This document shows positions 1 to 64,000 of a stretch of 64,000 bases of DNA, piece by piece (position 1 is the stretch's first letter; every line of letters starts with the position of its first letter). The notes below the pieces were generated by a model that saw nothing but the letters and a program-made list of their open reading frames with translations, was not told where the DNA came from and did not search any database. Source of the stretch: Microbacterium rhizomatis (GTDB lineage Bacteria > Actinomycetota > Actinomycetes > Actinomycetales > Microbacteriaceae); NCBI RefSeq assembly GCF_008710745.1, contig NZ_VYSA01000001.1, positions 682,001 to 746,000 of the forward strand, read 5' to 3'. The translations under genes and the position numbers were made by a program.

Positions 1-1
1 C

Positions 2-202
2 GACGGGTGGGCGTTGACGGAGCGCGACCGGTACGGTGCGGGCGAACTGCCCGACCGCATTATCGTCTACCGGGAACCGCACCTTCAGGTCTGCGATTCC
101 CTCGACGAACTCCGGGATGAGATCCATACGACGCTCGTGCACGAGATCGCGCACTTCTACGGAATCGATGATGAGCGCCTCCACGAGCTGGGGTGGGCGT
201 GA
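2..202 (+). CDS. Zincin-like metallopeptidase family protein, 3' part only
   Basis: The gene enters from the left edge, so only the C-terminal ~65 residues are visible. They contain the zinc-binding helix HEIAHFYGID followed by DERLHELGW. This HExxH-x-x-x-G-x-D arrangement is typical of the small PF06262-type (Zincin_1) putative metallopeptidases of Actinobacteria. The substrate is not known. A TTG at position 14 could be read as a start, but the open frame continues upstream to the edge, so a truncated longer gene is more likely. Its stop overlaps the ATG of clpS by one base, so the two are probably co-transcribed. Confidence 0.7.
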   Translation, partial: DGWALTERDRYGAGELPDRIIVYREPHLQVCDSLDELRDEIHTTLVHEIAHFYGIDDERLHELGWA

Positions 203-501
203 TGAGGGCAGCGGCGCTCCCCGACACGCGTGAGGATCTGCACGTCCACGAATCGGCGGACAGGGCGCGCCCGTGGCAGACCGTGGTCTGGAACGATCCG
301 GTCAATCTGATGAGCTACGTGGTGCACGTCTTCCGCGAATACTTCGGGTTCTCCCTCGATCAGGCGACTCAGCTCATGATGGCGGTGCACAACACGGGGC
401 ACGCGATCGTGGCGGAAGGAGCTCGCGAACAGATGGAACTGCACACCCAGGCGATGCACGACTACGGTCTGTGGGCGACCGTACGAAAGGCTCCCCAATG
501 A
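202..501 (+). CDS. clpS: ATP-dependent Clp protease adaptor ClpS
   Basis: This small protein delivers N-degron substrates to the ClpAP/ClpCP protease. The core shows the family pattern: WQTVVWNDPVNLMSYVVHVF, then an MMAVHNTGHAIV segment and the ending DYGLWATV. Known family residues for N-degron binding fall in the NDPVN loop and the M-x-x-VH-x-x-G-x-A helix, and both are present. GTG codons at 193 and 199 are alternative starts, but the ATG at 202 overlaps the upstream stop as TGATG. The stop overlaps the next gene as ATGA. The ClpS-DUF2017 pair is a conserved actinobacterial arrangement. Confidence 0.95.
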   Translation: MRAAALPDTREDLHVHESADRARPWQTVVWNDPVNLMSYVVHVFREYFGFSLDQATQLMMAVHNTGHAIVAEGAREQMELHTQAMHDYGLWATVRKAPQ

Positions 502-1001
502 GCGAGAGACTCGTCACCCTGGAGATCTCGCGGATAGAGGCGGCGCACCTCTCTGGGCTCGTGACGCAATTCCTCGAGCTCCTCCAGTCGAGCGATGACG
601 CTCGCCCGACCGACGATCCCGCGATCGCAAGACTCGTGCCCGACGCCTACACCGACGACCCGCATGCCGCACGCGAGTTCAGAGACGTCACACAGACCGA
701 TCTGATCACGCGGCGGATCGACGATGCGGGCATCGTCCTCTCCACGCTGGGCGGCATCGTGCTCGTGCCTGCCGGCACACCCCTGGATGACCCGCGATTC
801 ACCGAGCTCGTCTCGATTACGATCGACGCGGACGAGTCGCGTGCCTGGCTGCGCACGCTGGCCGCCATCCGCCTCGTCCTTGCCTCACGCCTCGGGATCG
901 AGACCGAAGACGACCACGACGAGGATGACACGCGCTTCGGGATCTACGACTGGCTCGGGTACCGCCTCGATGGCCTCGTGCGCGCCGTCACGGAGGACTG
1001 A
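498..1001 (+). CDS. DUF2017 domain-containing protein
   Basis: This 167-residue acidic protein starts at an ATG overlapping the clpS stop (ATGA). It is recognised as DUF2017 from its place directly behind clpS and from the segment around EISRIEAAHLSGLV, followed by a C-terminal region ending in YDWLGYRLDGLVRAV. The function is unknown. Constant coupling to clpS suggests a role in regulated proteolysis, which is inference. No membrane segment or signal peptide is visible. Confidence 0.8.
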   Translation: MSERLVTLEISRIEAAHLSGLVTQFLELLQSSDDARPTDDPAIARLVPDAYTDDPHAAREFRDVTQTDLITRRIDDAGIVLSTLGGIVLVPAGTPLDDPRFTELVSITIDADESRAWLRTLAAIRLVLASRLGIETEDDHDEDDTRFGIYDWLGYRLDGLVRAVTED

Positions 1002-1013
1002 CCCCCGAGCACG

Positions 1014-1607
1014 CTAAGGGATCTCGAAGGTCAGGGTTGCGTGAGCCCGCGGATCGTCGCGAGTCAGATGGCGCTCTTCCTGCTCGGCCCATCGCGTCCA
1101 GTGCGGGCGGAAGGTCTCACCGTCCCGCGCCAGCGCACGACTCTTGCGCGACGCGGTCGGCGATTCGAGCCACACACGCACGTCCGCGAGACGCGCGGTG
1201 ACCGGGGTGAGGATGCCCGAGCCCTCGACGATCAACGGCAGCGCCGGATCGACGGCATGGGCTTCCGCGTGCTGTGAGGCCGCCCAGTCCCATCGCTCCC
1301 ATACGCCGATGAACCCTCGGGCGTGCGCGTTCAGGATGGTGTCGGTCGCTGTGCGCACGCCCTCGTCGAGCCCGTCCCATCCCGGATAGATCGCGTCAAG
1401 ACCGACGAGCTGGACTCGTCCGCGAAGCGGCCAGCGCTGCACGAGCTCCCTGGCGAGAGTCGACTTGCCCGATCCGCTGCGACCGTCGATGAGGACGACC
1501 GGATTGGCCGCCTCGACCGCGATGACAGCCTCGAGGATCCTCGCGGCCGCCGCATGGCGCGCGTTCGCGAGCGGGTCGCTGCTACTTCTTGAGGATGCGG
1601 ACGACAC
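1014..1607 (-). CDS. P-loop NTPase, uridine kinase-like
   Basis: A Walker A motif, DGRSGSGKST, lies near the N-terminus. It is followed by a LVGLDAIYPGWDGL segment and an acidic strand PLIVEGSGIL, which fits the uridine kinase / nucleoside kinase-like P-loop fold of about 200 residues. The substrate cannot be read from the sequence. The GTG at 1607 is the best start because it gives a normal N-terminus and overlaps the 3' end of the upstream gene by 26 bases. A longer open frame runs further upstream, but it is low-complexity serine/arginine shadow of the neighbouring gene. It forms a likely operon with the GerW-like gene. Confidence 0.7.
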   Translation of the reverse strand: MSSASSRSSSDPLANARHAAAARILEAVIAVEAANPVVLIDGRSGSGKSTLARELVQRWPLRGRVQLVGLDAIYPGWDGLDEGVRTATDTILNAHARGFIGVWERWDWAASQHAEAHAVDPALPLIVEGSGILTPVTARLADVRVWLESPTASRKSRALARDGETFRPHWTRWAEQEERHLTRDDPRAHATLTFEIP

Positions 1608-1902
1608 GGCTGAACGCGCGGCCGGCGACCCACACGAACGGGATCGCGACGGCGAGGAACACGACGATGTTCGGCTCGAAGCGCAGATCTCCACCGCGGC
1701 GGATGTAGGCGCCCAGGGGAATCGCGTACCCGCCGCCCCCACCGCCACCGTTGCCGACCTCATCGGATCCGCCACCGAACCCCGTCCACGTGAGGGCGAC
1801 GGGAACGATGCGGATTCCGTCGACGTCCTGCTGCTCACCGTAGGCGCTCTTCACGCCGAATGATGCGGACTGCTTGCCGAGCTCGAGTGCGATGTTGGGC
1901 AT
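1582..1902 (-). CDS. GerW/YtfJ-like protein
   Basis: This 106-residue protein has the order of the GerW (YtfJ) family: SAYGEQQDVDGIRIVPVALTW, then a long glycine run around residues 44-57, then a short C-terminal hydrophobic stretch (FLAVAIPFVWVAGRAF). YtfJ is a sporulation/germination protein in Bacillus, but related proteins occur widely in non-sporulating Actinobacteria, where their role is not established. The C-terminal helix could anchor it to the membrane. It lies upstream of the kinase-like gene and 10 bases downstream of dinB. Confidence 0.6.
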   Translation of the reverse strand: MPNIALELGKQSASFGVKSAYGEQQDVDGIRIVPVALTWTGFGGGSDEVGNGGGGGGGYAIPLGAYIRRGGDLRFEPNIVVFLAVAIPFVWVAGRAFSRVVRILKK

Positions 1903-1911
1903 GAGCCCACG

Positions 1912-3168
1912 CTACCCCTGCGGAGGCTTCGGATGCGACGGGAGTGCACCCATCGCGGGCGTCCGGCCGAGGAAGGCGGCACGAGTGACCGCCCCCTTTC
2001 CGAACCGGGCGGTCGCATCGTCCAGCGCGCCTTCCACATTGCGCCACTCTTCATCGTCGTCCCAGAGGGCGAGCGCCGCGCCCCCGGACTCCTGGAGCTT
2101 CTCTGCCCGCACACCCACGAGGCGCACCGGCTGGTGAAGGTCGATGCTGTCGAACAACTCATGCGCGGCATCCCCGATCCGCTGGCCCACCGCAGTCGGC
2201 GCCTCGAGCGTCTGCGATCGGCTGATCGTCGTGAAGTCGGCGAATCGCAGCTTCAGGGCGATCGTCGACGCCTCCCAGCCGCTCTTGCGCAGCCGCGCAC
2301 CCACACGATCGGCGAGCCGACGCAACTCCGCGCGCAGCACCGCGGGGTCGGCGATGTCGGTGTGGAAGGTCTCTTCGTGCCCGATGCTCTTCTCGACGCG
2401 CGACGTCGAGACCTCACGCGGGTCGATGCCGCGCGCGAGGTGCCAGAGCCGGTCCCCCATGGCCACCCCGACGGCGCGATCGAGCGACGCACGCGGGGCA
2501 TCGCGGACGTCTGCGATCGTCCGCAGCCCGCGCGACTCGAGCACCTCCGATGCTTTCGGCCCGACGCCCCACATCGTCCGCACCGACCGCGGCGCGAGGA
2601 AGGCGGCGGTGTCGGCCTCTGCGACGATGAGGATGCCGTCCGGCTTGCTCAGTGTCGACGCCATCTTCGCGACATGCTTGGTCGCAGCCACTCCGACGCT
2701 GCAGACCAGCCCCGTCTCGGCGAGCACACGGCGCCGGATCGCGCGGCCGATCTCGCCGGGGCTCCCCCAGAGCCGTCGTGCCCCGCGCACATCGAGGAAT
2801 GCCTCGTCAATCGACAGCGGCTCGACCAGGGGCGTGAAGGAGTGGAAGATCTCCATCACCTCCGCCGATTTCGCCAGGTAGCGATCGAAGTGCGGGAGCA
2901 CGACGATCGCGTTCGGGCAGAGGCGCAACGCCTGCCCCACCGGCATCGCCGAGCGCACTCCGAACCGTCGCGCCTCGTACGAGGCGCTGGAGACCACCGA
3001 CCGGCCGTCGGGCGCGCCGATGATGATCGGCTTGCCCCTCAACGTGGGGTCGTCGAGAACTTCTACGGATGCGTAGAACGCATCCATGTCGACGTGAAGG
3101 ATGCCGGTGCCGCTGTCGTCGGCATCGTCGGGCGAGACCGTCCGCCCCGTCCCGTCGCCGCGTCCCAT
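1912..3168 (-). CDS. dinB: DNA polymerase IV (Y-family)
   Basis: This is a translesion polymerase that copies damaged or mispaired templates without proofreading. The catalytic palm is clear: HVDMDAFYASVE near residue 26 supplies the first metal-binding aspartate, and SIDEAFLDV near residue 120 supplies the Asp-Glu pair. The YEARRFGVRSAMP finger motif lies between them. Helix-hairpin-helix sequences (MWGVGPKASEVLESRGLRTIADV) and the little-finger domain follow. At 418 residues it is slightly longer than E. coli DinB (351) because of short extensions at both ends. The ATG at 3168 gives a 17-residue leader before the palm, and a downstream start is possible. Confidence 0.95.
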   Translation of the reverse strand: MGRGDGTGRTVSPDDADDSGTGILHVDMDAFYASVEVLDDPTLRGKPIIIGAPDGRSVVSSASYEARRFGVRSAMPVGQALRLCPNAIVVLPHFDRYLAKSAEVMEIFHSFTPLVEPLSIDEAFLDVRGARRLWGSPGEIGRAIRRRVLAETGLVCSVGVAATKHVAKMASTLSKPDGILIVAEADTAAFLAPRSVRTMWGVGPKASEVLESRGLRTIADVRDAPRASLDRAVGVAMGDRLWHLARGIDPREVSTSRVEKSIGHEETFHTDIADPAVLRAELRRLADRVGARLRKSGWEASTIALKLRFADFTTISRSQTLEAPTAVGQRIGDAAHELFDSIDLHQPVRLVGVRAEKLQESGGAALALWDDDEEWRNVEGALDDATARFGKGAVTRAAFLGRTPAMGALPSHPKPPQG

Positions 3169-3234
3169 GAATACATTCTCGCCGCGTGCGCCGACATCGG
3201 GCCCCGCCCTTCGAGGCTCACCGGGCCGCGCGAC

Positions 3235-4749
3235 TTACCGGGCCGCGCGCTCCAGGACGAGTTCGCGCACACGGGCCGCGTCGGCCTGCCCCCGCATCGC
3301 CTTCATCACCGCTCCGATGACCGCCCCCGCCGCCTGGACCTTTCCGTCCCGGATCTTCTCGAGCACGTCGGGCTGCGCGGCCAGCGCGTCATCGATCGCG
3401 GCGATGAGCGCACCGTCGTCCGAGACGACGGCAAGGCCCCGAGCATCCACGATCTCCTGGGGTGTGCCCTCACCCGCGATGACGGCCTCCAGCACCTGGC
3501 GCGCGAGCTTGTCGTTGAGCGTTCCGGCATCGACGAGCGCCTGCACCGCAGCAACGTCGGCGGGAGACACGAGGTCGGCGGCCTCCCGCCCCTGCGCGTT
3601 GGCGAGGCGGGCGATCTCGCCGGTCCACCACTTGCGGGCAGCCGCGGGGGTCGCGCCCGCGACGATCGTCGCCTCGATCTCGGCGAGGATGCCGTTGTTC
3701 GCGGCGTCCTGGAACTCGAGATCCGTGAAGCCCCACTCTGCTTTCAGGCGACGACGGCGCGCCGCGGGGCCCTCCGGGAGCGCGGCCCGGAGCTCATCGA
3801 TCAAGGCGGGCGAGGGAACCACCGGGAGGAGGTCCGGCTCGGGGAAGTATCGGTAGTCGTCGGCGTCGGACTTCGGCCGGCCCGGCGAAGTCGTTCCGGT
3901 GTCCTCGTGCCAGTGCCGGGTCTCTTGCGTGATCGTGCCGCCCGCCGCGAGGATCGCCGCCTGCCGCTGGATCTCGTAGCGCACCGCGCGCTCGACGGAG
4001 CGCATCGAGTTCACGTTCTTGGTCTCGGTGCGAGTGCCGAGCTTCTCCTGTCCACGGGGACGCAGTGAAACGTTCGCGTCGCAGCGGAGGTTGCCGCGCT
4101 CCATCTTCGCGTCCGAGATCCCCAGCGCCAGCACGATGTCGCGGATCGTCTGGACGTACGCCTTCGCGATCTCGGGGGCACGGTGTTCGGACCCGTAGAT
4201 GGGCTTGGTGACGATCTCCACGAGCGGCACGCCCGCGCGGTTGTAGTCGACGAGCGAGTACTCCGCGCCCTGGATGCGCCCGGTCGAGCCGCCGACGTGC
4301 GTGAGCTTGCCGGCATCCTCTTCCATGTGCGCGCGCTCGATGGGCACCGTGACGATCGTGCCGTCCGCGAGCTCGACATCGACCGAGCCCTCGAACGCGA
4401 TCGGCTCGTCGTACTGGCTGATCTGATAGTTCTTACCCAGATCGGGGTAGAAGTAGTTCTTGCGTGCGAAGCGGCTGGACGGTGCGATCGAGCACCCCAG
4501 CGCGAGCCCGAGCGAGATGGAGTAGCGGACCGCCTGCTCGTTGACGACGGGGAGGGACCCGGGCAGACCCAGGTCGACGGGTGCCAGATCGGTATTCGGC
4601 TCGCGCCCGAACGAGTTGGGCGCAGCCGAGAACATCTTGGTCTTGGTGTTCAGCTCGACGTGCACCTCGAACCCGAGAACGGGTTCGAACCGCTCGAGGG
4701 CCTCGTCGAAACTCAGCAGCTTATCCGCGCTTCTTCCGTGCGTCGCCAT
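3235..4749 (-). CDS. gatB: Asp-tRNA(Asn)/Glu-tRNA(Gln) amidotransferase subunit B
   Basis: GatB binds the misacylated tRNA and phosphorylates its side chain within the GatCAB complex. The 504-residue protein contains [16 protein letters not shown], the [13 protein letters not shown] zinc-cradle/kinase region, the E-x-RCDANVS segment, and the Yqey-like tail domain ending in [14 protein letters not shown]. Its length matches the family. It is the last gene of gatC-gatA-gatB, two bases after the gatA stop. The operon implies that Gln-tRNA and/or Asn-tRNA is made by the indirect route. Confidence 0.97.
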
Positions 4750-4751
4750 GA

Positions 4752-6293
4752 TCAGGCCTTCTCTCCGAGCGTCGGAGCCTTGTCGAGGAGCGGACCGCCC
4801 CAGCTGTCCACGAGCAGAGCCTCGAGCGCAGCGCCCACGCGGTAGAGGCGTGCGTCTTCGCGCGCGGGCGCCAGGAACTGGATGCCGACGGGCAGGCCGT
4901 CCTCGGCGGCCAGGCCCGACGGAATCGAGATGCCCGGAACCCCCGCGAGGTTGGCGGGGATCGTCGTGACATCGTTCAAGTACATCTGCAGCGGGTCGTC
5001 GATCTTCTCGCCCAGCCGGAACGCCGTGGTCGGCGCCGAGGGCGTCGCGATCACGTCGACACGGGCGAACGCCTCATCGAAATCGCGCTGGATGAGGGTG
5101 CGCACCTTCTGCGCGGAGCCGTAGTAGGCGTCGTAGTAGCCGGCCGACAGCGCGTACGTGCCGAGGATGATGCGTCGCTTCACCTCGTCGCCGAAGCCCG
5201 CATCACGGGTCGCGGCCATGACATCCTCCACCGTGCCCACGGCCTGAGTCCGAAGACCGAAGCGCACCGAGTCGAACTTGGCGAGGTTGCTGGATGCCTC
5301 GGCGGGGAGGATCAGGTAATACGCGGCCACTCCGTACTCGAAGTGCGGGGCGCTGATCTCGACGATCTCGGCCCCCTGAGCCTCCATCACCGCCAGCGCG
5401 GCCCGGAATGAACCCGACACACCGGCCTGGAACCCGCTGTCGGGAAGCTCTGCGATGACGCCGACCTTCAGTCCCTTGAGCACATCGCCGCGCGCGCCCT
5501 CCCGCGCCGCGTCGGCGAAGGACGGCCACGCGTCGGTGAGCGACGTCGAATCGCGCGGGTCGTGGCCGCCGATCACGTCGTGCAGCAGGCCGGCGTCGAG
5601 CACCGTCCTGGTTACCGGACCCACCTGATCGAGGCTGGACGCGAGAGCGATCGCGCCGTACCGGCTCACGCCGCCGTAGGTGGGCTTGATGCCCACGGTG
5701 CCGGTCACGTGGGCAGGCTGGCGGATCGAGCCTCCCGTGTCAGAGCCGAGGGCGAGGGGCGCCTCGAAGGCGGCGACGGCCGCGGCCGAACCGCCGCCGG
5801 ACCCGCCCGGGATCCGGTCGAGGTCCCACGGGTTGTGGGTGGGGCCGTAGGCCGAGTGCTCGGTCGAGGAGCCCATCGCGAACTCATCCATGTTCGTCTT
5901 GCCGAGCGGCACGAGACCGGCGGCCCGTGCACGCGCCACCACGGTGGCGTCGAACGGCGACAGGTACCCCTCGAGGATCTTCGATCCGCTCGTCGAGGGC
6001 ATGTCCGTCGTGACCAGCACGTCCTTGATGGCGAGCGGAACTCCGGCCACGGGGCCGAGATCCTCACCCGCGGCCCGTCGGCGATCGATGTCGGCGGCGG
6101 CATCCAGAGCGCCGGCATTCACGTGCAGGAAGGCGTGGACGTCTCCGTCCACCGCGGCGATGCGATCGAGGTGCGCCTGGGTGGCCTCGACGCTCGAGAT
6201 CTCGCGCGAAGCGAGCTTCGCGGCGAGGTCTGCCGCGGAGAGCCGGATGATGTCGCTCACTGCTTTTCGTTCCGTCCCTGTCGGCTCCGTCAC
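4752..6293 (-). CDS. gatA: Asp-tRNA(Asn)/Glu-tRNA(Gln) amidotransferase subunit A
   Basis: GatA is the amidase that releases ammonia from glutamine and passes it to GatB. The Ser-cisSer-Lys triad of the amidase-signature family is visible: the lysine in [10 protein letters not shown], the cis-serine in [12 protein letters not shown], and the nucleophile in [14 protein letters not shown]. The GTG at 6293 overlaps the gatC stop (GTGA) and has GGAG seven bases upstream. An in-frame GTG at 6260 gives a product starting [12 protein letters not shown], closer to the usual family N-terminus, and is a real alternative. Confidence 0.96.
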
Positions 6294-6589
6294 TGTTCTT
6301 CTCCGAGGATCGCGGTGACGCGGAACCGGCCGTCGGCCGCATCCGGGGCGTTCTGCAACGCCTGAGCCTGCGTGAGGGTTTCGCCCACGACGTCGGCACG
6401 GCAAACGTTCTGCAGCGGGATCGGGTGGCTGGTCGCGATCACATCGGGAGTGGCCACCTGCGAGACCTTGGCGATGTTGTCGACGATCGCGTCGAGCTGT
6501 CCGGTGAGGCGCTGTACCTCGTCGTCGCTCAGCTGGATCCGGGCGAGCACACCGAGATGGCGCACGAGATCGGGGGTGATTTCAGACAC
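6290..6589 (-). CDS. gatC: Asp-tRNA(Asn)/Glu-tRNA(Gln) amidotransferase subunit C
   Basis: GatC is the 99-residue belt subunit that holds GatA and GatB together. The family pattern is present: [22 protein letters not shown] at residues 15-36, a proline-rich [11 protein letters not shown] linker, and the C-terminal strand [10 protein letters not shown]. It is the first gene of the gat operon, with a four-base overlap into gatA. The promoter should lie in the ~95 bases shared with the divergent acyl-CoA ligase gene. Confidence 0.95.
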
Positions 6590-6683
6590 TCCGCCAGTCT
6601 AGTTTGCGCGGCTCGGCCTCACCGCCGCGTGCCGGCTGCGCGTGGCCCCGCAGGGCTGCACGCGGCGGGTTTAGGCTGGCCGG

Positions 6684-10675
<3,992 letters not shown>

Positions 10676-10703
10676 CTAGAGACGGGCTCCGACGTCGAAC
10701 CGG

Positions 10704-11807
10704 CTAGACCCCCGCGGGAACGGCCGAGACCGTGCGGTCGATCGTGAACTGGCCGAGTACTCGCGTTCCGACGTAGAGCACCGCCGTCTGGCCGGGGGCC
10801 ACACCGTCGAGTGCCACCTCGGGGGTGACCACGAGCGCACCGGATGCCGCATCCCTGCGCGCTGTGGCCGGCACAGGCTCTGCGTGCGCACGGATCTGCA
10901 CATGACAGTCCCACTCATCGTCCGCGGGCGGTGCGCCCGTCCAGCTGTAGCGGGCGCCCGAGATCTCGGAGATCGCGAGAGCCTCCTTCGGACCGACGAC
11001 GACGGTGTTGGAGACCGGGCGCACCTCGAGCACGAATCTCGGCTTGCCGTCGGCGGCCGGCACGCCGAGGGCGAGGCCGCGCCGCTGGCCGACGGTGAAG
11101 GCGTGCGCGCCCTCGTGCGATCCCACCACGGCTCCCGTGCGATCGACGATGTCACCCGTCGCGGTGCCGACCTTCTCGGCCAGCCAGCCGCGGGTGTCGC
11201 CGTCGGGGATGAAGCAGATGTCGTGACTGTCGGGCTTCTGCGCGACCGTGAGACCGCGCGCCGCCGCCTCCGCGCGGACGACGGCCTTGGACGGCGTCGC
11301 GCCGAGCGGGAAGTACGTGTGTGCCAGCTGCTCGGCCGTCAGCACGCCGAGCACATAGGACTGGTCCTTCGCGGCATCCGACGCCCTGTGCAGCTCGAGA
11401 CCGCTCTCGCCGTCGATGAGCGTCGCGTAATGGCCGGTGCAGACCGCGTCGAAACCGAGTTCGACGGCCCGTTCGAGGAGTGCGGCGAACTTGATCTTCT
11501 CGTTGCAGCGCATGCAGGGGTTCGGGGTGCGACCGGCCTGGTACTCGGCGATGAAGTCATCGATCACGTCGTCGCGGAACCTCTCGGAGAAGTCCCACAC
11601 GTAGAACGGGATGCCGAGCAGATCGGCGGCCCTGCGCGCATCCAGCGAGTCTTCGATCGTGCAGCAGCCCCGGCTCCCGGTGCGGAGGGTGCCGCCCGCG
11701 CGCGATAGGGCCAAGTGCACCCCGACCACGTCATGACCGGCGTCGACGGCGCGCGCAGCGGCCACCGCCGAGTCCACGCCACCACTCATCGCCGCAAGGA
11801 TCCTCAT
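10704..11807 (-). CDS. mnmA: tRNA 2-thiouridine(34) synthase
   Basis: MnmA thiolates U34 of Lys, Glu and Gln tRNAs. The PP-loop SGGVDSAV lies at residues 8-15. The two catalytic cysteines are in [14 protein letters not shown] near residue 106 and [13 protein letters not shown] near residue 200, so the active site is complete. A C-terminal beta-barrel region follows. The length of 367 residues matches the family. It lies downstream of a cysteine desulfurase gene on the same strand, 45 bases away, which would supply the persulfide sulfur. Confidence 0.96.
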
Positions 11808-11852
11808 GCGTCCAGTCTACGAGCGGGTGACTGCACGGCGTCCGGGAGCCCG

Positions 11853-13058
11853 TCAGCGCCGCGCGGAGGGCACCGCCCGCTCGTACGCCTCGGGCAGTGC
11901 GGCGAGGAACGCATCCACATCCGCTCGCGTGGAGGCGCGGCCGAGGGTGAGCCGCAGGACCGAGCGGGCGGCGTCGTCGTCCCTGCCCATGGCGAGCACC
12001 ACGTGCGACGGTTCGGGCACGCCGGCCTGACATGCCGATCCCGTCGAGACGGCAATGCCTGCGCGATCCATGAGAAACAGCAGGGCGTCGCCGCTCGCCC
12101 CGGGGAACAGCACGTGGGCATTGCCGGGCAGCCGATCGGTCGGATCGCCGAGCAGCTCCGCCTCCGGCACCAGAGTGCGGATGCCGGAGACCAGCGAATC
12201 CCGCAGGTCTGCGAGCCGCGCCGCTTCGGCCTCGCGCTCGGCGTCCGCCAGCTCTGCCGCGACCGCGAACGCCACGGCGCCCGCGACATCCTGGGTCCCG
12301 GAGCGCAGGCCGCGCTGCTGCCCTCCGCCGTGCTGGAGCGCGGAGAGGGTCGCCGCGCGCGACACGACCAGGGCACCGATCCCGACCGGTCCGCCGATCT
12401 TGTGCGCCGACACGCTGAGCGCGACCAGGCCCGTGCCGCCCGCGGCCTCCGCCCGCCAGCGACGGAACGACACCGGGACATGACCGAACGCGCTGACGGC
12501 ATCGAGGTGGAAGGGCACTCTCCCGGCGCTCGCCGCCTGAGCGAGCTCGGCAACGGGATTGATCGTGCCCGCCTCGTTGTTGGCGACCAGCGCGGTGGCC
12601 AGCGCCACGCCGTCGCCCGCGCACGCCGCCGCGAACGCCGCCGTGTCCACCCGTGCCTGACGATCGACGCGCACAGGAACGACCCGCGCGCCCTGCGTCG
12701 CGGCCAGCCACTGGACCGCATCGAGCGTGGCGTGGTGCTCCGCATCGGGCAGGACCACCGCATCCGTCCCCGCACTCCGACCCCACCAGAGCCCCTTGAC
12801 CGCGAGGTTCACCGACTCGGTGCCGCCCGAAGTGAGGACGACCTCGATGGGGTCGCAATCGAGCACGGCCGCGATCCGCTCCCGCGCCTCTTCCAGGATC
12901 CGCCGCGCGTCCTGCCCACCGGCGTGGATCGACGAAGCGTTTCCGACGTGCTCGGTCGTCGCGATCCAGGCGTCTCTCGCCTCCGGCCGCAGCGGTGTGG
13001 TGGCGGCGTGGTCCAAGTACACGCGATCCCGGCGCACCCGGCCGTGGTTCGACTGCAT
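11853..13058 (-). CDS. Cysteine desulfurase (NifS/IscS family)
   Basis: This PLP enzyme takes sulfur from cysteine. It shows YLDHAATTPLRP at the N-terminus, DAEHHATLD, the PLP lysine in SAHKIGGPVG, the RSGTQDVAG motif, and the loop cysteine in STGSACQAG. That makes it a catalytically complete class I enzyme. Just upstream of mnmA, it most likely feeds tRNA thiolation, though Fe-S assembly is also possible. The ATG at 13058 (preceded by an in-frame GTG) is preferred because the longer frame adds an arginine-rich, non-family leader. It is divergent from glgX with 60 bases between. Confidence 0.93.
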   Translation of the reverse strand: MQSNHGRVRRDRVYLDHAATTPLRPEARDAWIATTEHVGNASSIHAGGQDARRILEEARERIAAVLDCDPIEVVLTSGGTESVNLAVKGLWWGRSAGTDAVVLPDAEHHATLDAVQWLAATQGARVVPVRVDRQARVDTAAFAAACAGDGVALATALVANNEAGTINPVAELAQAASAGRVPFHLDAVSAFGHVPVSFRRWRAEAAGGTGLVALSVSAHKIGGPVGIGALVVSRAATLSALQHGGGQQRGLRSGTQDVAGAVAFAVAAELADAEREAEAARLADLRDSLVSGIRTLVPEAELLGDPTDRLPGNAHVLFPGASGDALLFLMDRAGIAVSTGSACQAGVPEPSHVVLAMGRDDDAARSVLRLTLGRASTRADVDAFLAALPEAYERAVPSARR

Positions 13059-13118
13059 CACGGACCCCGCTCCCCGCCGTGTACGTCCCGGCGTCACGGC
13101 ATTACTACTGTAGAGCGC

Positions 13119-15200
13119 ATGGTCGATTCACTCGCCGAGACCACGTCCCCGGCGTCGCTGCTGCGTTCGGACCTCGACCAGCTGGGAGTGACACTCCATG
13201 CGGGCGGCGGAACCCTCAGGGTCTGGTCGGCCCACGCGAGGTCGGTGGAGCTCCTGATCTTCGACGACACCGACCTCGACTGGATCACCGATCGCGAGCC
13301 GCTCGCCCCGGTCGGCGGCGACGTGTGGAGCGTGACGACCCCCCTCCTGCGACCGGGGGTGCGCTACGCGATACGCGTCGACGGCCCGCACGAGACCGGC
13401 AACACGTTCAACCCTCGGACGATCCTCGTCGAACCCTATTCGCGCGGGCTCGTCAACGGCGGATTCGACGACTGGCGCTCGGTGGTCGTGGACGGATCGT
13501 TCGATTGGGGCGGAGTGGCAAAGCCGGCGATCCCCCTCGACCGCACGATCATCTACGAAGGCCACCTCAAGGGCCTCTCCAAGCGGCATCCCGACGTTCC
13601 GCCTGCCCTGCACGGGACCTATGCGGGCCTTGCGCATCCCGCGATGATCGAACACTTCCTCACGCTCGGGGTCACGAGCATCGAGCTCCTTCCCGTCCAC
13701 GCGTTCGCCTCCGAGCCGCGCCTCCTCCAGCTCGGCCTCACGAACTACTGGGGCTACAACACACTGAACTTCTTCACCCCGCACGCGGCATACGCCACAG
13801 AGGCGAATCGGCGCGAGGGGCCGGAAGCGGTGCTGCGCGAGTTCAAGGGAATGGTCAAGCTGCTGCACGCGGCCGGGCTCGAGGTGATCCTCGACGTCGT
13901 CTACAACCACACGTCGGAGGAAGCCATCGGGGGTCCGCGCACGAGCCTGCGCGGCATCGACAACCGTGCCTACTACCGCCAGCAGGACGACGGCGCCTAC
14001 ATCGACGTCACCGGGTGCGGCAATTCGGTCAACACGTCAACCGACGCCGCAGCCCGACTGATCCTCGATTCCCTCCGCTATTGGGCGAACGACGTGCAGA
14101 TCGACGGCTTCCGCTTCGATCTGGCGGCGACCCTCGGCCGTGACGCGACGCACGCGTTCACTCCGGAGCATCCCCTGCTGCGTGCGATCATCGACGACCC
14201 CGCCCTCGCGGGGGTCAAGCGGATCGCCGAGCCGTGGGACGTGGGGATGGGCGGCTGGCAGACCGGCAATTTCGGCGAGGGGTGGGCCGAGTGGAACGAC
14301 CGCTACCGCGACCGCGTCCGCAACTTCTGGCTGAGCGACGTCGACTATGCGCGACGTGCGTCGGCGGCACCGGTCGGCATCGGCGGATTCGCCACTCGCC
14401 TCGCCGGCTCATCCAACACGTTCAGCGACGAGCGCGGCCCGCTCGCGAGCGTGAACTTCGTGACCGCCCACGACGGGTTCACGCTTCGCGACCTGGTCAG
14501 CTACGACGTCAAGCACAACATGGGCAACGGCGAGCAGAACCGCGACGGAGCAGACACCAACCGCTCGTTCAACCATGGCGCAGAGGGACCCACCGACGAT
14601 GCCGGCATCCTCTCCGTTCGGCGAAAAGCGATGCGGAACCTCCTGGGCACGCTCCTTCTTTCCGCGGGGGTACCCATGCTGACGGCGGGCGACGAGTTCG
14701 CCCGCTCCCAGCGCGGGAACAACAACGCCTATTGTCACGACTCCTCCCTCACCTGGCTGTCGTGGGACCACGAACCGTGGCAGGAAGACCTGCACCGGCA
14801 CGTGCAGCGCCTCATCAGCCTGCGTCATGAGAACCCCGCGCTTCGCCCGATCCGCTTCGCGCACGAGGACAAGCGGATCCCCAGCGCGTCGTCGATGGAC
14901 TGGTACGACGAGCACGGCGAGACGATGTCCGGCGACCGGTGGACGAGTCCCGCGAACCGGACGCTGCAGTATGTCGCCGCCTCCACCCCTGAGACCGAGG
15001 AGTTCAACCGGATCCTGCTGATCGTGCACGGCACGGAGCAGCCGGTCGAGGTGACCCTCCCGGAAATCGAGGGCGTCATCGCGTACGAATCGCTGTGGTC
15101 GAGCGCGGACGAGCGGCCGACGGACCAGATCACGATCTTCGCGCCCGGCGACACCGTGACCGTAGAGGGTACATCGATGCACCTGTTCCGCGCCACGTGA
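13119..15200 (+). CDS. glgX: Glycogen debranching enzyme GlgX
   Basis: This GH13 isoamylase-type enzyme is predicted to cleave alpha-1,6 branches of glycogen-like glucan. It has an N-terminal CBM48-like domain (GGTLRVWSAHARSVELLIFDD), then the barrel with LDVVYNHT, the nucleophile region DGFRFDLAATLGRD, the acid/base near RIAEPWDVGMGGWQTGNF, and FVTAHDGFTLRDLV. The length of 693 residues fits. The ATG at 13119 starts about 40 residues before the first family strand, and a longer in-frame open region upstream is antisense to the desulfurase gene. It is the first gene of the glgX-glgE-glgB row. Confidence 0.93.
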   Translation: MVDSLAETTSPASLLRSDLDQLGVTLHAGGGTLRVWSAHARSVELLIFDDTDLDWITDREPLAPVGGDVWSVTTPLLRPGVRYAIRVDGPHETGNTFNPRTILVEPYSRGLVNGGFDDWRSVVVDGSFDWGGVAKPAIPLDRTIIYEGHLKGLSKRHPDVPPALHGTYAGLAHPAMIEHFLTLGVTSIELLPVHAFASEPRLLQLGLTNYWGYNTLNFFTPHAAYATEANRREGPEAVLREFKGMVKLLHAAGLEVILDVVYNHTSEEAIGGPRTSLRGIDNRAYYRQQDDGAYIDVTGCGNSVNTSTDAAARLILDSLRYWANDVQIDGFRFDLAATLGRDATHAFTPEHPLLRAIIDDPALAGVKRIAEPWDVGMGGWQTGNFGEGWAEWNDRYRDRVRNFWLSDVDYARRASAAPVGIGGFATRLAGSSNTFSDERGPLASVNFVTAHDGFTLRDLVSYDVKHNMGNGEQNRDGADTNRSFNHGAEGPTDDAGILSVRRKAMRNLLGTLLLSAGVPMLTAGDEFARSQRGNNNAYCHDSSLTWLSWDHEPWQEDLHRHVQRLISLRHENPALRPIRFAHEDKRIPSASSMDWYDEHGETMSGDRWTSPANRTLQYVAASTPETEEFNRILLIVHGTEQPVEVTLPEIEGVIAYESLWSSADERPTDQITIFAPGDTVTVEGTSMHLFRAT

Positions 15201-15246
15201 GTCCCCCATGCTGTGCCGGGCAACCCGTGCGCGGTAGGTTCGTGAG

Positions 15247-17339
15247 GTGGCCACGAAGACGCGTCCTGAGACGCAACGCCCCTGGCGATCGATCTCCCCG
15301 ATTCCCGTCCGCCCCGCTGCGGACCCCCCGTCACTGAGTACCTCACCGAGCGACACGATCACCGGCCGGATCCCGATGGCCCTCGCGGTGCCGTCCGTTC
15401 CGGGCGGCCTCTTCCCTCCCCGTGCGTATGCGGGCGAGGTGGTCCCCTTCCGGGTCACCGCATTCCGCGAGGGGCACGACCTCATCGGCGTGCATGTGCG
15501 TCTGTTCTCACCGAGCGGCGACGAATCGCTGCACCGGCTCCGGCCCCTCCATGACGGATTCGACCGGTGGGAGACCCTCATCGCCCCCACCGAGGAGGGC
15601 GTCTGGTCGTTCCGGTACGAGGCGTTCGCCGACGAATTCGCGACCTGGGAACACGCCGCCGACCTGAAGATCGCCGCGGATGTGGATGCCGCGCTCATGC
15701 GCGAGATCGGAGCGTCGCTGTTCGGCCGCGCCGCCGCCGACGCGGAGCGCCCGCGACCCGAGCGACAGACGCTGGAACGTGCTGCTGCGGCGCTTCGGGA
15801 TGCGTCGATCAGCGACGACACCGCGCTCACGATCGTGCGGGACCCGGCCATCGCCGCGTTCTTCGCGGATCGACCCATCGCTTCGCTCACCACGATCGGG
15901 CCACGCCACGAACTCGTCGTGGAGCGGGAACGGGCCGGGGTCGGGGCCTGGTACGAGTTCTTCCCGCGTTCAGAGGGAGCCAAGCGCCTGAAGTCGGGCG
16001 AGATCAAGAGCGGCACGTTCCGGAGTGCCGCGAAGCGTCTTCCCGCGGTCGCGGCGATGGGCTTCGACGTCCTCTACCTTCCGCCGATCCATCCGATCGG
16101 CCGGCTCAATCGCAAGGGGCCCAACAACACCCTCGACCCCCGCGAGGGTGATCCGGGCAGCCCATGGGCGATCGGCTCGGACGAAGGCGGACACGACACG
16201 GTGCACCCCGAGCTCGGCACGCTCGCCGACTTCCGGGCGTTCGTGCGCGCCGCTCGTGAAGCCGGCATCGAGGTCGCGCTCGATCTGGCGCTCCAGGCCG
16301 CGCCCGATCACCCCTGGGTGACGGCGCATCCCGAGTGGTTCACCACACTGCCGGACGGATCGATCGCGTATGCCGAGAACCCGCCCAAGAAATACCAGGA
16401 CATCTACCCGATCAACTTCGACAACGACCCGGAAGGCATCAGGGCCGAGGTGCTTCGCGTGGTCCGGCATTGGATCGCGCAGGGCGTGCGGATCTTCCGC
16501 GTCGACAACCCGCACACCAAGCCCCTGCAGTTCTGGGAGTGGCTGATCGCGACCGTCGAGGCGGAGAGCCCCGGCGTCGTCTTCCTCGCAGAGGCCTTCA
16601 CCCGTCCCGCTCCCCTGCAAGGACTCGCGATGGCGGGATTCCAGCAGAGCTACACGTACTTCACCTGGCGGAACACGAAGGCGGAGCTCGAAGAGTTCCT
16701 GCGCGCGCTCGCGGAAGACACCGCGGACTTCCTGCGTCCGAACCTCTTCGTCAACACGCCCGACATCCTCACCGAGTACCTCCAGTTCGGCGGCAGGCCC
16801 GCTTACAAGATCCGTGCGGCGCTGGCAGCGACCGGCGCGCCCTCGTACGGCGTGTATGCGGGGTACGAGCTCTACGAGAACGTTGCGCGCCCGGGTTCGG
16901 AAGAGAACATCGACAACGAGAAGTACGAGTACAAGCTCCGGGACTGGGCGGGCGCCGAGGAGCGGGGCGACTCGCTCGCACCGTACCTGACGCGGCTCAA
17001 CGAGATCCGCCGCCAGCATCCCGCGCTCGGTCAGCTGCGCAACCTGCGCGTGCACTGGAGCGACGACGACGCGATCCTCGTGTTCTCAAAGCATCTGGAT
17101 GCCTCGGTCTCGCCGAGCGGGCAGCCCGACACGATCATCGTCGTCGCGAACGTGGATCCTCACTCGGTGCGCCAGACCATGATCCACCTGGATACGACCC
17201 TCTGGGGGATCGCCCCGGGCGAGCCCTACGAGGTGGAGGAGCTGATCACGGGGGCGGTCTGGACCTGGGCCGACCACAACTTCGTCCGGCTCGATGCGTT
17301 CAACGAGCCCGTGCACATCCTCTACGTCAGGAAGACGCC

Positions 17340-17343
<4 letters not shown>
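15247..17343 (+). CDS. glgE: Maltosyltransferase GlgE (alpha-1,4-glucan:maltose-1-phosphate)
   Basis: GlgE extends alpha-1,4-glucans by two glucose units from maltose 1-phosphate. The GH13_3 features are present: an all-beta N-domain, FDVLYLPPIHPIG, KGPNNTL with the GSDEGGHD loop, and the nucleophile in RIFRVDNPHTKPLQFWEW near residue 419. VVFLAEAFTRP follows with the acid/base. The length of 698 residues matches the family (~660-700). Its ATGA overlap with glgB implies translational coupling. The maltose-1-phosphate source (GlgM or TreS-Pep2) is not in this window. Confidence 0.95.
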
Positions 17344-19520
<2,177 letters not shown>

Positions 19521-19522
19521 CG

Positions 19523-19576
19523 TGAGCCGCGAACGCATCACCGCGCGCTCCGGCCGCAGTGATGCGTTCCGGCTCA
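19523..19576. terminator. Bidirectional hairpin between convergent glgB and the thioredoxin-TPR gene
   Basis: A long near-perfect inverted repeat starts three bases after the glgB stop. The left arm is 19523-19541 (begins TGAGCCG, ends GCATCAC) and the right arm is 19559-19576. They pair over 18 bases with one bulged C and a 17-base loop. The right arm contains the stop codon of the gene arriving on the minus strand. Neither side has a clear U-run, which is usual for high-GC actinobacterial terminators. The convergent position supports a shared terminator. Confidence 0.7.
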
Positions 19577-20524
19577 GAACAACAGCGACGCCAGCTGCCC
19601 CCGCGCTCGGATGACGCGCGGGTCGGCGTCGCCGACGAGCGCGAACAGCTCGAGCAGGCGCTCGCGCACGGGCGCGCGCTCAGGGTCCGGGAGAGCGGCG
19701 AACAGCTCGAGGAGACGACCGAACGCATCCTCGACGTGGCCGCCGGTCATGTCCAGGTCGGCCGCGGCGAGCTGCGCGGGGATCTCGAGAGGGTTCGCGG
19801 CGGCGGCGTCGCGTACGGCCTGAGGATCGGCTTCTTGCACGCGCGCCAGCAGGCGCACCTGGCCGAGGCCCGCGCGTGCGTCGGCATCGCGAGGGTTTTC
19901 GGCGAGGGCGCGCTCGTACGCACTCACGGCCCGGACGTAGTCGCCCGCCTCGATCGCGTCGAAGGCCTCGGCGTGGAGCGGCGGAAGCTCCGGCTCCTCC
20001 GGAGCAGTAGCAGGCCCGCCCTCATCGCCGGAGACGGAAGCGGTGCCGGTCACGCCCTGCTGGGCAGCGATCTGCAGCAGCTGGGCGAACACCTCTCGCA
20101 CCTGCTGCTCGGGAACCGCACCCGTGAACATCGGCACCGGCTGACCGGCCACGAGGGCGACCACGAGCGGGATGGACTGCGCACGGAACGCCTGTGACAG
20201 CTGCGGGTTGGCGTCGACGTCGACTTTGGCCAGCACGATGCGGCCGCCGAGCTCGCGCACGACCTTCTCGAGGATCGGGCTCAACTGCTTGCAGGGGCCG
20301 CACCACTCCGCCCACAGATCGACGACGATCGGCACGACCCGCGACAGCTCCAGCACCTGAGGGAAGGTCGCGTCGGTGACATCCAGGACGAGCGACGGGA
20401 CGGATGCTTCCGCTCCGGCCGGCCCCGCAGTGCCCTCGGCAGTCGCGGGAGGCTGCGGCCGATTGCGGAGCGACGACAGATCGACGGCGCCGCGCAGAAC
20501 GGCACCGGGGGCGGGATCGGTCAC
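19574..20524 (-). CDS. Thioredoxin-TPR protein (YbbN/CnoX-like)
   Basis: This 316-residue protein joins an N-terminal thioredoxin fold to tetratricopeptide-like helices. The redox motif DLWAEWCGPCKQL lies near residue 75, with the cis-proline in QSIPLVVAL. From about residue 200 helical repeats follow (AFDAIEAGDYVRAVSAYERALAENPRDADARAGL), as in YbbN/CnoX co-chaperones. Unlike E. coli YbbN, which has a non-standard motif, both cysteines are present, so oxidoreductase activity is plausible. The GTG at 20524 overlaps the upstream stop as GTGA. Confidence 0.88.
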   Translation of the reverse strand: MTDPAPGAVLRGAVDLSSLRNRPQPPATAEGTAGPAGAEASVPSLVLDVTDATFPQVLELSRVVPIVVDLWAEWCGPCKQLSPILEKVVRELGGRIVLAKVDVDANPQLSQAFRAQSIPLVVALVAGQPVPMFTGAVPEQQVREVFAQLLQIAAQQGVTGTASVSGDEGGPATAPEEPELPPLHAEAFDAIEAGDYVRAVSAYERALAENPRDADARAGLGQVRLLARVQEADPQAVRDAAAANPLEIPAQLAAADLDMTGGHVEDAFGRLLELFAALPDPERAPVRERLLELFALVGDADPRVIRARGQLASLLF

Positions 20525-22356
20525 GGGATCACCTTTGCGTCGAGGGGGTTGGAGGAATAGCCGAGCAGTCGGATCTTCTCCGTCGAGCCTTGACCAGGCA
20601 CGTAGAAGAACAGCTGATCGCTGTACGTCGTGGTGAAGCCGGTGGAGGACTGCTCGGCACCGGCCAGCGTCTTGACCATGGCGTTGTTGTTCGCCTTGAT
20701 GACCGCATCGGCGTTCGTGGGCTTCACTGTGTCGATCTCGTTGACGTTCACCGCGACGATCGCGCCGCTCTCGAGAGTGGCCAGCGCCAGGGGCGCCTGC
20801 GATCCGGCGGTGGATTCGAACGTCAGGCTTCCCGTGGAGGCGGCGGTCTGGTTGAACGAGTCGAGTCGCTTCTGGCGGTCTGCGGCGATCGACGCACGGA
20901 ACTGGTCGCCCTCCGCGACGAACTGCGACGCGTAGGCGCTGTCGGCGCCCTTGTTCAGAACGTCCGCGTAGGCTGCCGCGAGCTCCTCCGGAGCCATCAC
21001 GAGGAACGACGAATCCGGTGGCACCTGGCTCGCTCCGACGTACTCCGCTGCCAGGTCGGGCATCTGCGTCGCCGCTTCGAGCGTCGACAGGTAGGACAGC
21101 TTGTACGGCGACCATGCGTCCTTCTGCGTGAGCAGCATGATGCTGGCGGTCTTGTCTGCCGCGTCATCGACGACGGCCATCACCGTGCGCGGCCAGCCGT
21201 CGACCGCCTGGGGCAGCACGATCCGGAGCGAGCTGGTCGGGATGGCGGCGAGTGAGGCGAAGTCGGGGATCCCGCCGCGCAGCTTGTAATTGGTCGCGCG
21301 CTCGGCAAGGACGGCACCGTCCAGTCGTGAGGACGCGAGCGTCTCGTCGCGCTTGCCATCGGCATCCGCGACGGTCTGGGCGATCCTGGTCAGGATGCGG
21401 TCGGCCTGGGCGGTGGTGACCGCAGGCGGCTTCTGCCCCTCGGGCACGATCACGCTCTGGGTCGGGGACGGAGTCGGACTGCCCGCAAAATCCGGCCACG
21501 AGTCGGCGGAGCATCCCGACAACAGCAGTGCGGAGACGGCAACGACGGGTACAACGGTGAACGCACGCCGCCGAGTGAGTGCACGCTGTCGGGTTCCCGC
21601 CGAGATGACGCCCTTGTCCGCGCCCTCCACGGCGAGATCGATCGGCTCTGTGACAGGCATCGGAAGGCCCTTGCGTCGCGGACCGCGAGATCGCCGCACG
21701 TGCCGGATGCCAAGGATGTAGAGGATCACCCCGACGACCATCAGGATGCCGCCGCCGAGGATCAGCGGACCCGCCCAGGGGGTGGCGTTGCCCACCGCCC
21801 AGGACACCGACACCTGCGACGGCGCAGGTGCCGTGCCGTCGGTGGCCACCAGGACGCTCATGGTGTCGGGGAGCTGGAGGGGCGCGATGAGCACGCCGTC
21901 CTGCTGGAACTCGTCCAGCCACAGATCCGATCCGACGGGGCTCCGCTGCGCGGTAGCGGTGGTCGTCTGGCTGGAGTCCGTTGGGCTCGCGCTCGGCGAC
22001 GGGCTGGAACTCGCGGCCGGTGCCGCCTCGGGCTCGGTGTCGGTCGTGACGACCTGCCCGTCGGTGCCCAGCGTGACCGCCTCGTAGGCGGAATCGGCGA
22101 GCCAGGCCTTCATGTCGGCGGTGCGGCCGTAGGAGGCGAAGATCGTGCCGTCTCCCTCCGCCCGCAGCGTCTGCGAGCCGGGGAGCTTGTTGAGGACGGC
22201 CCCGTCGATGAGGATGTACGGCGCCTGTTCGGCGGAGATCGTTGCAGTCTCGGTCTTGGGTCCTTGAAACACCGTGCGCTGCGCGATGCCCCCGCCGATC
22301 ATCACGGCGGCGAGCACGAACGCAGCGACCGCCCACACGAAACGCACGTATAACAC
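20521..22356 (-). CDS. Large envelope protein of unknown function
   Basis: No family is recognised with confidence. The 611-residue protein has a first membrane segment at residues 5-25, an extracytoplasmic stretch including a Ser/Pro/Thr-rich linker near 105-125, and a second membrane segment (LILGGGILMVVGVILYILGI) near 195-215. After a basic loop, a third hydrophobic segment ends in an internal lipobox-like LLLSGCSAD. About 320 polar residues follow, likely outside the cell. It could be two ancestral genes (membrane protein plus lipoprotein) fused into one. Its stop overlaps the start of the thioredoxin-TPR gene, so the pair may act in envelope biogenesis. Confidence 0.7.
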   Translation of the reverse strand: MLYVRFVWAVAAFVLAAVMIGGGIAQRTVFQGPKTETATISAEQAPYILIDGAVLNKLPGSQTLRAEGDGTIFASYGRTADMKAWLADSAYEAVTLGTDGQVVTTDTEPEAAPAASSSPSPSASPTDSSQTTTATAQRSPVGSDLWLDEFQQDGVLIAPLQLPDTMSVLVATDGTAPAPSQVSVSWAVGNATPWAGPLILGGGILMVVGVILYILGIRHVRRSRGPRRKGLPMPVTEPIDLAVEGADKGVISAGTRQRALTRRRAFTVVPVVAVSALLLSGCSADSWPDFAGSPTPSPTQSVIVPEGQKPPAVTTAQADRILTRIAQTVADADGKRDETLASSRLDGAVLAERATNYKLRGGIPDFASLAAIPTSSLRIVLPQAVDGWPRTVMAVVDDAADKTASIMLLTQKDAWSPYKLSYLSTLEAATQMPDLAAEYVGASQVPPDSSFLVMAPEELAAAYADVLNKGADSAYASQFVAEGDQFRASIAADRQKRLDSFNQTAASTGSLTFESTAGSQAPLALATLESGAIVAVNVNEIDTVKPTNADAVIKANNNAMVKTLAGAEQSSTGFTTTYSDQLFFYVPGQGSTEKIRLLGYSSNPLDAKVIP

Positions 22357-22524
22357 CTCTCAGAGATCCGCGATAGAGCAGGCGGATCGTCGACTCGACG
22401 TTCCAGACTAGCGAAGACCAGCTGAAAACAGCCCGGGAAGCGCCATTCCCGGACCTGGACGTGTTGTGTGCGTATCCTGACGTGACATGTCCACAGATCT
22501 TGCCGAGAACGCAGGGAGCTCTTC

Positions 22525-23577
22525 GTGAAGGTTCAGAACCCGTTCGGCGTCGCGTTCGTCGCGACTCTCGGCGTCGGTCTGGGGCTGCTGTTCATCAGCA
22601 GCGTCACGACTCTCTCCACGATCCTGCTGTATGTCGGCACGGCCCTGTTCGTCTCCCTCGGACTCGAGCCGATCGTGGCGTTCCTGGAACGCCGCAAGCT
22701 GAAGCGTTGGCTCGCGGTGCTCATCACGATCCTCGCCGTGCTCGCCCTTTTCGCGGGAATCGTCCTGCTCGTCGTCCCGATCATCGCGGGCCAGATCAGC
22801 CAATTGGTCGCCGCGATCACGGAGTTCATCGCGAGCAACCCCAACATCGACGACTTCAAGAACTGGGCACAGGGTGTGTTCCCGAATCTCGACGTGAATG
22901 CCGTGGTCGCCTACGTGCAGGACTTCGTCGCCCACCTCGACGTGGGATCCATCGGCCAGGGCGTGCTCGAGGTGGGTGCATCCATCCTGTCGGGGTTTGC
23001 CGGGGCCTTCGTGATCCTGATCCTCACGATCTACTTCACAGCTTCCACCCCGTCGCTGAAGGCTGCCGTCTACCAGCTGGTTCCGGCATCCAAGCGCGCT
23101 CGATTCATCGATCTGGCCGAGCAGATCACCGACTCGGTCGGGTACTACGTCATGGGTCAGGTGGGCCTCGGCGTCATCAACGGGGTGCTCAGCGCGATCT
23201 TCCTGTCGATCATCGGCGCACCGTTCCCCGCGGTGCTGGCCGTCATCGCCTTCTTCTTCTCGCTCATTCCGCTCGTGGGCACGCTCATCGGCTCGGCGAT
23301 CATCGTGCTGACCTGCCTCATCCCCGGGCTGGGATCGCCGACCACTGCGCTCATCGCGGCGATCTACTATCTGATCTACATGCAGCTGGAGGCCTACGTG
23401 GTCTCGCCGCGGGTGATGAACCGCGCGGTCTCGGTCCCCGGCGCGGTCGTCGTGATCGCCGCCCTCGCGGGAGGGTCCCTGCTCGGACTGCTGGGTGCCC
23501 TCATCGCCATCCCTGTGGCGGCGAGCGTGCTCATCATCTACCGACAGGTCGTCATCCCGCGCATGAACGAGCGATGA
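22525..23577 (+). CDS. AI-2E family transporter (PerM-like permease)
   Basis: This 350-residue integral membrane protein has about seven or eight hydrophobic segments. N-terminal paired helices are followed by a soluble region (residues ~95-150) and a C-terminal bundle containing the conserved stretch FFFSLIPLVGTLIGSAI and the family ending region LGLLGALIAIPVAASVLIIYRQV. The family name reflects one member that exports autoinducer-2. Other members are ion antiporters, so the substrate here is open. The ATG at 22525 lies four bases after GGAGCTC, a usable ribosome-binding site. A CCGGGAA/TTCCCGG hairpin lies ~75 bases upstream. Confidence 0.85.
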   Translation: MKVQNPFGVAFVATLGVGLGLLFISSVTTLSTILLYVGTALFVSLGLEPIVAFLERRKLKRWLAVLITILAVLALFAGIVLLVVPIIAGQISQLVAAITEFIASNPNIDDFKNWAQGVFPNLDVNAVVAYVQDFVAHLDVGSIGQGVLEVGASILSGFAGAFVILILTIYFTASTPSLKAAVYQLVPASKRARFIDLAEQITDSVGYYVMGQVGLGVINGVLSAIFLSIIGAPFPAVLAVIAFFFSLIPLVGTLIGSAIIVLTCLIPGLGSPTTALIAAIYYLIYMQLEAYVVSPRVMNRAVSVPGAVVVIAALAGGSLLGLLGALIAIPVAASVLIIYRQVVIPRMNER

Positions 23578-23589
23578 TCCGAGACCGGA

Positions 23590-24300
23590 CTACTCGTCCC
23601 ATTCCGTGGGCAGCGGCAGCGCGGCGGGGTTGACCGCCGCCACGATCTCGGTGAGCACGCGCCGGGTCTGCTGCTCGCCGACCCACAGGTGCTTGCCCCC
23701 TTCGACAGGAATGAGCACGGCCTCGGGTACCGACGCGAACCGCTCCGCCGCGGCATCCGGTCGCAGGTAGTCGTCGAATTCCGGGATCAGCGCGATCAGC
23801 CGGCGCCGGTCGCCGTCCCACGCGGCGATGTCGACGTCGGTCGCACGGTGCAGCGGCGGCGACAGCAGGATCGCACCCTCGATGTCGTGGTCGCGCCCGT
23901 ACTTCAGCGCCAGCTCGGTGCCGAAGGACCACCCGACGATCCACGGGTGCGGCAGATCGCGCTCGCGCACGAAGTCCATCGCCGCGGCGACGTCGAAGGC
24001 TTCGGCGCGACCACCGTCGAAAGCGCCGTCGCTGACGCCCCGGGGCGAGGCCGTCCCGCGGGTGTTGAACCGGAGCACGGCCAGGTCGGCGAGGGCGGGC
24101 AGCCGCGCGGCGGCCTTGCGGAAGATGTGCGAGTCCATGAAGCCCCCGGCCGTGGGGAGCGGATGCAGGGTCACCAGGGTGGCCACAGGTTCCGCCAGGA
24201 CCGGACGCGCCAGTTCGCCGACGAGACGCAGACCGTCGAGGGTCTCGAGTTCGATGTCTTCGCGAAGTGCGGGCAGCTGCATCGGGCCACGAATCTCCAT
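23590..24300 (-). CDS. Alpha/beta hydrolase
   Basis: This 236-residue protein has the single-domain alpha/beta-hydrolase order: VATLVTLHPLPTAGG oxyanion region, LRFNTRGTASPRG, a nucleophile elbow region GWSFGTELALKYG near residue 128, and a C-terminal histidine in PVEGGKHLWVGEQQ. The nucleophile sits in G-W-S-F-G, matching G-x-S-x-G, so the enzyme looks competent. It resembles short carboxylesterase/dienelactone hydrolase-like proteins. The ATG at 24300 follows the upstream stop by one base (TGACATG), indicating coupling with the small zinc-finger protein before it. Confidence 0.82.
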   Translation of the reverse strand: MEIRGPMQLPALREDIELETLDGLRLVGELARPVLAEPVATLVTLHPLPTAGGFMDSHIFRKAAARLPALADLAVLRFNTRGTASPRGVSDGAFDGGRAEAFDVAAAMDFVRERDLPHPWIVGWSFGTELALKYGRDHDIEGAILLSPPLHRATDVDIAAWDGDRRRLIALIPEFDDYLRPDAAAERFASVPEAVLIPVEGGKHLWVGEQQTRRVLTEIVAAVNPAALPLPTEWDE

Positions 24301-24301
24301 G

Positions 24302-24586
24302 TCAGGCGATCCTCCAGCAGTGCGTGTGCCAGTGCCGCCGGGCGGCGAGGTCGGCATCCGGGCCCAGCACCCCATCGGCGCGCCAGGTCACCAGATGTGC
24401 GACGCCGGGCTCGACGGTGCGCCCGCAGCCGGGGCAGATGTACGCCTTCGTGGCCTGGGCACCCGAGACCGGTTGGACGATCCATTCCGTTCCGCGCCGC
24501 ACCTCGGTGCGTTTCCAGCCGGCGAGCAGACGCTCGAAGGAGTCGTCGCCCCCCGCATTCGAGCGGTGACGGTGTGAACGAGGCAT
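24302..24586 (-). CDS. Small zinc-finger-like protein
   Basis: This 94-residue protein has a probable metal site: ICPGCGR (Cys-x2-Cys), then a conserved His in VAHLVTW, then RRHWHTHCW. The arrangement resembles a degenerate HNH/treble-clef finger. The function is unknown, and a DNA- or RNA-binding role would be a guess. The N-terminus is short and basic (MPRSHRHRS). The ATG at 24586 is chosen because upstream in-frame sequence is antisense to the next gene and low in complexity. Homologous small proteins are often called ATP/GTP-binding, for which I see no motif. Confidence 0.65.
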   Translation of the reverse strand: MPRSHRHRSNAGGDDSFERLLAGWKRTEVRRGTEWIVQPVSGAQATKAYICPGCGRTVEPGVAHLVTWRADGVLGPDADLAARRHWHTHCWRIA

Positions 24587-24596
24587 GAGGTGCCCG

Positions 24597-25337
24597 CTAC
24601 CACCAGTTGTTCGAGATCCAGAACGAATAGGCCCCTGCCCAGCTCCCGTAGCGGCCGACCGCGTAGCCGGTTCCCCAGCGGAGATTGTCGACGGGGTCGT
24701 AGCCGTTACCGGGGACCTTGCTGCAGGGCAATGCCTGCACGAGACCGCACGCCCCCGATGAGCTGTTGGTCGCGTTCGGGTTCCAGCCACTCTCGTGGCT
24801 GACGATGTAGTCGACATAGCCCCAGTCGCTCTGCGCGATTCCCGCAGCCGTCATCCAGTCTGCCGAGCTTCCACCTCCGGTATAGAGCGGAATGGATGCC
24901 TGAGCGCCGCCGTTGCCGCTGTCCGAGCCCGATCCTGAGCTGGAACTCGACGCGGATGGCTCGGGCGTCGGCGTGGGCTTCGGGGTGACGTACACCTCGT
25001 AGTTGCCGCGCTCCAGATCGACTGCGGCGGCAGCCTGACCGGCCGCGTACCCCGCGGCGAACTGCTGGCTGTCGCTCATCGCACTCGAATAGAGCGAGAC
25101 GGCGGCGGGCTCGTCCGCGCTCGCGCCGGCGAGGGCCACGCCCGTCGGCCCGACGTACGCTGCCGCGAAACCGACGACGGCGAAGGCCGCGAAGGCCGCG
25201 AGCACTCCGCGACGCCGCCCCCATCGAGGAGTCGGTGGGCCGCTCCTCGGAGCAGACGCCGACTGCCGTGAGCGGCGTGAGGCATCTCGGTTCGCCCGTC
25301 GGGATGGCGCAGGCATCATCTCGTTACCGGAAGTCAC
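24597..25337 (-). CDS. Secreted transglycosylase-like (SLT/Rpf-type) protein
   Basis: This 246-residue protein has a basic N-terminus and one signal-anchor helix (residues ~45-65), then an Ala/Ser/Pro-rich linker (VTPKPTPTPEPS). The C-terminal lysozyme-like domain contains VDYIVSHESGWNPNATNSSSGACGLVQALPC and ends YSFWISNNWW. The HESGWNP glutamate followed by S-S-GACGLVQ is typical of goose-lysozyme-like transglycosylases that cleave peptidoglycan glycan strands. The GTG at 25337 and ATGs at 25319 and 25316 are all possible starts. It follows the DivIVA-like gene by 60 bases. Confidence 0.8.
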   Translation of the reverse strand: MTSGNEMMPAPSRRANRDASRRSRQSASAPRSGPPTPRWGRRRGVLAAFAAFAVVGFAAAYVGPTGVALAGASADEPAAVSLYSSAMSDSQQFAAGYAAGQAAAAVDLERGNYEVYVTPKPTPTPEPSASSSSSGSGSDSGNGGAQASIPLYTGGGSSADWMTAAGIAQSDWGYVDYIVSHESGWNPNATNSSSGACGLVQALPCSKVPGNGYDPVDNLRWGTGYAVGRYGSWAGAYSFWISNNWW

Positions 25338-25397
25338 AGTAGAGCGAGTCTACCCAGACCTGGGCGAGGCCGCCATCCGTGCCTCCGGGGAGGGTCG

Positions 25398-25994
25398 TCA
25401 TGCGACGGCGAGCATGACCTCTACCACAGCGTCCAGCACGGCATCCACCTGCACTTCGCGGTAGCCGCCGCGCTGCATGCGGAACGCGACCGCACGCACC
25501 TGCTCGACGGTGACCGAGTCGCCCGTCTCGAGGTACCGGGCGAGCTTGTCGGTGACAAGGTCCACCTCGTCGATCCGATAGCCGTACTGCAGGACGCTGA
25601 CGCGCTGGAAGCGGCGCCCGCGTGGGCGCGCCAGCCGATCAAGGACGACTTGCGCGGTCTCACGCGTGCGACCGACCCACTCCCTCGCTCCCGCGATCTC
25701 GAGCGCCTCTTCTCGCTCCTGCGCAGCGAAGGCGTCCTCGATGCGCGACAGAGCCGCGTCGACGGACGCGATCACGTATCCCCGACGCGTCAACGAGAAT
25801 GCCGCGTTGCGCACATCTGCCGCCGTGAGCGGGGCCGAGGTCGTGTCGGCATCCGCCTCGAAAGCGATGCGAGCACGCGAGAGAAAGGCGTCGACGGCGC
25901 GACGCTCGTACCCTTTCGTGCGGCCCGTCGTGATCGGGAACGGCGCGGGCGCCGGGGCGACCGAATCGGTCTGGGGATCGGGAATCGTCGTCAT
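25398..25994 (-). CDS. DivIVA-domain protein
   Basis: This 198-residue protein has two DivIVA-like N-terminal modules. The first is around KGYERRAVDAFLSRARIAFE with VRNAAFSLTRRGYVIASVDAAL, the second around YGYRIDEVDLVTDKLARYL with VRAVAFRMQRGGYREVQVDAVLD. The F/Y-x-x-x-x-RGY-x-x-x-x-VD pattern is the DivIVA membrane-targeting hallmark. Such proteins mark poles or septa in Actinobacteria. This one lacks the long coiled coil of Wag31, so a partner or minor role is likely. The ATG overlap with cdsA shows coupling. Confidence 0.8.
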   Translation of the reverse strand: MTTIPDPQTDSVAPAPAPFPITTGRTKGYERRAVDAFLSRARIAFEADADTTSAPLTAADVRNAAFSLTRRGYVIASVDAALSRIEDAFAAQEREEALEIAGAREWVGRTRETAQVVLDRLARPRGRRFQRVSVLQYGYRIDEVDLVTDKLARYLETGDSVTVEQVRAVAFRMQRGGYREVQVDAVLDAVVEVMLAVA

Positions 25995-27061
25995 GAGGCC
26001 GCCAGTGGAGAGAGCAGGTAATAGAGAGCAAGCGCCGCCGCCGCGGACGGAAGAATCGAATCGAGCCGGTCGAGCACTCCCCCGTGCCCGGGCAACCAGG
26101 AACTCATGTCCTTGATGCCGAGATCGCGCTTGATCATCGATTCGCCGAGGTCACCGACCGTGGCCGTCCCGAGGATGACCACGCCGATGATGAGTCCCGC
26201 CCACCACGGCAGCCCGAGCATGAACTGAGCCAGGAGCGCCCCGGCGATCAGTGCCGCCAGCATGGCTCCGGCGAATCCCTCCCAGGTCTTCTTCGGACTG
26301 ATGCGGGGCGCCATGGGGTGCTTGCCGAAAGTGAGGCCGGCCGCGTAGGCGCCGGTATCGGCCGCGACCACGGTGATGATGAACGCGAGCACCCACCACT
26401 CGCCCCCGTGCTGGCTGAGCAGGACGACGCACAGGCTCGTGAGCAGCGCGACGTAGAGCTGCAGGAAGCCGGCGATGAGGGTATCGCTCAACACCGCGCC
26501 GTATGTACGGCCGTCCTTCACCACCATCTGGGCGACGAGCCGCCACACGATCACGAACGCGACCGCGGCGAACACACTCACCCACAGCAGCCACAGCTGG
26601 GGGAAGAAGTAACCCGCCACCACGAGCAACGTGGCGGCGATGAGTTGCGGCACGAGGTCGACTCTCCTGCCGGCCTTCTGCAACGCTCGCGAGAACTCGA
26701 AGATGCCCAGGATGCTCGCCGCCAGGGCGAAGAGGATGAACACCCACTTCAAGAAGATCAAGGAGAGGACCAGCACGGCACCGATCGCGACTCCGATGAT
26801 GGTCGCGAGGATCAGATCCCGCCCCGTGCGCTCCTTGATCCGCTCGTTCGCTTGATCGAACTCGGCGCGGGCATGTGCGACCTGATGCTCGAACTCGCTG
26901 CGGGCCGCGCGCACGTGCGAGAGTGGCACTGCGTCAGGCTGGATCGTCCGCGGGTCGGGAGGAGCCGGATCACGCCGGGCGCTCGCCTCGCGCCGCGTCA
27001 ACGGCGGCTCCGCGCCCTGGGGCGGATCGCCACCGGCTTCCGCGCCGGATGAGTCGGACAT
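25991..27061 (-). CDS. cdsA: Phosphatidate cytidylyltransferase
   Basis: CdsA makes CDP-diacylglycerol from CTP and phosphatidate, the branch point of phospholipid synthesis. The C-terminal signature is intact: RISPKKTWEGFAGA and later SMIKRDLGIKDMSSWLPGHGG followed by DRLDSI, supplying the metal-binding residues. Eight or so membrane segments run from about residue 95. The ~90-residue hydrophilic N-terminal extension, Pro/Arg-rich with a short helical part, is longer than in E. coli and common in Actinobacteria. It sits between frr and the DivIVA-like gene in one operon. Confidence 0.95.
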   Translation of the reverse strand: MSDSSGAEAGGDPPQGAEPPLTRREASARRDPAPPDPRTIQPDAVPLSHVRAARSEFEHQVAHARAEFDQANERIKERTGRDLILATIIGVAIGAVLVLSLIFLKWVFILFALAASILGIFEFSRALQKAGRRVDLVPQLIAATLLVVAGYFFPQLWLLWVSVFAAVAFVIVWRLVAQMVVKDGRTYGAVLSDTLIAGFLQLYVALLTSLCVVLLSQHGGEWWVLAFIITVVAADTGAYAAGLTFGKHPMAPRISPKKTWEGFAGAMLAALIAGALLAQFMLGLPWWAGLIIGVVILGTATVGDLGESMIKRDLGIKDMSSWLPGHGGVLDRLDSILPSAAAALALYYLLSPLAAS

Positions 27062-27070
27062 GTCGGCGCG

Positions 27071-27625
27071 TCAGACTTCGAGGAGCTCGATCTCTTTGCG
27101 CTTGAGTGCCTCATCGATGGTATCGACGTGGGCACGCGTGAGCGCATCGAGCTCTTTCTCCGCGCGGGCCAGCTCGTCCTCGCCGATGTCGCTCTTGAGT
27201 GCATCGAGGTCGTCTTTGGACTTGCGACGGATGCCGCGCACGTGCACCTTCGCGTCTTCGCCCTTGGTCCTCACGAGCTTGACGAACTCCTTGCGGCGCT
27301 CCTCCGTCAGCTCGGGGAGGGTGACGCGGATCAGGTTGCCGTCGTTGGTCGGGTTGGCGCCGAGGTTGGGCGTGTCACGGATCGCCTGCTCGATCGCCTT
27401 CAGAGCCGATTTGTCGTACGGGGTGACGATGATCGTGCGGGCCTCGGGGTTGTTCAGCGACGCCAACTGCGCGAGGGGGGTGGGCGACCCGTAGTAGTCC
27501 ACCAGGATCTTCTGGAACATCTGCGGGTTCGCTCGCCCCGTTCGAACGGTGCTGAAGTCCTCCTTCGCAGCCTCGACAGCGCGATCCATGCGCGCTCCGG
27601 CATCAGCCAAGACGTCGGCGATCAC
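27071..27625 (-). CDS. frr: Ribosome recycling factor
   Basis: RRF, with EF-G, splits post-termination ribosomes. The 184-residue protein shows the expected order: N-terminal helix, [27 protein letters not shown], the beta domain ([21 protein letters not shown]), [18 protein letters not shown], and the long C-terminal helix. Length and motifs match the family with no gaps. It is located between pyrH and cdsA, the standard bacterial order, and ends ten bases before the cdsA start. Confidence 0.98.
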
Positions 27626-27732
27626 TGTGACTCCATTCGATTGATACTCCAGGTCAGTCTATCCGCGGGGGTTCCAGCGTTGGGGACGCCGGTGGCGCCG
27701 TCCCGGGCATGCCCGCGCCCGCGGCGGCACCG

Positions 27733-28452
27733 TCAGACCGTGACGAGGGTTCCGATCGGCTCCCCGAGAAGCGCGCGGGTCACGTTCCCCGCCGGCTCCA
27801 TGCCGAAGACGCGCATGTCCATGCCGTTGTCCATGCACAGGCTGAACGCCGTCGAGTCGACGACCTTGAGCCCCCGCTGGAGCGCGTCCAGGTAGGTGAT
27901 CCTGTCGATCTTCGTCGCCGTCGTGTCATGCCGGGGGTCCGCCGTATACACGCCGTCCACCCCGTTCTTGGCCACCAGGACCTCGGACGCGCCGATCTCC
28001 AGCGCCCGCTGCGCCGCGACGGTGTCGGTCGAGAAGTAGGGCAGGCCCGCTCCCGCACCGAAGATCACCACACGTCCCTTCTCCATGTGCCGCTCGGCGC
28101 GACGCGGAATGTACGGTTCAGCGACTTGCGTCATCGCGATCGCCGACTGCACACGAGTGGCGGCGCCCGCCTGCTCGAGGAAGTCCTGGAGCGCGAGCGC
28201 GTTCATCACCGTGCCGAGCATGCCCATGTAGTCCGCACGCCCGCGGTCCATCCCGCGCTGGCTGAGTTCGGCACCCCGGAAGAAGTTGCCGCCACCCACC
28301 ACGATCGCGATCTCCACGCGATCCACCGCTGCGGCGATCTCGCGCGCGATCTGGCTGACGATATCGGGGTTCACTCCGAGCTGCCCACCCCCGAACGCCT
28401 CACCCGAGAGCTTCAGCACCACTCGTCGCGTCTTACTCGCCTCATCCGTCAC
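27733..28452 (-). CDS. pyrH: UMP kinase
   Basis: PyrH phosphorylates UMP to UDP. The amino-acid-kinase fold is evident from [12 protein letters not shown] at the N-terminus, [49 protein letters not shown] and [14 protein letters not shown]. The length of 239 residues is typical for a hexameric bacterial enzyme. It is the first gene of the pyrH-frr-cdsA operon and is preceded by the tsf terminator, so its own promoter must lie within ~95 bases. Confidence 0.98.
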
Positions 28453-28507
28453 GTGTCATCCTCTCGTCGAGTACAAGCTATCGAAGCCCGGCACGTCCGG
28501 GCACGGA

Positions 28508-28538
28508 AAAGGCCCGCACCGATTCCGATGCGGGCCTT
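28508..28538 (-). terminator. Rho-independent terminator of tsf
   Basis: Starting ten bases after the tsf stop on the minus strand is a perfect stem AAGGCCCGCA / TGCGGGCCTT with a ten-base loop, followed by TTTTCC. The GC-rich stem and short T-run match an intrinsic terminator. It separates rpsB-tsf from pyrH-frr-cdsA. Confidence 0.85.
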
Positions 28539-28547
28539 GACGCGGTG

Positions 28548-29375
28548 TTACGCGCCGACCTTGAAACGAGCGAAATCGGTCAGGGTGATTCCGGCGTCCT
28601 TGGCGACCTGCGCCACCGACAGCTTGTTGTCCTTGGCGTAGTCCTGGTCCAGGAGCGATACCTGCTTGAAGAAGGCGCCCACGCGACCCTCGACGATCTT
28701 GGGCAGGGCCGCGTCGGGCTTGCCCTCGTTGCGCGAGATCTCGGTGACGATCTGGCGCTCCTTCTCGACGTCCTCCTCGGGCACGAGGTCGCGCGAGAGG
28801 TAGGAGGGGTTGGCGAACGAGATGTGCTGAGCGATGCTCCGCGCGGTCTCTGCGTTCTCACCCGAGTAGGCCAGCACGACGCCGACCTGCGGGGGCAGGT
28901 CCTTGCTGGTCTTGTGCAGGTAGATCTCGAAGTGCTCACCCGACAGGGTGCGTACCCGGCGCAGTTCGACCTTCTCGCCGATGATGGCGGCCTCGTCCGA
29001 GATGAGGGTCTCGACGGTCGTGTCACCGGCGGGCGCGGCCAGCGCGGCCTCGACCGAGTCCGCGGCGACGGCGGCCGCCGCATCGGCGACCTTGTCGGCC
29101 AGTGCGATGAACCGGTCGTTCTTGGCGACGAAGTCGGTCTCGCAGGCGAGCTCGATGAGCGTCACCTTGCCGTCGACCTCTCGGGCGGCGACGAGTCCCT
29201 CGCTGGTGGACCGGTCCGCGCGCTTGGCGTTGCCCTTCGCACCCTTCAGGCGCAGGATCTCGACGGCCTTCTCGACGTCGCCGTCGGCCTCTTCGAGCGC
29301 CTTCTTGGTGTCGACCATTCCCGTGCCGAGCTGCTCGCGCAGCGCTTTGATGTCGGCGATCGTGAAGTTTGCCAT
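28548..29375 (-). CDS. tsf: Elongation factor Ts
   Basis: EF-Ts exchanges GDP for GTP on EF-Tu. The N-terminal UBA-like domain (IKALREQLGTGMVDTKKALEEADGD) and the core with VTLIELACETDFVAKNDRF are clear, including the Thr-Asp-Phe-Val contact to EF-Tu. The length of 275 residues agrees with actinobacterial homologues. It is immediately downstream of rpsB on the same strand, the standard order. Confidence 0.98.
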   Translation of the reverse strand: MANFTIADIKALREQLGTGMVDTKKALEEADGDVEKAVEILRLKGAKGNAKRADRSTSEGLVAAREVDGKVTLIELACETDFVAKNDRFIALADKVADAAAAVAADSVEAALAAPAGDTTVETLISDEAAIIGEKVELRRVRTLSGEHFEIYLHKTSKDLPPQVGVVLAYSGENAETARSIAQHISFANPSYLSRDLVPEEDVEKERQIVTEISRNEGKPDAALPKIVEGRVGAFFKQVSLLDQDYAKDNKLSVAQVAKDAGITLTDFARFKVGA

Positions 29376-29467
29376 GTGTGGCTGCTCCTAGTTCTGATGC
29401 AATCTGATGCGTTCTGTGGATGCTGTGGCGTGACCCCGCAGGGATCTCGCCGATCGTCCTCTTCGAG

Positions 29468-29496
29468 GGTGTCGGCCCGGTGAACGGGCCGACACC
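29468..29496 (-). other. Strong hairpin between rpsB and tsf
   Basis: A perfect 12-base inverted repeat (GGTGTCGGCCCG paired with CGGGCCGACACC) with a five-base loop lies ~20 bases after the rpsB stop and ~95 bases before tsf. It lacks a T-run in the minus-strand direction. It may be an attenuator that sets the rpsB:tsf ratio or an mRNA processing or stabilising structure. The distinction cannot be made from sequence. Confidence 0.6.
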
Positions 29497-29517
29497 ACGC
29501 GATCGCTCGCGGAAGGA

Positions 29518-30501
29518 CTACTTGCTGGCGGCGACCTCGTCGACGGCGACCTCGTCGACGGTCTCGCCGGCGGCGGCTGCGATGGCCTCGTCGTGCGCCT
29601 CTGCACCAGCAGCGTCGGCGGCGGACTCGGTGGCTGCTTCGCCCTCGACGGCCTGCTCGGCCTCGACGGCGTCAGCGAGATCGGATACGGCGATCGACTC
29701 GTCCGCGACCTTCTCGGTCTCGGCCGAGGACTGCTCGGGCGCGCCCTGCTCGAGCAGCTCGCGCTCCCAGTCGGCCAGCGGCTCGGCCTCGGCCGACTCG
29801 TCGGTCGGGTTGTGACGCTGGATCAGGCCCTCGGCCGCAGCGTCCGCGATGATGCGGGTGAGCAGGCCGACCGAGCGGATCGCGTCGTCGTTACCGGGGA
29901 TCGGGTACTGGAACTCGTCCGGGTCGGCGTTCGTGTCGAGGATGCCGATGACCGGGATTCCGAGCTTCGTGGCCTCGTTGACCGCCAGGTGCTCGCGCTT
30001 GGCGTCGACGACCCAGATCGCCGAGGGCGTCTTGGTGAGGTTCCGGATACCGCCGAGCGACTTGTGCAGCTTGTCGAGCTCGCGCTTCTTCAGCAGGAGC
30101 TCCTTCTTTGTGAAGCCGCTGTCGGCCGGGTTCTCGTAGTCGAGCTCTTCGAGCTCCTTCATGCGAGCGAGACGCTTGGAGACGGTCTGGAAGTTGGTCA
30201 GAAGGCCACCCAGCCAACGCTGGTTGACGTAGGGCTGACCGACTCGCGTCGCCTGCTCGGCGAGGATCTCCTGCGCCTGCTTCTTGGTGCCGACGAAGAG
30301 GATGGTGCCGCCGTGGGCGACGGTCTCCTTGACGAACTCGTACGCCTTGTCGATGTAGGCGAGCGACTGCTGCAGGTCGATGATGTGGATGCCGCTGCGC
30401 TCGGTGAGGATGAAGCGCTTCACTTTCGGGTTCCACCGGCGGGTCTGGTGTCCGAAGTGCACGCCGCTGTCCAGCAGCTGACGAATGGTGACGACGGCCA
30501 T
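29518..30501 (-). CDS. rpsB: 30S ribosomal protein S2
   Basis: S2 is a late-assembling small-subunit protein. The N-terminus [21 protein letters not shown] and the signatures [20 protein letters not shown] and [14 protein letters not shown] are canonical. The 327-residue length exceeds the ~240 of E. coli because of an Ala/Glu-rich, acidic C-terminal extension of ~65 residues. Such tails are common in Actinobacteria. The ATG at 30501 gives the universal start region, and upstream in-frame sequence is leader. Confidence 0.98.
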
Positions 30502-30593
30502 GGCCGTTCTCCTGTTCTCGGCGCGGAAGCGCCGCTTTCGGTTTCTTCCGCCGCACCTGATGGCCGGCGATCCTGGTACTCGGCGCACGCCCG

Positions 30594-30714
30594 CTCCCAC
30601 GACATTTCGTGGGAGACCGGTGAGGGTGGATGCCATGCGCCTCGATGATCTCGAGGGGCACTGTGAGCACGCGAAGTCACCCCGACGAGCGGGGTGCTGG
30701 CACAACTATATCAG
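30594..30714 (-). promoter_or_regulatory. rpsB promoter/leader region with two stem-loops
   Basis: The gap between rpsB and the divergent M23 gene is 356 bases. On the minus strand a TATAGT hexamer (30711-30706), preceded by TGA, is a candidate -10. It would give a leader of about 200 nt. Within the leader are two perfect hairpins: CACCCCG-ACGAG-CGGGGTG at 30678-30696 and CTCCCACGA-CATT-TCGTGGGAG at 30594-30615. The second ends ~93 nt before the rpsB ATG. S2 autoregulates its operon in other bacteria, so a structured leader is plausible. No conserved element was verified. Confidence 0.4.
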
Positions 30715-30716
30715 CT

Positions 30717-30752
30717 GGCTCTGCGGGATCAGGTGGCTCTGCGGGATCAGGC
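30717..30752. repeat. 18-bp tandem repeat, two copies
   Basis: The unit GGCTCTGCGGGATCAGGT occurs twice in direct succession, the second copy differing only in the last base (C). A degenerate third copy (GCCTCTGCCGGG) follows. It lies upstream of the candidate rpsB -10 on one side and of the M23 gene on the other. It is divisible by three and would encode a Gly-Ser-Ala repeat if the M23 frame began further upstream, which is not favoured. Confidence 0.75.
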
Positions 30753-30857
30753 GCCTCTGCCGGGCTCCGTTCCTCCCCAGCCGTAGGGTCGACGCCGAAC
30801 TCCCCAGATCCGTATGCGCATGCCCTCGGCCCTGCGGGCGCGCGTAACGATGGTGTG

Positions 30858-31436
30858 ATGGATGCCGCACTCCGCCGCCGCGGACGGGAGAGCGAACGAG
30901 CGCACTCACCTGCGACGCGCGTCATGGGCTCGGTGCTCCTCGTGCTGTCGCTCGTCGGGTCGAACACATCGATCGCGGTCGCCGCAGAACCTCCAATCCC
31001 ACCGACCGCGTCCGCGGAAGACCTTCGCGCACTCGGCTGGGTATGGCCCGTCGCCGTCGTGCACGTGGTGCGCCCCTACCTCGCTCCCTCGCACCCCTAC
31101 GGCGCCGGCCACCGCGGGATAGATCTGGAGGCAGCGGTGGGCTCCGCGGTCCGTGCGCCGGCAGCGGGCACGATCGCGTTCGTCGGCGAGGTCGCCGGTC
31201 GCGGCATCCTCACGATCGATCACGGCGACGGTCTCGTCACGACCCTGGAACCGGTGCAGAGCACGCTGACGGCGGGTGCTCCCGTGGTGCGCGGCGACCA
31301 GGTGGCCACGCTCGCGCTCGGCGGTCACGCCGCCGCATCGACCGTGCATTTCGGGGTTCGACGCGCCGGCGAGTACATCAACCCGATGCTGCTGTTCGAC
31401 GGGGTCCCTCGCGCGGTGCTGCTCCCCTGCTGCTGA
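30858..31436 (+). CDS. M23/LytM-type peptidase-like secreted protein
   Basis: The 192-residue protein has a signal peptide (hydrophobic stretch VMGSVLLVLSLVGSNTSIAVA, cleavage near AVAAE) and a LytM fold: GAGHRGIDLEAAVGSAVRAPAAG, then GRGILTIDHGDGLVTT, then TVHFGVRRAGEYINPMLL. The zinc ligands H-x3-D and the final His are present. The first His of the usual H-x-H is replaced by Thr (TVH), so hydrolysis may be weakened or lost. An in-frame GTG precedes the ATG at 30858, and ATG 30924 would begin at the signal helix. It is convergent with xerC. Confidence 0.8.
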   Translation: MDAALRRRGRESERAHSPATRVMGSVLLVLSLVGSNTSIAVAAEPPIPPTASAEDLRALGWVWPVAVVHVVRPYLAPSHPYGAGHRGIDLEAAVGSAVRAPAAGTIAFVGEVAGRGILTIDHGDGLVTTLEPVQSTLTAGAPVVRGDQVATLALGGHAAASTVHFGVRRAGEYINPMLLFDGVPRAVLLPCC

Positions 31437-31459
31437 TGCGCCGCTCCGCTCGGTGCGAC

Positions 31460-32371
31460 CTATGCGCGCGGATGAGCCAGCCGGTAGGTGGCGGCCAGCC
31501 GTTCACTCGACACGTGGGTGTAGATCTGAGTCGTACCCAGGCTGGCATGCCCCAGCATCTCCTGAACGGCGCGCAGATCCGCGCCCCCGTCCAGCAGGTG
31601 GGTCGCGGCGGAGTGGCGAAGGGCGTGCGGCCCGACGGTACCCGATCCCACGACAGGGCCGAGCTCGCGCGCGACCACGTCGTAGACGGTGCGGGGCGAG
31701 ATCCGTCCCCCGCGCGCACCGAGCAGCATCGCGTGCTCGGCAGGCTCGTCCGGTGCTCGCCGGGCGAGGAGCGCCGGGCGCCCGCGGACGAAATACGCCT
31801 CGACCGCACGAAGCGCGGGAGCCCCGAAGGGGACCACGCGCTCCTTGGAACCCTTTCCGAGGACCCGCACGGTAGCCCGTGCCCGGTCGAGGTCGCCGAC
31901 GTCAAGACCGCAGAGTTCGGACACGCGGATCGCCGCACCGTACAACAGCTCGAGGGCAGCGTGGTCGCGGAGCGCGATCGGGTCGCCGTCGGCAGCACGG
32001 GTGGCCGCAGCGTCCAGAAGGTCGGACATCGCTCCGGCCGTGGCGATCCGCGGGAGCGAGCGACCCCGCTTGGGCGCCATCAGCCGCAGGCTCGGATCAG
32101 CCGGGATGTGCCCGGACTCCAATGCCCAGTCGAAGAACGCGCGCACGGCAGCGGTGCGTCGTGCGATCGTCGACCGCGCCAGACCCGCTTTCGTCGAACT
32201 CCACAGCCACTCCCGAAGCTGGTCGAGGTCGACGTTCGCAAGATCACGGTCGCCGATCGTCCCGACCAGATCCGCCAGATCGGAGCGGTAGGCGCGCACG
32301 GTGGCGGGTGAGAGGCGCCGCACATCCCGCAGGTGCGTGGTCCAGGCATCCACCGCCCCATCGATCCGCAT
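31460..32371 (-). CDS. xerC: Tyrosine recombinase XerC
   Basis: XerC, with XerD, resolves chromosome dimers at dif. The SAM-like N-domain (DAWTTHLRDVRRLSPATVRAYRSDL) and catalytic residues are all visible: Arg in AAIRVSELCGL, Lys in GKGSKERVVPF, the box HALRHSAATHLL, and LGHASLGTTQIYTHV with the nucleophilic Tyr. The 303-residue length and the dprA-xerC-rpsB position identify it as the housekeeping enzyme, not a phage integrase. The ATG at 32371 is used. The longer open frame upstream overlaps dprA antisense-like sequence. Confidence 0.93.
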   Translation of the reverse strand: MRIDGAVDAWTTHLRDVRRLSPATVRAYRSDLADLVGTIGDRDLANVDLDQLREWLWSSTKAGLARSTIARRTAAVRAFFDWALESGHIPADPSLRLMAPKRGRSLPRIATAGAMSDLLDAAATRAADGDPIALRDHAALELLYGAAIRVSELCGLDVGDLDRARATVRVLGKGSKERVVPFGAPALRAVEAYFVRGRPALLARRAPDEPAEHAMLLGARGGRISPRTVYDVVARELGPVVGSGTVGPHALRHSAATHLLDGGADLRAVQEMLGHASLGTTQIYTHVSSERLAATYRLAHPRA

Positions 32372-32435
32372 CCCCCCAGCATGACGGGTGGGCGCCCGAG
32401 CCGGGCTGACGACGCTCCGGTGCGGGCGTGACGGG

Positions 32436-33653
32436 TCAGCGAGCGTCGGTGACCAGCCGCCACCCCCGTGGACCGCGTTCGACATCGCCCTCCAGCGCGA
32501 AGAATCCGAGCAGCGCTCCCACCTCGTCAGGGTCCATGCCCGCCTGACGGGCGATCTCCACCGTCTCGCGCCATGTGCGAGTGCTCAGCGCATCGCGCAC
32601 TCTCGTGGAGTCGTCCGTGCGGGCGCCGCGGCCTCGTTCAGACCAGGCGACCGCAACAGTGTCGCCCGCCAGTTCGCGAACTTCGTCGGGAGTGGTGACA
32701 CACCGGGCGTCGAATTCTCTGATCAGGCGATGGCAGACTGCCGATGTCGCGCTCGTGATCGGCCCGGGGACAGCACCGAGCGGGCGACCGAGCGAGGCCG
32801 CGTGGGCGGCGGTGTTGAGCGACCCGCTCCGCCATCCCGCCTCGACAACGACGGTGGCGTCGCTCAGCGCCGAGATGAGGCGGTTCCGCTGCAGGAAGCG
32901 CCATCGAGTGGGCGCGGATCCGCAGGGCACTTCGCTCGCGACGGCACCGCCCTCCGCGATCCGGCCGATCAGATGCGCATGGCCGGCCGGGTAGGGCCTC
33001 TCCACACCCCCGGCGAGGAGGGCGACCGTCAGCCCTCCTGCTCCGAGCGCGGCGCGGTGAGCAGCACCGTCTATCCCGTAGGCGGCACCCGACACCACCC
33101 CGATGCCGCGTGCCGCCAGATCACTCGCGAACTGCGACGCGACGTGTTCGCCGTAGGCGGTCGCCGCACGCGCTCCGACCAGTGCGACCGATGGCTGCAA
33201 CCGACCCAGTGCGGCCGGGTCTCCGCGCACCCACAGCCCGAGCGGAGCGTGCGCTCCGAGGTCGCCCAGCTGACTCGGCCAGTCACGGTCACCAGGCTGG
33301 AGCAGACGTATCCCGTGGCGCCGCGCGACCTCCCACCCTGCGCCGATCCCCGCCGCGTCCAGTCGCGGCCGCCAGCGTCTGCGGCCCGCACGATACTCGG
33401 CCGGGGAAACCCCCGAGGCCTCCGCGATCGCCCCCGTGTCCGGCGTGTCCGACCGCGCGGCGGTGAGGGCGTCGACGGCACCGAGGGCGGCGATCAGTCG
33501 ACCGGCCACGCCGTCACCGGGCTCCGTCAGAGCGTTCCAGACGGCCAGGGCATGACGAGCGACGGCTTCACCATCGTCGGCGAGCGCGTCGGGGTCGACG
33601 AGACCGGCGAGCTGCATGCGGGCAGAGACCGGCGACGGTTCCCGTGCGGTCAC
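32436..33653 (-). CDS. dprA: DNA-processing protein DprA
   Basis: DprA loads RecA on incoming single-stranded DNA during transformation. The Rossmann-like core is evident: VALVGARAATAYGEHVASQFASDLAARGIGVVSGAAYGIDGAAHRAAL, followed by SALSDATVVVEAGWRSGSLNTAAHAASLGRPLGAVPGP. The C-terminal winged-helix region is present (TRTWRETVEIARQAGMDPDEVGALLGFFALEG). Length is 405 residues. The start overlaps the comM remnant by four bases. Confidence 0.93.
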   Translation of the reverse strand: MTAREPSPVSARMQLAGLVDPDALADDGEAVARHALAVWNALTEPGDGVAGRLIAALGAVDALTAARSDTPDTGAIAEASGVSPAEYRAGRRRWRPRLDAAGIGAGWEVARRHGIRLLQPGDRDWPSQLGDLGAHAPLGLWVRGDPAALGRLQPSVALVGARAATAYGEHVASQFASDLAARGIGVVSGAAYGIDGAAHRAALGAGGLTVALLAGGVERPYPAGHAHLIGRIAEGGAVASEVPCGSAPTRWRFLQRNRLISALSDATVVVEAGWRSGSLNTAAHAASLGRPLGAVPGPITSATSAVCHRLIREFDARCVTTPDEVRELAGDTVAVAWSERGRGARTDDSTRVRDALSTRTWRETVEIARQAGMDPDEVGALLGFFALEGDVERGPRGWRLVTDAR

Positions 33654-34279
33654 GGGGTGATCCCCTTCTTCAGGTACAGCGCACGGCCGACATGGCCCAG
33701 CTCCAGGCGCTCGTCTCCTGCGAGGTCTGCGATCGACCAGGCGACCCTCAGCACCCGGTCGTAGCCGCGGAGAGTCAGCGCGCCTCGCTGCAGAGCCGCG
33801 TCGAGCGGCCTGCGGACCACTCGATCAGGAGCGACCGGACCGTTCCGCAGCCACGTGCCGGCTACCTCCGCGTTGAGCCGCCATGAGGTGGAGCCCAGGC
33901 GGCGCGCCGTCCGCTCCCGGGCCAGGAGCACGCGCTCACGTGCAGCCGCCGTGGAGATCGAGGACGACGTCTCGGGCCCCGTGAGGGATGACACTCGCTG
34001 CAGGGCCAATTCGATGTCCATGCGGTCCAGGAGCGGCCCTGACAAACGCGCCGCATAGCGGCGAATCGCGTTCGGTGCGCAGACACATGCTCCGCCGACC
34101 ACTCCGTAGTTGCCGCACGGGCACGGATTGGTCGCGAGAACGAGCTGGAACCTCGCGGGGAAGGATGCGGCGATCCCCGATCGATGGATCCGGATCGCCC
34201 CGCTCTCCAGCGGCTGCCGCAAGGCGTCCAGCGCGTGGGAGGCGAACTCTCCGGCCTCAGCAAGGAATGGAAAGTACAC
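33650..34279 (-). pseudogene. comM: comM (YifB-family AAA+ protein), 5' part missing
   Basis: Only the C-terminal ~205 residues of the ~510-residue ComM/YifB Mg-chelatase-like helicase remain. Visible parts are the end of the AAA+ module (LAEAGEFASHALDALRQPLESG, FQLVLATNPCPCGNYG with the zinc cysteines, SGPLLDRMDIELAL) and the C-terminal domain ending LGHVGRALYLKKG. The Walker A half is gone. Homology stops at GVYFPFLAEAGEF, where the family expects about GVLFLDEAPEF, exactly at the direct repeat. The missing half and the usual upstream yraN gene presumably lie beyond the island. The GTG at 34279 is accidental. Confidence 0.9.
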
Positions 34280-34284
34280 CCCGG
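34257..34284. repeat. Island junction, att-type direct repeat copy 1
   Basis: The 24-bp sequence beginning TCAGCAAGGAAT and ending GTACACC matches 38106-38129 exactly. After one mismatch both continue with CGG. A further TAGCCGCCG lies 20 bases beyond the core here (34300) and 21 bases beyond it at copy 2 (38150). The left side is comM coding sequence; the right side is island DNA. This is the pattern of an attachment site used by a site-specific recombinase in comM. Confidence 0.8.
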
Positions 34285-34403
34285 TGTATGCACCAATGCT
34301 AGCCGCCGCCTACGACCTTGCAGCCTACGTCGCTCGCGTAGTCGCCGTGAAAAACGGGGACGGACGGACGGACGGGCAAGATAACGGCGAGGAGTTCGGT
34401 GAT

Positions 34404-34417
34404 TACGTTCTGACGTA
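34404..34417. promoter_or_regulatory. Dyad next to the ArsR-like gene
   Basis: TACGT-TCTG-ACGTA is a perfect five-base inverted repeat ten bases before the ATG. It overlaps a possible -10 (TAGAGT at 34416-34421), which would give a leaderless or nearly leaderless mRNA. It is a candidate autoregulatory operator for the winged-helix protein encoded next. Confidence 0.35.
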
Positions 34418-34427
34418 GAGTTGGCGT

Positions 34428-34955
34428 ATGGGCGTGCATGATGTTGAGGCGCGGTTGAGTGCGTTGGAACAGACAGTCACGGAGTTGCAGGGGCGTTTCG
34501 CTGCGGACGCTTCCCGCCCCAACTCGGACATGTCCGGCTCGACAGCTGAGGCGTTGTGGGCATTGGAGGGTCTGAAAACTCGTTCCCCCGAGGGCGGGGC
34601 GGTGCTCTATACCGGTGCCGTCGATCTGCCGACCGGAGGCGCCGTGCAGTGGCAGTACAGTCTGGCTGCGTCCGAGGTTCTGGCGCAGGACTGGACGAAG
34701 CATGCGGACTTGTTGGATGCACTGGGGCATCCGATTCGTTTGGCGATTCTGCAAGCCGTGCTGCAAGGGACGGTAACCGCGTCGGGGTTGGTCGAAACGC
34801 TGGAGAGCGGGACGAGCGGTCAGGTCTATCACCATCTGAAAGAGCTGACCACGACGGGATGGCTCGCCCCTGCCGGTCGTGGCGCGTACGAGGTTCCCGC
34901 GGCTCGGGTGGTGCCATTGCTGGCGATCCTGGTGGCTGCGGGGACGCCACGATGA
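34428..34955 (+). CDS. ArsR-like winged-helix regulator
   Basis: The 175-residue protein starts with a short coiled coil (VEARLSALEQTVTELQG). A beta-rich middle (GGAVLYTGAVDLPTGGAVQWQYS) could sense a ligand. It ends with an ArsR-type winged helix at about residues 95-160: HADLLDALGHPIRLAILQAVLQG, SGQVYHHLKELTTTGWL, RGAYEV. The phrase LGHPIRLAIL is diagnostic of the ArsR superfamily. No metal-binding cysteine pair is seen, so a metal sensor is unlikely. The stop overlaps secA2 (ATGA), so it probably regulates or works with SecA2. Confidence 0.75.
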   Translation: MGVHDVEARLSALEQTVTELQGRFAADASRPNSDMSGSTAEALWALEGLKTRSPEGGAVLYTGAVDLPTGGAVQWQYSLAASEVLAQDWTKHADLLDALGHPIRLAILQAVLQGTVTASGLVETLESGTSGQVYHHLKELTTTGWLAPAGRGAYEVPAARVVPLLAILVAAGTPR

Positions 34956-37288
34956 GGCCGCCCGTTCCCTGGTGGGCAGCCCAGATTCTCGGATTGCCGG
35001 GAGCCGTGTCCTTTCGCCGCTACGTGCCGATCATCCGCGACGCGAACGCGCTCGAAGAGCGGATGCGCGCGCTGGATGACGACGCGCTCCGCGCCGAAGC
35101 GGCGTCGCTCGCCTTCCGCACCGGAGAGCGGCGGCTGCAACGAGAGGCCACAGCGCGGTATCTCGCGGTTGCGCGGGAAGCGGCGGCACGTACGGTGGGG
35201 CTGCGCGCGTTCGATGAGCAGCTGCTGGGGTGCTGTGCGCTGTTGTCGGGTCATGCGGTGGAGATGGATACCGGTGAGGGCAAGACCCTTGTCGGCGCTC
35301 TCGCCGCCGCAGGTTTCGCCGCCGCGGGCAGGCGGGTGCACGTGATCTCGGTGAACGACTACCTCGCTGAGCGCGATGCGACCTGGATGGGGCCGTTCTT
35401 CGATCTTCTCGGGGTGAGCGTGGGATGGATCGGCCAGCACACCCCGCATGACGACCGCCGTACCGCGTACAAGTGTGATGTCGTGTACGCGCCGGTGAGC
35501 GAGGTCGGGTTCGACGTGCTCCGCGACCGCTTCACCGTCACCCCGGAAGAGCGGGTGGCTCCGGTGTTCGATGTCGCGATCATCGATGAAGCGGATTCAG
35601 TGATGATCGACGAGGCGATGGTCCCGCTCGTGCTCGCCGGTTCCTCCGAGCACGAGGCCGACGAGTTCGACCACGCCACTGCACTCGTGGAGGCTCTCGT
35701 CCCGGATGAGGACTTCACCGTCGACGCAGACCAGGCCACCGCCAGCCTGACCGACGACGGACTCGACCGGCTGGAGGCGAAGCTCGGCGGGATCAACCTC
35801 TACGACGTGGAGCATCTGGGGATGTTCACCCGCATCAACCTCGCCCTGCACGCCCGGGTCCTGGTGCACCGTGACGTGGACTACCTGGTGGCCCACGGAA
35901 AGATCACACTGATCAACACCACCCGGGGACGGGTCGCGCATCTGCAACGATGGCCCGACGGCCTCCACGCCGCACTCGAAGCAAAGGAGCACCTGCCCGT
36001 CTCCGCGCCCGGGGTGATCCTCGACCAGATCACCATCCAAGACCTCCTCCTCCAGTACAAGACCACGGCCGGAATGAGCGGCACCATCACCGCGGTCGCG
36101 GAGGAACTCATCGAGTTCTACCGGCTCCCCGCAGGCCGCGTCGAACGACACGAACCCAACCAGCGTATCGACACCCCCGACATCATCGTGCTGACCGAAG
36201 AAGCGAAAACCGCGGCCATCATCAGTGACGTGACAACACGACACCAGACGGGGCAGCCGGTCCTCGTGGGGACACAGAGCGTCGCCGAGTCCGAAGCCCT
36301 CGCCGCCCGCCTCGACGCGACCGGGGTTCCGGTGCGGGTGCTGAATGCGAAGAACGATGCTGAGGAAGCCGAGATCGTGGCACGTGCGGGCGAGTACGGC
36401 GCTGTGACGATCTCGACACAGATATCCGGGCGGGGCACCGACATCAGGCTCGGAGGCTCTGACGGGCGCGACCGGGACCGGGTCGTGAAAGCAGGGGGCC
36501 TCGCTGTGATCGCGACAAGCCGATACCCCTCCCGTCGACTTGACGCGCAACTGCGCGGGCGGGCCGGACGGCAAGGCGACCCCGGCGTCAGCTGCACTTT
36601 CCTCAGCTTGGACGACGACGTGATCCAGTTGCATGCCACCGACCGCATCGTGACCCGCATCCACCGGGAACAGAGCACGTTGCCCGGCGTCACACGCCAG
36701 AAGATCGCCGACCAGTGCCAGGCGATCGCGGAGAGCCAGCGCACCGACCGCCATCGTGCGACCTGGGTCTACAACCGCGCCATCGCCGCACAACGAACAG
36801 CCGTCCTCGCGCACCGCGAAGAGATCATCGACAGCTCGGTCGCGGACGGACGAGTGCGCGACCTCATCGCCGAGCACTGGCAGCGCCTCGTAGATGCTCG
36901 GGGGCTGGCACGCGTGTCAGAGACCACCCGGGCCGTCGCGCTGTTCTACCTGGATGAGCAATGGGTCTCGCACCTGACCGTCTTGCAGGAGATCAGGGAC
37001 GGCATCCATCTCCGCGCACTCGGCGGCGAGAAACCGGCCGACGAGTTCCACCGGCTCGCCCTCCGCGAGTTCCACGGCTTCTTCGACCGCACCTACCGCG
37101 AAGTCGCGGACTTCATCGCGGGACTCAGTCCCGACGATGTCGGCCGCGATCTCACAGAGTTGGGGCTCCGACGCCCCTCCGCGACCTGGACGTATATGGT
37201 CACCGACGACCCCTACGGCAACCCCGGAGACCGCTTCATCCGCCGGGTCGGAAGGTTCGTCCGCTCCACAATCCTCAACCTCGAATAG
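34952..37288 (+). CDS. secA2: SecA2-type preprotein translocase ATPase
   Basis: This is a 778-residue SecA paralogue of the accessory (actinobacterial SecA2) type. Walker A is MDTGEGKT at residues 105-112, Walker B is AIIDEADSVMIDEA, and motifs STQISGRGTDIRLGG and AQLRGRAGRQGDPG of the second ATPase domain are intact. The preprotein cross-linking region is shorter than in housekeeping SecA, and the C-terminal zinc-binding SEC-C motif is absent. The housekeeping secA is not in this window. It would power export of a subset of proteins through SecYEG. Finding it as cargo of an island between att-like sites, coupled to a regulator, is unusual. Confidence 0.88.
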   Translation: MRPPVPWWAAQILGLPGAVSFRRYVPIIRDANALEERMRALDDDALRAEAASLAFRTGERRLQREATARYLAVAREAAARTVGLRAFDEQLLGCCALLSGHAVEMDTGEGKTLVGALAAAGFAAAGRRVHVISVNDYLAERDATWMGPFFDLLGVSVGWIGQHTPHDDRRTAYKCDVVYAPVSEVGFDVLRDRFTVTPEERVAPVFDVAIIDEADSVMIDEAMVPLVLAGSSEHEADEFDHATALVEALVPDEDFTVDADQATASLTDDGLDRLEAKLGGINLYDVEHLGMFTRINLALHARVLVHRDVDYLVAHGKITLINTTRGRVAHLQRWPDGLHAALEAKEHLPVSAPGVILDQITIQDLLLQYKTTAGMSGTITAVAEELIEFYRLPAGRVERHEPNQRIDTPDIIVLTEEAKTAAIISDVTTRHQTGQPVLVGTQSVAESEALAARLDATGVPVRVLNAKNDAEEAEIVARAGEYGAVTISTQISGRGTDIRLGGSDGRDRDRVVKAGGLAVIATSRYPSRRLDAQLRGRAGRQGDPGVSCTFLSLDDDVIQLHATDRIVTRIHREQSTLPGVTRQKIADQCQAIAESQRTDRHRATWVYNRAIAAQRTAVLAHREEIIDSSVADGRVRDLIAEHWQRLVDARGLARVSETTRAVALFYLDEQWVSHLTVLQEIRDGIHLRALGGEKPADEFHRLALREFHGFFDRTYREVADFIAGLSPDDVGRDLTELGLRRPSATWTYMVTDDPYGNPGDRFIRRVGRFVRSTILNLE

Positions 37289-37354
37289 CGCGAGGTCGGC
37301 CAGGCACTGCTGGCGCAGCCTGGTGAGCTCTCACGATGCCGCATTAGTTGTTCG

Positions 37355-37373
37355 GTTCCTATCAGCGAGGAAT
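37355..37373. repeat. Degenerate att-like site, copy 3
   Basis: GTTCCTATCAGCGAGGAAT matches GTTCCCATCAGCAAGGAAT at 38099-38117 in 17 of 19 positions. It shares the left arm with copy 2, whereas copies 1 and 2 share the right arm. This is what tandemly integrated elements using one core would leave. It lies between secA2 and the ComJ-like gene. Confidence 0.5.
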
Positions 37374-37477
37374 CTCCCAGGTCTTCCAAGGTGGCCGCGC
37401 ACCGATGTGAGCCTCATTTCCGGTGATCTGCATGATCCCCCGTGCACGACATCGAGGATGTCGTAGAAGATGAGCGT

Positions 37478-37987
37478 ATGGGTGTGCTCTTTGACGATCT
37501 GGTATTCACGTCGTATGCGCAGATGACCTTGACGACGGGGACGGTCGAAGCGCCGATCCCTGATGTCGCGTTCGTCGGTCAGGAGAACGGGCTGTGTGGG
37601 GCGGCAGTCGCCGGGGCGCTGTTTCTCATCACAGGAACGCACACCGGCGATGTCCCTGTGCGAGTCAGCCTGTGGGACGAGGCGCCCGACCTCAGCGAGT
37701 GGGAGGAAGTGGTCGAGGCGAGCATCGTCCCCGCCGGCGAAGCCGCATTCGCCGGGTGGGCAGACGATCCGGTGGTGCGCTTCGACCTACCCGCCCCCAG
37801 CTATCGCGTGCGATGGAACGCCAAGGGGCTGGACGCCGGCCACGCTCAGGACAACACTGCAGATCACCCCGCACCCGACGCCTACGAGCTGATGCTCTGG
37901 CCAGCACCGTACTCAGCCGACGCGATCCTGCGACGCACCGCAGCGCAGGCCGCGTACTGGCATGACGAGGGATTCACCCGTCGCTAG
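37478..37987 (+). CDS. Hypothetical protein, ComJ-like
   Basis: This 169-residue acidic, beta-rich protein has no signal peptide or membrane helix. Its outline resembles the competence nuclease inhibitor ComJ: an N-terminal DLVFTSYAQMTLTTG strand pair, a GLCGAAVAGALFLITGTHTG segment, then VVRFDLPAPSYRVRW and a C-terminal YELMLWPAP. The similarity is seen by eye and is weak. If correct it could inhibit a nuclease or act as an immunity protein. The ATG at 37478 is preferred over 37442. A perfect dyad ACGACATC-GAG-GATGTCGT at 37446-37464 sits just upstream and may be an operator. The gene is alone between two att-like sites. Confidence 0.55.
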   Translation: MGVLFDDLVFTSYAQMTLTTGTVEAPIPDVAFVGQENGLCGAAVAGALFLITGTHTGDVPVRVSLWDEAPDLSEWEEVVEASIVPAGEAAFAGWADDPVVRFDLPAPSYRVRWNAKGLDAGHAQDNTADHPAPDAYELMLWPAPYSADAILRRTAAQAAYWHDEGFTRR

Positions 37988-38105
37988 CCAGCGCTCTCGT
38001 GCTACGGGAGGCGGAACAAGTCACCTGGTCTACCCCGTCGCTGCCGCGAGTCTGGTGCTTCCGAAACAGCGACGTGACCTCGCCCGCGTAGCACTTCAGT
38101 TCCCA

Positions 38106-38133
38106 TCAGCAAGGAATGGAAAGTACACCTCGG
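38106..38133. repeat. Att-type direct repeat copy 2
   Basis: This is an exact 24-bp copy of the comM junction sequence, followed by T and CGG, in direct orientation, with the TAGCCGCCG arm motif at 38150. The 3.85 kb between copies 1 and 2 holds the ArsR-like, secA2 and ComJ-like genes and no recombinase. That segment therefore looks like a passive cassette (CIME-like) next to the larger element. The 233 bases from 37988 to 38220 hold no other recognisable feature. Confidence 0.8.
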
Positions 38134-38220
38134 CTGGGTGACTTCATTGTAGCCGCCGAGGGGGTTGTTGACGGGGTTGATCATTGGTGCAGGTCTCAGG
38201 CCGGCGATCGCCGACTCAGA

Positions 38221-38796
38221 TCAGGCGGGGGCGAGGTAGACATTGCCTCGGTCTGAGATCTCGTAGCCAGTGGTCAGGCTGCGGGTGAGGCCGAGGTTCT
38301 TGAGTTTGCGGATGTCGATCTTCACTGCGTCCTTGTCGCGATCGAGAATCCTCGCTAGTTCCGCCGCGCGCGTGCCCGGCTGCTGTCGGATCAGCCGGAG
38401 AACTTCTCTTGTCCAGGGACCGTGGCTGCTGCGAGCGTCAAGTCTGTCCAACGCGCGAGTGATTGCTGCGCGCTCATCGGCGGCTAACTCGGTGGTGGCG
38501 GCGAGTTCGATGCGTGGGTCCGCTCCTCCCCATGACAGTTGGATTCGGAAGACTGGATGGGCTGGGTCTCCGCGCAGACTTGCGATGATCTCGGCGGCCG
38601 TGCTGAATCCGGCGTGCTCCGCGTCTGCTGGGGTGATTGACGCCGCGTCGGTTTCCTGTATTTCGTCGACGACCATGATCCCGGCGACCGAGTGGAACCG
38701 GTGCCCCGCCGAGACGCGCGGGGTCTCCCACCGACGGAAGACGACCGTGATCTCACCACGAGCGATGCTCTCGGCAACAACGTTGGTGAGGATCAT
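38221..38796 (-). CDS. ASCH-like domain protein with C-terminal winged helix
   Basis: The 191-residue protein has an N-terminal region resembling the ASCH/PUA-like fold (MILTNVVAESIARGEITVVFRRW, VSAGHRFHSVAGIMVVDEI), a family linked to RNA or modified-base binding. A C-terminal winged-helix segment follows: VLRLIRQQPGTRAAELARILDRDKDAVKIDIRKLKNLGLTRSL. The combination suggests nucleic-acid binding with a regulatory output. The exact role is unknown. It is the first gene beyond the internal att copy, transcribed toward it. Confidence 0.55.
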   Translation of the reverse strand: MILTNVVAESIARGEITVVFRRWETPRVSAGHRFHSVAGIMVVDEIQETDAASITPADAEHAGFSTAAEIIASLRGDPAHPVFRIQLSWGGADPRIELAATTELAADERAAITRALDRLDARSSHGPWTREVLRLIRQQPGTRAAELARILDRDKDAVKIDIRKLKNLGLTRSLTTGYEISDRGNVYLAPA

Positions 38797-38856
38797 CTGT
38801 CAACTCTACGAACGACTCTCACCCCGTGGTGCTCCCCCGCGGCGTTGGAATTGGCA

Positions 38857-39612
38857 TTACATCTTGGATTCGCCGAGTCGACCCTCGAGTTCTTTGAGGG
38901 TTCGACTTTGCTGTTCGTTGAACAAGGCGCTGGTGTATTCGGAGACGAGGTCGGCTGTTCCGCTGAGGTCGATCGGCGGTTCTGCCGCGGCGAAATCGTC
39001 GATCGCGATGCTAAAGGTAGTCATGAAGTCCTCGACCAGATCGGCGACGTCCTGCTCGGTGCTGTCGGGGCCGAGCCGGGCGAAGCGTTCGGAGATGCGG
39101 GTCACCTCCGGCGCCAGCCCTGGCGCGCTGAGTCGCTGGTAGAAGTTGGCAAGGTGCGGCATTCCGTCCTCGCCGACAAGGTGGGCCAGGAGCACGGACT
39201 GATCCCGGTCGATCTTCATCATTTCCGGCGACAGTCCCGTGGCTGCGAACAGGGCGAGGAATGGGGCCAGCTCGGGTGGAAGGTCTGGGGCGGCGTTGTG
39301 ATCGCGGAGTCGCGCGATCAGGTCTCGTTGTTTGGTGAGGTGGCCGATCTGCCTAACCAGTTCCTCGTCCAGCTCATCCAGCAACCCTTGGGCATCGTCG
39401 TCGGTGTCGTCGAGAAGGTCAGGCATTCTCTCTAGCGGGATGCCGAGGGAAGCGAGGCGTTTGATCCGCAGGACACGGATCAGATCATGGACGTTGTACT
39501 CTCGGTAGCCGTTGCTGCGACGCTCGGGCTCCGCGAGAACACCGACGTGATGGTAGTGACGCAGCGCGCGGACGGTCACTCCGGAGAGTCGCGCCAGTTC
39601 ACTGCTATGCAC
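38857..39612 (-). CDS. MerR family transcriptional regulator
   Basis: The 251-residue protein starts with a MerR helix-turn-helix and wing: SSELARLSGVTVRALRHYHHVGVLAEPERRSNGYREYNVHDLIRVLRIKRLASLG. A long coiled coil with LDELDEELVRQIGHLTKQRDLIARL follows, then a ~140-residue helical ligand domain of unrecognised type, not TipAS. The start overlaps the 3' end of the MFS gene by eight bases, so the two are one operon and the regulator probably controls the exporter. Confidence 0.88.
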   Translation of the reverse strand: MHSSELARLSGVTVRALRHYHHVGVLAEPERRSNGYREYNVHDLIRVLRIKRLASLGIPLERMPDLLDDTDDDAQGLLDELDEELVRQIGHLTKQRDLIARLRDHNAAPDLPPELAPFLALFAATGLSPEMMKIDRDQSVLLAHLVGEDGMPHLANFYQRLSAPGLAPEVTRISERFARLGPDSTEQDVADLVEDFMTTFSIAIDDFAAAEPPIDLSGTADLVSEYTSALFNEQQSRTLKELEGRLGESKM

Positions 39613-40861
39613 CGTCGGCCTCCGCCTTCTCGCCTCTCACTGCCTGTTCGCTCTGGGGTTCCAGACTACGCAAGGACCGTGCTGACAGGCCGAGGACGAG
39701 GGCGATCAGCCATAGCGAGGCGAGAAGCACCGCTGCGACATTCACCCCGACGTACTCGGTCAGTACCGCAGCGGCGACGATTCCGACCGGCGGGGCGGCG
39801 GTCATGATCGCGTTCTGTGTTCCCATGATCCGTCCCCGCATCTGCTCGGGGATTCGCTCGATCATCAGCACCCCGACCAGGCTGCCGAACAGTCCGCTGG
39901 ACAGCCCGACAACGAACGCCCCGGCAAACACCACCCACACCGAGGACAGGGAGGCGATGATCCCAAACCCGAGGGTGCTGCCGATCAGCCCGGCCAGGAA
40001 CCACACTCGCCGGCGTCCCCTCGTCCCAGCAACCGCGTAGACCGTTCCGCCGACGAGCATCCCACCAGCGAGGGCGGTGAGAACGAACCCGAGCATTCCT
40101 GACTGCTCGAGCAGCGTGAAGTAGACCGGCAGAATCAGCCCTTGCAACGAGGCGAGCACGATCACCGACACAAGACTGAGCGTCGTCGTGACCAGCAGGA
40201 ATGGGCTTCGGAACAGCACCCGCCACCCGTCACGCAGCTGTGACCACCCATTCCCCGTCGTTGTCGCCGCCGCGCCGACCGCAATCACGATCACCCCAAC
40301 GCGGTGCGGGATGAACAGGGTGAGTAGTGCGGCAGCCAATGAGGTTGCCGCGGTGATCCACAACACCGTAGACCCGTCGAAAAGCACCATTAGCGCACCT
40401 GCCATCGCCGGGCCGAGCAGCAGCGCGACTGCGCCCAACGCCTCACGGATGCCCATGAGCCGTTCCGCAGCGATCCCACCGTGACGCACGATCGCCGGCA
40501 ACAGAGCATCCCTCGCTGTCATTCCAGGCACGTCACCCAGCGAACCAATGACGCCGAACAGAATGAACCACCCCAAGCTCAGCCCCGAGATCATGTCGAT
40601 CAACGGGAGAGCTGCGACCGCTGCCGCCGAGACGAGATCGGTCACGACCGACGATGTGCGGCGGTTGATCCTGTCGATCACCACCCCCATCAGCAGACCA
40701 GCAAGCACCGCCGGGATCGCGGTGGCTGCGGCAACCGCACCAGCGCCCAGGGCGCTGCCAGTGACCTGCAACACGATCAACGGCAGAGCAACCCCAGCGA
40801 TCGAGTTGCCAAGCAAGGACAGCAGTTAGGACGCCAGGTACGCCAAGGGAATGAGCTTCAT
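39605..40861 (-). pseudogene. MFS efflux transporter with an in-frame stop at codon 12
   Basis: The protein is a 12-helix MFS exporter of the macrolide-efflux type (GVVIDRINRRTSSVVTDLVSAAAVA loop, QMRGRIMGTQNAI in the second half). The natural ATG at 40861 opens MKLIPLAYLAS and then meets TAA at 40828-40826, after which the family sequence continues in the same frame (LLSLLGNSIAGVALPLIVLQ). A CAA-to-TAA change would explain it. Restart at TTG 40816 would give a 403-residue protein lacking the start of helix 1, so residual function cannot be excluded. TTGACT at 40898-40893 is a candidate -35. Confidence 0.7.
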
Positions 40862-40950
40862 ACATCAAGTCAGAACCATGACGTAAGGGCGGAGTCAAGC
40901 CCCGCACAGGTGAGCACTCCCCTAGACGAACTTGCCTACGTCCGTCCTGT

Positions 40951-41490
40951 CTGCTCGCAGCGCTCATCGCCGGCACCGAATACCTCGACGGCCAGCTCCG
41001 CACCACCCTCAGCGCCATACCCAAGCGAGGGCGTGTGCTCGCGGCGAAGTTCATCGTGATCGCCTTGCTCGCCCTGCTCGTCGGCATCATTGCCACTGGC
41101 ACGGCTGTCCTCCTCAAACATGCCGTACTCGGCGAACATGGGCTCTCCCTCGGAGAGTTCACCGCGGCTATCGAGTGGAACCTCGTCGGCGTCGCCGTGA
41201 ACTACACGCTGATAGGACTAATCGCCGCCGCCGTCACCATCCTCGCCCGCACATTCATCGTGACCCTCGTCGTACTCGTCCCGTTGGTGCTCGGACTCAC
41301 CATCTCCCTGCTGGGAGTCATCCCGGCCCTGAAGTTCCTGCCGGACCTCGCTGGAATCCAACTCTTGACGAGCTATCCGGGAATCGGACTTCTCGACCCA
41401 ATACCAGGCGGATTCGTCATGGCGACGTGGACCGTGCTGTTCGGGGTCGCGTCCTGGCTCATCTTCCGCAGACGTGACACCAATGGCTGA
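40951..41490 (+). pseudogene. ABC-2 type permease, 5'-truncated
   Basis: Homology to the permeases at 44.6-46.0 kb begins abruptly at LAALIAGTEYLDGQLRTTLSAIPKR, matching the middle of those proteins (for example GVIASTSEYIGGQIRTTLVAIPDR). It continues through four membrane segments to the normal C-terminal sequence ending LIFRRRDTNG. About 80 N-terminal residues are missing and no start is present. It is a remnant of a duplicated exporter module. Confidence 0.8.
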
Positions 41491-41540
41491 GGATGGCGTC
41501 AGCGGCCGGCGCCCGAACAGACCTCACCTCTGGGAAGCAG

Positions 41541-41728
41541 ATGCTGAGGAATGGCGGGGCGAGCTTCTCACCGCTCGTCACTCGGGCTCGCTCTCATCAC
41601 ATCCCGGTTGATCCCGTCGCGTTCGACTGCGTGAAGCTGATCGTCGTTCGTTCAGGCAGCTCTCTCCCGTTCAGCGAGTCCGATACTCGCACGTGAAACT
41701 CGGAGATGCTGTTGTCGCGCGGTCGAGT
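41541..41728 (+). pseudogene. AraC-type regulator fragment, frameshifted
   Basis: From the ATG at 41541 the product reads MLRNGGASFSPL, then VDPVAFDCVKLIVVRSGSS, closely matching the N-termini of the two intact AraC genes at 51.1 and 54.3 kb. One base is missing near 41692 (GTRHVNVGD in the intact copy becomes a shifted HVKLGD), creating a stop. After about ten more codons homology ends. The region to 41781 holds nothing else recognisable. It follows the truncated permease, the same order as at the intact FtsX-AraC pair. Confidence 0.85.
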
Positions 41729-41781
41729 AGGAACAGCCCGCAAGAGCGGACGTATCCACAGTTGGTGAGTGGAGGTGCCGC

Positions 41782-42156
41782 CTATTCACTACTTGGGCGG
41801 CTGATCGTGATGGTTCCGCTGGTGAGCGCGTCGCGGAGGCATCCGGCAATGCGCTGCGCATCGTCCTCGGTTGAGTCCGCACGCAAGGTGAGCCCGTACC
41901 CGGAAGCAGGGAGGTCCGCCGTCATCACCGCCGTGTCGACGCTCGGGTCGCCGTCGCATCGCTCGTCACCTGCGAATCTGGGGTCGCTGACGCCGACCGA
42001 CCACTCCTGCCCTGGACCGTCGACCACGGTCGGCTCTGAGACGCCCGCGCATCCGACGACGCTCCCTGCCATCATGACCGCGACGCTCATGGCGAGGAGG
42101 CGGGCCGCGCCTCGAGTGCGGCGGTGGCGGCTCGGCACGCGGGTGATGCTGCTCAT
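41782..42156 (-). CDS. Small lipoprotein
   Basis: The 124-residue product has a basic start, a hydrophobic stretch LLAMSVAVMMAGSVVGC and a lipobox (VVGC) with the acylated Cys near residue 36. A short globular domain with two further Cys (CDGDPS, AGCLRD) could be disulfide-bonded. The ATG at 42156 overlaps the response-regulator stop as ATGA, with ATG 42171 as an alternative. Third in the operon behind a two-component pair, it may be a ligand-sensing or immunity lipoprotein. No named family is recognised. Confidence 0.7.
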   Translation of the reverse strand: MSSITRVPSRHRRTRGAARLLAMSVAVMMAGSVVGCAGVSEPTVVDGPGQEWSVGVSDPRFAGDERCDGDPSVDTAVMTADLPASGYGLTLRADSTEDDAQRIAGCLRDALTSGTITISRPSSE

Positions 42157-42878
42157 GGTTTGGTGCTCCATCGTGGTGCGGTTCCTGTCGATAGTGGCGG
42201 TCGAACCGGACGAGGTGCTATCAGGCCGTGTTCGTATGCGGCGATGACGAGTTGGGCGCGATCGCGGGCGGCGAGTTTAGCGAGCAGGCTGCTGATGTGG
42301 GTCTTGACCGTGTTGTGGGAGACGGTCAACTCGACGGCGATGTCGTCGTTGGAGCGCCCGCGGGCGACGAGCGTCAGGACATCTGTCTCACGCGGGGTGA
42401 GCTGAGCGAGACCCATGGGCGTGTCGGTTGGGCGGTGGTCGAGGTAGTGCTCGATCAGGGTTGTGAGGATCGTGGGGGCGAACAGTGATTCGCCGTGGTG
42501 AACGCGGCGGATCGCGTCGATGAGTTGGTCGGGGCGTGCGTCTTTGAGGATGAAGCCGCTGGCCCCGGCGCGGAGCGCCCCGTAGACGTATTCATCGAGG
42601 TCGAACATGCTGAGCACGAGCACCCGGGTGTCCGTGAGGCTCGGTGCGTGGGTGATCTGCCTGGTCGCTTCGATGCCGTCGAGTTCAGGCATGCGGATGT
42701 CCATGAGGACGAGGTCGGGGCGCAGCTCACGAGCTGCGGTGACCGCCTCTGCCCCCGTGCCTGCTTCACCCACCACGCTGAGGTCGGGTTCACGATCGAT
42801 GGCGATGCGGAGGCTGTGCCGGAGCAGAGCCTGGTCATCGACCAGCAGCAACCGGATCTGCATGGGGCGCGTGCTCAT
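42153..42878 (-). CDS. NarL/LuxR-type response regulator
   Basis: A receiver domain (IRLLLVDDQALLRHSLRIAI, phospho-acceptor Asp in DLVLMDIRMPELDG, Lys in FILKDARPDQL) precedes a LuxR helix-turn-helix (LTPRETDVLTLVARGRSNDDIAVELTVSHNTVKTHISSLLAKL). The length of 241 residues is slightly long because of a C-terminal tail (RPVRPPLSTGTAP). The start overlaps the kinase stop (ATGA). It is divergent from the ABC exporter genes at 43.8 kb, which are its probable targets. Confidence 0.93.
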   Translation of the reverse strand: MSTRPMQIRLLLVDDQALLRHSLRIAIDREPDLSVVGEAGTGAEAVTAARELRPDLVLMDIRMPELDGIEATRQITHAPSLTDTRVLVLSMFDLDEYVYGALRAGASGFILKDARPDQLIDAIRRVHHGESLFAPTILTTLIEHYLDHRPTDTPMGLAQLTPRETDVLTLVARGRSNDDIAVELTVSHNTVKTHISSLLAKLAARDRAQLVIAAYEHGLIAPRPVRPPLSTGTAPRWSTKP

Positions 42879-43738
42879 ACAACCTCGTCGGGTATGTGGG
42901 CAAGGAGACGGAAGCCTCTCCCGGTGGGTCCGGTGGTCAGGGTGCCGCCGTGCACGGCGACGCGCTCGCGCAACCCGCGGAGCCCGTTGCCTGTTCCATT
43001 CTCGGCCGACCATCCGGCTACGGGTCCTGCGTCGCGAACATCGACGGTGATACCGGAGTCATCGCGGTGAATCAAGATGTCGCTGCGTGTGTGCCCGGCG
43101 TGCCGCAGGGTGTTGGCGAGTGCTTCTCGGACGACGGAGCAGATGGTGAGTTGTACGCCGGGGGAAACGTCCCCGAGGTCGCCTTGTTTCAGTGTGACGG
43201 TGAGTCCGACGCTCTGTGCTGTCTCGATGATGCGCGGAAGGTCCGTGAGAGAGTGCGCCGGGTGGAGGGGGGCCGGGCTGTCGCTGGCGGTGCGGAGCAC
43301 GGTGAGCATGTTCCGTAGTTCTGTCGTGGTCTCGCGTCCGATTCGTTCGATGTCGGTGAAGGCTTGACGACGTTCGGCCTCGTCGTGCTCGTCGGTGAGG
43401 TTCGCCGTGGCAGCCCGTACCGTCATCAGCCCGAGCCCGTGGGAGGCGAGGTCGTGCAGATCGCGGGCGATCCGCAGCCGCTCGGCCTGCACGGCTTTCT
43501 CTGCGGCCCATTCGGTCAGCTGTGCCTCGTAGGCGCGACGTTCGGCGCGGGAGCGTAACAACGCCCACATGGTGACCCCGATTGCAGCCGCGAGGATGAG
43601 TGAGATCGCGACGATCAGATAGGGGGCAGTCGGCTCCAGCGCGAGGAGTGCGAGGAGGAGCAGCACGAACACGGCGACCGCGATCAACCATGCGCGCGAC
43701 CTCCGCGATGGCCTGTCACTGTGCTCCATACTCCTCAA
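42875..43738 (-). CDS. Sensor histidine kinase (HisKA_3/NarX type)
   Basis: The 287-residue protein has two adjacent membrane helices near the N-terminus (residues ~17-60) with almost no extracellular loop, an intramembrane-sensing layout. The dimerisation/phosphotransfer helix ERLRIARDLHDLASHGLGLM carries the His, and the ATPase has NTLRHAGH and NGLRGLRERVAVHGG. The intramembrane sensor type is common for cell-envelope antibiotic detection, as in LiaS/BceS-like systems, though the signal here is unknown. An ATG three codons downstream (43729) is a possible alternative start. Confidence 0.92.
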   Translation of the reverse strand: MRSMEHSDRPSRRSRAWLIAVAVFVLLLLALLALEPTAPYLIVAISLILAAAIGVTMWALLRSRAERRAYEAQLTEWAAEKAVQAERLRIARDLHDLASHGLGLMTVRAATANLTDEHDEAERRQAFTDIERIGRETTTELRNMLTVLRTASDSPAPLHPAHSLTDLPRIIETAQSVGLTVTLKQGDLGDVSPGVQLTICSVVREALANTLRHAGHTRSDILIHRDDSGITVDVRDAGPVAGWSAENGTGNGLRGLRERVAVHGGTLTTGPTGRGFRLLAHIPDEVV

Positions 43739-43847
43739 TCTTAGAAATCGGGGGCGGGGATGTCCTCACCCCGTGGTGTGAGAAAGGCGGGAAAGACCAC
43801 CCCTGGCTGTGGTGTGCTGCCTCTCGCCGCCTGCTGGCATGGGAGTC

Positions 43848-44555
43848 ATGTTGACCTTCGAGCACGTGACCAAGCGCCGCGGTTCCCGCGACATCCTCAC
43901 CGACATCACCTTCCACGCTCGCCCCGGCCGGGTGACTGGGTTCCTCGGACCCAACGGGGCGGGGAAGTCCTCGACGCTACGCATTTTGCTGGGTCTGGAC
44001 CGGCCCACGTCCGGGCAGGCGCTCGTGGACGGGCGGCGGTTCGCGTCGTTGCGTGACCCGCTGCGCAGTATCGGCGCGGTCCTGGACGGGTCCGGGGCGC
44101 ACCGTTCACGCACCGGTCGCGCGCATCTGCGCTGGGTTGCCCGCTCCGCAGGCGTGAGCAACGCCCGGGTTGAGGAGGTGCTGGAACTGGTGGGGATCGC
44201 GGACGCGGGGAACAAGCGGGTGTCCACGTACTCGCTGGGTATGGGTCGACGCCTGGGGCTTGCCGCCGCGCTGCTGGCCGACCCGCAGGCACTCGTGCTG
44301 GACGAGCCCGTGAACGGCCTGGACCCCGAGGGCATCCGATGGATACGACTGTTCCTGCGAGAGCAAGCAGAGGCTGGCCGAACCGTGCTGCTGTCCTCGC
44401 ATCTCATGGGCGAACTGGCTGAGACCGTCGATGACGTCGTGGTCATCGTCGGCGGCCGCATCGTCGCCGACGGCACCTTGGCCGAGGTAACCGGTGACCA
44501 CAAGAATCTCGAGGACGCGTTCTTCGCCCTGACTGGCGACCGGGGCATGCGATGA
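43848..44555 (+). CDS. ABC exporter ATP-binding protein (LanF/BcrA-like)
   Basis: The 235-residue ATPase has Walker A GPNGAGKSS, Q-loop region IGAVLDG, signature YSLGMGRRLGLAAALL, Walker B ALVLDEPVNGLD and the switch His in LLSSHLMGE. It belongs to the ABC-2/BcrA subgroup used for peptide-antibiotic immunity and lipid export. ATGA overlaps link it to two permeases. The ATG at 43848 begins the family sequence (LTFEHVTKRRGSRDIL); 43839 is in frame upstream. It is divergent from the histidine kinase. Confidence 0.92.
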   Translation: MLTFEHVTKRRGSRDILTDITFHARPGRVTGFLGPNGAGKSSTLRILLGLDRPTSGQALVDGRRFASLRDPLRSIGAVLDGSGAHRSRTGRAHLRWVARSAGVSNARVEEVLELVGIADAGNKRVSTYSLGMGRRLGLAAALLADPQALVLDEPVNGLDPEGIRWIRLFLREQAEAGRTVLLSSHLMGELAETVDDVVVIVGGRIVADGTLAEVTGDHKNLEDAFFALTGDRGMR

Positions 44556-45280
44556 GGGCGCTGCGCGCGGAGCTGTCCAAGCTCGCCACGCTGCCGTTCG
44601 TCTGGTTGGCCCTCGCTGCCGGCATCGTCGTTCCTACCGGGATCGCCGTCATCACCAGCCTGACCACCACTCCAAGCGCGGACACCGGCTTCTCCGAACT
44701 TGCCATCGGAGTGCTCGGCGCGATCATCCTCGGCACCGCTGCGATCGGCAGCGAATACACCGCCGAGGGCGAAGAATCCGCCGGTAGCCGGCAGGTCACC
44801 ACCACCCTCATCGCGACTCCTTCCCGTGTTCTCCTGCTGCTCGCGAAGATCACCGCGGTCATCATCGCCACCGCGATCCTCGCCGTCGTCGCGATCACCC
44901 TGGTCTTCGCGACCGTGCACCTGTTGCTCGGCCCAGACGCGCCTCCGCTAAGCGGTGACACCTTCGCCCGCGCAGGCGGCGCAGTCATCTACTGGGTCCT
45001 GATGGCGCTGCTCGGTTTCGGACTCACCGTCCTTACCCGCAACGGCATCATCCCAATGGCTGTTCTCGTCGCGAACTCCTCGGCAGTCACCGTCACCTAC
45101 CTGCTTGCACAGAGCATCCCCGCCGCGAACTACCTTCCCGACCTCGCCGGTATGCGCATGTTCACCACCATCCAAACCAGCGTCAACATCGACCCGCTCA
45201 CCGGCGGACTCGTCATGACCGCCTGGGTCGCAGCCCTCCTCCTCGCCGCCGGGGCCGTATTCACCCGGAGAGACGCATGA
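44552..45280 (+). CDS. ABC-2 type exporter permease (LanE-like)
   Basis: The 242-residue membrane protein has six predicted helices and the characteristic EYTAEGEESAGSRQVTTTLIATPSR segment after helix 2. It has the size and layout of one half of a LanE/LanG-type permease pair. It shares this EY-x-G-x-R-TT-x-x-x-P motif with the next gene and with the fragment at 40.95 kb, so all three are paralogues. Start and stop overlap neighbours by four bases. Confidence 0.85.
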   Translation: MRALRAELSKLATLPFVWLALAAGIVVPTGIAVITSLTTTPSADTGFSELAIGVLGAIILGTAAIGSEYTAEGEESAGSRQVTTTLIATPSRVLLLLAKITAVIIATAILAVVAITLVFATVHLLLGPDAPPLSGDTFARAGGAVIYWVLMALLGFGLTVLTRNGIIPMAVLVANSSAVTVTYLLAQSIPAANYLPDLAGMRMFTTIQTSVNIDPLTGGLVMTAWVAALLLAAGAVFTRRDA

Positions 45281-46035
45281 CCACGACCACTGCCACACGT
45301 ACCCGCGGGAGAGCATTCGCGGACGCAGTCCGCACCGAAGCATCCAAACTATGGTCGCTGCCCGCGACCTGGCTCCTCCTCGGCGGAACGCTCGCGCTCA
45401 CCATCGTCCTGTCGATCGCGTTCGGCACCAGCGCGAACCTTGGCCCCGGCCAGACGGTGAACATCCTCGACTACGGCGTCACCGCCGTCACCTGGACGCA
45501 GTGCGGCTTCTTTCTCCTCGGCGTCATCGCCAGCACCTCCGAATACATCGGCGGACAGATCCGTACCACCCTCGTCGCCATTCCCGACCGGATCGCCTGG
45601 AGGCTCGCAGCGACCGTCGCGCTCGTCCCGTTCGCGTTCGTCGCGGGCTTCCTCGTCGTCGGCGCGAGCATCACCACCATCCTTCTCACCACAGGTGCTT
45701 CCGTTACCGAAGCCGACCTCGGCTTGGCCGCGCGAATCATCACAAGCGCAGCCGGCTACCTCACCCTCATGGCTGTCCTCAGCTCGGCCCTTGGATTCCT
45801 CATCCGGAGGGCAATTCCGGCGGCGGCGATCCTGCTCGTCTACCTGCTCATCCTCAGCCCCCTGCTGCAAAGCCAGAACTGGTACTTCCTCCCCGACATC
45901 GCCTCATACACCCTCTGGTTCGCCAGCATCCCCGATACCGCACCACCGGCGCTCGTGTCCTGGCTTGTGCTGCTCGCCTGGACTCTCGCATTTCTGATCC
46001 CGTCGATCAGCATTGCCAACAGACGCGACACGTGA
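45277..46035 (+). CDS. ABC-2 type exporter permease (LanG-like)
   Basis: The 252-residue paralogue of the preceding permease has six membrane segments and the motif SEYIGGQIRTTLVAIPDR. With the ATPase it completes a three-gene exporter of the LanFEG/BcrAB type, known to protect cells from lantibiotics and related peptides by expelling them from the membrane. The substrate is inferred only from family and from the adjacent two-component system. It ends 40 bases before an AraC-like remnant. Confidence 0.85.
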   Translation: MTTTTATRTRGRAFADAVRTEASKLWSLPATWLLLGGTLALTIVLSIAFGTSANLGPGQTVNILDYGVTAVTWTQCGFFLLGVIASTSEYIGGQIRTTLVAIPDRIAWRLAATVALVPFAFVAGFLVVGASITTILLTTGASVTEADLGLAARIITSAAGYLTLMAVLSSALGFLIRRAIPAAAILLVYLLILSPLLQSQNWYFLPDIASYTLWFASIPDTAPPALVSWLVLLAWTLAFLIPSISIANRRDT

Positions 46036-46074
46036 GGCACCGGGCAGCACGAGCAACCCCGCGAACGGTGATGG

Positions 46075-46320
46075 ATGATGACTGACAGTCTCCTCGGTCT
46101 CGCCCACTTGACGGGGCCGCTCGCGGCCATCGAAACCATTGCATGCGCCTCGACAGGGCCTGTCGCGCACGCTGGGATGAAGATCATCCACGTGATGAAC
46201 AGCTGTGCGCGGTTGACGACAGCGCGCGAAGAGCTGGCGCTGTCTCGCGGCGAGGTGCTCGTACTTGCCGCCGGACAGGTGTCAGCGACCACGCCGGAGC
46301 CCGGGTTGCGGACTACGAGG
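46075..46320 (+). pseudogene. Diverged AraC sensor-domain remnant
   Basis: The frame from ATG 46075 contains MKIIHVMNSCARL, then GEVLVLAAGQVSATTPEPG. It aligns with the sensor domain of the intact AraC genes (VKLIVVRSGSALL, then GDVVLLAAQTLCGSEPEG) with identical 23-residue spacing between the Lys and the Gly. Upstream and downstream halves of the domain are absent and it runs into the next HTH fragment. It marks the same permease-then-AraC order as elsewhere in the island. Otherwise the 290 bases between 46036 and 46325 hold nothing recognised. Confidence 0.4.
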
Positions 46321-46325
46321 CGGGG

Positions 46326-46589
46326 ATGTCGGTCAAGGACATTGCAGTGAACCACCACGTGCGTCGGGGAAGCATTCCGAAGTTGGTTGTCGCGAGCGGT
46401 GGAACACTGAGGTCGTGTGGCCTCAGCTCAACTGGCCGCACCCGCGCGCTTGCTCTCTACGACGAGGGCTTCACTTTGCAGGAGGTGGCCGCCTGCGTCA
46501 ACGCGGATGAGAAAACCGTGCGTGCCGCGATAGTCGGACTCGGCGGCGCGATTCGACCTCGTGGGCGTCGCGCGGGAGTGAAGGCGTGA
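46326..46589 (+). CDS. Tandem helix-turn-helix protein, probably 5'-truncated
   Basis: Two helix-turn-helix units are visible: MSVKDIAVNHHVRRGSIPKLV and GFTLQEVAACVNADEKTVRAAIV, then IRPRGRR. The protein is a paralogue of the one at 52160, but its first ~15 residues are not preserved at DNA level, although VADYEAG just upstream is in frame without a start codon. These HTH units resemble the C-terminal DNA-binding part of actinobacterial serine recombinases. Whether it is expressed is doubtful. Confidence 0.45.
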   Translation: MSVKDIAVNHHVRRGSIPKLVVASGGTLRSCGLSSTGRTRALALYDEGFTLQEVAACVNADEKTVRAAIVGLGGAIRPRGRRAGVKA

Positions 46590-46645
46590 CGTACAGCGAT
46601 TGAGCGTGGTCGAGAAGTGTGCTCTCTGGTGCCTCTGTGACGCGC

Positions 46646-46697
46646 TTGACTGGACAACCCTTACTCGGTAAGTTGGTGGCTGGCTTACTGAGTAAGG
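46646..46697 (+). promoter_or_regulatory. Promoter and operator of the PadR-ABC operon
   Basis: TTGACT (46646-46651) and TAAGTT (46669-46674) are spaced by 17 bases, a good sigma-A-like promoter. The dyad TTACTCGGTAA (46661-46671) overlaps the -10, and a second, better one, CTTACTGAGTAAG (46684-46696), lies between it and the PadR ATG at 46706. Two half-similar palindromes over the start site fit negative autoregulation by the PadR protein encoded next. Confidence 0.55.
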
Positions 46698-46705
46698 GGT
46701 GTGTC

Positions 46706-47293
46706 ATGTCGATACCGAAGGCGTTCTTGGTACTGCTGTCCGAGAGTCCGATGAATGGGAACCAACTGAAGACAGCGTTCGAGTCCCGCACTGGATCGAC
46801 CTGGCCTTTGAACATCGGGCAGGCATACACGACGTTGCAGCGGCTTGAGCGTGACGGTCTGGTAGGACCGCTCGCCGGTGGTGATTCGGAGCTCTACGAG
46901 CTGACCCGAGACGGGCGCGCTGCGGTGCGCGAGTGGTGGGATTCCCCGGTTGAACGTTCTCGCCCCACGCGGGATGAACTGGCGATCAAGCTGACGCTTG
47001 CTGTGGCGGCTCCTGGTGTGGATGTGAGCCTTGTGGTGCAGCGGCAGCGCACGGAGTCGATGCGGATGTTGCACCAGTACACGCGCCTCAAGGCGCAAGC
47101 GAAGCAAGCTGCTGCGCAGGATTTGGCCTGGCAGCTTCTGCTTGACTCTCTCATCTTCCAAACCGAGGCAGAGATTCGTTGGCTCGATCACGTTGAAGCC
47201 ACGATCGTTCGCGAAGTGTCCGCCGAGAAGTCTTGGCCGGTAAGCGCCCCCGAGCACGCGCATCATGAGACCCAGGAAGGGGTCAGCCGGTGA
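46706..47293 (+). CDS. PadR family transcriptional regulator
   Basis: The 195-residue protein has an N-terminal winged helix (SIPKAFLVLLSESPMNGNQLKTAFESRTGSTWPLNIGQAYTTLQRLERDGLVG, with ELYELTRDGRAAVREWW) and a helical C-terminal dimerisation domain. Members of this family repress ABC drug exporters until the drug binds, as LmrR does for LmrCD. It is translationally coupled (GTGA) to the ABC ATPase, and palindromes in its promoter support autoregulation. The ATG at 46706 places the HTH at the very start as expected. Confidence 0.9.
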   Translation: MSIPKAFLVLLSESPMNGNQLKTAFESRTGSTWPLNIGQAYTTLQRLERDGLVGPLAGGDSELYELTRDGRAAVREWWDSPVERSRPTRDELAIKLTLAVAAPGVDVSLVVQRQRTESMRMLHQYTRLKAQAKQAAAQDLAWQLLLDSLIFQTEAEIRWLDHVEATIVREVSAEKSWPVSAPEHAHHETQEGVSR

Positions 47294-48036
47294 GCGCCGC
47301 GTTGATCGAGTTCTCTGAGGTAACGCGCACGCATACGTCGGGTGACACACTCGTGCATGCGCTGCGGGACGTGAGTTTCCGTGTCGATTATGGCGAGTTG
47401 GTCGCGGTGATGGGTCCGAGCGGATCGGGCAAGAGCACGCTGCTGAACCTCGCGGGTGCCCTTGACTCGCCTACTTCGGGGCGGGTGCTCGTTGCGGGGG
47501 TGGACATCTCGAATGCTTCGAGCGTCGAGCGTGCGAGACTGCGCCGCCAGTCGATCGGGTTCGTGTTCCAGGACTACAACCTGGTGTCCTCCCTTACGGC
47601 CAAGGAGAACGTCGCCTTGCCGCTGGAGCTTGACGGAACTCCCGCGAGCGAGGCAGCGGAACAGGCTTCCATCATGCTTGCGCGCTTGGGGCTGCTGGAC
47701 CGCGGTGATGAGTTTCCTGATCGGCTTTCGGGTGGGCAACGGCAGCGAGTCGCAATCGCAAGATCGGTGGTGGGGTCTCGCTCGCTGATCCTCGCTGATG
47801 AGCCGACGGGAGCGCTGGATTCCGCGCTGGGCGAAGAGGTGATCGCTTTACTTCGGGCGCAGATCGGCCCGGATTGCGGTGGCATTCTCGTTACTCACGA
47901 CCCTCGCTATGCGGCGTGGGCGGATCGAACGGTGTTCCTCAGGGACGGTCGGATCGTGGCGGGGACCGAGCCGCTCAGCGAGGTGGAGTCGCTCATCGCT
48001 CCTGGGTCTGGGCATTCACCCGGTACGGCATCATGA
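47290..48036 (+). CDS. ABC transporter ATP-binding protein (LolD/MacB type)
   Basis: The 248-residue ATPase has Walker A GPSGSGKST, VFQDYNLVSSLTAKENVALPLEL typical of the MacB/LolD/BceA class, signature LSGGQRQRVAIARS, and Walker B LILADEPTGALD. The GTG at 47290 overlaps the PadR stop. It overlaps the FtsX-type permease by four bases. This class powers mechanotransmission rather than classic transport and is often involved in peptide-antibiotic resistance. Confidence 0.93.
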   Translation: MSAALIEFSEVTRTHTSGDTLVHALRDVSFRVDYGELVAVMGPSGSGKSTLLNLAGALDSPTSGRVLVAGVDISNASSVERARLRRQSIGFVFQDYNLVSSLTAKENVALPLELDGTPASEAAEQASIMLARLGLLDRGDEFPDRLSGGQRQRVAIARSVVGSRSLILADEPTGALDSALGEEVIALLRAQIGPDCGGILVTHDPRYAAWADRTVFLRDGRIVAGTEPLSEVESLIAPGSGHSPGTAS

Positions 48037-50954
48037 CCAAGGGAACACCACGACGGCCCAGCGCTCGGCGGCGGCAAGCGCTACTCAGTCGCCTCGCGAT
48101 GAGGGATGTGCGCCGCAATCTGACTCGCTACCTACTGGCTGCGCTCGTGATCCTGGTGACCGTTGGGGCGGGTACCAGCATGGACGTTCTTCTTCGCTCT
48201 GCGCAAACCTCAGATGAGACCTACTCCCGGCTGACATTGGGGGCGACCGCGCAAGCGCGCGTGCAATGGTTCGGGGACGCAGTCTTCCAGCAGACGCCGC
48301 GCGCTGACGTTGGCAGTGGAGGCGGGCGCGACGCACCGCTGGAACAGGTGGAGAGCACGCTCCGCTCGATACTCCCGGCTCACAGTGAGCTTCACGAGAC
48401 GCTGACCGGGCTCCTCGCGCTCCGTTCAGGCGACGCGCTGACGGACGGCCTTGCCGCAGTGGAGGCCGACTTCACGGACGCGACGTTGCGCAGCCTGATT
48501 GATGTCTGGCAGGGGGAAGTGCCGGTGGCCTCCGGTGAGGCTTCGGTGAGCCGCACGGTTGCGGAACGGTTGGGCCTTTCAGTGGGCGACACCTTCGAGG
48601 GCGGCACTGATACCGCAGAGCAACTGACAACACTCACTCTCGTCGGCATTCACGAGAACAATGCGCTCGGCCCCGATATTGCTTTGGCTGATGGCACCCT
48701 TCTGGCCGTGGGTGACACCTACTTGGATGGCGCATCCACGGTCTGGTTCCTGACTGGCCCTGATGTGCCGTGGGCAGACGTGCTCACCCTCAACGATGCT
48801 GGATTCGTGGCGATCAGCCGCTCCGTTGTCATGGACACTCCTGAAGCGGTGGATGTGCCGATCTACCGCGACGGTAAAGCACACGAAGCCGAAATGATGC
48901 TCGGCGTCGCTCTCGCAGTCACCCTGTCGGCAGTTATCGGTGGCACGATCATGGCACTTCTGATCGGTCCGGTCTTCGCTATCGGAGCCCGTCAGTCGCG
49001 CCGAGATTACGGGCTGCTCGTCGCCCAGGGCGCCACCGGGCGAGACATCCGCGGGGTGATGATGCGCAGCGCCGTACTCGTTGCGTCGCTCGCGTCGATA
49101 GCCGGAGTGTTGCTCGGTGTGATCGTTGCCTCGCTGATCGTCTTGGTCACCAGCCTCACTGGAAGCATCGCATACCCCAACCTGATCGTTCCTGCGCTCG
49201 ATCTCGTACTCATCGCCGTCTTCGGCGTCGTCGTCGCCTTCGTTGCCGCTTGGGCGCCGGCCAGACGCGCAGCGAAGGCCGATCCGATCGCTTCTTTGAG
49301 GGACACGGGCGACGAGCCCGGAAGCATGCCACGCGTCCGCTGGGTGCTGATCGCTGTCCTCGTGCTGCTCGCACTAGTTACTTTTGTGCTGGGCTTCGCC
49401 AGCGGGGTGCGCGCCTGGTATATCCTCACTGGTCCCTTCTTGACGGTCGTGCTCATCCTCATGATCCGTCCGATCCTGCCGCTTCTGGGAAGGTTCGCGC
49501 ACAGGTTGCCGACAGCCGAGCGGGTAGCGATTCGTGATGCGGTGCGGCGCTCAGACCGGACGATCCCCTCAGCCACCGGCACTGCGGCGGCGATCGCGGT
49601 CGCCGTGGCAATCCTTGTCGTAACGGCGACCCAGTACGCGACGGTGGCCGCAGAGTGGCATCCTCGCGCGAACGAGGGAACCATCATGATCTACGACGGC
49701 TTCTACACCGAGTCTTCTGGCAGCGAGAACCCCTTCGAGCAATCAACGAGCGAGCAAGACGCGGGAGCCGCATCTTCTTCGAGCTCGGAGCAGCGCAACA
49801 GCATCAAGAGCACCATCAATCAGTTCGTATCGGGGACCGAGCTCGTTGACGTGAACATGCTGAGCCTCACTGGGGAACGATTCGCCCGCTTCACTATCGA
49901 CCCTGCTACGGCGTGCCCGGCCTGGGCCGACTTCTCCGAGGAGTACAACGAGGCCATTGCTGACCCGGACAAGTACGAACAGGGCGCCGATGTAAATGGC
50001 TACAACTGCCAGATCGACAAGGCCGCCACGGATATCAACCGGCAGCCGATGTGGCGCTCGACAGAGCGAACGAACGTCGTGGTCGATGACGGCACTCTCG
50101 TGACCGCACTCGGTCTCCCCGGATATGAACAAGCCGCAGAAGCGCTCCGATCAGGACAGATCGTGCTCACTCGAACGATCGACCAATGGTCAGACGGCTC
50201 AGCACATTTGGGGATCTATGAGGAAGACGCGACCGCAGAAGCCGCATGGGAACAACGGCTGGAACAGGCGGAGGATCGAGGCGAACGCTTCTTCGAGAAC
50301 CCGCCCGACCCGGTCATCCTCGACACCTTGATCGCGGATGCCGTCGTGGTGGACTGGGGATCACAGCAATGGCAGGCGTTCATCCCGCCGCAGATACTCG
50401 AGCAAGCTCCGTTGGCGGACTTCGATCCTGTCGTTGAGCACGTCGGGATGATCGCGACAACGGAAGTCCCTCTCGCTCAAACCGAGCTTGACGAGCTTCG
50501 AGATCGCCTCCTGCTTCTTGGTATCCATCAAGTCACCGCCGCACGGGACTACTCGAACCCAGGACTTGCGACCACTCTTTCCATCGTCACGGTGATCGCC
50601 GCGCTCATCTCGATCACAGCCGCGGTGGGCACCGCTCGTCTCGCACTCACCGACATGCGCCGCGACCTTCGCGTCCTCCACGACGTTGGCGCGTCGAACC
50701 ACACGCGCAGGCGCATCAGAACAGCGGCCACACTCACCGTCGGACTACTCGGCAGCGTGATCGGTGGTCTTGCAGGTGTGGCACTCGGCATCACGATCTC
50801 GCTGAACACCGTAAGCACGAACCTGATCGACCGTGGCGTATGGGAACTCACCCTGCCTTGGATCCCAGTCGCGCTCATCGTAATCGGTGCACCCTTGATC
50901 GCAGTCGTTGCTTCGTCCATTTGGACGCGAGCTGCAGAGAGTTCAGCTGCGTAG
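48033..50954 (+). CDS. FtsX-like ABC permease, large extracellular domains
   Basis: The 973-residue protein has an N-terminal membrane helix (LLAALVILVTVGAGTSM), an extracellular stretch of ~230 residues, and a first FtsX domain with MALLIGPVFAIGARQSRRDYGLLVAQGATGRDIR. After further helices comes another large extracellular domain (~residues 540-830, Ser-rich near 570-590), and a second FtsX domain near the C-terminus (LTDMRRDLRVLHDVGASNHTRRRIR). Two FtsX repeats in one chain means a single copy may form the whole permease. With the PadR gene and ATPase it makes a complete three-gene operon. Confidence 0.88.
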   Translation: MTKGTPRRPSARRRQALLSRLAMRDVRRNLTRYLLAALVILVTVGAGTSMDVLLRSAQTSDETYSRLTLGATAQARVQWFGDAVFQQTPRADVGSGGGRDAPLEQVESTLRSILPAHSELHETLTGLLALRSGDALTDGLAAVEADFTDATLRSLIDVWQGEVPVASGEASVSRTVAERLGLSVGDTFEGGTDTAEQLTTLTLVGIHENNALGPDIALADGTLLAVGDTYLDGASTVWFLTGPDVPWADVLTLNDAGFVAISRSVVMDTPEAVDVPIYRDGKAHEAEMMLGVALAVTLSAVIGGTIMALLIGPVFAIGARQSRRDYGLLVAQGATGRDIRGVMMRSAVLVASLASIAGVLLGVIVASLIVLVTSLTGSIAYPNLIVPALDLVLIAVFGVVVAFVAAWAPARRAAKADPIASLRDTGDEPGSMPRVRWVLIAVLVLLALVTFVLGFASGVRAWYILTGPFLTVVLILMIRPILPLLGRFAHRLPTAERVAIRDAVRRSDRTIPSATGTAAAIAVAVAILVVTATQYATVAAEWHPRANEGTIMIYDGFYTESSGSENPFEQSTSEQDAGAASSSSSEQRNSIKSTINQFVSGTELVDVNMLSLTGERFARFTIDPATACPAWADFSEEYNEAIADPDKYEQGADVNGYNCQIDKAATDINRQPMWRSTERTNVVVDDGTLVTALGLPGYEQAAEALRSGQIVLTRTIDQWSDGSAHLGIYEEDATAEAAWEQRLEQAEDRGERFFENPPDPVILDTLIADAVVVDWGSQQWQAFIPPQILEQAPLADFDPVVEHVGMIATTEVPLAQTELDELRDRLLLLGIHQVTAARDYSNPGLATTLSIVTVIAALISITAAVGTARLALTDMRRDLRVLHDVGASNHTRRRIRTAATLTVGLLGSVIGGLAGVALGITISLNTVSTNLIDRGVWELTLPWIPVALIVIGAPLIAVVASSIWTRAAESSAA

Positions 50955-51073
50955 ACCTTCACGCTTCGAGATGCGCTCATGGACACGCAAGGACCAGGAC
51001 CAGAGACACCACTGATCCCGGCCGCCGTTCGCATCTTCATCACTCGCGAACGGACTTCACACCTGGACCGCAG

Positions 51074-51967
51074 GTGCTGAGGAGTCATGCGGCAGTCTTC
51101 TCGCCTTTGGCAGCTCGGACTCGCTCGCACCACCTTCCCGTTGATCCCGTCGCGTTTGACTGCGTGAAACTGATCGTCGTCCGTTCAGGCAGTGCGCTGC
51201 TGTTCAGCGAGTTCGGCACCAGGCATGTGAATGTCGGCGACGTCGTTCTCCTCGCCGCGCAGACGCTGTGCGGTTCCGAACCGGAGGGCAGCATCACGAC
51301 CACCACGATCTACCTCGATCGTGACTACCTGATCGATCAGGTGTTCTGGCAATACGCCGCGCAGTTCTGTGACCGCCACAACGCGCGCGACTTCTTCGAT
51401 ACCCACTACTCGACACCCGCCCAGATCGTTCGGATCGGCGAGGACCGGGCCGGCCTTCTCATGCCGTGGTTGGATGAGCTCGCCGCACTCAGCCTGAATG
51501 GACCGAATCCTGAACGCTTCCTCCGGGCGCAGGCGCTGCTCTTCTCGGTGCTCGACGTCGTCGTGCCATTCATGACGATCACTGCGCGTACTGCGAGCGC
51601 CGGTCGCGCCAGCGCTGGAGTGCCATCTGCTCCGCGGCATCGGCAGTTCAGGCCGCTTCGCATCGAAGCCCGCCACGTTGCGCAGATCATACGAGATGAC
51701 CTGTCACGCCAATGGACTGTGCAGGAACTGGCGGAGGCGGCGCATTTGTCACCGTCACAGCTGAGGCGTGTGTTCGTGGAGGCATTCGGGAAGGCACCTA
51801 TCGCGTATCTGACGATGGTGCGCACCGAGCGGATGGCCCATCTGCTCCGCTCGACTGACCTGCCGATCAAGCTGATAGCAGCAGAAGCGGGCTGGGCGGA
51901 TGCCGACTTCGCGGCACGGCAGTTCCGACGGGCTCTCGGGGTATCGCCGAGCGTGTACCGACGGTGA
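51074..51967 (+). CDS. AraC family transcriptional regulator (copy A)
   Basis: The 297-residue protein has an N-terminal sensor with FDCVKLIVVRSGSALLFSEF and GDVVLLAAQTLCGSEPEG. A C-terminal AraC/XylS double HTH follows: IIRDDLSRQWTVQELAEAAHLSPSQLRRVFVEAFGKAPIAYLTMVRTERMAHLL and a second unit ending QFRRALGVSPSVYRR. The GTG at 51074 aligns with GTG 54261 and ATG 41541 of the other copies (V/M-L-R-S/N), which decides the start. It lies 120 bases behind the FtsX permease. It is ~80% identical by eye to the copy at 54.3 kb. Confidence 0.9.
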   Translation: MLRSHAAVFSPLAARTRSHHLPVDPVAFDCVKLIVVRSGSALLFSEFGTRHVNVGDVVLLAAQTLCGSEPEGSITTTTIYLDRDYLIDQVFWQYAAQFCDRHNARDFFDTHYSTPAQIVRIGEDRAGLLMPWLDELAALSLNGPNPERFLRAQALLFSVLDVVVPFMTITARTASAGRASAGVPSAPRHRQFRPLRIEARHVAQIIRDDLSRQWTVQELAEAAHLSPSQLRRVFVEAFGKAPIAYLTMVRTERMAHLLRSTDLPIKLIAAEAGWADADFAARQFRRALGVSPSVYRR

Positions 51968-52159
51968 GTTTGAACAACGGTGTTTAGGTCTCTCAAAGTG
52001 GACCTTCCCAAGCGATTCTCAAACAAGCGCCCGGCGCTGAGAACCCTGATTTCCCGTGTTCTTAGGGGCTCCGAGGGGCGCGGACCGCGCGCTCGGGCCA
52101 CTCAGAGACGCGATACGCGAGGCGCGGTCGCGAAAAATCCGGCGAAGTCTCAAACACGA

Positions 52160-52471
52160 ATGACTCCTGCGCGGCGCACGGAGTTGGTCGCGGACTACGA
52201 GTCGGGGATGTCGGTCAGGACCATCGCGGCGAAGCACGGAGTGCATCGAGGAAGCACCCCCAAGCTTGTTCGCATGGCGGGTGGGGCGCTGAGAGCCTCC
52301 GGCCTGAGCGACACTGCTCGTGTCCGCGCGCTCGCCTTCTACAACGAAGGGCTCACCTTGCAGGAGGTCGCTACTCGGCTCGATGCGAATGAGAAGACTG
52401 TACGCAATGCGATAGTCGCGCTGGGAGGCAGGATTCGACCTCGTGGACGCCGAACAAACCCCGATGCCTGA
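52160..52471 (+). CDS. Tandem helix-turn-helix protein
   Basis: The 103-residue protein begins MTPARRTELVADYESGMSVRTIAAKHGVHRG and continues with a second HTH (GLTLQEVATRLDANEKTVRNAIVAL) and a basic IRPRGRR tail. It has only the two DNA-binding units and no catalytic domain. Similar units form the C-terminus of actinobacterial serine recombinases, so it may derive from one. The frame is open back to 51980 but that part is not shared with the paralogue at 46326, so the ATG at 52160 is preferred. The 190 bases before it show nothing else. Confidence 0.6.
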   Translation: MTPARRTELVADYESGMSVRTIAAKHGVHRGSTPKLVRMAGGALRASGLSDTARVRALAFYNEGLTLQEVATRLDANEKTVRNAIVALGGRIRPRGRRTNPDA

Positions 52472-52528
52472 TGCGCAGATGAGAAAATGGATGTCGAGCA
52501 TCACCAAACGCAACGGAAGGGAGCCGTC

Positions 52529-53389
52529 ATGGATGTCAATACACCCGTTTCGATGACTCCGTGGCTGCGGTCCCCCTCTGATGGCGAGCTCCCGCTCTTG
52601 CCCGATGAGCAACTGACCGTGGGCGAGGTCGCATCGCTGGTCGGGGTCAGCGTTCGGACCTTGCATCACTGGGATGATGTCGGGCTTGTGCGTCCGCAGT
52701 CTCGCACGACGAGCGGATACCGTGCATACTCTGCACGGGACGTGGCACGCATTCACCGGGTGCTGGTGTATCAGGAGCTCGGGTTCAGTCTTACCCGTAT
52801 CGCGGCGATCCTGGACGACCCGGCCGTCAATGCGGCCGCGCAGCTCCGCCAGCAGCGAGGACTTCTCGAAGACCGCATCGGACGGTTGCAACAGATGGCG
52901 GATGCGATCGACCAGGTGCTCCACTCGCAGGAATCGGGCCTGCGACTGACGGCGCAGCAGCAGGCCGAGATCTTCGGGCGTGGATGGCGTGAGGACTGGG
53001 CGGACGAGGCACGCGATCGGTGGGGAGAGTCCGACGAGTGGTCACAGTTCGAGCAGAACGCGATGACCTTCTCGGAAGCTGATCGTAAGCGGATGCAGGA
53101 GCACGGAGAAGCGCTCTATGCCGAGATGGCGGAGGCGAAGCGCGCCGGTGTCGCGCCGGGCACGGAGTCCGCGAACCTGTTGGCGGAACAGCACCGCACG
53201 ATGGTCAGCCAGTTGTTCGAGTGCACCCACTCGATGCAGGTCTGTCTCGGCCAGCTCTACGTCGGGGACAAGCGGTTCTCGGCATTCTTCGCCGGCTTGG
53301 AACCCGGCCTCGCGGAGTGGCTTGCCGAGGTCATCAACGCGAATGCCCGCAGCCAGGGCATCGATCCTGACCACGCAGTGTGGGAGTGA
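52529..53389 (+). CDS. TipA-like MerR regulator (MerR HTH plus TipAS thiopeptide-binding domain)
   Basis: The 286-residue protein has a MerR domain (LTVGEVASLVGVSVRTLHHWDDVGLVRP), a coiled coil, and a C-terminal TipAS domain (RWGESDEWSQFEQNAMTFSEADRKRM, then YVGDKRFSAFFAGLEPGLAEW). In Streptomyces TipAL, thiopeptides bind TipAS covalently through a cysteine in a C-x6-C-L-G-x-x-Y-V stretch. The equivalent here is C232-x6-C239-LGQLYV, so both cysteines are conserved. The N-terminus is ~26 residues longer than TipAL. The ATG at 52529 has GGAAGGGAG upstream. It precedes the Tsr-like methyltransferase gene. Confidence 0.9.
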   Translation: MDVNTPVSMTPWLRSPSDGELPLLPDEQLTVGEVASLVGVSVRTLHHWDDVGLVRPQSRTTSGYRAYSARDVARIHRVLVYQELGFSLTRIAAILDDPAVNAAAQLRQQRGLLEDRIGRLQQMADAIDQVLHSQESGLRLTAQQQAEIFGRGWREDWADEARDRWGESDEWSQFEQNAMTFSEADRKRMQEHGEALYAEMAEAKRAGVAPGTESANLLAEQHRTMVSQLFECTHSMQVCLGQLYVGDKRFSAFFAGLEPGLAEWLAEVINANARSQGIDPDHAVWE

Positions 53390-53405
53390 TCCCGGCACCT
53401 GCTTC

Positions 53406-53436
53406 TTGACCCTCACGTCGCGTGAGGCCACACGCT
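53406..53436 (+). promoter_or_regulatory. TipA-type promoter/operator before the 23S methyltransferase gene
   Basis: TTGACC (53406-53411) and CACGCT (53431-53436) are separated by 19 bases, the long spacer typical of MerR-activated promoters. The spacer region contains the perfect dyad CCTCACG-TCG-CGTGAGG (53411-53427). As I recall it, the Streptomyces tipA promoter carries the same dyad with TCA in the centre, also in a 19-base spacer. The ATG at 53444 is about seven bases after the -10, so the mRNA is probably leaderless. Confidence 0.75.
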
Positions 53437-53443
53437 GGTGCGT

Positions 53444-54271
53444 ATGGCGGCATCAACGGTCACGAGCGAAGCGCCCGCGTACAGCGAGGCGCAGGCGATC
53501 GACAGCGTGCGCCATCCTGTCGCCAGGCGCATCGCCGACGTACTGCGCAACCGGTCCAGCAGACCCAAGATCATCCTGATCGATGATGCGGAGAACATCG
53601 AACAGGCAATCGCGTCCGGCATTCAACTCGACAGCCTCTACAGCACCACCCGCTCGATCGCATCAGGTCAGAGCAATCCACAACACGTCAGCGATGACGT
53701 TCCCCATCACCTCCTTGACGATCGGGTCGCGAGCGAGCTCTTCGGCGGTCAGAAGCACGCTCGAGCGTTCGCCCTCGCACGCGCGCCGCGAACACCGGTG
53801 CTCGATGATCTTCGCGGAACACGCGGAGACCTTGTCGTACTCGACGGTGTGCGACTCGTCGGCAACATCGGCGCAATCACTCGCACGGCATGCGGACTGG
53901 GTGCCGCGGGCATCATCCTGCTCGACAGCGGCCTGCGCACCACGTTCGACCGCAGATTGATCCGCGCCAGTCGAGGGCTCGTTTTCTCGCTCCCCATCGT
54001 TCTTACATCGCGAACGGAATGCGCGCAGTTTCTGCAACACGAACGAATCAGCATCGCAACCCTGTCAGCAGACGCCGAGAGCCCGTTACGCACCATCCGC
54101 TCGGTCACCGATCGCATCGCCATCGTCCTGGGAAGCGAACGCAACGGCGTTTCTCAGGGACTCAACGACTTGGCGAACCATCGCTACTCGATCCCAATGA
54201 CGCCGGGCGTGGAGTCTCTCAACGTCTCGGTGGCAGCAGGGATCGCCCTCTACGAGCACGGTGCTGCGTAG
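53444..54271 (+). CDS. Thiostrepton-resistance-type 23S rRNA 2'-O-methyltransferase (Tsr/TsnR-like)
   Basis: The 275-residue SPOUT methyltransferase resembles Tsr (TsnR), which 2'-O-methylates A1067 of 23S rRNA and blocks thiopeptide binding. The N-terminal L30e-like RNA-binding domain includes IILIDDAENIEQAIASGI. The SPOUT domain has RGDLVVLDGVRLVGNIGAITRT (residues 127-148), IVLGSERNG (227-235) and YSIPMTPGVESLNVSVAAG (248-266). These blocks follow Tsr more closely than generic TrmH. A1067 as target is by homology only. GTG 53438 is an alternative start. The stop lies inside the next AraC gene. Confidence 0.87.
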   Translation: MAASTVTSEAPAYSEAQAIDSVRHPVARRIADVLRNRSSRPKIILIDDAENIEQAIASGIQLDSLYSTTRSIASGQSNPQHVSDDVPHHLLDDRVASELFGGQKHARAFALARAPRTPVLDDLRGTRGDLVVLDGVRLVGNIGAITRTACGLGAAGIILLDSGLRTTFDRRLIRASRGLVFSLPIVLTSRTECAQFLQHERISIATLSADAESPLRTIRSVTDRIAIVLGSERNGVSQGLNDLANHRYSIPMTPGVESLNVSVAAGIALYEHGAA

Positions 54272-55292
54272 CAATCCACACGACCGACCCCAGACGGCCT
54301 CTGCGTCAGGACGGCGAGGACCGCGACAGCGACCAGTCACCACACGGCAATTCTCTGCTCTGACGACCTCGACGCGAACCCACCATCGGCCCGTTGATCC
54401 GATCGCGTTCGACTGTGTGAAGCTGATTGTCGTCCGTTCAGGCAGCGCTCTGCTATTCAGCGAGTTCGGCGCCCGACACGTGAAGGTCGGTGACGTTGTA
54501 CTTCTAGCCGCTCAGACGCTGTGCGGGGCGGAGCCCGAGGGAAGCGTTTCTACGACCACGATCTACCTTGACCGCGATTATGTGATCGATCAGGTGTTCT
54601 GGCAGTACGCCGCGCAGTTCTGTGATCGGCACAATGCTCGCGACTTCTTCGACGCCCATTACTCGACACCTGCACAGATCGTTCGGATAGGCGAGGACCG
54701 AGCCGAGATGCTGATGCCCTGGCTGGATGAGCTCGCTGCTCTCAGCCTGGATGGGCCGCGTCCTGAGCGGTTTCTCCGGGCGCAGGCGATGCTCTTCTCG
54801 GTGCTCGACGTCATCGTGCCTTTCGTGACAACGACAGCAGGCACAACGAAGGCCGGTCGCGGCAGCGCGGTAATACCTTCTGCTCCGCGGCATCGGCAGT
54901 TCAGACCGCTTCGCATCGATGCCCGACACGTTGCGCAGCTCATACGAGATGACCCGGCGCGCCGATGGACTGTGCAGGAACTGGCGGAGGCAGTGCATCT
55001 GTCGCCGTCACAGTTGAGGCGCGTGTTCGTGGAGGCGTTCGGGAAGGCACCCATCGCTTATCTGACGATGGTGCGCACCGAACGTATAGCGAAGCTGCTC
55101 CGCTCGACTGAGCTACCGGTCAAGCAGATCGCAGCGCAGGTGGGATGGGTCGATGCCGAGTTCGCGGCCCGCCAGTTTCGTCGGAGCCTTGGGGTAACGC
55201 CGAGCGCGTACCGTCGGTTCGTGTGCGCTCCCAATCTGTCTGATGGCGCGCAACGAGCAGTGGACTGCACACACGCGCCGGCGACGAGCTGA
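54261..55292 (+). CDS. AraC family transcriptional regulator (copy B)
   Basis: The 343-residue paralogue of the protein at 51074 has the same sensor (FDCVKLIVVRSGSALLFSEFGARHVKVGDVVLLAAQTL) and double HTH (WTVQELAEAVHLSPSQLRRVFVEAFGKAPIAYL, QFRRSLGVTPSAYRR). It has an extra 25 residues near the N-terminus and a ~26-residue C-terminal tail. The GTG at 54261 overlaps the methyltransferase gene by 11 bases and aligns with the starts of the other copies, so the thiopeptide module and this regulator are translationally coupled. Confidence 0.9.
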   Translation: MLRSNPHDRPQTASASGRRGPRQRPVTTRQFSALTTSTRTHHRPVDPIAFDCVKLIVVRSGSALLFSEFGARHVKVGDVVLLAAQTLCGAEPEGSVSTTTIYLDRDYVIDQVFWQYAAQFCDRHNARDFFDAHYSTPAQIVRIGEDRAEMLMPWLDELAALSLDGPRPERFLRAQAMLFSVLDVIVPFVTTTAGTTKAGRGSAVIPSAPRHRQFRPLRIDARHVAQLIRDDPARRWTVQELAEAVHLSPSQLRRVFVEAFGKAPIAYLTMVRTERIAKLLRSTELPVKQIAAQVGWVDAEFAARQFRRSLGVTPSAYRRFVCAPNLSDGAQRAVDCTHAPATS

Positions 55293-55356
55293 TGTCATCC
55301 TGTGACGACAACCACGGAGGCGAACGATAGGCGGTGAACCTCGCCGACTCTTCGGC

Positions 55357-57231
55357 TTAGCCTTCTATCGTCAAGGCATCGACCGCCCGTTCGTCGCCCG
55401 CAGCGGGCATGTAACCATATCGTCCGATGTCGACGCGCTTCGTGAAGCGGATGTCGAGCGCGTCCGACCCAAGCGGGTCCAGAGGGTCGGTGTTCTCCAT
55501 GACGATGACCTGACCGTCAAAGTTGTCCTCGATGTCGCGGTAGAACGCCCGGACGACGCCCTCTGGCGGCTCATCGTCCGTCTCTGTGGATTGGTCCGGC
55601 GGTCGGTAGGTGACGAGGGGCGAGTCGAGTATGACGAATCCAGGGTGAGGCAGGTCCCGGTCAAAGCAATACTGGGCGAGGGCGAGTGTGAAAGCGGCAT
55701 GCAGCACCGCACGCACCCCCTTGCCGTGTGCTGAGCGCCGCTGGTCGCCAGCGATGATGTCGAGTTCGTTTCGGTCGTAGCGGACGGAGGCTGCGGACGG
55801 GTAGTCCCACTCGGCGAGGCGCTTGGAGATCTCGGCCGAGAACTCTCGCACTGCGGTGAGGCTCAGCCCCGCAACCGCTGTTGCCACTTCCGCTTCAGTC
55901 TCGTCAGCGATCCGGCGGATCATATCCTCGAAGGTCTTGACTTGCTCGTAGAGGCCCAGGTGCTTTTCGATCTCGCTGCGCTTAGCAAGAAGATCACGGA
56001 GATTCCCCTTCTCCGGGGCCATATCCGCGTCGACCTTCCCGATGCTCTTCTGGAGCGCCAATACATCTCGGTGGATTGAGCTGATCGACGCGCGAAGGAC
56101 CTCGGCCCGCACGTCCAGGCTCTCCATCGTCACGCGGAGGTCATCGAGAAGGCCCTGGGTCTTCCGGGTCTCAGAGTCGACTGAGAGGCCAAAGCTGGTC
56201 ACGTCGCCTTCACAGTCCAGATTGAGATGCTGACTGGCCGGTTCCGCACCGCAGAACACACAGGTCCCGCTTCGGAAGTACCCGAGCAGGTTTCCGGCCT
56301 CCGCGATCATCTCAAGGCGTGCCAGGTCACTCTCATATTGCTTCTGCAGGAGAGTGAACCGCTGCCGGAGGGCCGCCGCATCCGAGTATTCCGATCGCTG
56401 GGCGCTGTCTGCGGATTGAAGCTCATTGTGCTGGCGGAGCAGTTGACCGCGCTGTTCTGTGAGGCTCCCGATCATCGTGCTGTGCTTGTCAATTGTGCGG
56501 TTGAGCTTGCCGAGCTGCGTCTTGAGCTCTGCCGGCTCCGCGACGTCTTGGAGCTGCGACTCAAGTTGGCTGAGCATTCTCTCGACAACTTCCTGCCGAG
56601 CACCGCGCAGCCGTTTCTGCTCTTGCGCCGAGGGAACCGCGGTCAATGCGGAGTCGTCTTCACCCGCGAGTAGGAGTTTGAGGACCGAGACCTCCTTGGT
56701 TTTATTGACCGGGTTGCCGCTGAGTCCGGGTGCTTCTTCGGCCTGCATTTCCGTCTCGCCGATGAGGCATAGGCGGGTCAGATCGCGGAAACTGAGCATG
56801 TGAGTCTCATTCCGCGCGTTCTTCCTCACCTGCTTCTCGTCCAGGCCAACTTGGTCGAGAAGGAACCTGGAAACGTTCTTGGTGTTCGCCGCGCTGTGCT
56901 TTGCGGAGAGCGTCTCGTCCGGAGGAGTCGAGGGCTCGACGCGGATGTCGGCTCGGTAGAGGGAGATTCCGCCGCCTTCCACCGATCGTGCGAGTGTGAC
57001 TCGCTCACCAGTGGGGAGCTCAAGACCCAGCAGGACACGGCTGTAGCCCTCTCGCTCCGGGATCTCCTTGAGTTCCTTGGCGCCGAGGACGAAGTCGATC
57101 GCGTCGACGATGAACGACTTGCCCGTGTCCGACGGGCCGTGGATGACAGTGACGTGTGGGCTGAAGTCGACCGAGGCCGGGATCGTATTCGTGCCGGTGA
57201 ACGTCAGATGCGAAAGTGTGAGTCGTCCCAT
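55357..57231 (-). CDS. ABC-3C system ATPase (SMC/Rad50-like)
   Basis: The 624-residue ATPase has an N-terminal Walker A, GPSDTGKS (32-39), and a long coiled-coil middle containing a zinc-hook-like CVFCG (Cys324, Cys327). The C-terminal half of the nucleotide site has GVRAVLHAAFTLALAQYC and a Walker B-like GFVILDSPL. The layout is that of Rad50/SMC-like ATPases used in ABC three-component (ABC-3C) conflict systems. It would be the sensing or switching motor. The start overlaps the middle component (TGATG). It is convergent with AraC copy B. Confidence 0.82.
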   Translation of the reverse strand: MGRLTLSHLTFTGTNTIPASVDFSPHVTVIHGPSDTGKSFIVDAIDFVLGAKELKEIPEREGYSRVLLGLELPTGERVTLARSVEGGGISLYRADIRVEPSTPPDETLSAKHSAANTKNVSRFLLDQVGLDEKQVRKNARNETHMLSFRDLTRLCLIGETEMQAEEAPGLSGNPVNKTKEVSVLKLLLAGEDDSALTAVPSAQEQKRLRGARQEVVERMLSQLESQLQDVAEPAELKTQLGKLNRTIDKHSTMIGSLTEQRGQLLRQHNELQSADSAQRSEYSDAAALRQRFTLLQKQYESDLARLEMIAEAGNLLGYFRSGTCVFCGAEPASQHLNLDCEGDVTSFGLSVDSETRKTQGLLDDLRVTMESLDVRAEVLRASISSIHRDVLALQKSIGKVDADMAPEKGNLRDLLAKRSEIEKHLGLYEQVKTFEDMIRRIADETEAEVATAVAGLSLTAVREFSAEISKRLAEWDYPSAASVRYDRNELDIIAGDQRRSAHGKGVRAVLHAAFTLALAQYCFDRDLPHPGFVILDSPLVTYRPPDQSTETDDEPPEGVVRAFYRDIEDNFDGQVIVMENTDPLDPLGSDALDIRFTKRVDIGRYGYMPAAGDERAVDALTIEG

Positions 57232-57713
57232 CAGATGCCGTTCCCGATCTCGTGCTGCGTGACCTCAAACTCCTCGGACCAGTGCGAGGAGATTTCCCTC
57301 ATGCGCTCTCGCAGGCGTGCATCATCAACGCTGCCCAGTTCTTCAACGACCCAGTGTGCACGGTCATGCAGGGCATGCGCGTAGTCGCTCTCGAGTAGCT
57401 TCAGAAAGCTCTCGGAACTCTCGTTGGCCCAGAACTCGATACCGCTGGCTTCAGCCGACATCTCCGCGAGTCCCGCCCGGATCATGACGTGGAGACCGTC
57501 TTCGATGTGCTGTCGCTTCACCCCTAGTTCACCGACTCGTACCGGGATCGGCGGATGGAGGCTCTCGGGGCCGTCGAGGTCCGCACTGTGCAGCAGTCCG
57601 TAGTCGAGGAGCACCAGTCGGTTGATATCAAGGTGCGCGGGGAAAGCTTCGACCAGAATCATTAAGACGCGCATCCCCACTTCGAGGGGACTGTTGAGCG
57701 GGCTAAGCATCAT
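57231..57713 (-). CDS. ABC-3C system middle component
   Basis: The 160-residue protein is of the middle-component type that links ATPase and effector. The N-terminal LNSPLEVGMRVLMILVEAFPAHLDINRLVLLDYGLLHSADLDGPESLHPP is characteristic of middle component 2. It is followed by a winged-helix-like part (LGVKRQHIEDGLHVMIRAGL) and a C-terminal helix with SDYAHALHDRAHWVV. Such genes have often been misannotated as threonine transporters. Adjacent ATG codons at 57713 and 57710 overlap the effector gene's end. Confidence 0.8.
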   Translation of the reverse strand: MMLSPLNSPLEVGMRVLMILVEAFPAHLDINRLVLLDYGLLHSADLDGPESLHPPIPVRVGELGVKRQHIEDGLHVMIRAGLAEMSAEASGIEFWANESSESFLKLLESDYAHALHDRAHWVVEELGSVDDARLRERMREISSHWSEEFEVTQHEIGNGI

Positions 57714-58815
57714 CGGTCACCCACGTCAGTTGGTCGGCGTTGGCAAGCTGGTGACAGATGCCTTGACGATCCTGGAGCTTCGAGACCGAGATGAGCCGAT
57801 GCGCGCCCAGGTCGAGCTGACCAGACTGTGTGAGAACAGCTCGGAGTCGGTCAAGGCCGCTGGAGTGGTGCGCTTCTGCCGTATCCACTACGCCGGTGTA
57901 GACGTCGTCTTGGAGCAATTCGAACGTGCCGTCGGGCACCGAGTCCCTGGCATACAGGCGCAACGCCTCAGCGGAGTAGAACGCCTCCCGTTGCCGCTGT
58001 AGGTGGGCACCATACGTGGCATGTGCGGCAACCGAGTCGGTATCGGAGCAGGATGCGGGGTCCTGCTCGTGGTAGACATCCACAAGTTTCTTGACGTAGG
58101 TCGCTTCGTTCGGCGCAGGGGCCTCCGGCGTGGGTCCGACAGGTGGCCGTTCAGGTAGGGATGTCCCGAATCTGTCGGCGTAGTACGGGGTCTTGCGGTG
58201 TATGTCGAGCATCTCGTTGAGCTCGAGCGACTGGAAGACCGAGAAGTCCGAGGTCTCGGCGAGTTCACGGATGGATCGCAACGCTTGTTCGTCGTACAGC
58301 CGCGTAGCGGTGCCCCCGGCATCGAGCAGTTCGAGGAACTTCCTTCGAAGCTCCGTTGGCTTGCTCAGTAGACGATTGAGCGTGGGGCCGCAACCCCGCG
58401 GTGCGACGAACACATATCGGTCCGGAAGGCTATAGAAGGCGTCCACGACGCCGTGGAAAATCTTCAACATCTCGGGGAACGCATCCGACAGAGTGAGCGA
58501 TCCATCGTAGTGCTTGGCTTGGAAGCAGTCCCATGCGTCTTCTAGGCCACGATCAGTCTTGAACGCGGCCACATCGACGCCCCGGTCTCCGGAGCCTCCA
58601 AGCTGCTTGATCTGTCGATATGAGATGGCGACCCCGGTTGCCCACTCGGTGATGAAGACTTCCCACTCGTCGGGCGAGTAGAAATAGATGCGGTGAGCAG
58701 GCGGTACAGGCGATCCGGGGAGTGCCGGCGCTGGGGAACCCACTGCGACGGGGACAGGAAGGTCAATGAGCTCGGGTGCGCCGCTGCTTGCGTTCGGCTG
58801 GGTCGCCAATGACAC
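57703..58815 (-). CDS. ABC-3C effector with Mrr-like nuclease domain
   Basis: The 370-residue protein is first in the operon. After a proline-rich leader, residues ~43-150 have a restriction-endonuclease-like (PD-(D/E)xK, Mrr-type) pattern: E52/E57 in EWEVFITEWATG, D81 in GDRGVDVAAF and Q99-A-K101 in DCFQAKHYDG. The C-terminal ~200 residues are helical and match the ABC-3C C-terminal module by position rather than by a motif I can name. The likely activity is DNA cleavage on activation. The GTG at 58815 has GGAGG seven bases upstream. Confidence 0.78.
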   Translation of the reverse strand: MSLATQPNASSGAPELIDLPVPVAVGSPAPALPGSPVPPAHRIYFYSPDEWEVFITEWATGVAISYRQIKQLGGSGDRGVDVAAFKTDRGLEDAWDCFQAKHYDGSLTLSDAFPEMLKIFHGVVDAFYSLPDRYVFVAPRGCGPTLNRLLSKPTELRRKFLELLDAGGTATRLYDEQALRSIRELAETSDFSVFQSLELNEMLDIHRKTPYYADRFGTSLPERPPVGPTPEAPAPNEATYVKKLVDVYHEQDPASCSDTDSVAAHATYGAHLQRQREAFYSAEALRLYARDSVPDGTFELLQDDVYTGVVDTAEAHHSSGLDRLRAVLTQSGQLDLGAHRLISVSKLQDRQGICHQLANADQLTWVTDDA

Positions 58816-58837
58816 GCGGGCACCTCCTCGTTCCTTT

Positions 58838-58866
58838 GTCGTCTCGTCCCAACTCTATGAGACGAC
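58838..58866 (-). promoter_or_regulatory. Inverted repeat upstream of the ABC-3C operon
   Basis: GTCGTCTC and GAGACGAC form a perfect eight-base dyad with a 13-base spacer, centred ~37 bases before the GTG of the first gene. A weak -10 (TAGAGT) falls in the spacer on the minus strand, so a bound dimer would cover the promoter. No regulator gene adjoins the operon. The rest of the 167-base gap shows nothing else. Confidence 0.5.
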
Positions 58867-58982
58867 GAGGGCTCCCTCTGCGATCGTCCGTCAGCGGGTC
58901 GAACGAAACTCGATGCTTCTTGCTTCCCGGAATCAGACGACGGAGCGCTACTGCGTCACGGTCACGGTACCGCAGTGGTCGA

Positions 58983-59339
58983 TCAAATCGCTTGCTTGAC
59001 CAACTCGGTGGTCGTTCGATGTTGCGCGCGAGCGGCGACCGCCTCACGCACGCGGACGCGGGCGAGCAGGATCAGGCTGACGGGTCCCATGATGATGAAC
59101 TTCATGGTGTTCCACAGGCAGAGGAGGACGAGGAGGTTGAGGCAGCCGGGGCCGTCGTCGGTGATGAGGGCGGTGAGGGTGCTCGCGGCCAGGAGGTAGG
59201 GCACGGCGAGCAGCATCGCTGGGATGCCCCACTTCAAGCCTCGGCGGGTGCGAATGGCGTCGAGGAGGATGTTGGTGGGCATGTAGCGGCGCAGGAAGGC
59301 GCGGGTGCGGACGCTGAGGGTCCAGAGTTGGCGGATCAT
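58983..59339 (-). CDS. Small membrane protein beside the relaxase
   Basis: The 118-residue protein has two or three hydrophobic segments: WGIPAMLLAVPYLLAASTLTALI, then a CLNLLVLLCLWNTMKFIIMGPVSLILLA hairpin. Basic residues lie at both ends. Small proteins like this commonly accompany MobF-type relaxases in actinobacterial mobile elements and are sometimes mislabelled sulfate permease. A role in mobilisation is inferred from context. It lies 150 bases downstream of the relaxase gene on the same strand, and that gap holds nothing recognised. Confidence 0.65.
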   Translation of the reverse strand: MIRQLWTLSVRTRAFLRRYMPTNILLDAIRTRRGLKWGIPAMLLAVPYLLAASTLTALITDDGPGCLNLLVLLCLWNTMKFIIMGPVSLILLARVRVREAVAARAQHRTTTELVKQAI

Positions 59340-59488
59340 GACGGGGTTCCTCTCACAGGCACGACGGATTGTCGGAGGCGGTGCGTGTGTGAGTGGCCTT
59401 GCGGCCTGCCCCGAGGAGCGTCATATCAAGGAGAAATCCGCCTCCGTTTCAGGGTACGACGCACTGGCGACAATCGGAAGCGCAACCG

Positions 59489-62400
59489 TCACAGCGATCG
59501 GCCGGCGCTCGCTCGTCGCGCTGGCCGCGACGTGGCTTCGCCGGGTTCGGCCGCCGCGAGGTCGCTGATCCTCTCCAGTGCGGCCCTCGCTCGTGCGGCG
59601 TCGATCTTCTGTACCTCGCTATCGGGGGCTGGGCCGAGAGGGGTGCTGGTGGTGATGCCGTAGCGGTCGCGGTACGCGGCGATGGTTCGTGCGTGCCTCC
59701 GCCAGGAGGCTGCCGCCTTCGCCTCTGGGGGTTCGGCGCCCAGTGAGCGCGCCCACTCGTGCTTCTCGCCGAGAGCTTGGTCGAGAAGTCCGTCGGCGCG
59801 CTGGTGGATCAGGTCGCGGCGTTCGGTGAGTGCTTTCCGCATTTCGGCGGTCATCGGGCCGGTTGCTTCGAGGATGAGACCGGCGATGACGCGGGCTGGT
59901 CTGCGGGTGCGGCCTGATCCTGCGGGGCGGGCGGTGGCGCGTGCGAGGCGGTAGTGCAGGACGGCGGCGATGTCGTCCGCATCCGTGAATCCTCGTGCCG
60001 CGGTCAGGCGCGGAAGGAGCGCGTCGACGTCGTGGTGGTTGGCTTCCGCGCGACGCAGCTCTGCGGTGAGTGCCCCGAACGTGTCGGAGCGGATCGCGTC
60101 GTCCGCCTGGTCTTGGGTGAGCCCGGATTTGCGGATGAGGGTGGCGAAGCGGTCGTGTTGGGCTGCTTGCGCGATCGTCTCGTACTCGGCCGCGAGCTGC
60201 GCGATCGACCCCCACGTCTCGTGCTCGGCGGTGATCGTCTCGTGCGCGGACAGCTCCGCTCCGACGTGCTGCAGGACCCCGTAGAGCACGCTGCGCGCGG
60301 TCGCGTCTGGGTCGTCGGCGGGGTGCGGGGTGGTGTGGTTGTCGTCGGGGTGGTCGGTGGCGACGTAGACGAGGTTCGCTTGCCGCCCGCGGGTCATCGC
60401 GACGTACAGGTTCTCCCTCGTCGTGCTGGGGTCGGCGAGGACGTGGGCGGTGTCGGTGGTGATGCCTTGCGCTCTATGTGCGGTCACTGCGTAGCCGAGA
60501 TTGACGTGATCGGCCACATATCCTGCAGGCAGTACAACCGTGCCGCGTGCGGCGGTGCGGTGGACGGTGAGGGAGCCGTCGTCGCGGATGTCGGTGACGG
60601 TGAAGCGGTCGCCGTTGCGCACCCAGCCACGTCCAGCGCGGAGGCGCCGGTCGTTGCGGCGGGTGATGACCTGGTCACCGATGCCGACGCGGCTAGCGTC
60701 GTGGAGTTCGACTTCACGGAGCGCGTTCACGGTGCCGTCGAGGATCAGGTCTGCGCGGGCGCGCTGGTTCAGCGCGTGGACGGACTCGTTCGAGTCCGCG
60801 ATCAGCACCGTCGCAACCCCGGCGAGGGTGTCGGCGCGCCAGGCGGTGTAGGCGGCGTCGATCATCGCCTCGGTGTCCCCACCGGTGATGCGACCGTGGC
60901 TGGCGTAGGTGTCGATCGCTTCGGAGCGACCGTGGCGGAGGTCGAGGGAAGCGGTCTTCTCCCAGGCATTGACGAACCGGTGCACGTCGACCAGTTCGGG
61001 GGCGTCGTCACGGTCGTGGACGAGGAGAGAGAAAGCGCCACCGGCAGTCACGGATTGCAGTTGCGCCCAGTCCCCGACCAGCAGCACCTTCGCCCCCACC
61101 TCCGCTGCGTGTGCGGTGATGCGGTCAAGGGAGAGGGTGCCGGCGAGGGAGGCTTCGTCGATGATGACCAACTGGCCCCGGCGGAACGTGTTCCCGTTGC
61201 GCTGGTGGGTGTCCCACCATTTCGCCGTGTTCTCCGTTCGGATGCCGAGGTCATCGGCGAGGACCTGCGCCGCGACCGCGGACGGGGCGAGACCGACGAC
61301 GCTGCCGCGCCCGTGCTCCCGCTCCCACACGGTGCGCAGCGCCCGCATGGCCGTGGTCTTCCCCGCCCCAGCCGGGCCGACCAGCACATCCACCACCCGG
61401 CCCGACACCGCCACCGCCACGAGCGCCGCCGCTTGATCAGCCCCAAGGAGTCGCCCGTCGCGGTCGGGCCGGCCGGCGACCTTCTCCACGACCTCGACAG
61501 GCACCGTCGGCGCCGTTCTGGCGCGGGCGCGCTCGCGAAGCCGATCCTCCGCCGCAAGCAGCTCTTCCGAGGAGTACACCGTGGATGCCGTCGGACGAAA
61601 CCTGCTCGTGCCATCGGACCTGCGGAACACGGCGGGGCTCGATGCGAGCTCGGGCGGGGTCAGCCGCAAGGAGGCGTGTTCAGCGGCGTCTACGACCATC
61701 CCGACGACGGCTTCACGATCCTGCGTGGTCGCGAACCGGTAGGGCATGGTCTGGCGCGCGGCTTCGGCGGTGAGGTTCCACCGCCGCCACGTTGACCGCT
61801 TCTCACCGACCGCCTCGACCACACTCCGCCCGAGCGACGCGATCACATCCAACGGCACGTCATCGGCGCGCAGCAACAACGACGCACCATTCGCCGTCAC
61901 GGTGCGAGCCCAGGCGGTGGCGTCTTCACCGAGGAGGTGGGCTGCACGTGCCCGCCACTCTGCGGTGAGGTATGCGAGGGAGCGGACCTGCTTCTCGGGT
62001 CGAGTGGCGAGGGTGGCCCGCGCGCGGAGCTTGATGATCGTCGCCAGCGACGGTTGCCGGCCGCGGCGTTCAACGTACTCGGCGATCAGCCGGTTCTTCT
62101 CCTGCTCGATCTGCCGGGACCGTGACGAGAACTCCACCACCAGCTCCTCCGGCACCGTGGCGATCGCCCACGCCGGATTCCGGTCACGCCCCATGTTCCG
62201 TGCTTCCCATGCGACGCCGAAGGCGCGGGTGAGGTGGTCGGCGAACACCGCCTCGTGCAGCTCGGACAGCGCGACCGTCGCCGCGTGCAAGGGGCGTCCG
62301 TCGAGGGAGCGCCACTTGCCGTCGTGGGCGGTCTGCACCTTGTTCGAGATCACCACGTGCGTGTGCAGATGCGGGTCACCGGCACGGGAGTCGTAATGGT

Positions 62401-63037
62401 CGAACGCCGTGGCGATCACCCCGGTCACATCGGCCTGCGCGACCGCGCCGTTGCGACCCGCCGCGCCGACACGGGTTGCGGCAACCTCGCGCTCGATGAA
62501 CGCAACCATCTCCGCAACCGCCGCATGGTGCGCGTCCGCAATCAACGATTGCGTGCCCGCGTCGGAGACCGCCCACAGCACCGACGCGGACTTCGGGACC
62601 GAGAACGTGAAATCGAACCCCGCAACCGCCTTCCGCGACCCCTTCGCCATCTCCTCCGCCTCGATCGCGGCGACCGCCTCCGCACGCTCCGTGACGGGAA
62701 GTTCGGGGTCGAGCCCGGCGGTGCGCTGCTGAATGCGCTCAGTCACCGTCGGATAGTTCCGATACGCGCTCCCGAGCGGATCACCCATCACAGGATCACG
62801 GCCCATACCGATCAGGAGCTGAAGCTGCGTCTCAGTGACCTGATCGCCCACCACGACCGAGCCGCCGCCGAGAACGGCGATAGCGGAGCCGAGCCACCTG
62901 CCGGGCGGGGTGCCCTCCTCGGTGTAGTAGCGCGTCAGCGGTGTCGAGAGCATCCGGTCACCGTCACCCGTGGCGACGGTGCGCAGCAGGTACTTGTAGC
63001 CGTCACCGGCAGACATCACCCGCATCGAAACCGTCAC
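59489..63037 (-). CDS. MobF-type relaxase-helicase (TraA-like)
   Basis: The ~1182-residue protein nicks oriT and unwinds the transferred strand. The N-terminal TrwC-like relaxase begins TVSMRVMSAGDGYKYLLRTV, with candidate catalytic tyrosines in YKY and in RYYTEEG, and has the HUH motif in HLHTHVVISN. A superfamily I helicase follows, with Walker A GPAGAGKTTAMRAL near residue 560, VIIDEASLAGTLS, and AVTAHRAQGITTD toward the C-terminal half. A basic, Ala-rich tail ends it. The second of two adjacent GTG codons (63037) gives the usual start; 63040 adds one residue. No type IV secretion genes are visible nearby. Confidence 0.9.
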   Translation of the reverse strand: MTVSMRVMSAGDGYKYLLRTVATGDGDRMLSTPLTRYYTEEGTPPGRWLGSAIAVLGGGSVVVGDQVTETQLQLLIGMGRDPVMGDPLGSAYRNYPTVTERIQQRTAGLDPELPVTERAEAVAAIEAEEMAKGSRKAVAGFDFTFSVPKSASVLWAVSDAGTQSLIADAHHAAVAEMVAFIEREVAATRVGAAGRNGAVAQADVTGVIATAFDHYDSRAGDPHLHTHVVISNKVQTAHDGKWRSLDGRPLHAATVALSELHEAVFADHLTRAFGVAWEARNMGRDRNPAWAIATVPEELVVEFSSRSRQIEQEKNRLIAEYVERRGRQPSLATIIKLRARATLATRPEKQVRSLAYLTAEWRARAAHLLGEDATAWARTVTANGASLLLRADDVPLDVIASLGRSVVEAVGEKRSTWRRWNLTAEAARQTMPYRFATTQDREAVVGMVVDAAEHASLRLTPPELASSPAVFRRSDGTSRFRPTASTVYSSEELLAAEDRLRERARARTAPTVPVEVVEKVAGRPDRDGRLLGADQAAALVAVAVSGRVVDVLVGPAGAGKTTAMRALRTVWEREHGRGSVVGLAPSAVAAQVLADDLGIRTENTAKWWDTHQRNGNTFRRGQLVIIDEASLAGTLSLDRITAHAAEVGAKVLLVGDWAQLQSVTAGGAFSLLVHDRDDAPELVDVHRFVNAWEKTASLDLRHGRSEAIDTYASHGRITGGDTEAMIDAAYTAWRADTLAGVATVLIADSNESVHALNQRARADLILDGTVNALREVELHDASRVGIGDQVITRRNDRRLRAGRGWVRNGDRFTVTDIRDDGSLTVHRTAARGTVVLPAGYVADHVNLGYAVTAHRAQGITTDTAHVLADPSTTRENLYVAMTRGRQANLVYVATDHPDDNHTTPHPADDPDATARSVLYGVLQHVGAELSAHETITAEHETWGSIAQLAAEYETIAQAAQHDRFATLIRKSGLTQDQADDAIRSDTFGALTAELRRAEANHHDVDALLPRLTAARGFTDADDIAAVLHYRLARATARPAGSGRTRRPARVIAGLILEATGPMTAEMRKALTERRDLIHQRADGLLDQALGEKHEWARSLGAEPPEAKAAASWRRHARTIAAYRDRYGITTSTPLGPAPDSEVQKIDAARARAALERISDLAAAEPGEATSRPARRASAGRSL

Positions 63038-63040
63038 CAC

Positions 63041-63318
63041 ACACCGCCCTCTTCCTGCTCACGAGGTGGGTGCGACCGTCCTCGCGCAGCGAGTTCGCCG
63101 GCGCCTGACGAGTCAGGTGGCGGGCCGCGCTTGCAAGACGCGTGGCAACTCGTTCGAGCGAACCGCGAGGGGTGAGAGGCGTTGGCCGTCGCGGCCGTCG
63201 TCGTGACTTGGGTCGCGTCTGCTGGCCGTCGGCGGGTGGGGTGCTTCGTGCACCTGGTTGGTGACCAGCTCGGAGCCGCAGCACGACTCCGGGGATCACC
63301 GTTCCAGGAGGTTCGCCC
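63041..63318. other. Intergenic region, candidate oriT
   Basis: These 278 bases separate the divergent relaxase and methyltransferase genes. MobF relaxases usually act at an oriT just upstream of their own gene. The stretch at 63118-63180, with GCGCTTGCAAGACGCG and imperfect repeats, is the most structured part. No nic site can be assigned from sequence alone. An AGGAGG Shine-Dalgarno (63306-63311) for the next gene lies at the right end. Confidence 0.35.
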
Positions 63319-63921
63319 GTGGCAGACCAGACTCCCACCGACCCGTCCGCGCCGCTGCGTGTCGGGTCTCTGTTCTCTGGCTACGGCGGACTCGACCTCG
63401 CAGTCGAGGAAGTCTTCGGAGCAAAGACGATCTGGTTCTCCGAGATCAACGAACCCGTTGCCTGCGTCTTCTCCCACCACTGGCCCGACGCCCCAAACCT
63501 CGGCGACATCACCACCATCGACTGGAACACGGTTCCATTGGTGGACATTCTCTGTGGCGGGTTCCCCTGCCAGGACGTATCGACGGTCGGGAAGATGGCC
63601 GGACTGAAACCCGGCACCCGCTCCGGCCTGTGGGCGCACATGGCAGCTGCAATCGACGCACTGCAACCTGAGTGGGTCGTGATCGAGAACGTGCGCGGTC
63701 TGCTTTCCGCACCCGCGATCCGCGCAAACCCCGAAGGAGACGACGATGAGCGACGCAACCCTGAACATACAAGCACCGACGGTGCAACCCCTCGCGGCAT
63801 GGAACCCGACCCGTGGCATCTGGGAGAAACCGCAACTCGACCTCTTCGCGCAGCAGGAGCAGTTATGCGGAGCGAGTGGTTATGCCGACCGAGTCGCCGT
63901 CGGTCTGAGACCGCTGGGTGA
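63319..63921 (+). pseudogene. DNA (cytosine-5-)methyltransferase, 3'-truncated
   Basis: The N-terminal part of a C5-methyltransferase is intact: AdoMet motif I (RVGSLFSGYGGLDLAVEEVFG), the catalytic motif IV GGFPCQDVS near residue 85 and motif VI VIENVRGLLS. Family-like sequence stops after TRPLRAAGAV at about 63860. From there the frame reads unrelated sequence of an inserted element and stops at 63921. The target-recognition domain and motifs VIII-X are missing, so it is inactive. Its GTG start has AGGAGG seven bases upstream. An anti-restriction role in the mobile element is likely for the intact ancestor. Confidence 0.8.
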
Positions 63922-63945
63922 GCGGCGACTCCGGTCGGCATAACC
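63878..63945. repeat. Inverted repeat at the end of an inserted element
   Basis: The arms 63878-63899 (begins GGTTATGCCGACC) and 63923-63945 pair over 22 bases with one bulged base and a 23-base loop. Just outside, 63861-63877 (begins AGTTATGCGGAGC) is an imperfect direct copy of the first 17 bases of the left arm (14 matches). Such end structure is typical of transposon or recombinase binding sites. It begins exactly where methyltransferase homology ends. Confidence 0.65.
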
Positions 63946-64000
63946 GTGGGCGTGTCAGCGGTCGGTGAGGAACGCGATGAGAGCGTCCGACGCCTGGTAG

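What the first reader, a model, noticed from the sequence alone, without database searches (positions are those of the whole stretch)
34257..38133. comM is the integration site of a genomic island, with exact att-like repeats
comM is cut in the AAA+ domain at a 24-bp sequence repeated exactly 3.85 kb away, with a shared arm motif (TAGCCGCCG) at 20-21 bases. comM is a known island hotspot in Acinetobacter (AbaR) and other Gammaproteobacteria. Its use here in an actinobacterium, and the resulting loss of a natural-transformation helicase next to intact dprA, is notable.
Basis: partly seen in the sequence, partly recalled or inferred. Interest (0 to 1): 0.65.

Follow-up and report, generated by a model that had tools for sequence, protein, structure and literature searches.

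The report
Serine-integrase composite island splitting comM
A 66-kb mobile island sits inside the gene comM of an actinobacterium; it is at least two, probably three, tandem elements whose shared end sequence explains the repeat that was noticed, and similar stacks occur in related genera.

Summary
The repeat is real (24 bp exact, 28 bp with one mismatch, at 34257 and 38106; no third copy in the genome). comM is the insertion site, but the two repeats are not the island's ends. The 5' half of comM lies outside the window, 66.2 kb away, next to a large serine recombinase (LSR1). Joining the flanks at a shared 2-bp core inside the Walker B codons restores one comM frame here and in 8 of 8 other islands, with no target duplication. 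This fits serine-integrase insertion, not AbaR-like transposition.

The repeat is one arm (P') of the attachment site. Two copies exist because the island is a stack: a 62.4-kb ICE-like element (LSR1, MobF, coupling protein, Lamassu), then a 0.75-kb and a 3.1-kb module (ArsR-SecA2) without recombinase. Inner junctions read P'|GA|Z (one eroded). Z is the outer arm of elements carrying a sibling recombinase, LSR2 (50% identical), as a solo LSR2 element in comM of another genus shows. Of 12 genomes examined (not a random set), 8 hold such stacks.

comM as a serine-integrase target is published; stacks resemble SCC/ECC islands. Nothing was tested at the bench.

The parts
33650..34279 (-). comM 3' fragment, 209 codons from a GTG inside the P' arm, in frame with comM
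34257..34280 (-). P' arm, copy 1 (GGTGTACTTTCCATTCCTTGCT + core GA on the - strand); core at 34257-34258; junction of the stack with comM3'
   Evidence: activity inferred
34428..34955 (+). ArsR-like helix-turn-helix protein, module 3
   Evidence: HTH_20
34952..37288 (+). SecA2 (accessory Sec translocase), module 3
   Evidence: TIGR04221 871 bits against cut-off 725; Pfam
37362..37363 (-). core of a third, eroded junction: Z 13 of 19, P' arm mostly lost; boundary between modules 2 and 3
37442..37987 (+). 181-aa protein of unknown family, the only gene of module 2
38087..38105 (-). Z arm (16 of 19 to the consensus), comM5'-side end of module 2
38106..38133 (-). P' arm, copy 2, with core at 38106-38107: inner junction P'|GA|Z, end of the LSR1 element
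38146..38151 (-). -10-like hexamer TACAAT reading out towards module 2
   Evidence: activity inferred
38106..64000 (.). window part of the 62.4-kb LSR1 element; it runs on to C1:782,493 (core), with LSR1 at C1:780,805-782,484 (-) and comM5' at C1:782,465-783,412 (-)
55357..58815 (-). Lamassu-type defence genes (LmuB 55357-57231, LmuC 57231-57713, LmuA 57703-58815) in the LSR1 element
   Evidence: PADLOC
59489..63040 (-). MobF (TrwC-type) relaxase with helicase domains

Best explanation
A composite integrative island made by large serine recombinases (LSRs). The target attB is the Walker B coding sequence of comM, core GA in comM sense. LSR1 joins attP (arm P, core, arm P') to attB, giving comM5'-GA-P-LSR1 at one end and P'-GA-comM3' at the other with no bases lost. 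Sibling elements with LSR2 use the same attB and nearly the same P' arm but a different outer arm, Z. Elements stack at the same place, so inner junctions read P'|GA|Z, and modules that have lost their recombinase remain as att-bounded cargo. Here: comM5'-[62.4-kb LSR1 ICE-like element]-[0.75-kb module]-[3.1-kb ArsR-SecA2 module]-comM3'. Shown by sequence: the split and rejoinable comM, the arms, the junctions, the recombinase gene, the same architecture elsewhere. Inferred: that LSR1 and LSR2 catalyse the joining, that stacking happens by integration beside an occupied site, that P' carries a promoter reading into comM3' or the next module when integrated and into LSR1 when circular, and that modules 2 and 3 are stranded here for want of LSR2.
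For: LSR1 domains beside comM5' 66.2 kb from comM3'. Inverted arms, 22 bp each, around the shared core. Joined flanks give one comM frame in 9 of 9 islands. comM5' directly upstream of the LSR in 15 of 20 relatives; comM3' starts at P' in 14 of 17 genomes. Z consensus ranks 38106 first and 37362 second of 16,747 GA positions in 110 kb of this genome. Solo Z...LSR2...P' element in comM of G254. Internal P'|Z or P'|Y junctions in 8 of 12 genomes read. A 5.5-kb module shared at 96.3% from the core itself by G589 and G591, whose LSR1 elements share 29.9 kb at 82.0%.
Against: No excision, circle or recombination was observed. The third site (37362) is eroded and its P' side is not recognisable beyond a few bases; with 13 of 19 for Z it stands only one above the background maximum of 12. 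No 24-bp copy lies at the far end. LSR2 is not in this genome, so how modules 2 and 3 arrived is not seen. L024, L026 and L036 have the LSR beside other sequence, so the site choice is not strict. The -10-like hexamer has no clear -35 partner (1-4 of 6 matches) and is missing at 4 of 26 ends. The family is uncommon: 1 of 198 in the genus sample for LSR1, 2 of 394 in the class sample for P'.
Confidence: 0.85

Rival explanations
1. The 3.85-kb segment is one small island flanked by its own attL/attR direct repeats in comM.
For: Two direct repeats 3849 bp apart, one of them at the comM edge.
Against: comM5' is 66.2 kb away, not at 38106; the sequence beyond 38106 is a mobile element ending in LSR1; the left flank of the second repeat is the Z arm, also found in other genomes.
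Confidence: 0.04
2. One ancestral LSR1 element was later broken up: the inner P' copies and recombinase-less modules arose by deletion, duplication or homologous recombination, not by successive site-specific insertions.
For: Modules 2 and 3 lack a recombinase; G591's Z module looks like G589's with LSR2 deleted, and G594 carries LSR2 and small-ORF fragments inside its LSR1 element near P'; one site here is eroded.
Against: Z is a true comM-side end in a solo LSR2 element; inner junctions keep core and arms in 8 of 12 genomes; the shared G589/G591 module starts at the core base itself. Deletion may well have followed insertion.
Confidence: 0.1
3. AbaR-like or other Tn7-type transposition into comM.
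For: Same target gene family in Acinetobacter (papers listed; abstract starts only).
Against: No target duplication; flanks rejoin conservatively; serine recombinase at the end.
Confidence: 0.01

Closest known systems
LSR elements that target magnesium-chelatase/comM genes (Durrant et al. 2022, PMC10083194, one passage read; Wolbachia sr1WO prophages, PMC9203015, passages read)
   Same: Large serine recombinase, conservative insertion inside the comM-family gene, gene halves on both sides.
   Different: Those passages do not describe stacks of sibling elements with a shared arm; sr1WO is a prophage, this is ICE-like.
Staphylococcal and enterococcal cassette chromosomes, SCC/ECC (ECC: PMC6222049, outline and passages read; SCC otherwise recalled)
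   Same: LSR-driven cassettes at one conserved chromosomal gene, several att copies in a row (multiple attR in 16 of 32 ECCs), variable cargo including type I restriction, cargo segments without recombinase.
   Different: Target comM instead of rlmH; the gene is split, not kept; no adjacent ccrA/ccrB pair: LSR1 and LSR2 ride on different elements; the large element has its own relaxase and coupling protein. The ECC paper says tandem ECCs with several ccrAB were not seen directly.
AbaR-type resistance islands in Acinetobacter comM (recalled; titles and abstract starts)
   Same: Same target gene family.
   Different: Different recombination chemistry; no target duplication here.

Membership tests
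LSR-integrated element in comM | Large serine recombinase with Resolvase, Recombinase and Zn-ribbon domains at an element end | tested here: met
   position
LSR-integrated element in comM | Conservative insertion: flanks rejoin to an intact gene | tested here: met
   9 of 9 islands
LSR-integrated element in comM | attP arms in inverted orientation around a short core | tested here: met
   the exact 2-bp core is inferred from shared bases
LSR-integrated element in comM | Recombination catalysed by this LSR | not testable with these tools
   needs an assay
Integrative and conjugative element (62.4-kb part) | Relaxase and coupling protein | tested here: met
   TrwC relaxase; T4SS-DNA_transf
Integrative and conjugative element (62.4-kb part) | Complete mating channel (VirB4-type ATPase and others) | tested here: inconclusive
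   10 proteins scanned, not all; no VirB4-type match among them
SCC/ECC cassette chromosome | Insertion at the 3' end of rlmH | tested here: not met
   insertion is in comM
SCC/ECC cassette chromosome | Adjacent pair of ccr recombinase genes | tested here: not met
   only LSR1 found in this genome with the LSR2 query; in G589 and G386 the two LSRs lie on different modules
SCC/ECC cassette chromosome | Several att sites in a row at one locus | tested here: met
AbaR / Tn7-like | Short target-site duplication | tested here: not met
AbaR / Tn7-like | Tni-type transposition genes | not tested
   no search made for them
Integron cassette array | IntI tyrosine recombinase and attC sites | not tested
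   not searched; raised only as an analogy

The most novel reading that the evidence does not exclude
An integron-like cassette array run by serine integrases: elements and recombinase-less cassettes with one common arm (P') and interchangeable outer arms (P, Z, Y) pile up at the Walker B codons of comM, are moved in trans by LSR1 or LSR2, and each P' end carries an outward promoter and start codon that express whatever follows: comM3', the next module, or LSR1 in the circle.
Probability: 0.3. Interest if true: 0.72.

Novelty: new variant of a known kind. Interest (0 to 1): 0.5.

Why it matters
It suggests how serine-integrase islands grow by stacking at one conserved codon motif, gathering restriction and other cargo with exact module boundaries in several actinobacterial genera. 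Two sibling recombinases that share one arm and differ in the other make a clear test of how these enzymes choose partners, which also bears on their use as insertion tools. It corrects a 3.85-kb island to a 66.2-kb composite and explains the 'arm motif'.

Tried and rejected
A 3.85-kb island: rejected, comM5' is 66 kb away. tRNA target: no tRNA in the window. AbaR-like transposition: disfavoured by the junctions. Z as a degenerate P arm of LSR1: tried by eye with gaps, dropped when G254 showed Z as the end of an LSR2 element. The 181-aa protein as a marker of the SecA2 module: found in 19 of 398 family genomes, but no SecA match in any of the 10 regions I took around it, from 9 other genomes. 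SecA2 itself is patchy, 21 of 198 genus genomes at E <= 1e-120; 8 of those regions were fetched: the ArsR-SecA2 pair recurs in G037 (85% over 34393-37291) and G138, and none of the 8 holds the arm motif. IMG/VR scan for the exact 24-mer: 0. Plasmid collection: 9 records, all under 60% identity to LSR1. P' in a class sample: 2 of 394, own and G718 with two 3-mismatch places that I did not examine. LSR1 in the genus sample: 1 of 198, own. comM family in 38 relatives: over the cut-off in 32; own, G017, G020 split, G001 only a 5' match, G612 split at another place, G614 none; G017 and G020 carry LSRs only 24-25% identical to LSR1.

Counts differ in scope: P' in 11 of 17 genomes by the 24-mer with up to 3 mismatches, 14 of 17 by reading the comM edge, 8 of 12 with internal junctions. 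The 17 are those of the 20 LSR loci given; L019, L028 and L029 (short contigs) were left out. The 12 (own, 9 of the 17, and G254, plus G386, which I take to be the genome of L031) were chosen for several P' copies or for both ends on one contig, so 8 of 12 is not a prevalence. Untidy results: G601's middle copy ends in TA instead of GA and is followed by neither Z nor Y; G588 has a Z (18 of 19) without P' and a weak Y (19 of 24) after an eroded arm; G594 has a Z-like 14 of 19 and G254 a Y-like 16 of 24 without P', which I take as chance. The Z consensus was written by eye from sites that include the two own ones; recounted by eye from the foreign ones it is the same.

Full report
1. Observation. 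The repeat is as described: 34257-34284 and 38106-38133 agree at 27 of 28 positions, the first 24 exactly, 3849 bp apart. Shuffles of the window gave no match, and the 4.20-Mb genome holds only these two copies at up to 3 mismatches. TAGCCGCCG begins 20 and 21 bases beyond the exact repeat.

2. The far end. The comM family model finds the 5' part at C1:782,483-783,391, same strand and contig, 66.2 kb from the 3' part (the window is C1:682,001-746,000). A large serine recombinase, LSR1 (longest frame 559 codons; Resolvase, Recombinase and Zn-ribbon domains), lies at C1:780,805-782,484; its longest frame opens inside the attachment arm next to comM5'. On the + strand the near junction reads CCGGCC-TC-AGCAAGGAATGGAAAGTACACC and the far junction GGTGTACTTTCCATCCCCCAAC-TC-GTCGAGGAAGAGC: two inverted half-sites, 22 bp on either side of a TC core (GA in comM sense). 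The far arm occurs once in the genome at up to 3 mismatches.

3. The site. Joining the flanks at the core gives one 508-aa comM frame through GVLFLDEAGEF, and an unbroken frame at the same residues in 8 of 8 other islands; five intact homologues align there without a gap at the core. The core is the first two bases of the glutamate codon of the Walker B motif (motif name recalled). Nothing is duplicated.

4. Relatives. A scan of one genome per species found 20 loci with the LSR (Leucobacter, Brevibacterium, Nesterenkonia, Arthrobacter, Knoellia, Homoserinimonas, Lacisediminihabitans and others). comM5' lies directly upstream in 15 of 20; of the five others, L028 and L029 end 62 bases upstream. 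In 17 genomes searched, the comM 3' half starts at the P' arm in 14. The exceptions are the genome of L032, whose LSR is the most distant (67%), and those of L024 and L036, where comM is intact. In L024, L026 and L036 the LSR's arm adjoins other sequence after the same GAG. So comM is the regular, not the only, place. Among 38 relatives comM passes the cut-off in 32; G017 and G020 are split by LSRs 24-25% identical to this one. This agrees with the statement that magnesium-chelatase homologues are targeted by 12.4% of predicted site-specific LSRs (PMC10083194, passage). Most Wolbachia sr1WO prophages use the same gene (PMC9203015, passages).

5. What the repeat is. Elsewhere the P' arm recurs in one orientation: three copies within 21, 16 and 13 kb in G588, G589 and G601, two within 4 kb in G596 plus one on another contig. 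What follows the core at inner copies falls mostly into two classes, Z (TGGGAACCGAAGCGCTACA) and Y (GGCTCGCGAGATCGCAATTGCACC). Run over 110 kb of this genome, the Z consensus ranks 38106 first (16 of 19) and 37362 second (13 of 19) of 16,747 GA positions; the rest reach 12 at most. In G254 a solo 15.3-kb element in comM has Z at comM5', P' at comM3' and a sibling recombinase, LSR2, inside. LSR2 of G589 and LSR1 are 50% identical. So Z is the outer arm of LSR2 elements, while P' and attB are shared.

6. Maps, comM5' to comM3'. Own: P-62.4 kb-P'|Z-0.75 kb-eroded|Z-3.1 kb-P'. G589: P-58.8-P'|Y-7.7 (type I restriction)-P'|Z-8.0 (LSR2)-P'. G591: P-41.0-P'(eroded)|Z-5.6-P'. G601: P-44.3-P'|Z-13.4 (LSR2)-P'. 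G386: P-54.3-P'|Z-18.8 (LSR2)-P'. G590, G594, G602: P to P' without an inner junction, though G594 holds LSR2 fragments near P'. G254: Z-15.3 (LSR2)-P'. G588, G595, G596 were read on the comM3' side or on another contig only and show one to three inner junctions. In all, 8 of 12 genomes have an inner junction; they were not picked at random. LSR1 is in 8 of 8 P modules (truncated in G601), LSR2 in 5 of 10 Z modules, neither in 5 of 5 Y modules. The Z modules of G589 and G591 share 5499 bp at 96.3% from the core itself, while their LSR1 elements share 29.9 kb at 82.0%: the module has a history of its own. G254 and G386 share 6.6 kb at 93%.

7. Cargo. The LSR1 element has a MobF relaxase, a coupling protein and a Lamassu set; a full mating channel was not shown. 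Module 3 is an ArsR-like gene overlapping a SecA2 (871 bits, cut-off 725), a pair also found elsewhere, in G037 near a tyrosine integrase and in G138 near a distant MobF relative. Module 2 holds one protein without a family.

8. Expression logic (inferred). At 22 of 26 P' ends a TANNNT hexamer lies 42-48 bp before the core, against 5.3% of random places; no clear -35 box goes with it. P' has a GTG in frame with comM3' at 12 of 12 junctions. The truncated comM5' frame stops 24-27 bases after the core, just before the ribosome-binding site of LSR1, in 8 of 16, this one included; in the other 8 no stop was seen in the stretch read. In the joined circular site the GTG opens a 16-residue leader ending at that stop. 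The simplest reading: integrated, LSR1 rides on the comM transcript and P' transcribes comM3' or the next module; circular, P' transcribes LSR1. No promoter was tested.

9. Limits. Stacking needs an attP to join an occupied site. Ordinary serine integrases resist that without a directionality factor (recalled), but cassette chromosomes show several att copies in a row (multiple attR in 16 of 32 ECCs, though tandem ECCs with several ccrAB were not seen directly; PMC6222049, passages). A small ORF antisense to the LSR2 end matches in 5 of 5 LSR2 modules and has no Pfam match: a candidate factor, nothing more. The LSR2 query finds only LSR1 in this genome, so modules 2 and 3 may be stranded, yet the whole 66.2-kb stack still has LSR1-type outer ends.

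10. Novelty. comM as LSR site: known. Stacked LSR elements: known in kind. Ten literature searches listed no paper whose title or abstract start describes comM stacks with a shared arm and sibling LSRs; beyond listings I saw only passages of five papers and the library is partial. The paper on Leucobacter sulfamidivorax GP (PMC6868719, passages) reports ICE genes on its contig 5; 'recombinase' and 'chelatase' do not occur in its main text. Filed as a new variant of a known kind.

Noticed in passing
63873-64000 and on to C1:749,758: About 3.9 kb absent from the related G591 element, holding three overlapping tyrosine recombinase genes (a recombinase trio); a cytosine methylase frame beside it (63319-63921) is 200 codons against 327 in G591.
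   Followed up: partly
50840-51967, 54261-55292 and C1:757,285-758,220: Three AraC-family regulator paralogues, 84%, 66% and 63% identical in pairs, each near ABC-transporter or two-component genes.
   Followed up: partly
G017 (L167), G020 (L168), G612 (L170), G001 (L169): comM of other relatives is split or cut by different elements of about 8-13 kb, with unrelated LSRs in G017, G020 and G612: comM is a hotspot for several LSR families.
   Followed up: partly
L135:1942-2406 and other LSR2 modules: Conserved small ORF (154 aa in G589) antisense to the 3' end of LSR2, next to P'; no Pfam match.
   Followed up: partly
L024, L026, L036: Relatives of LSR1 whose arm adjoins non-comM sequence after the same GAG; comM is intact in the genomes of L024 and L036.
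   Followed up: no
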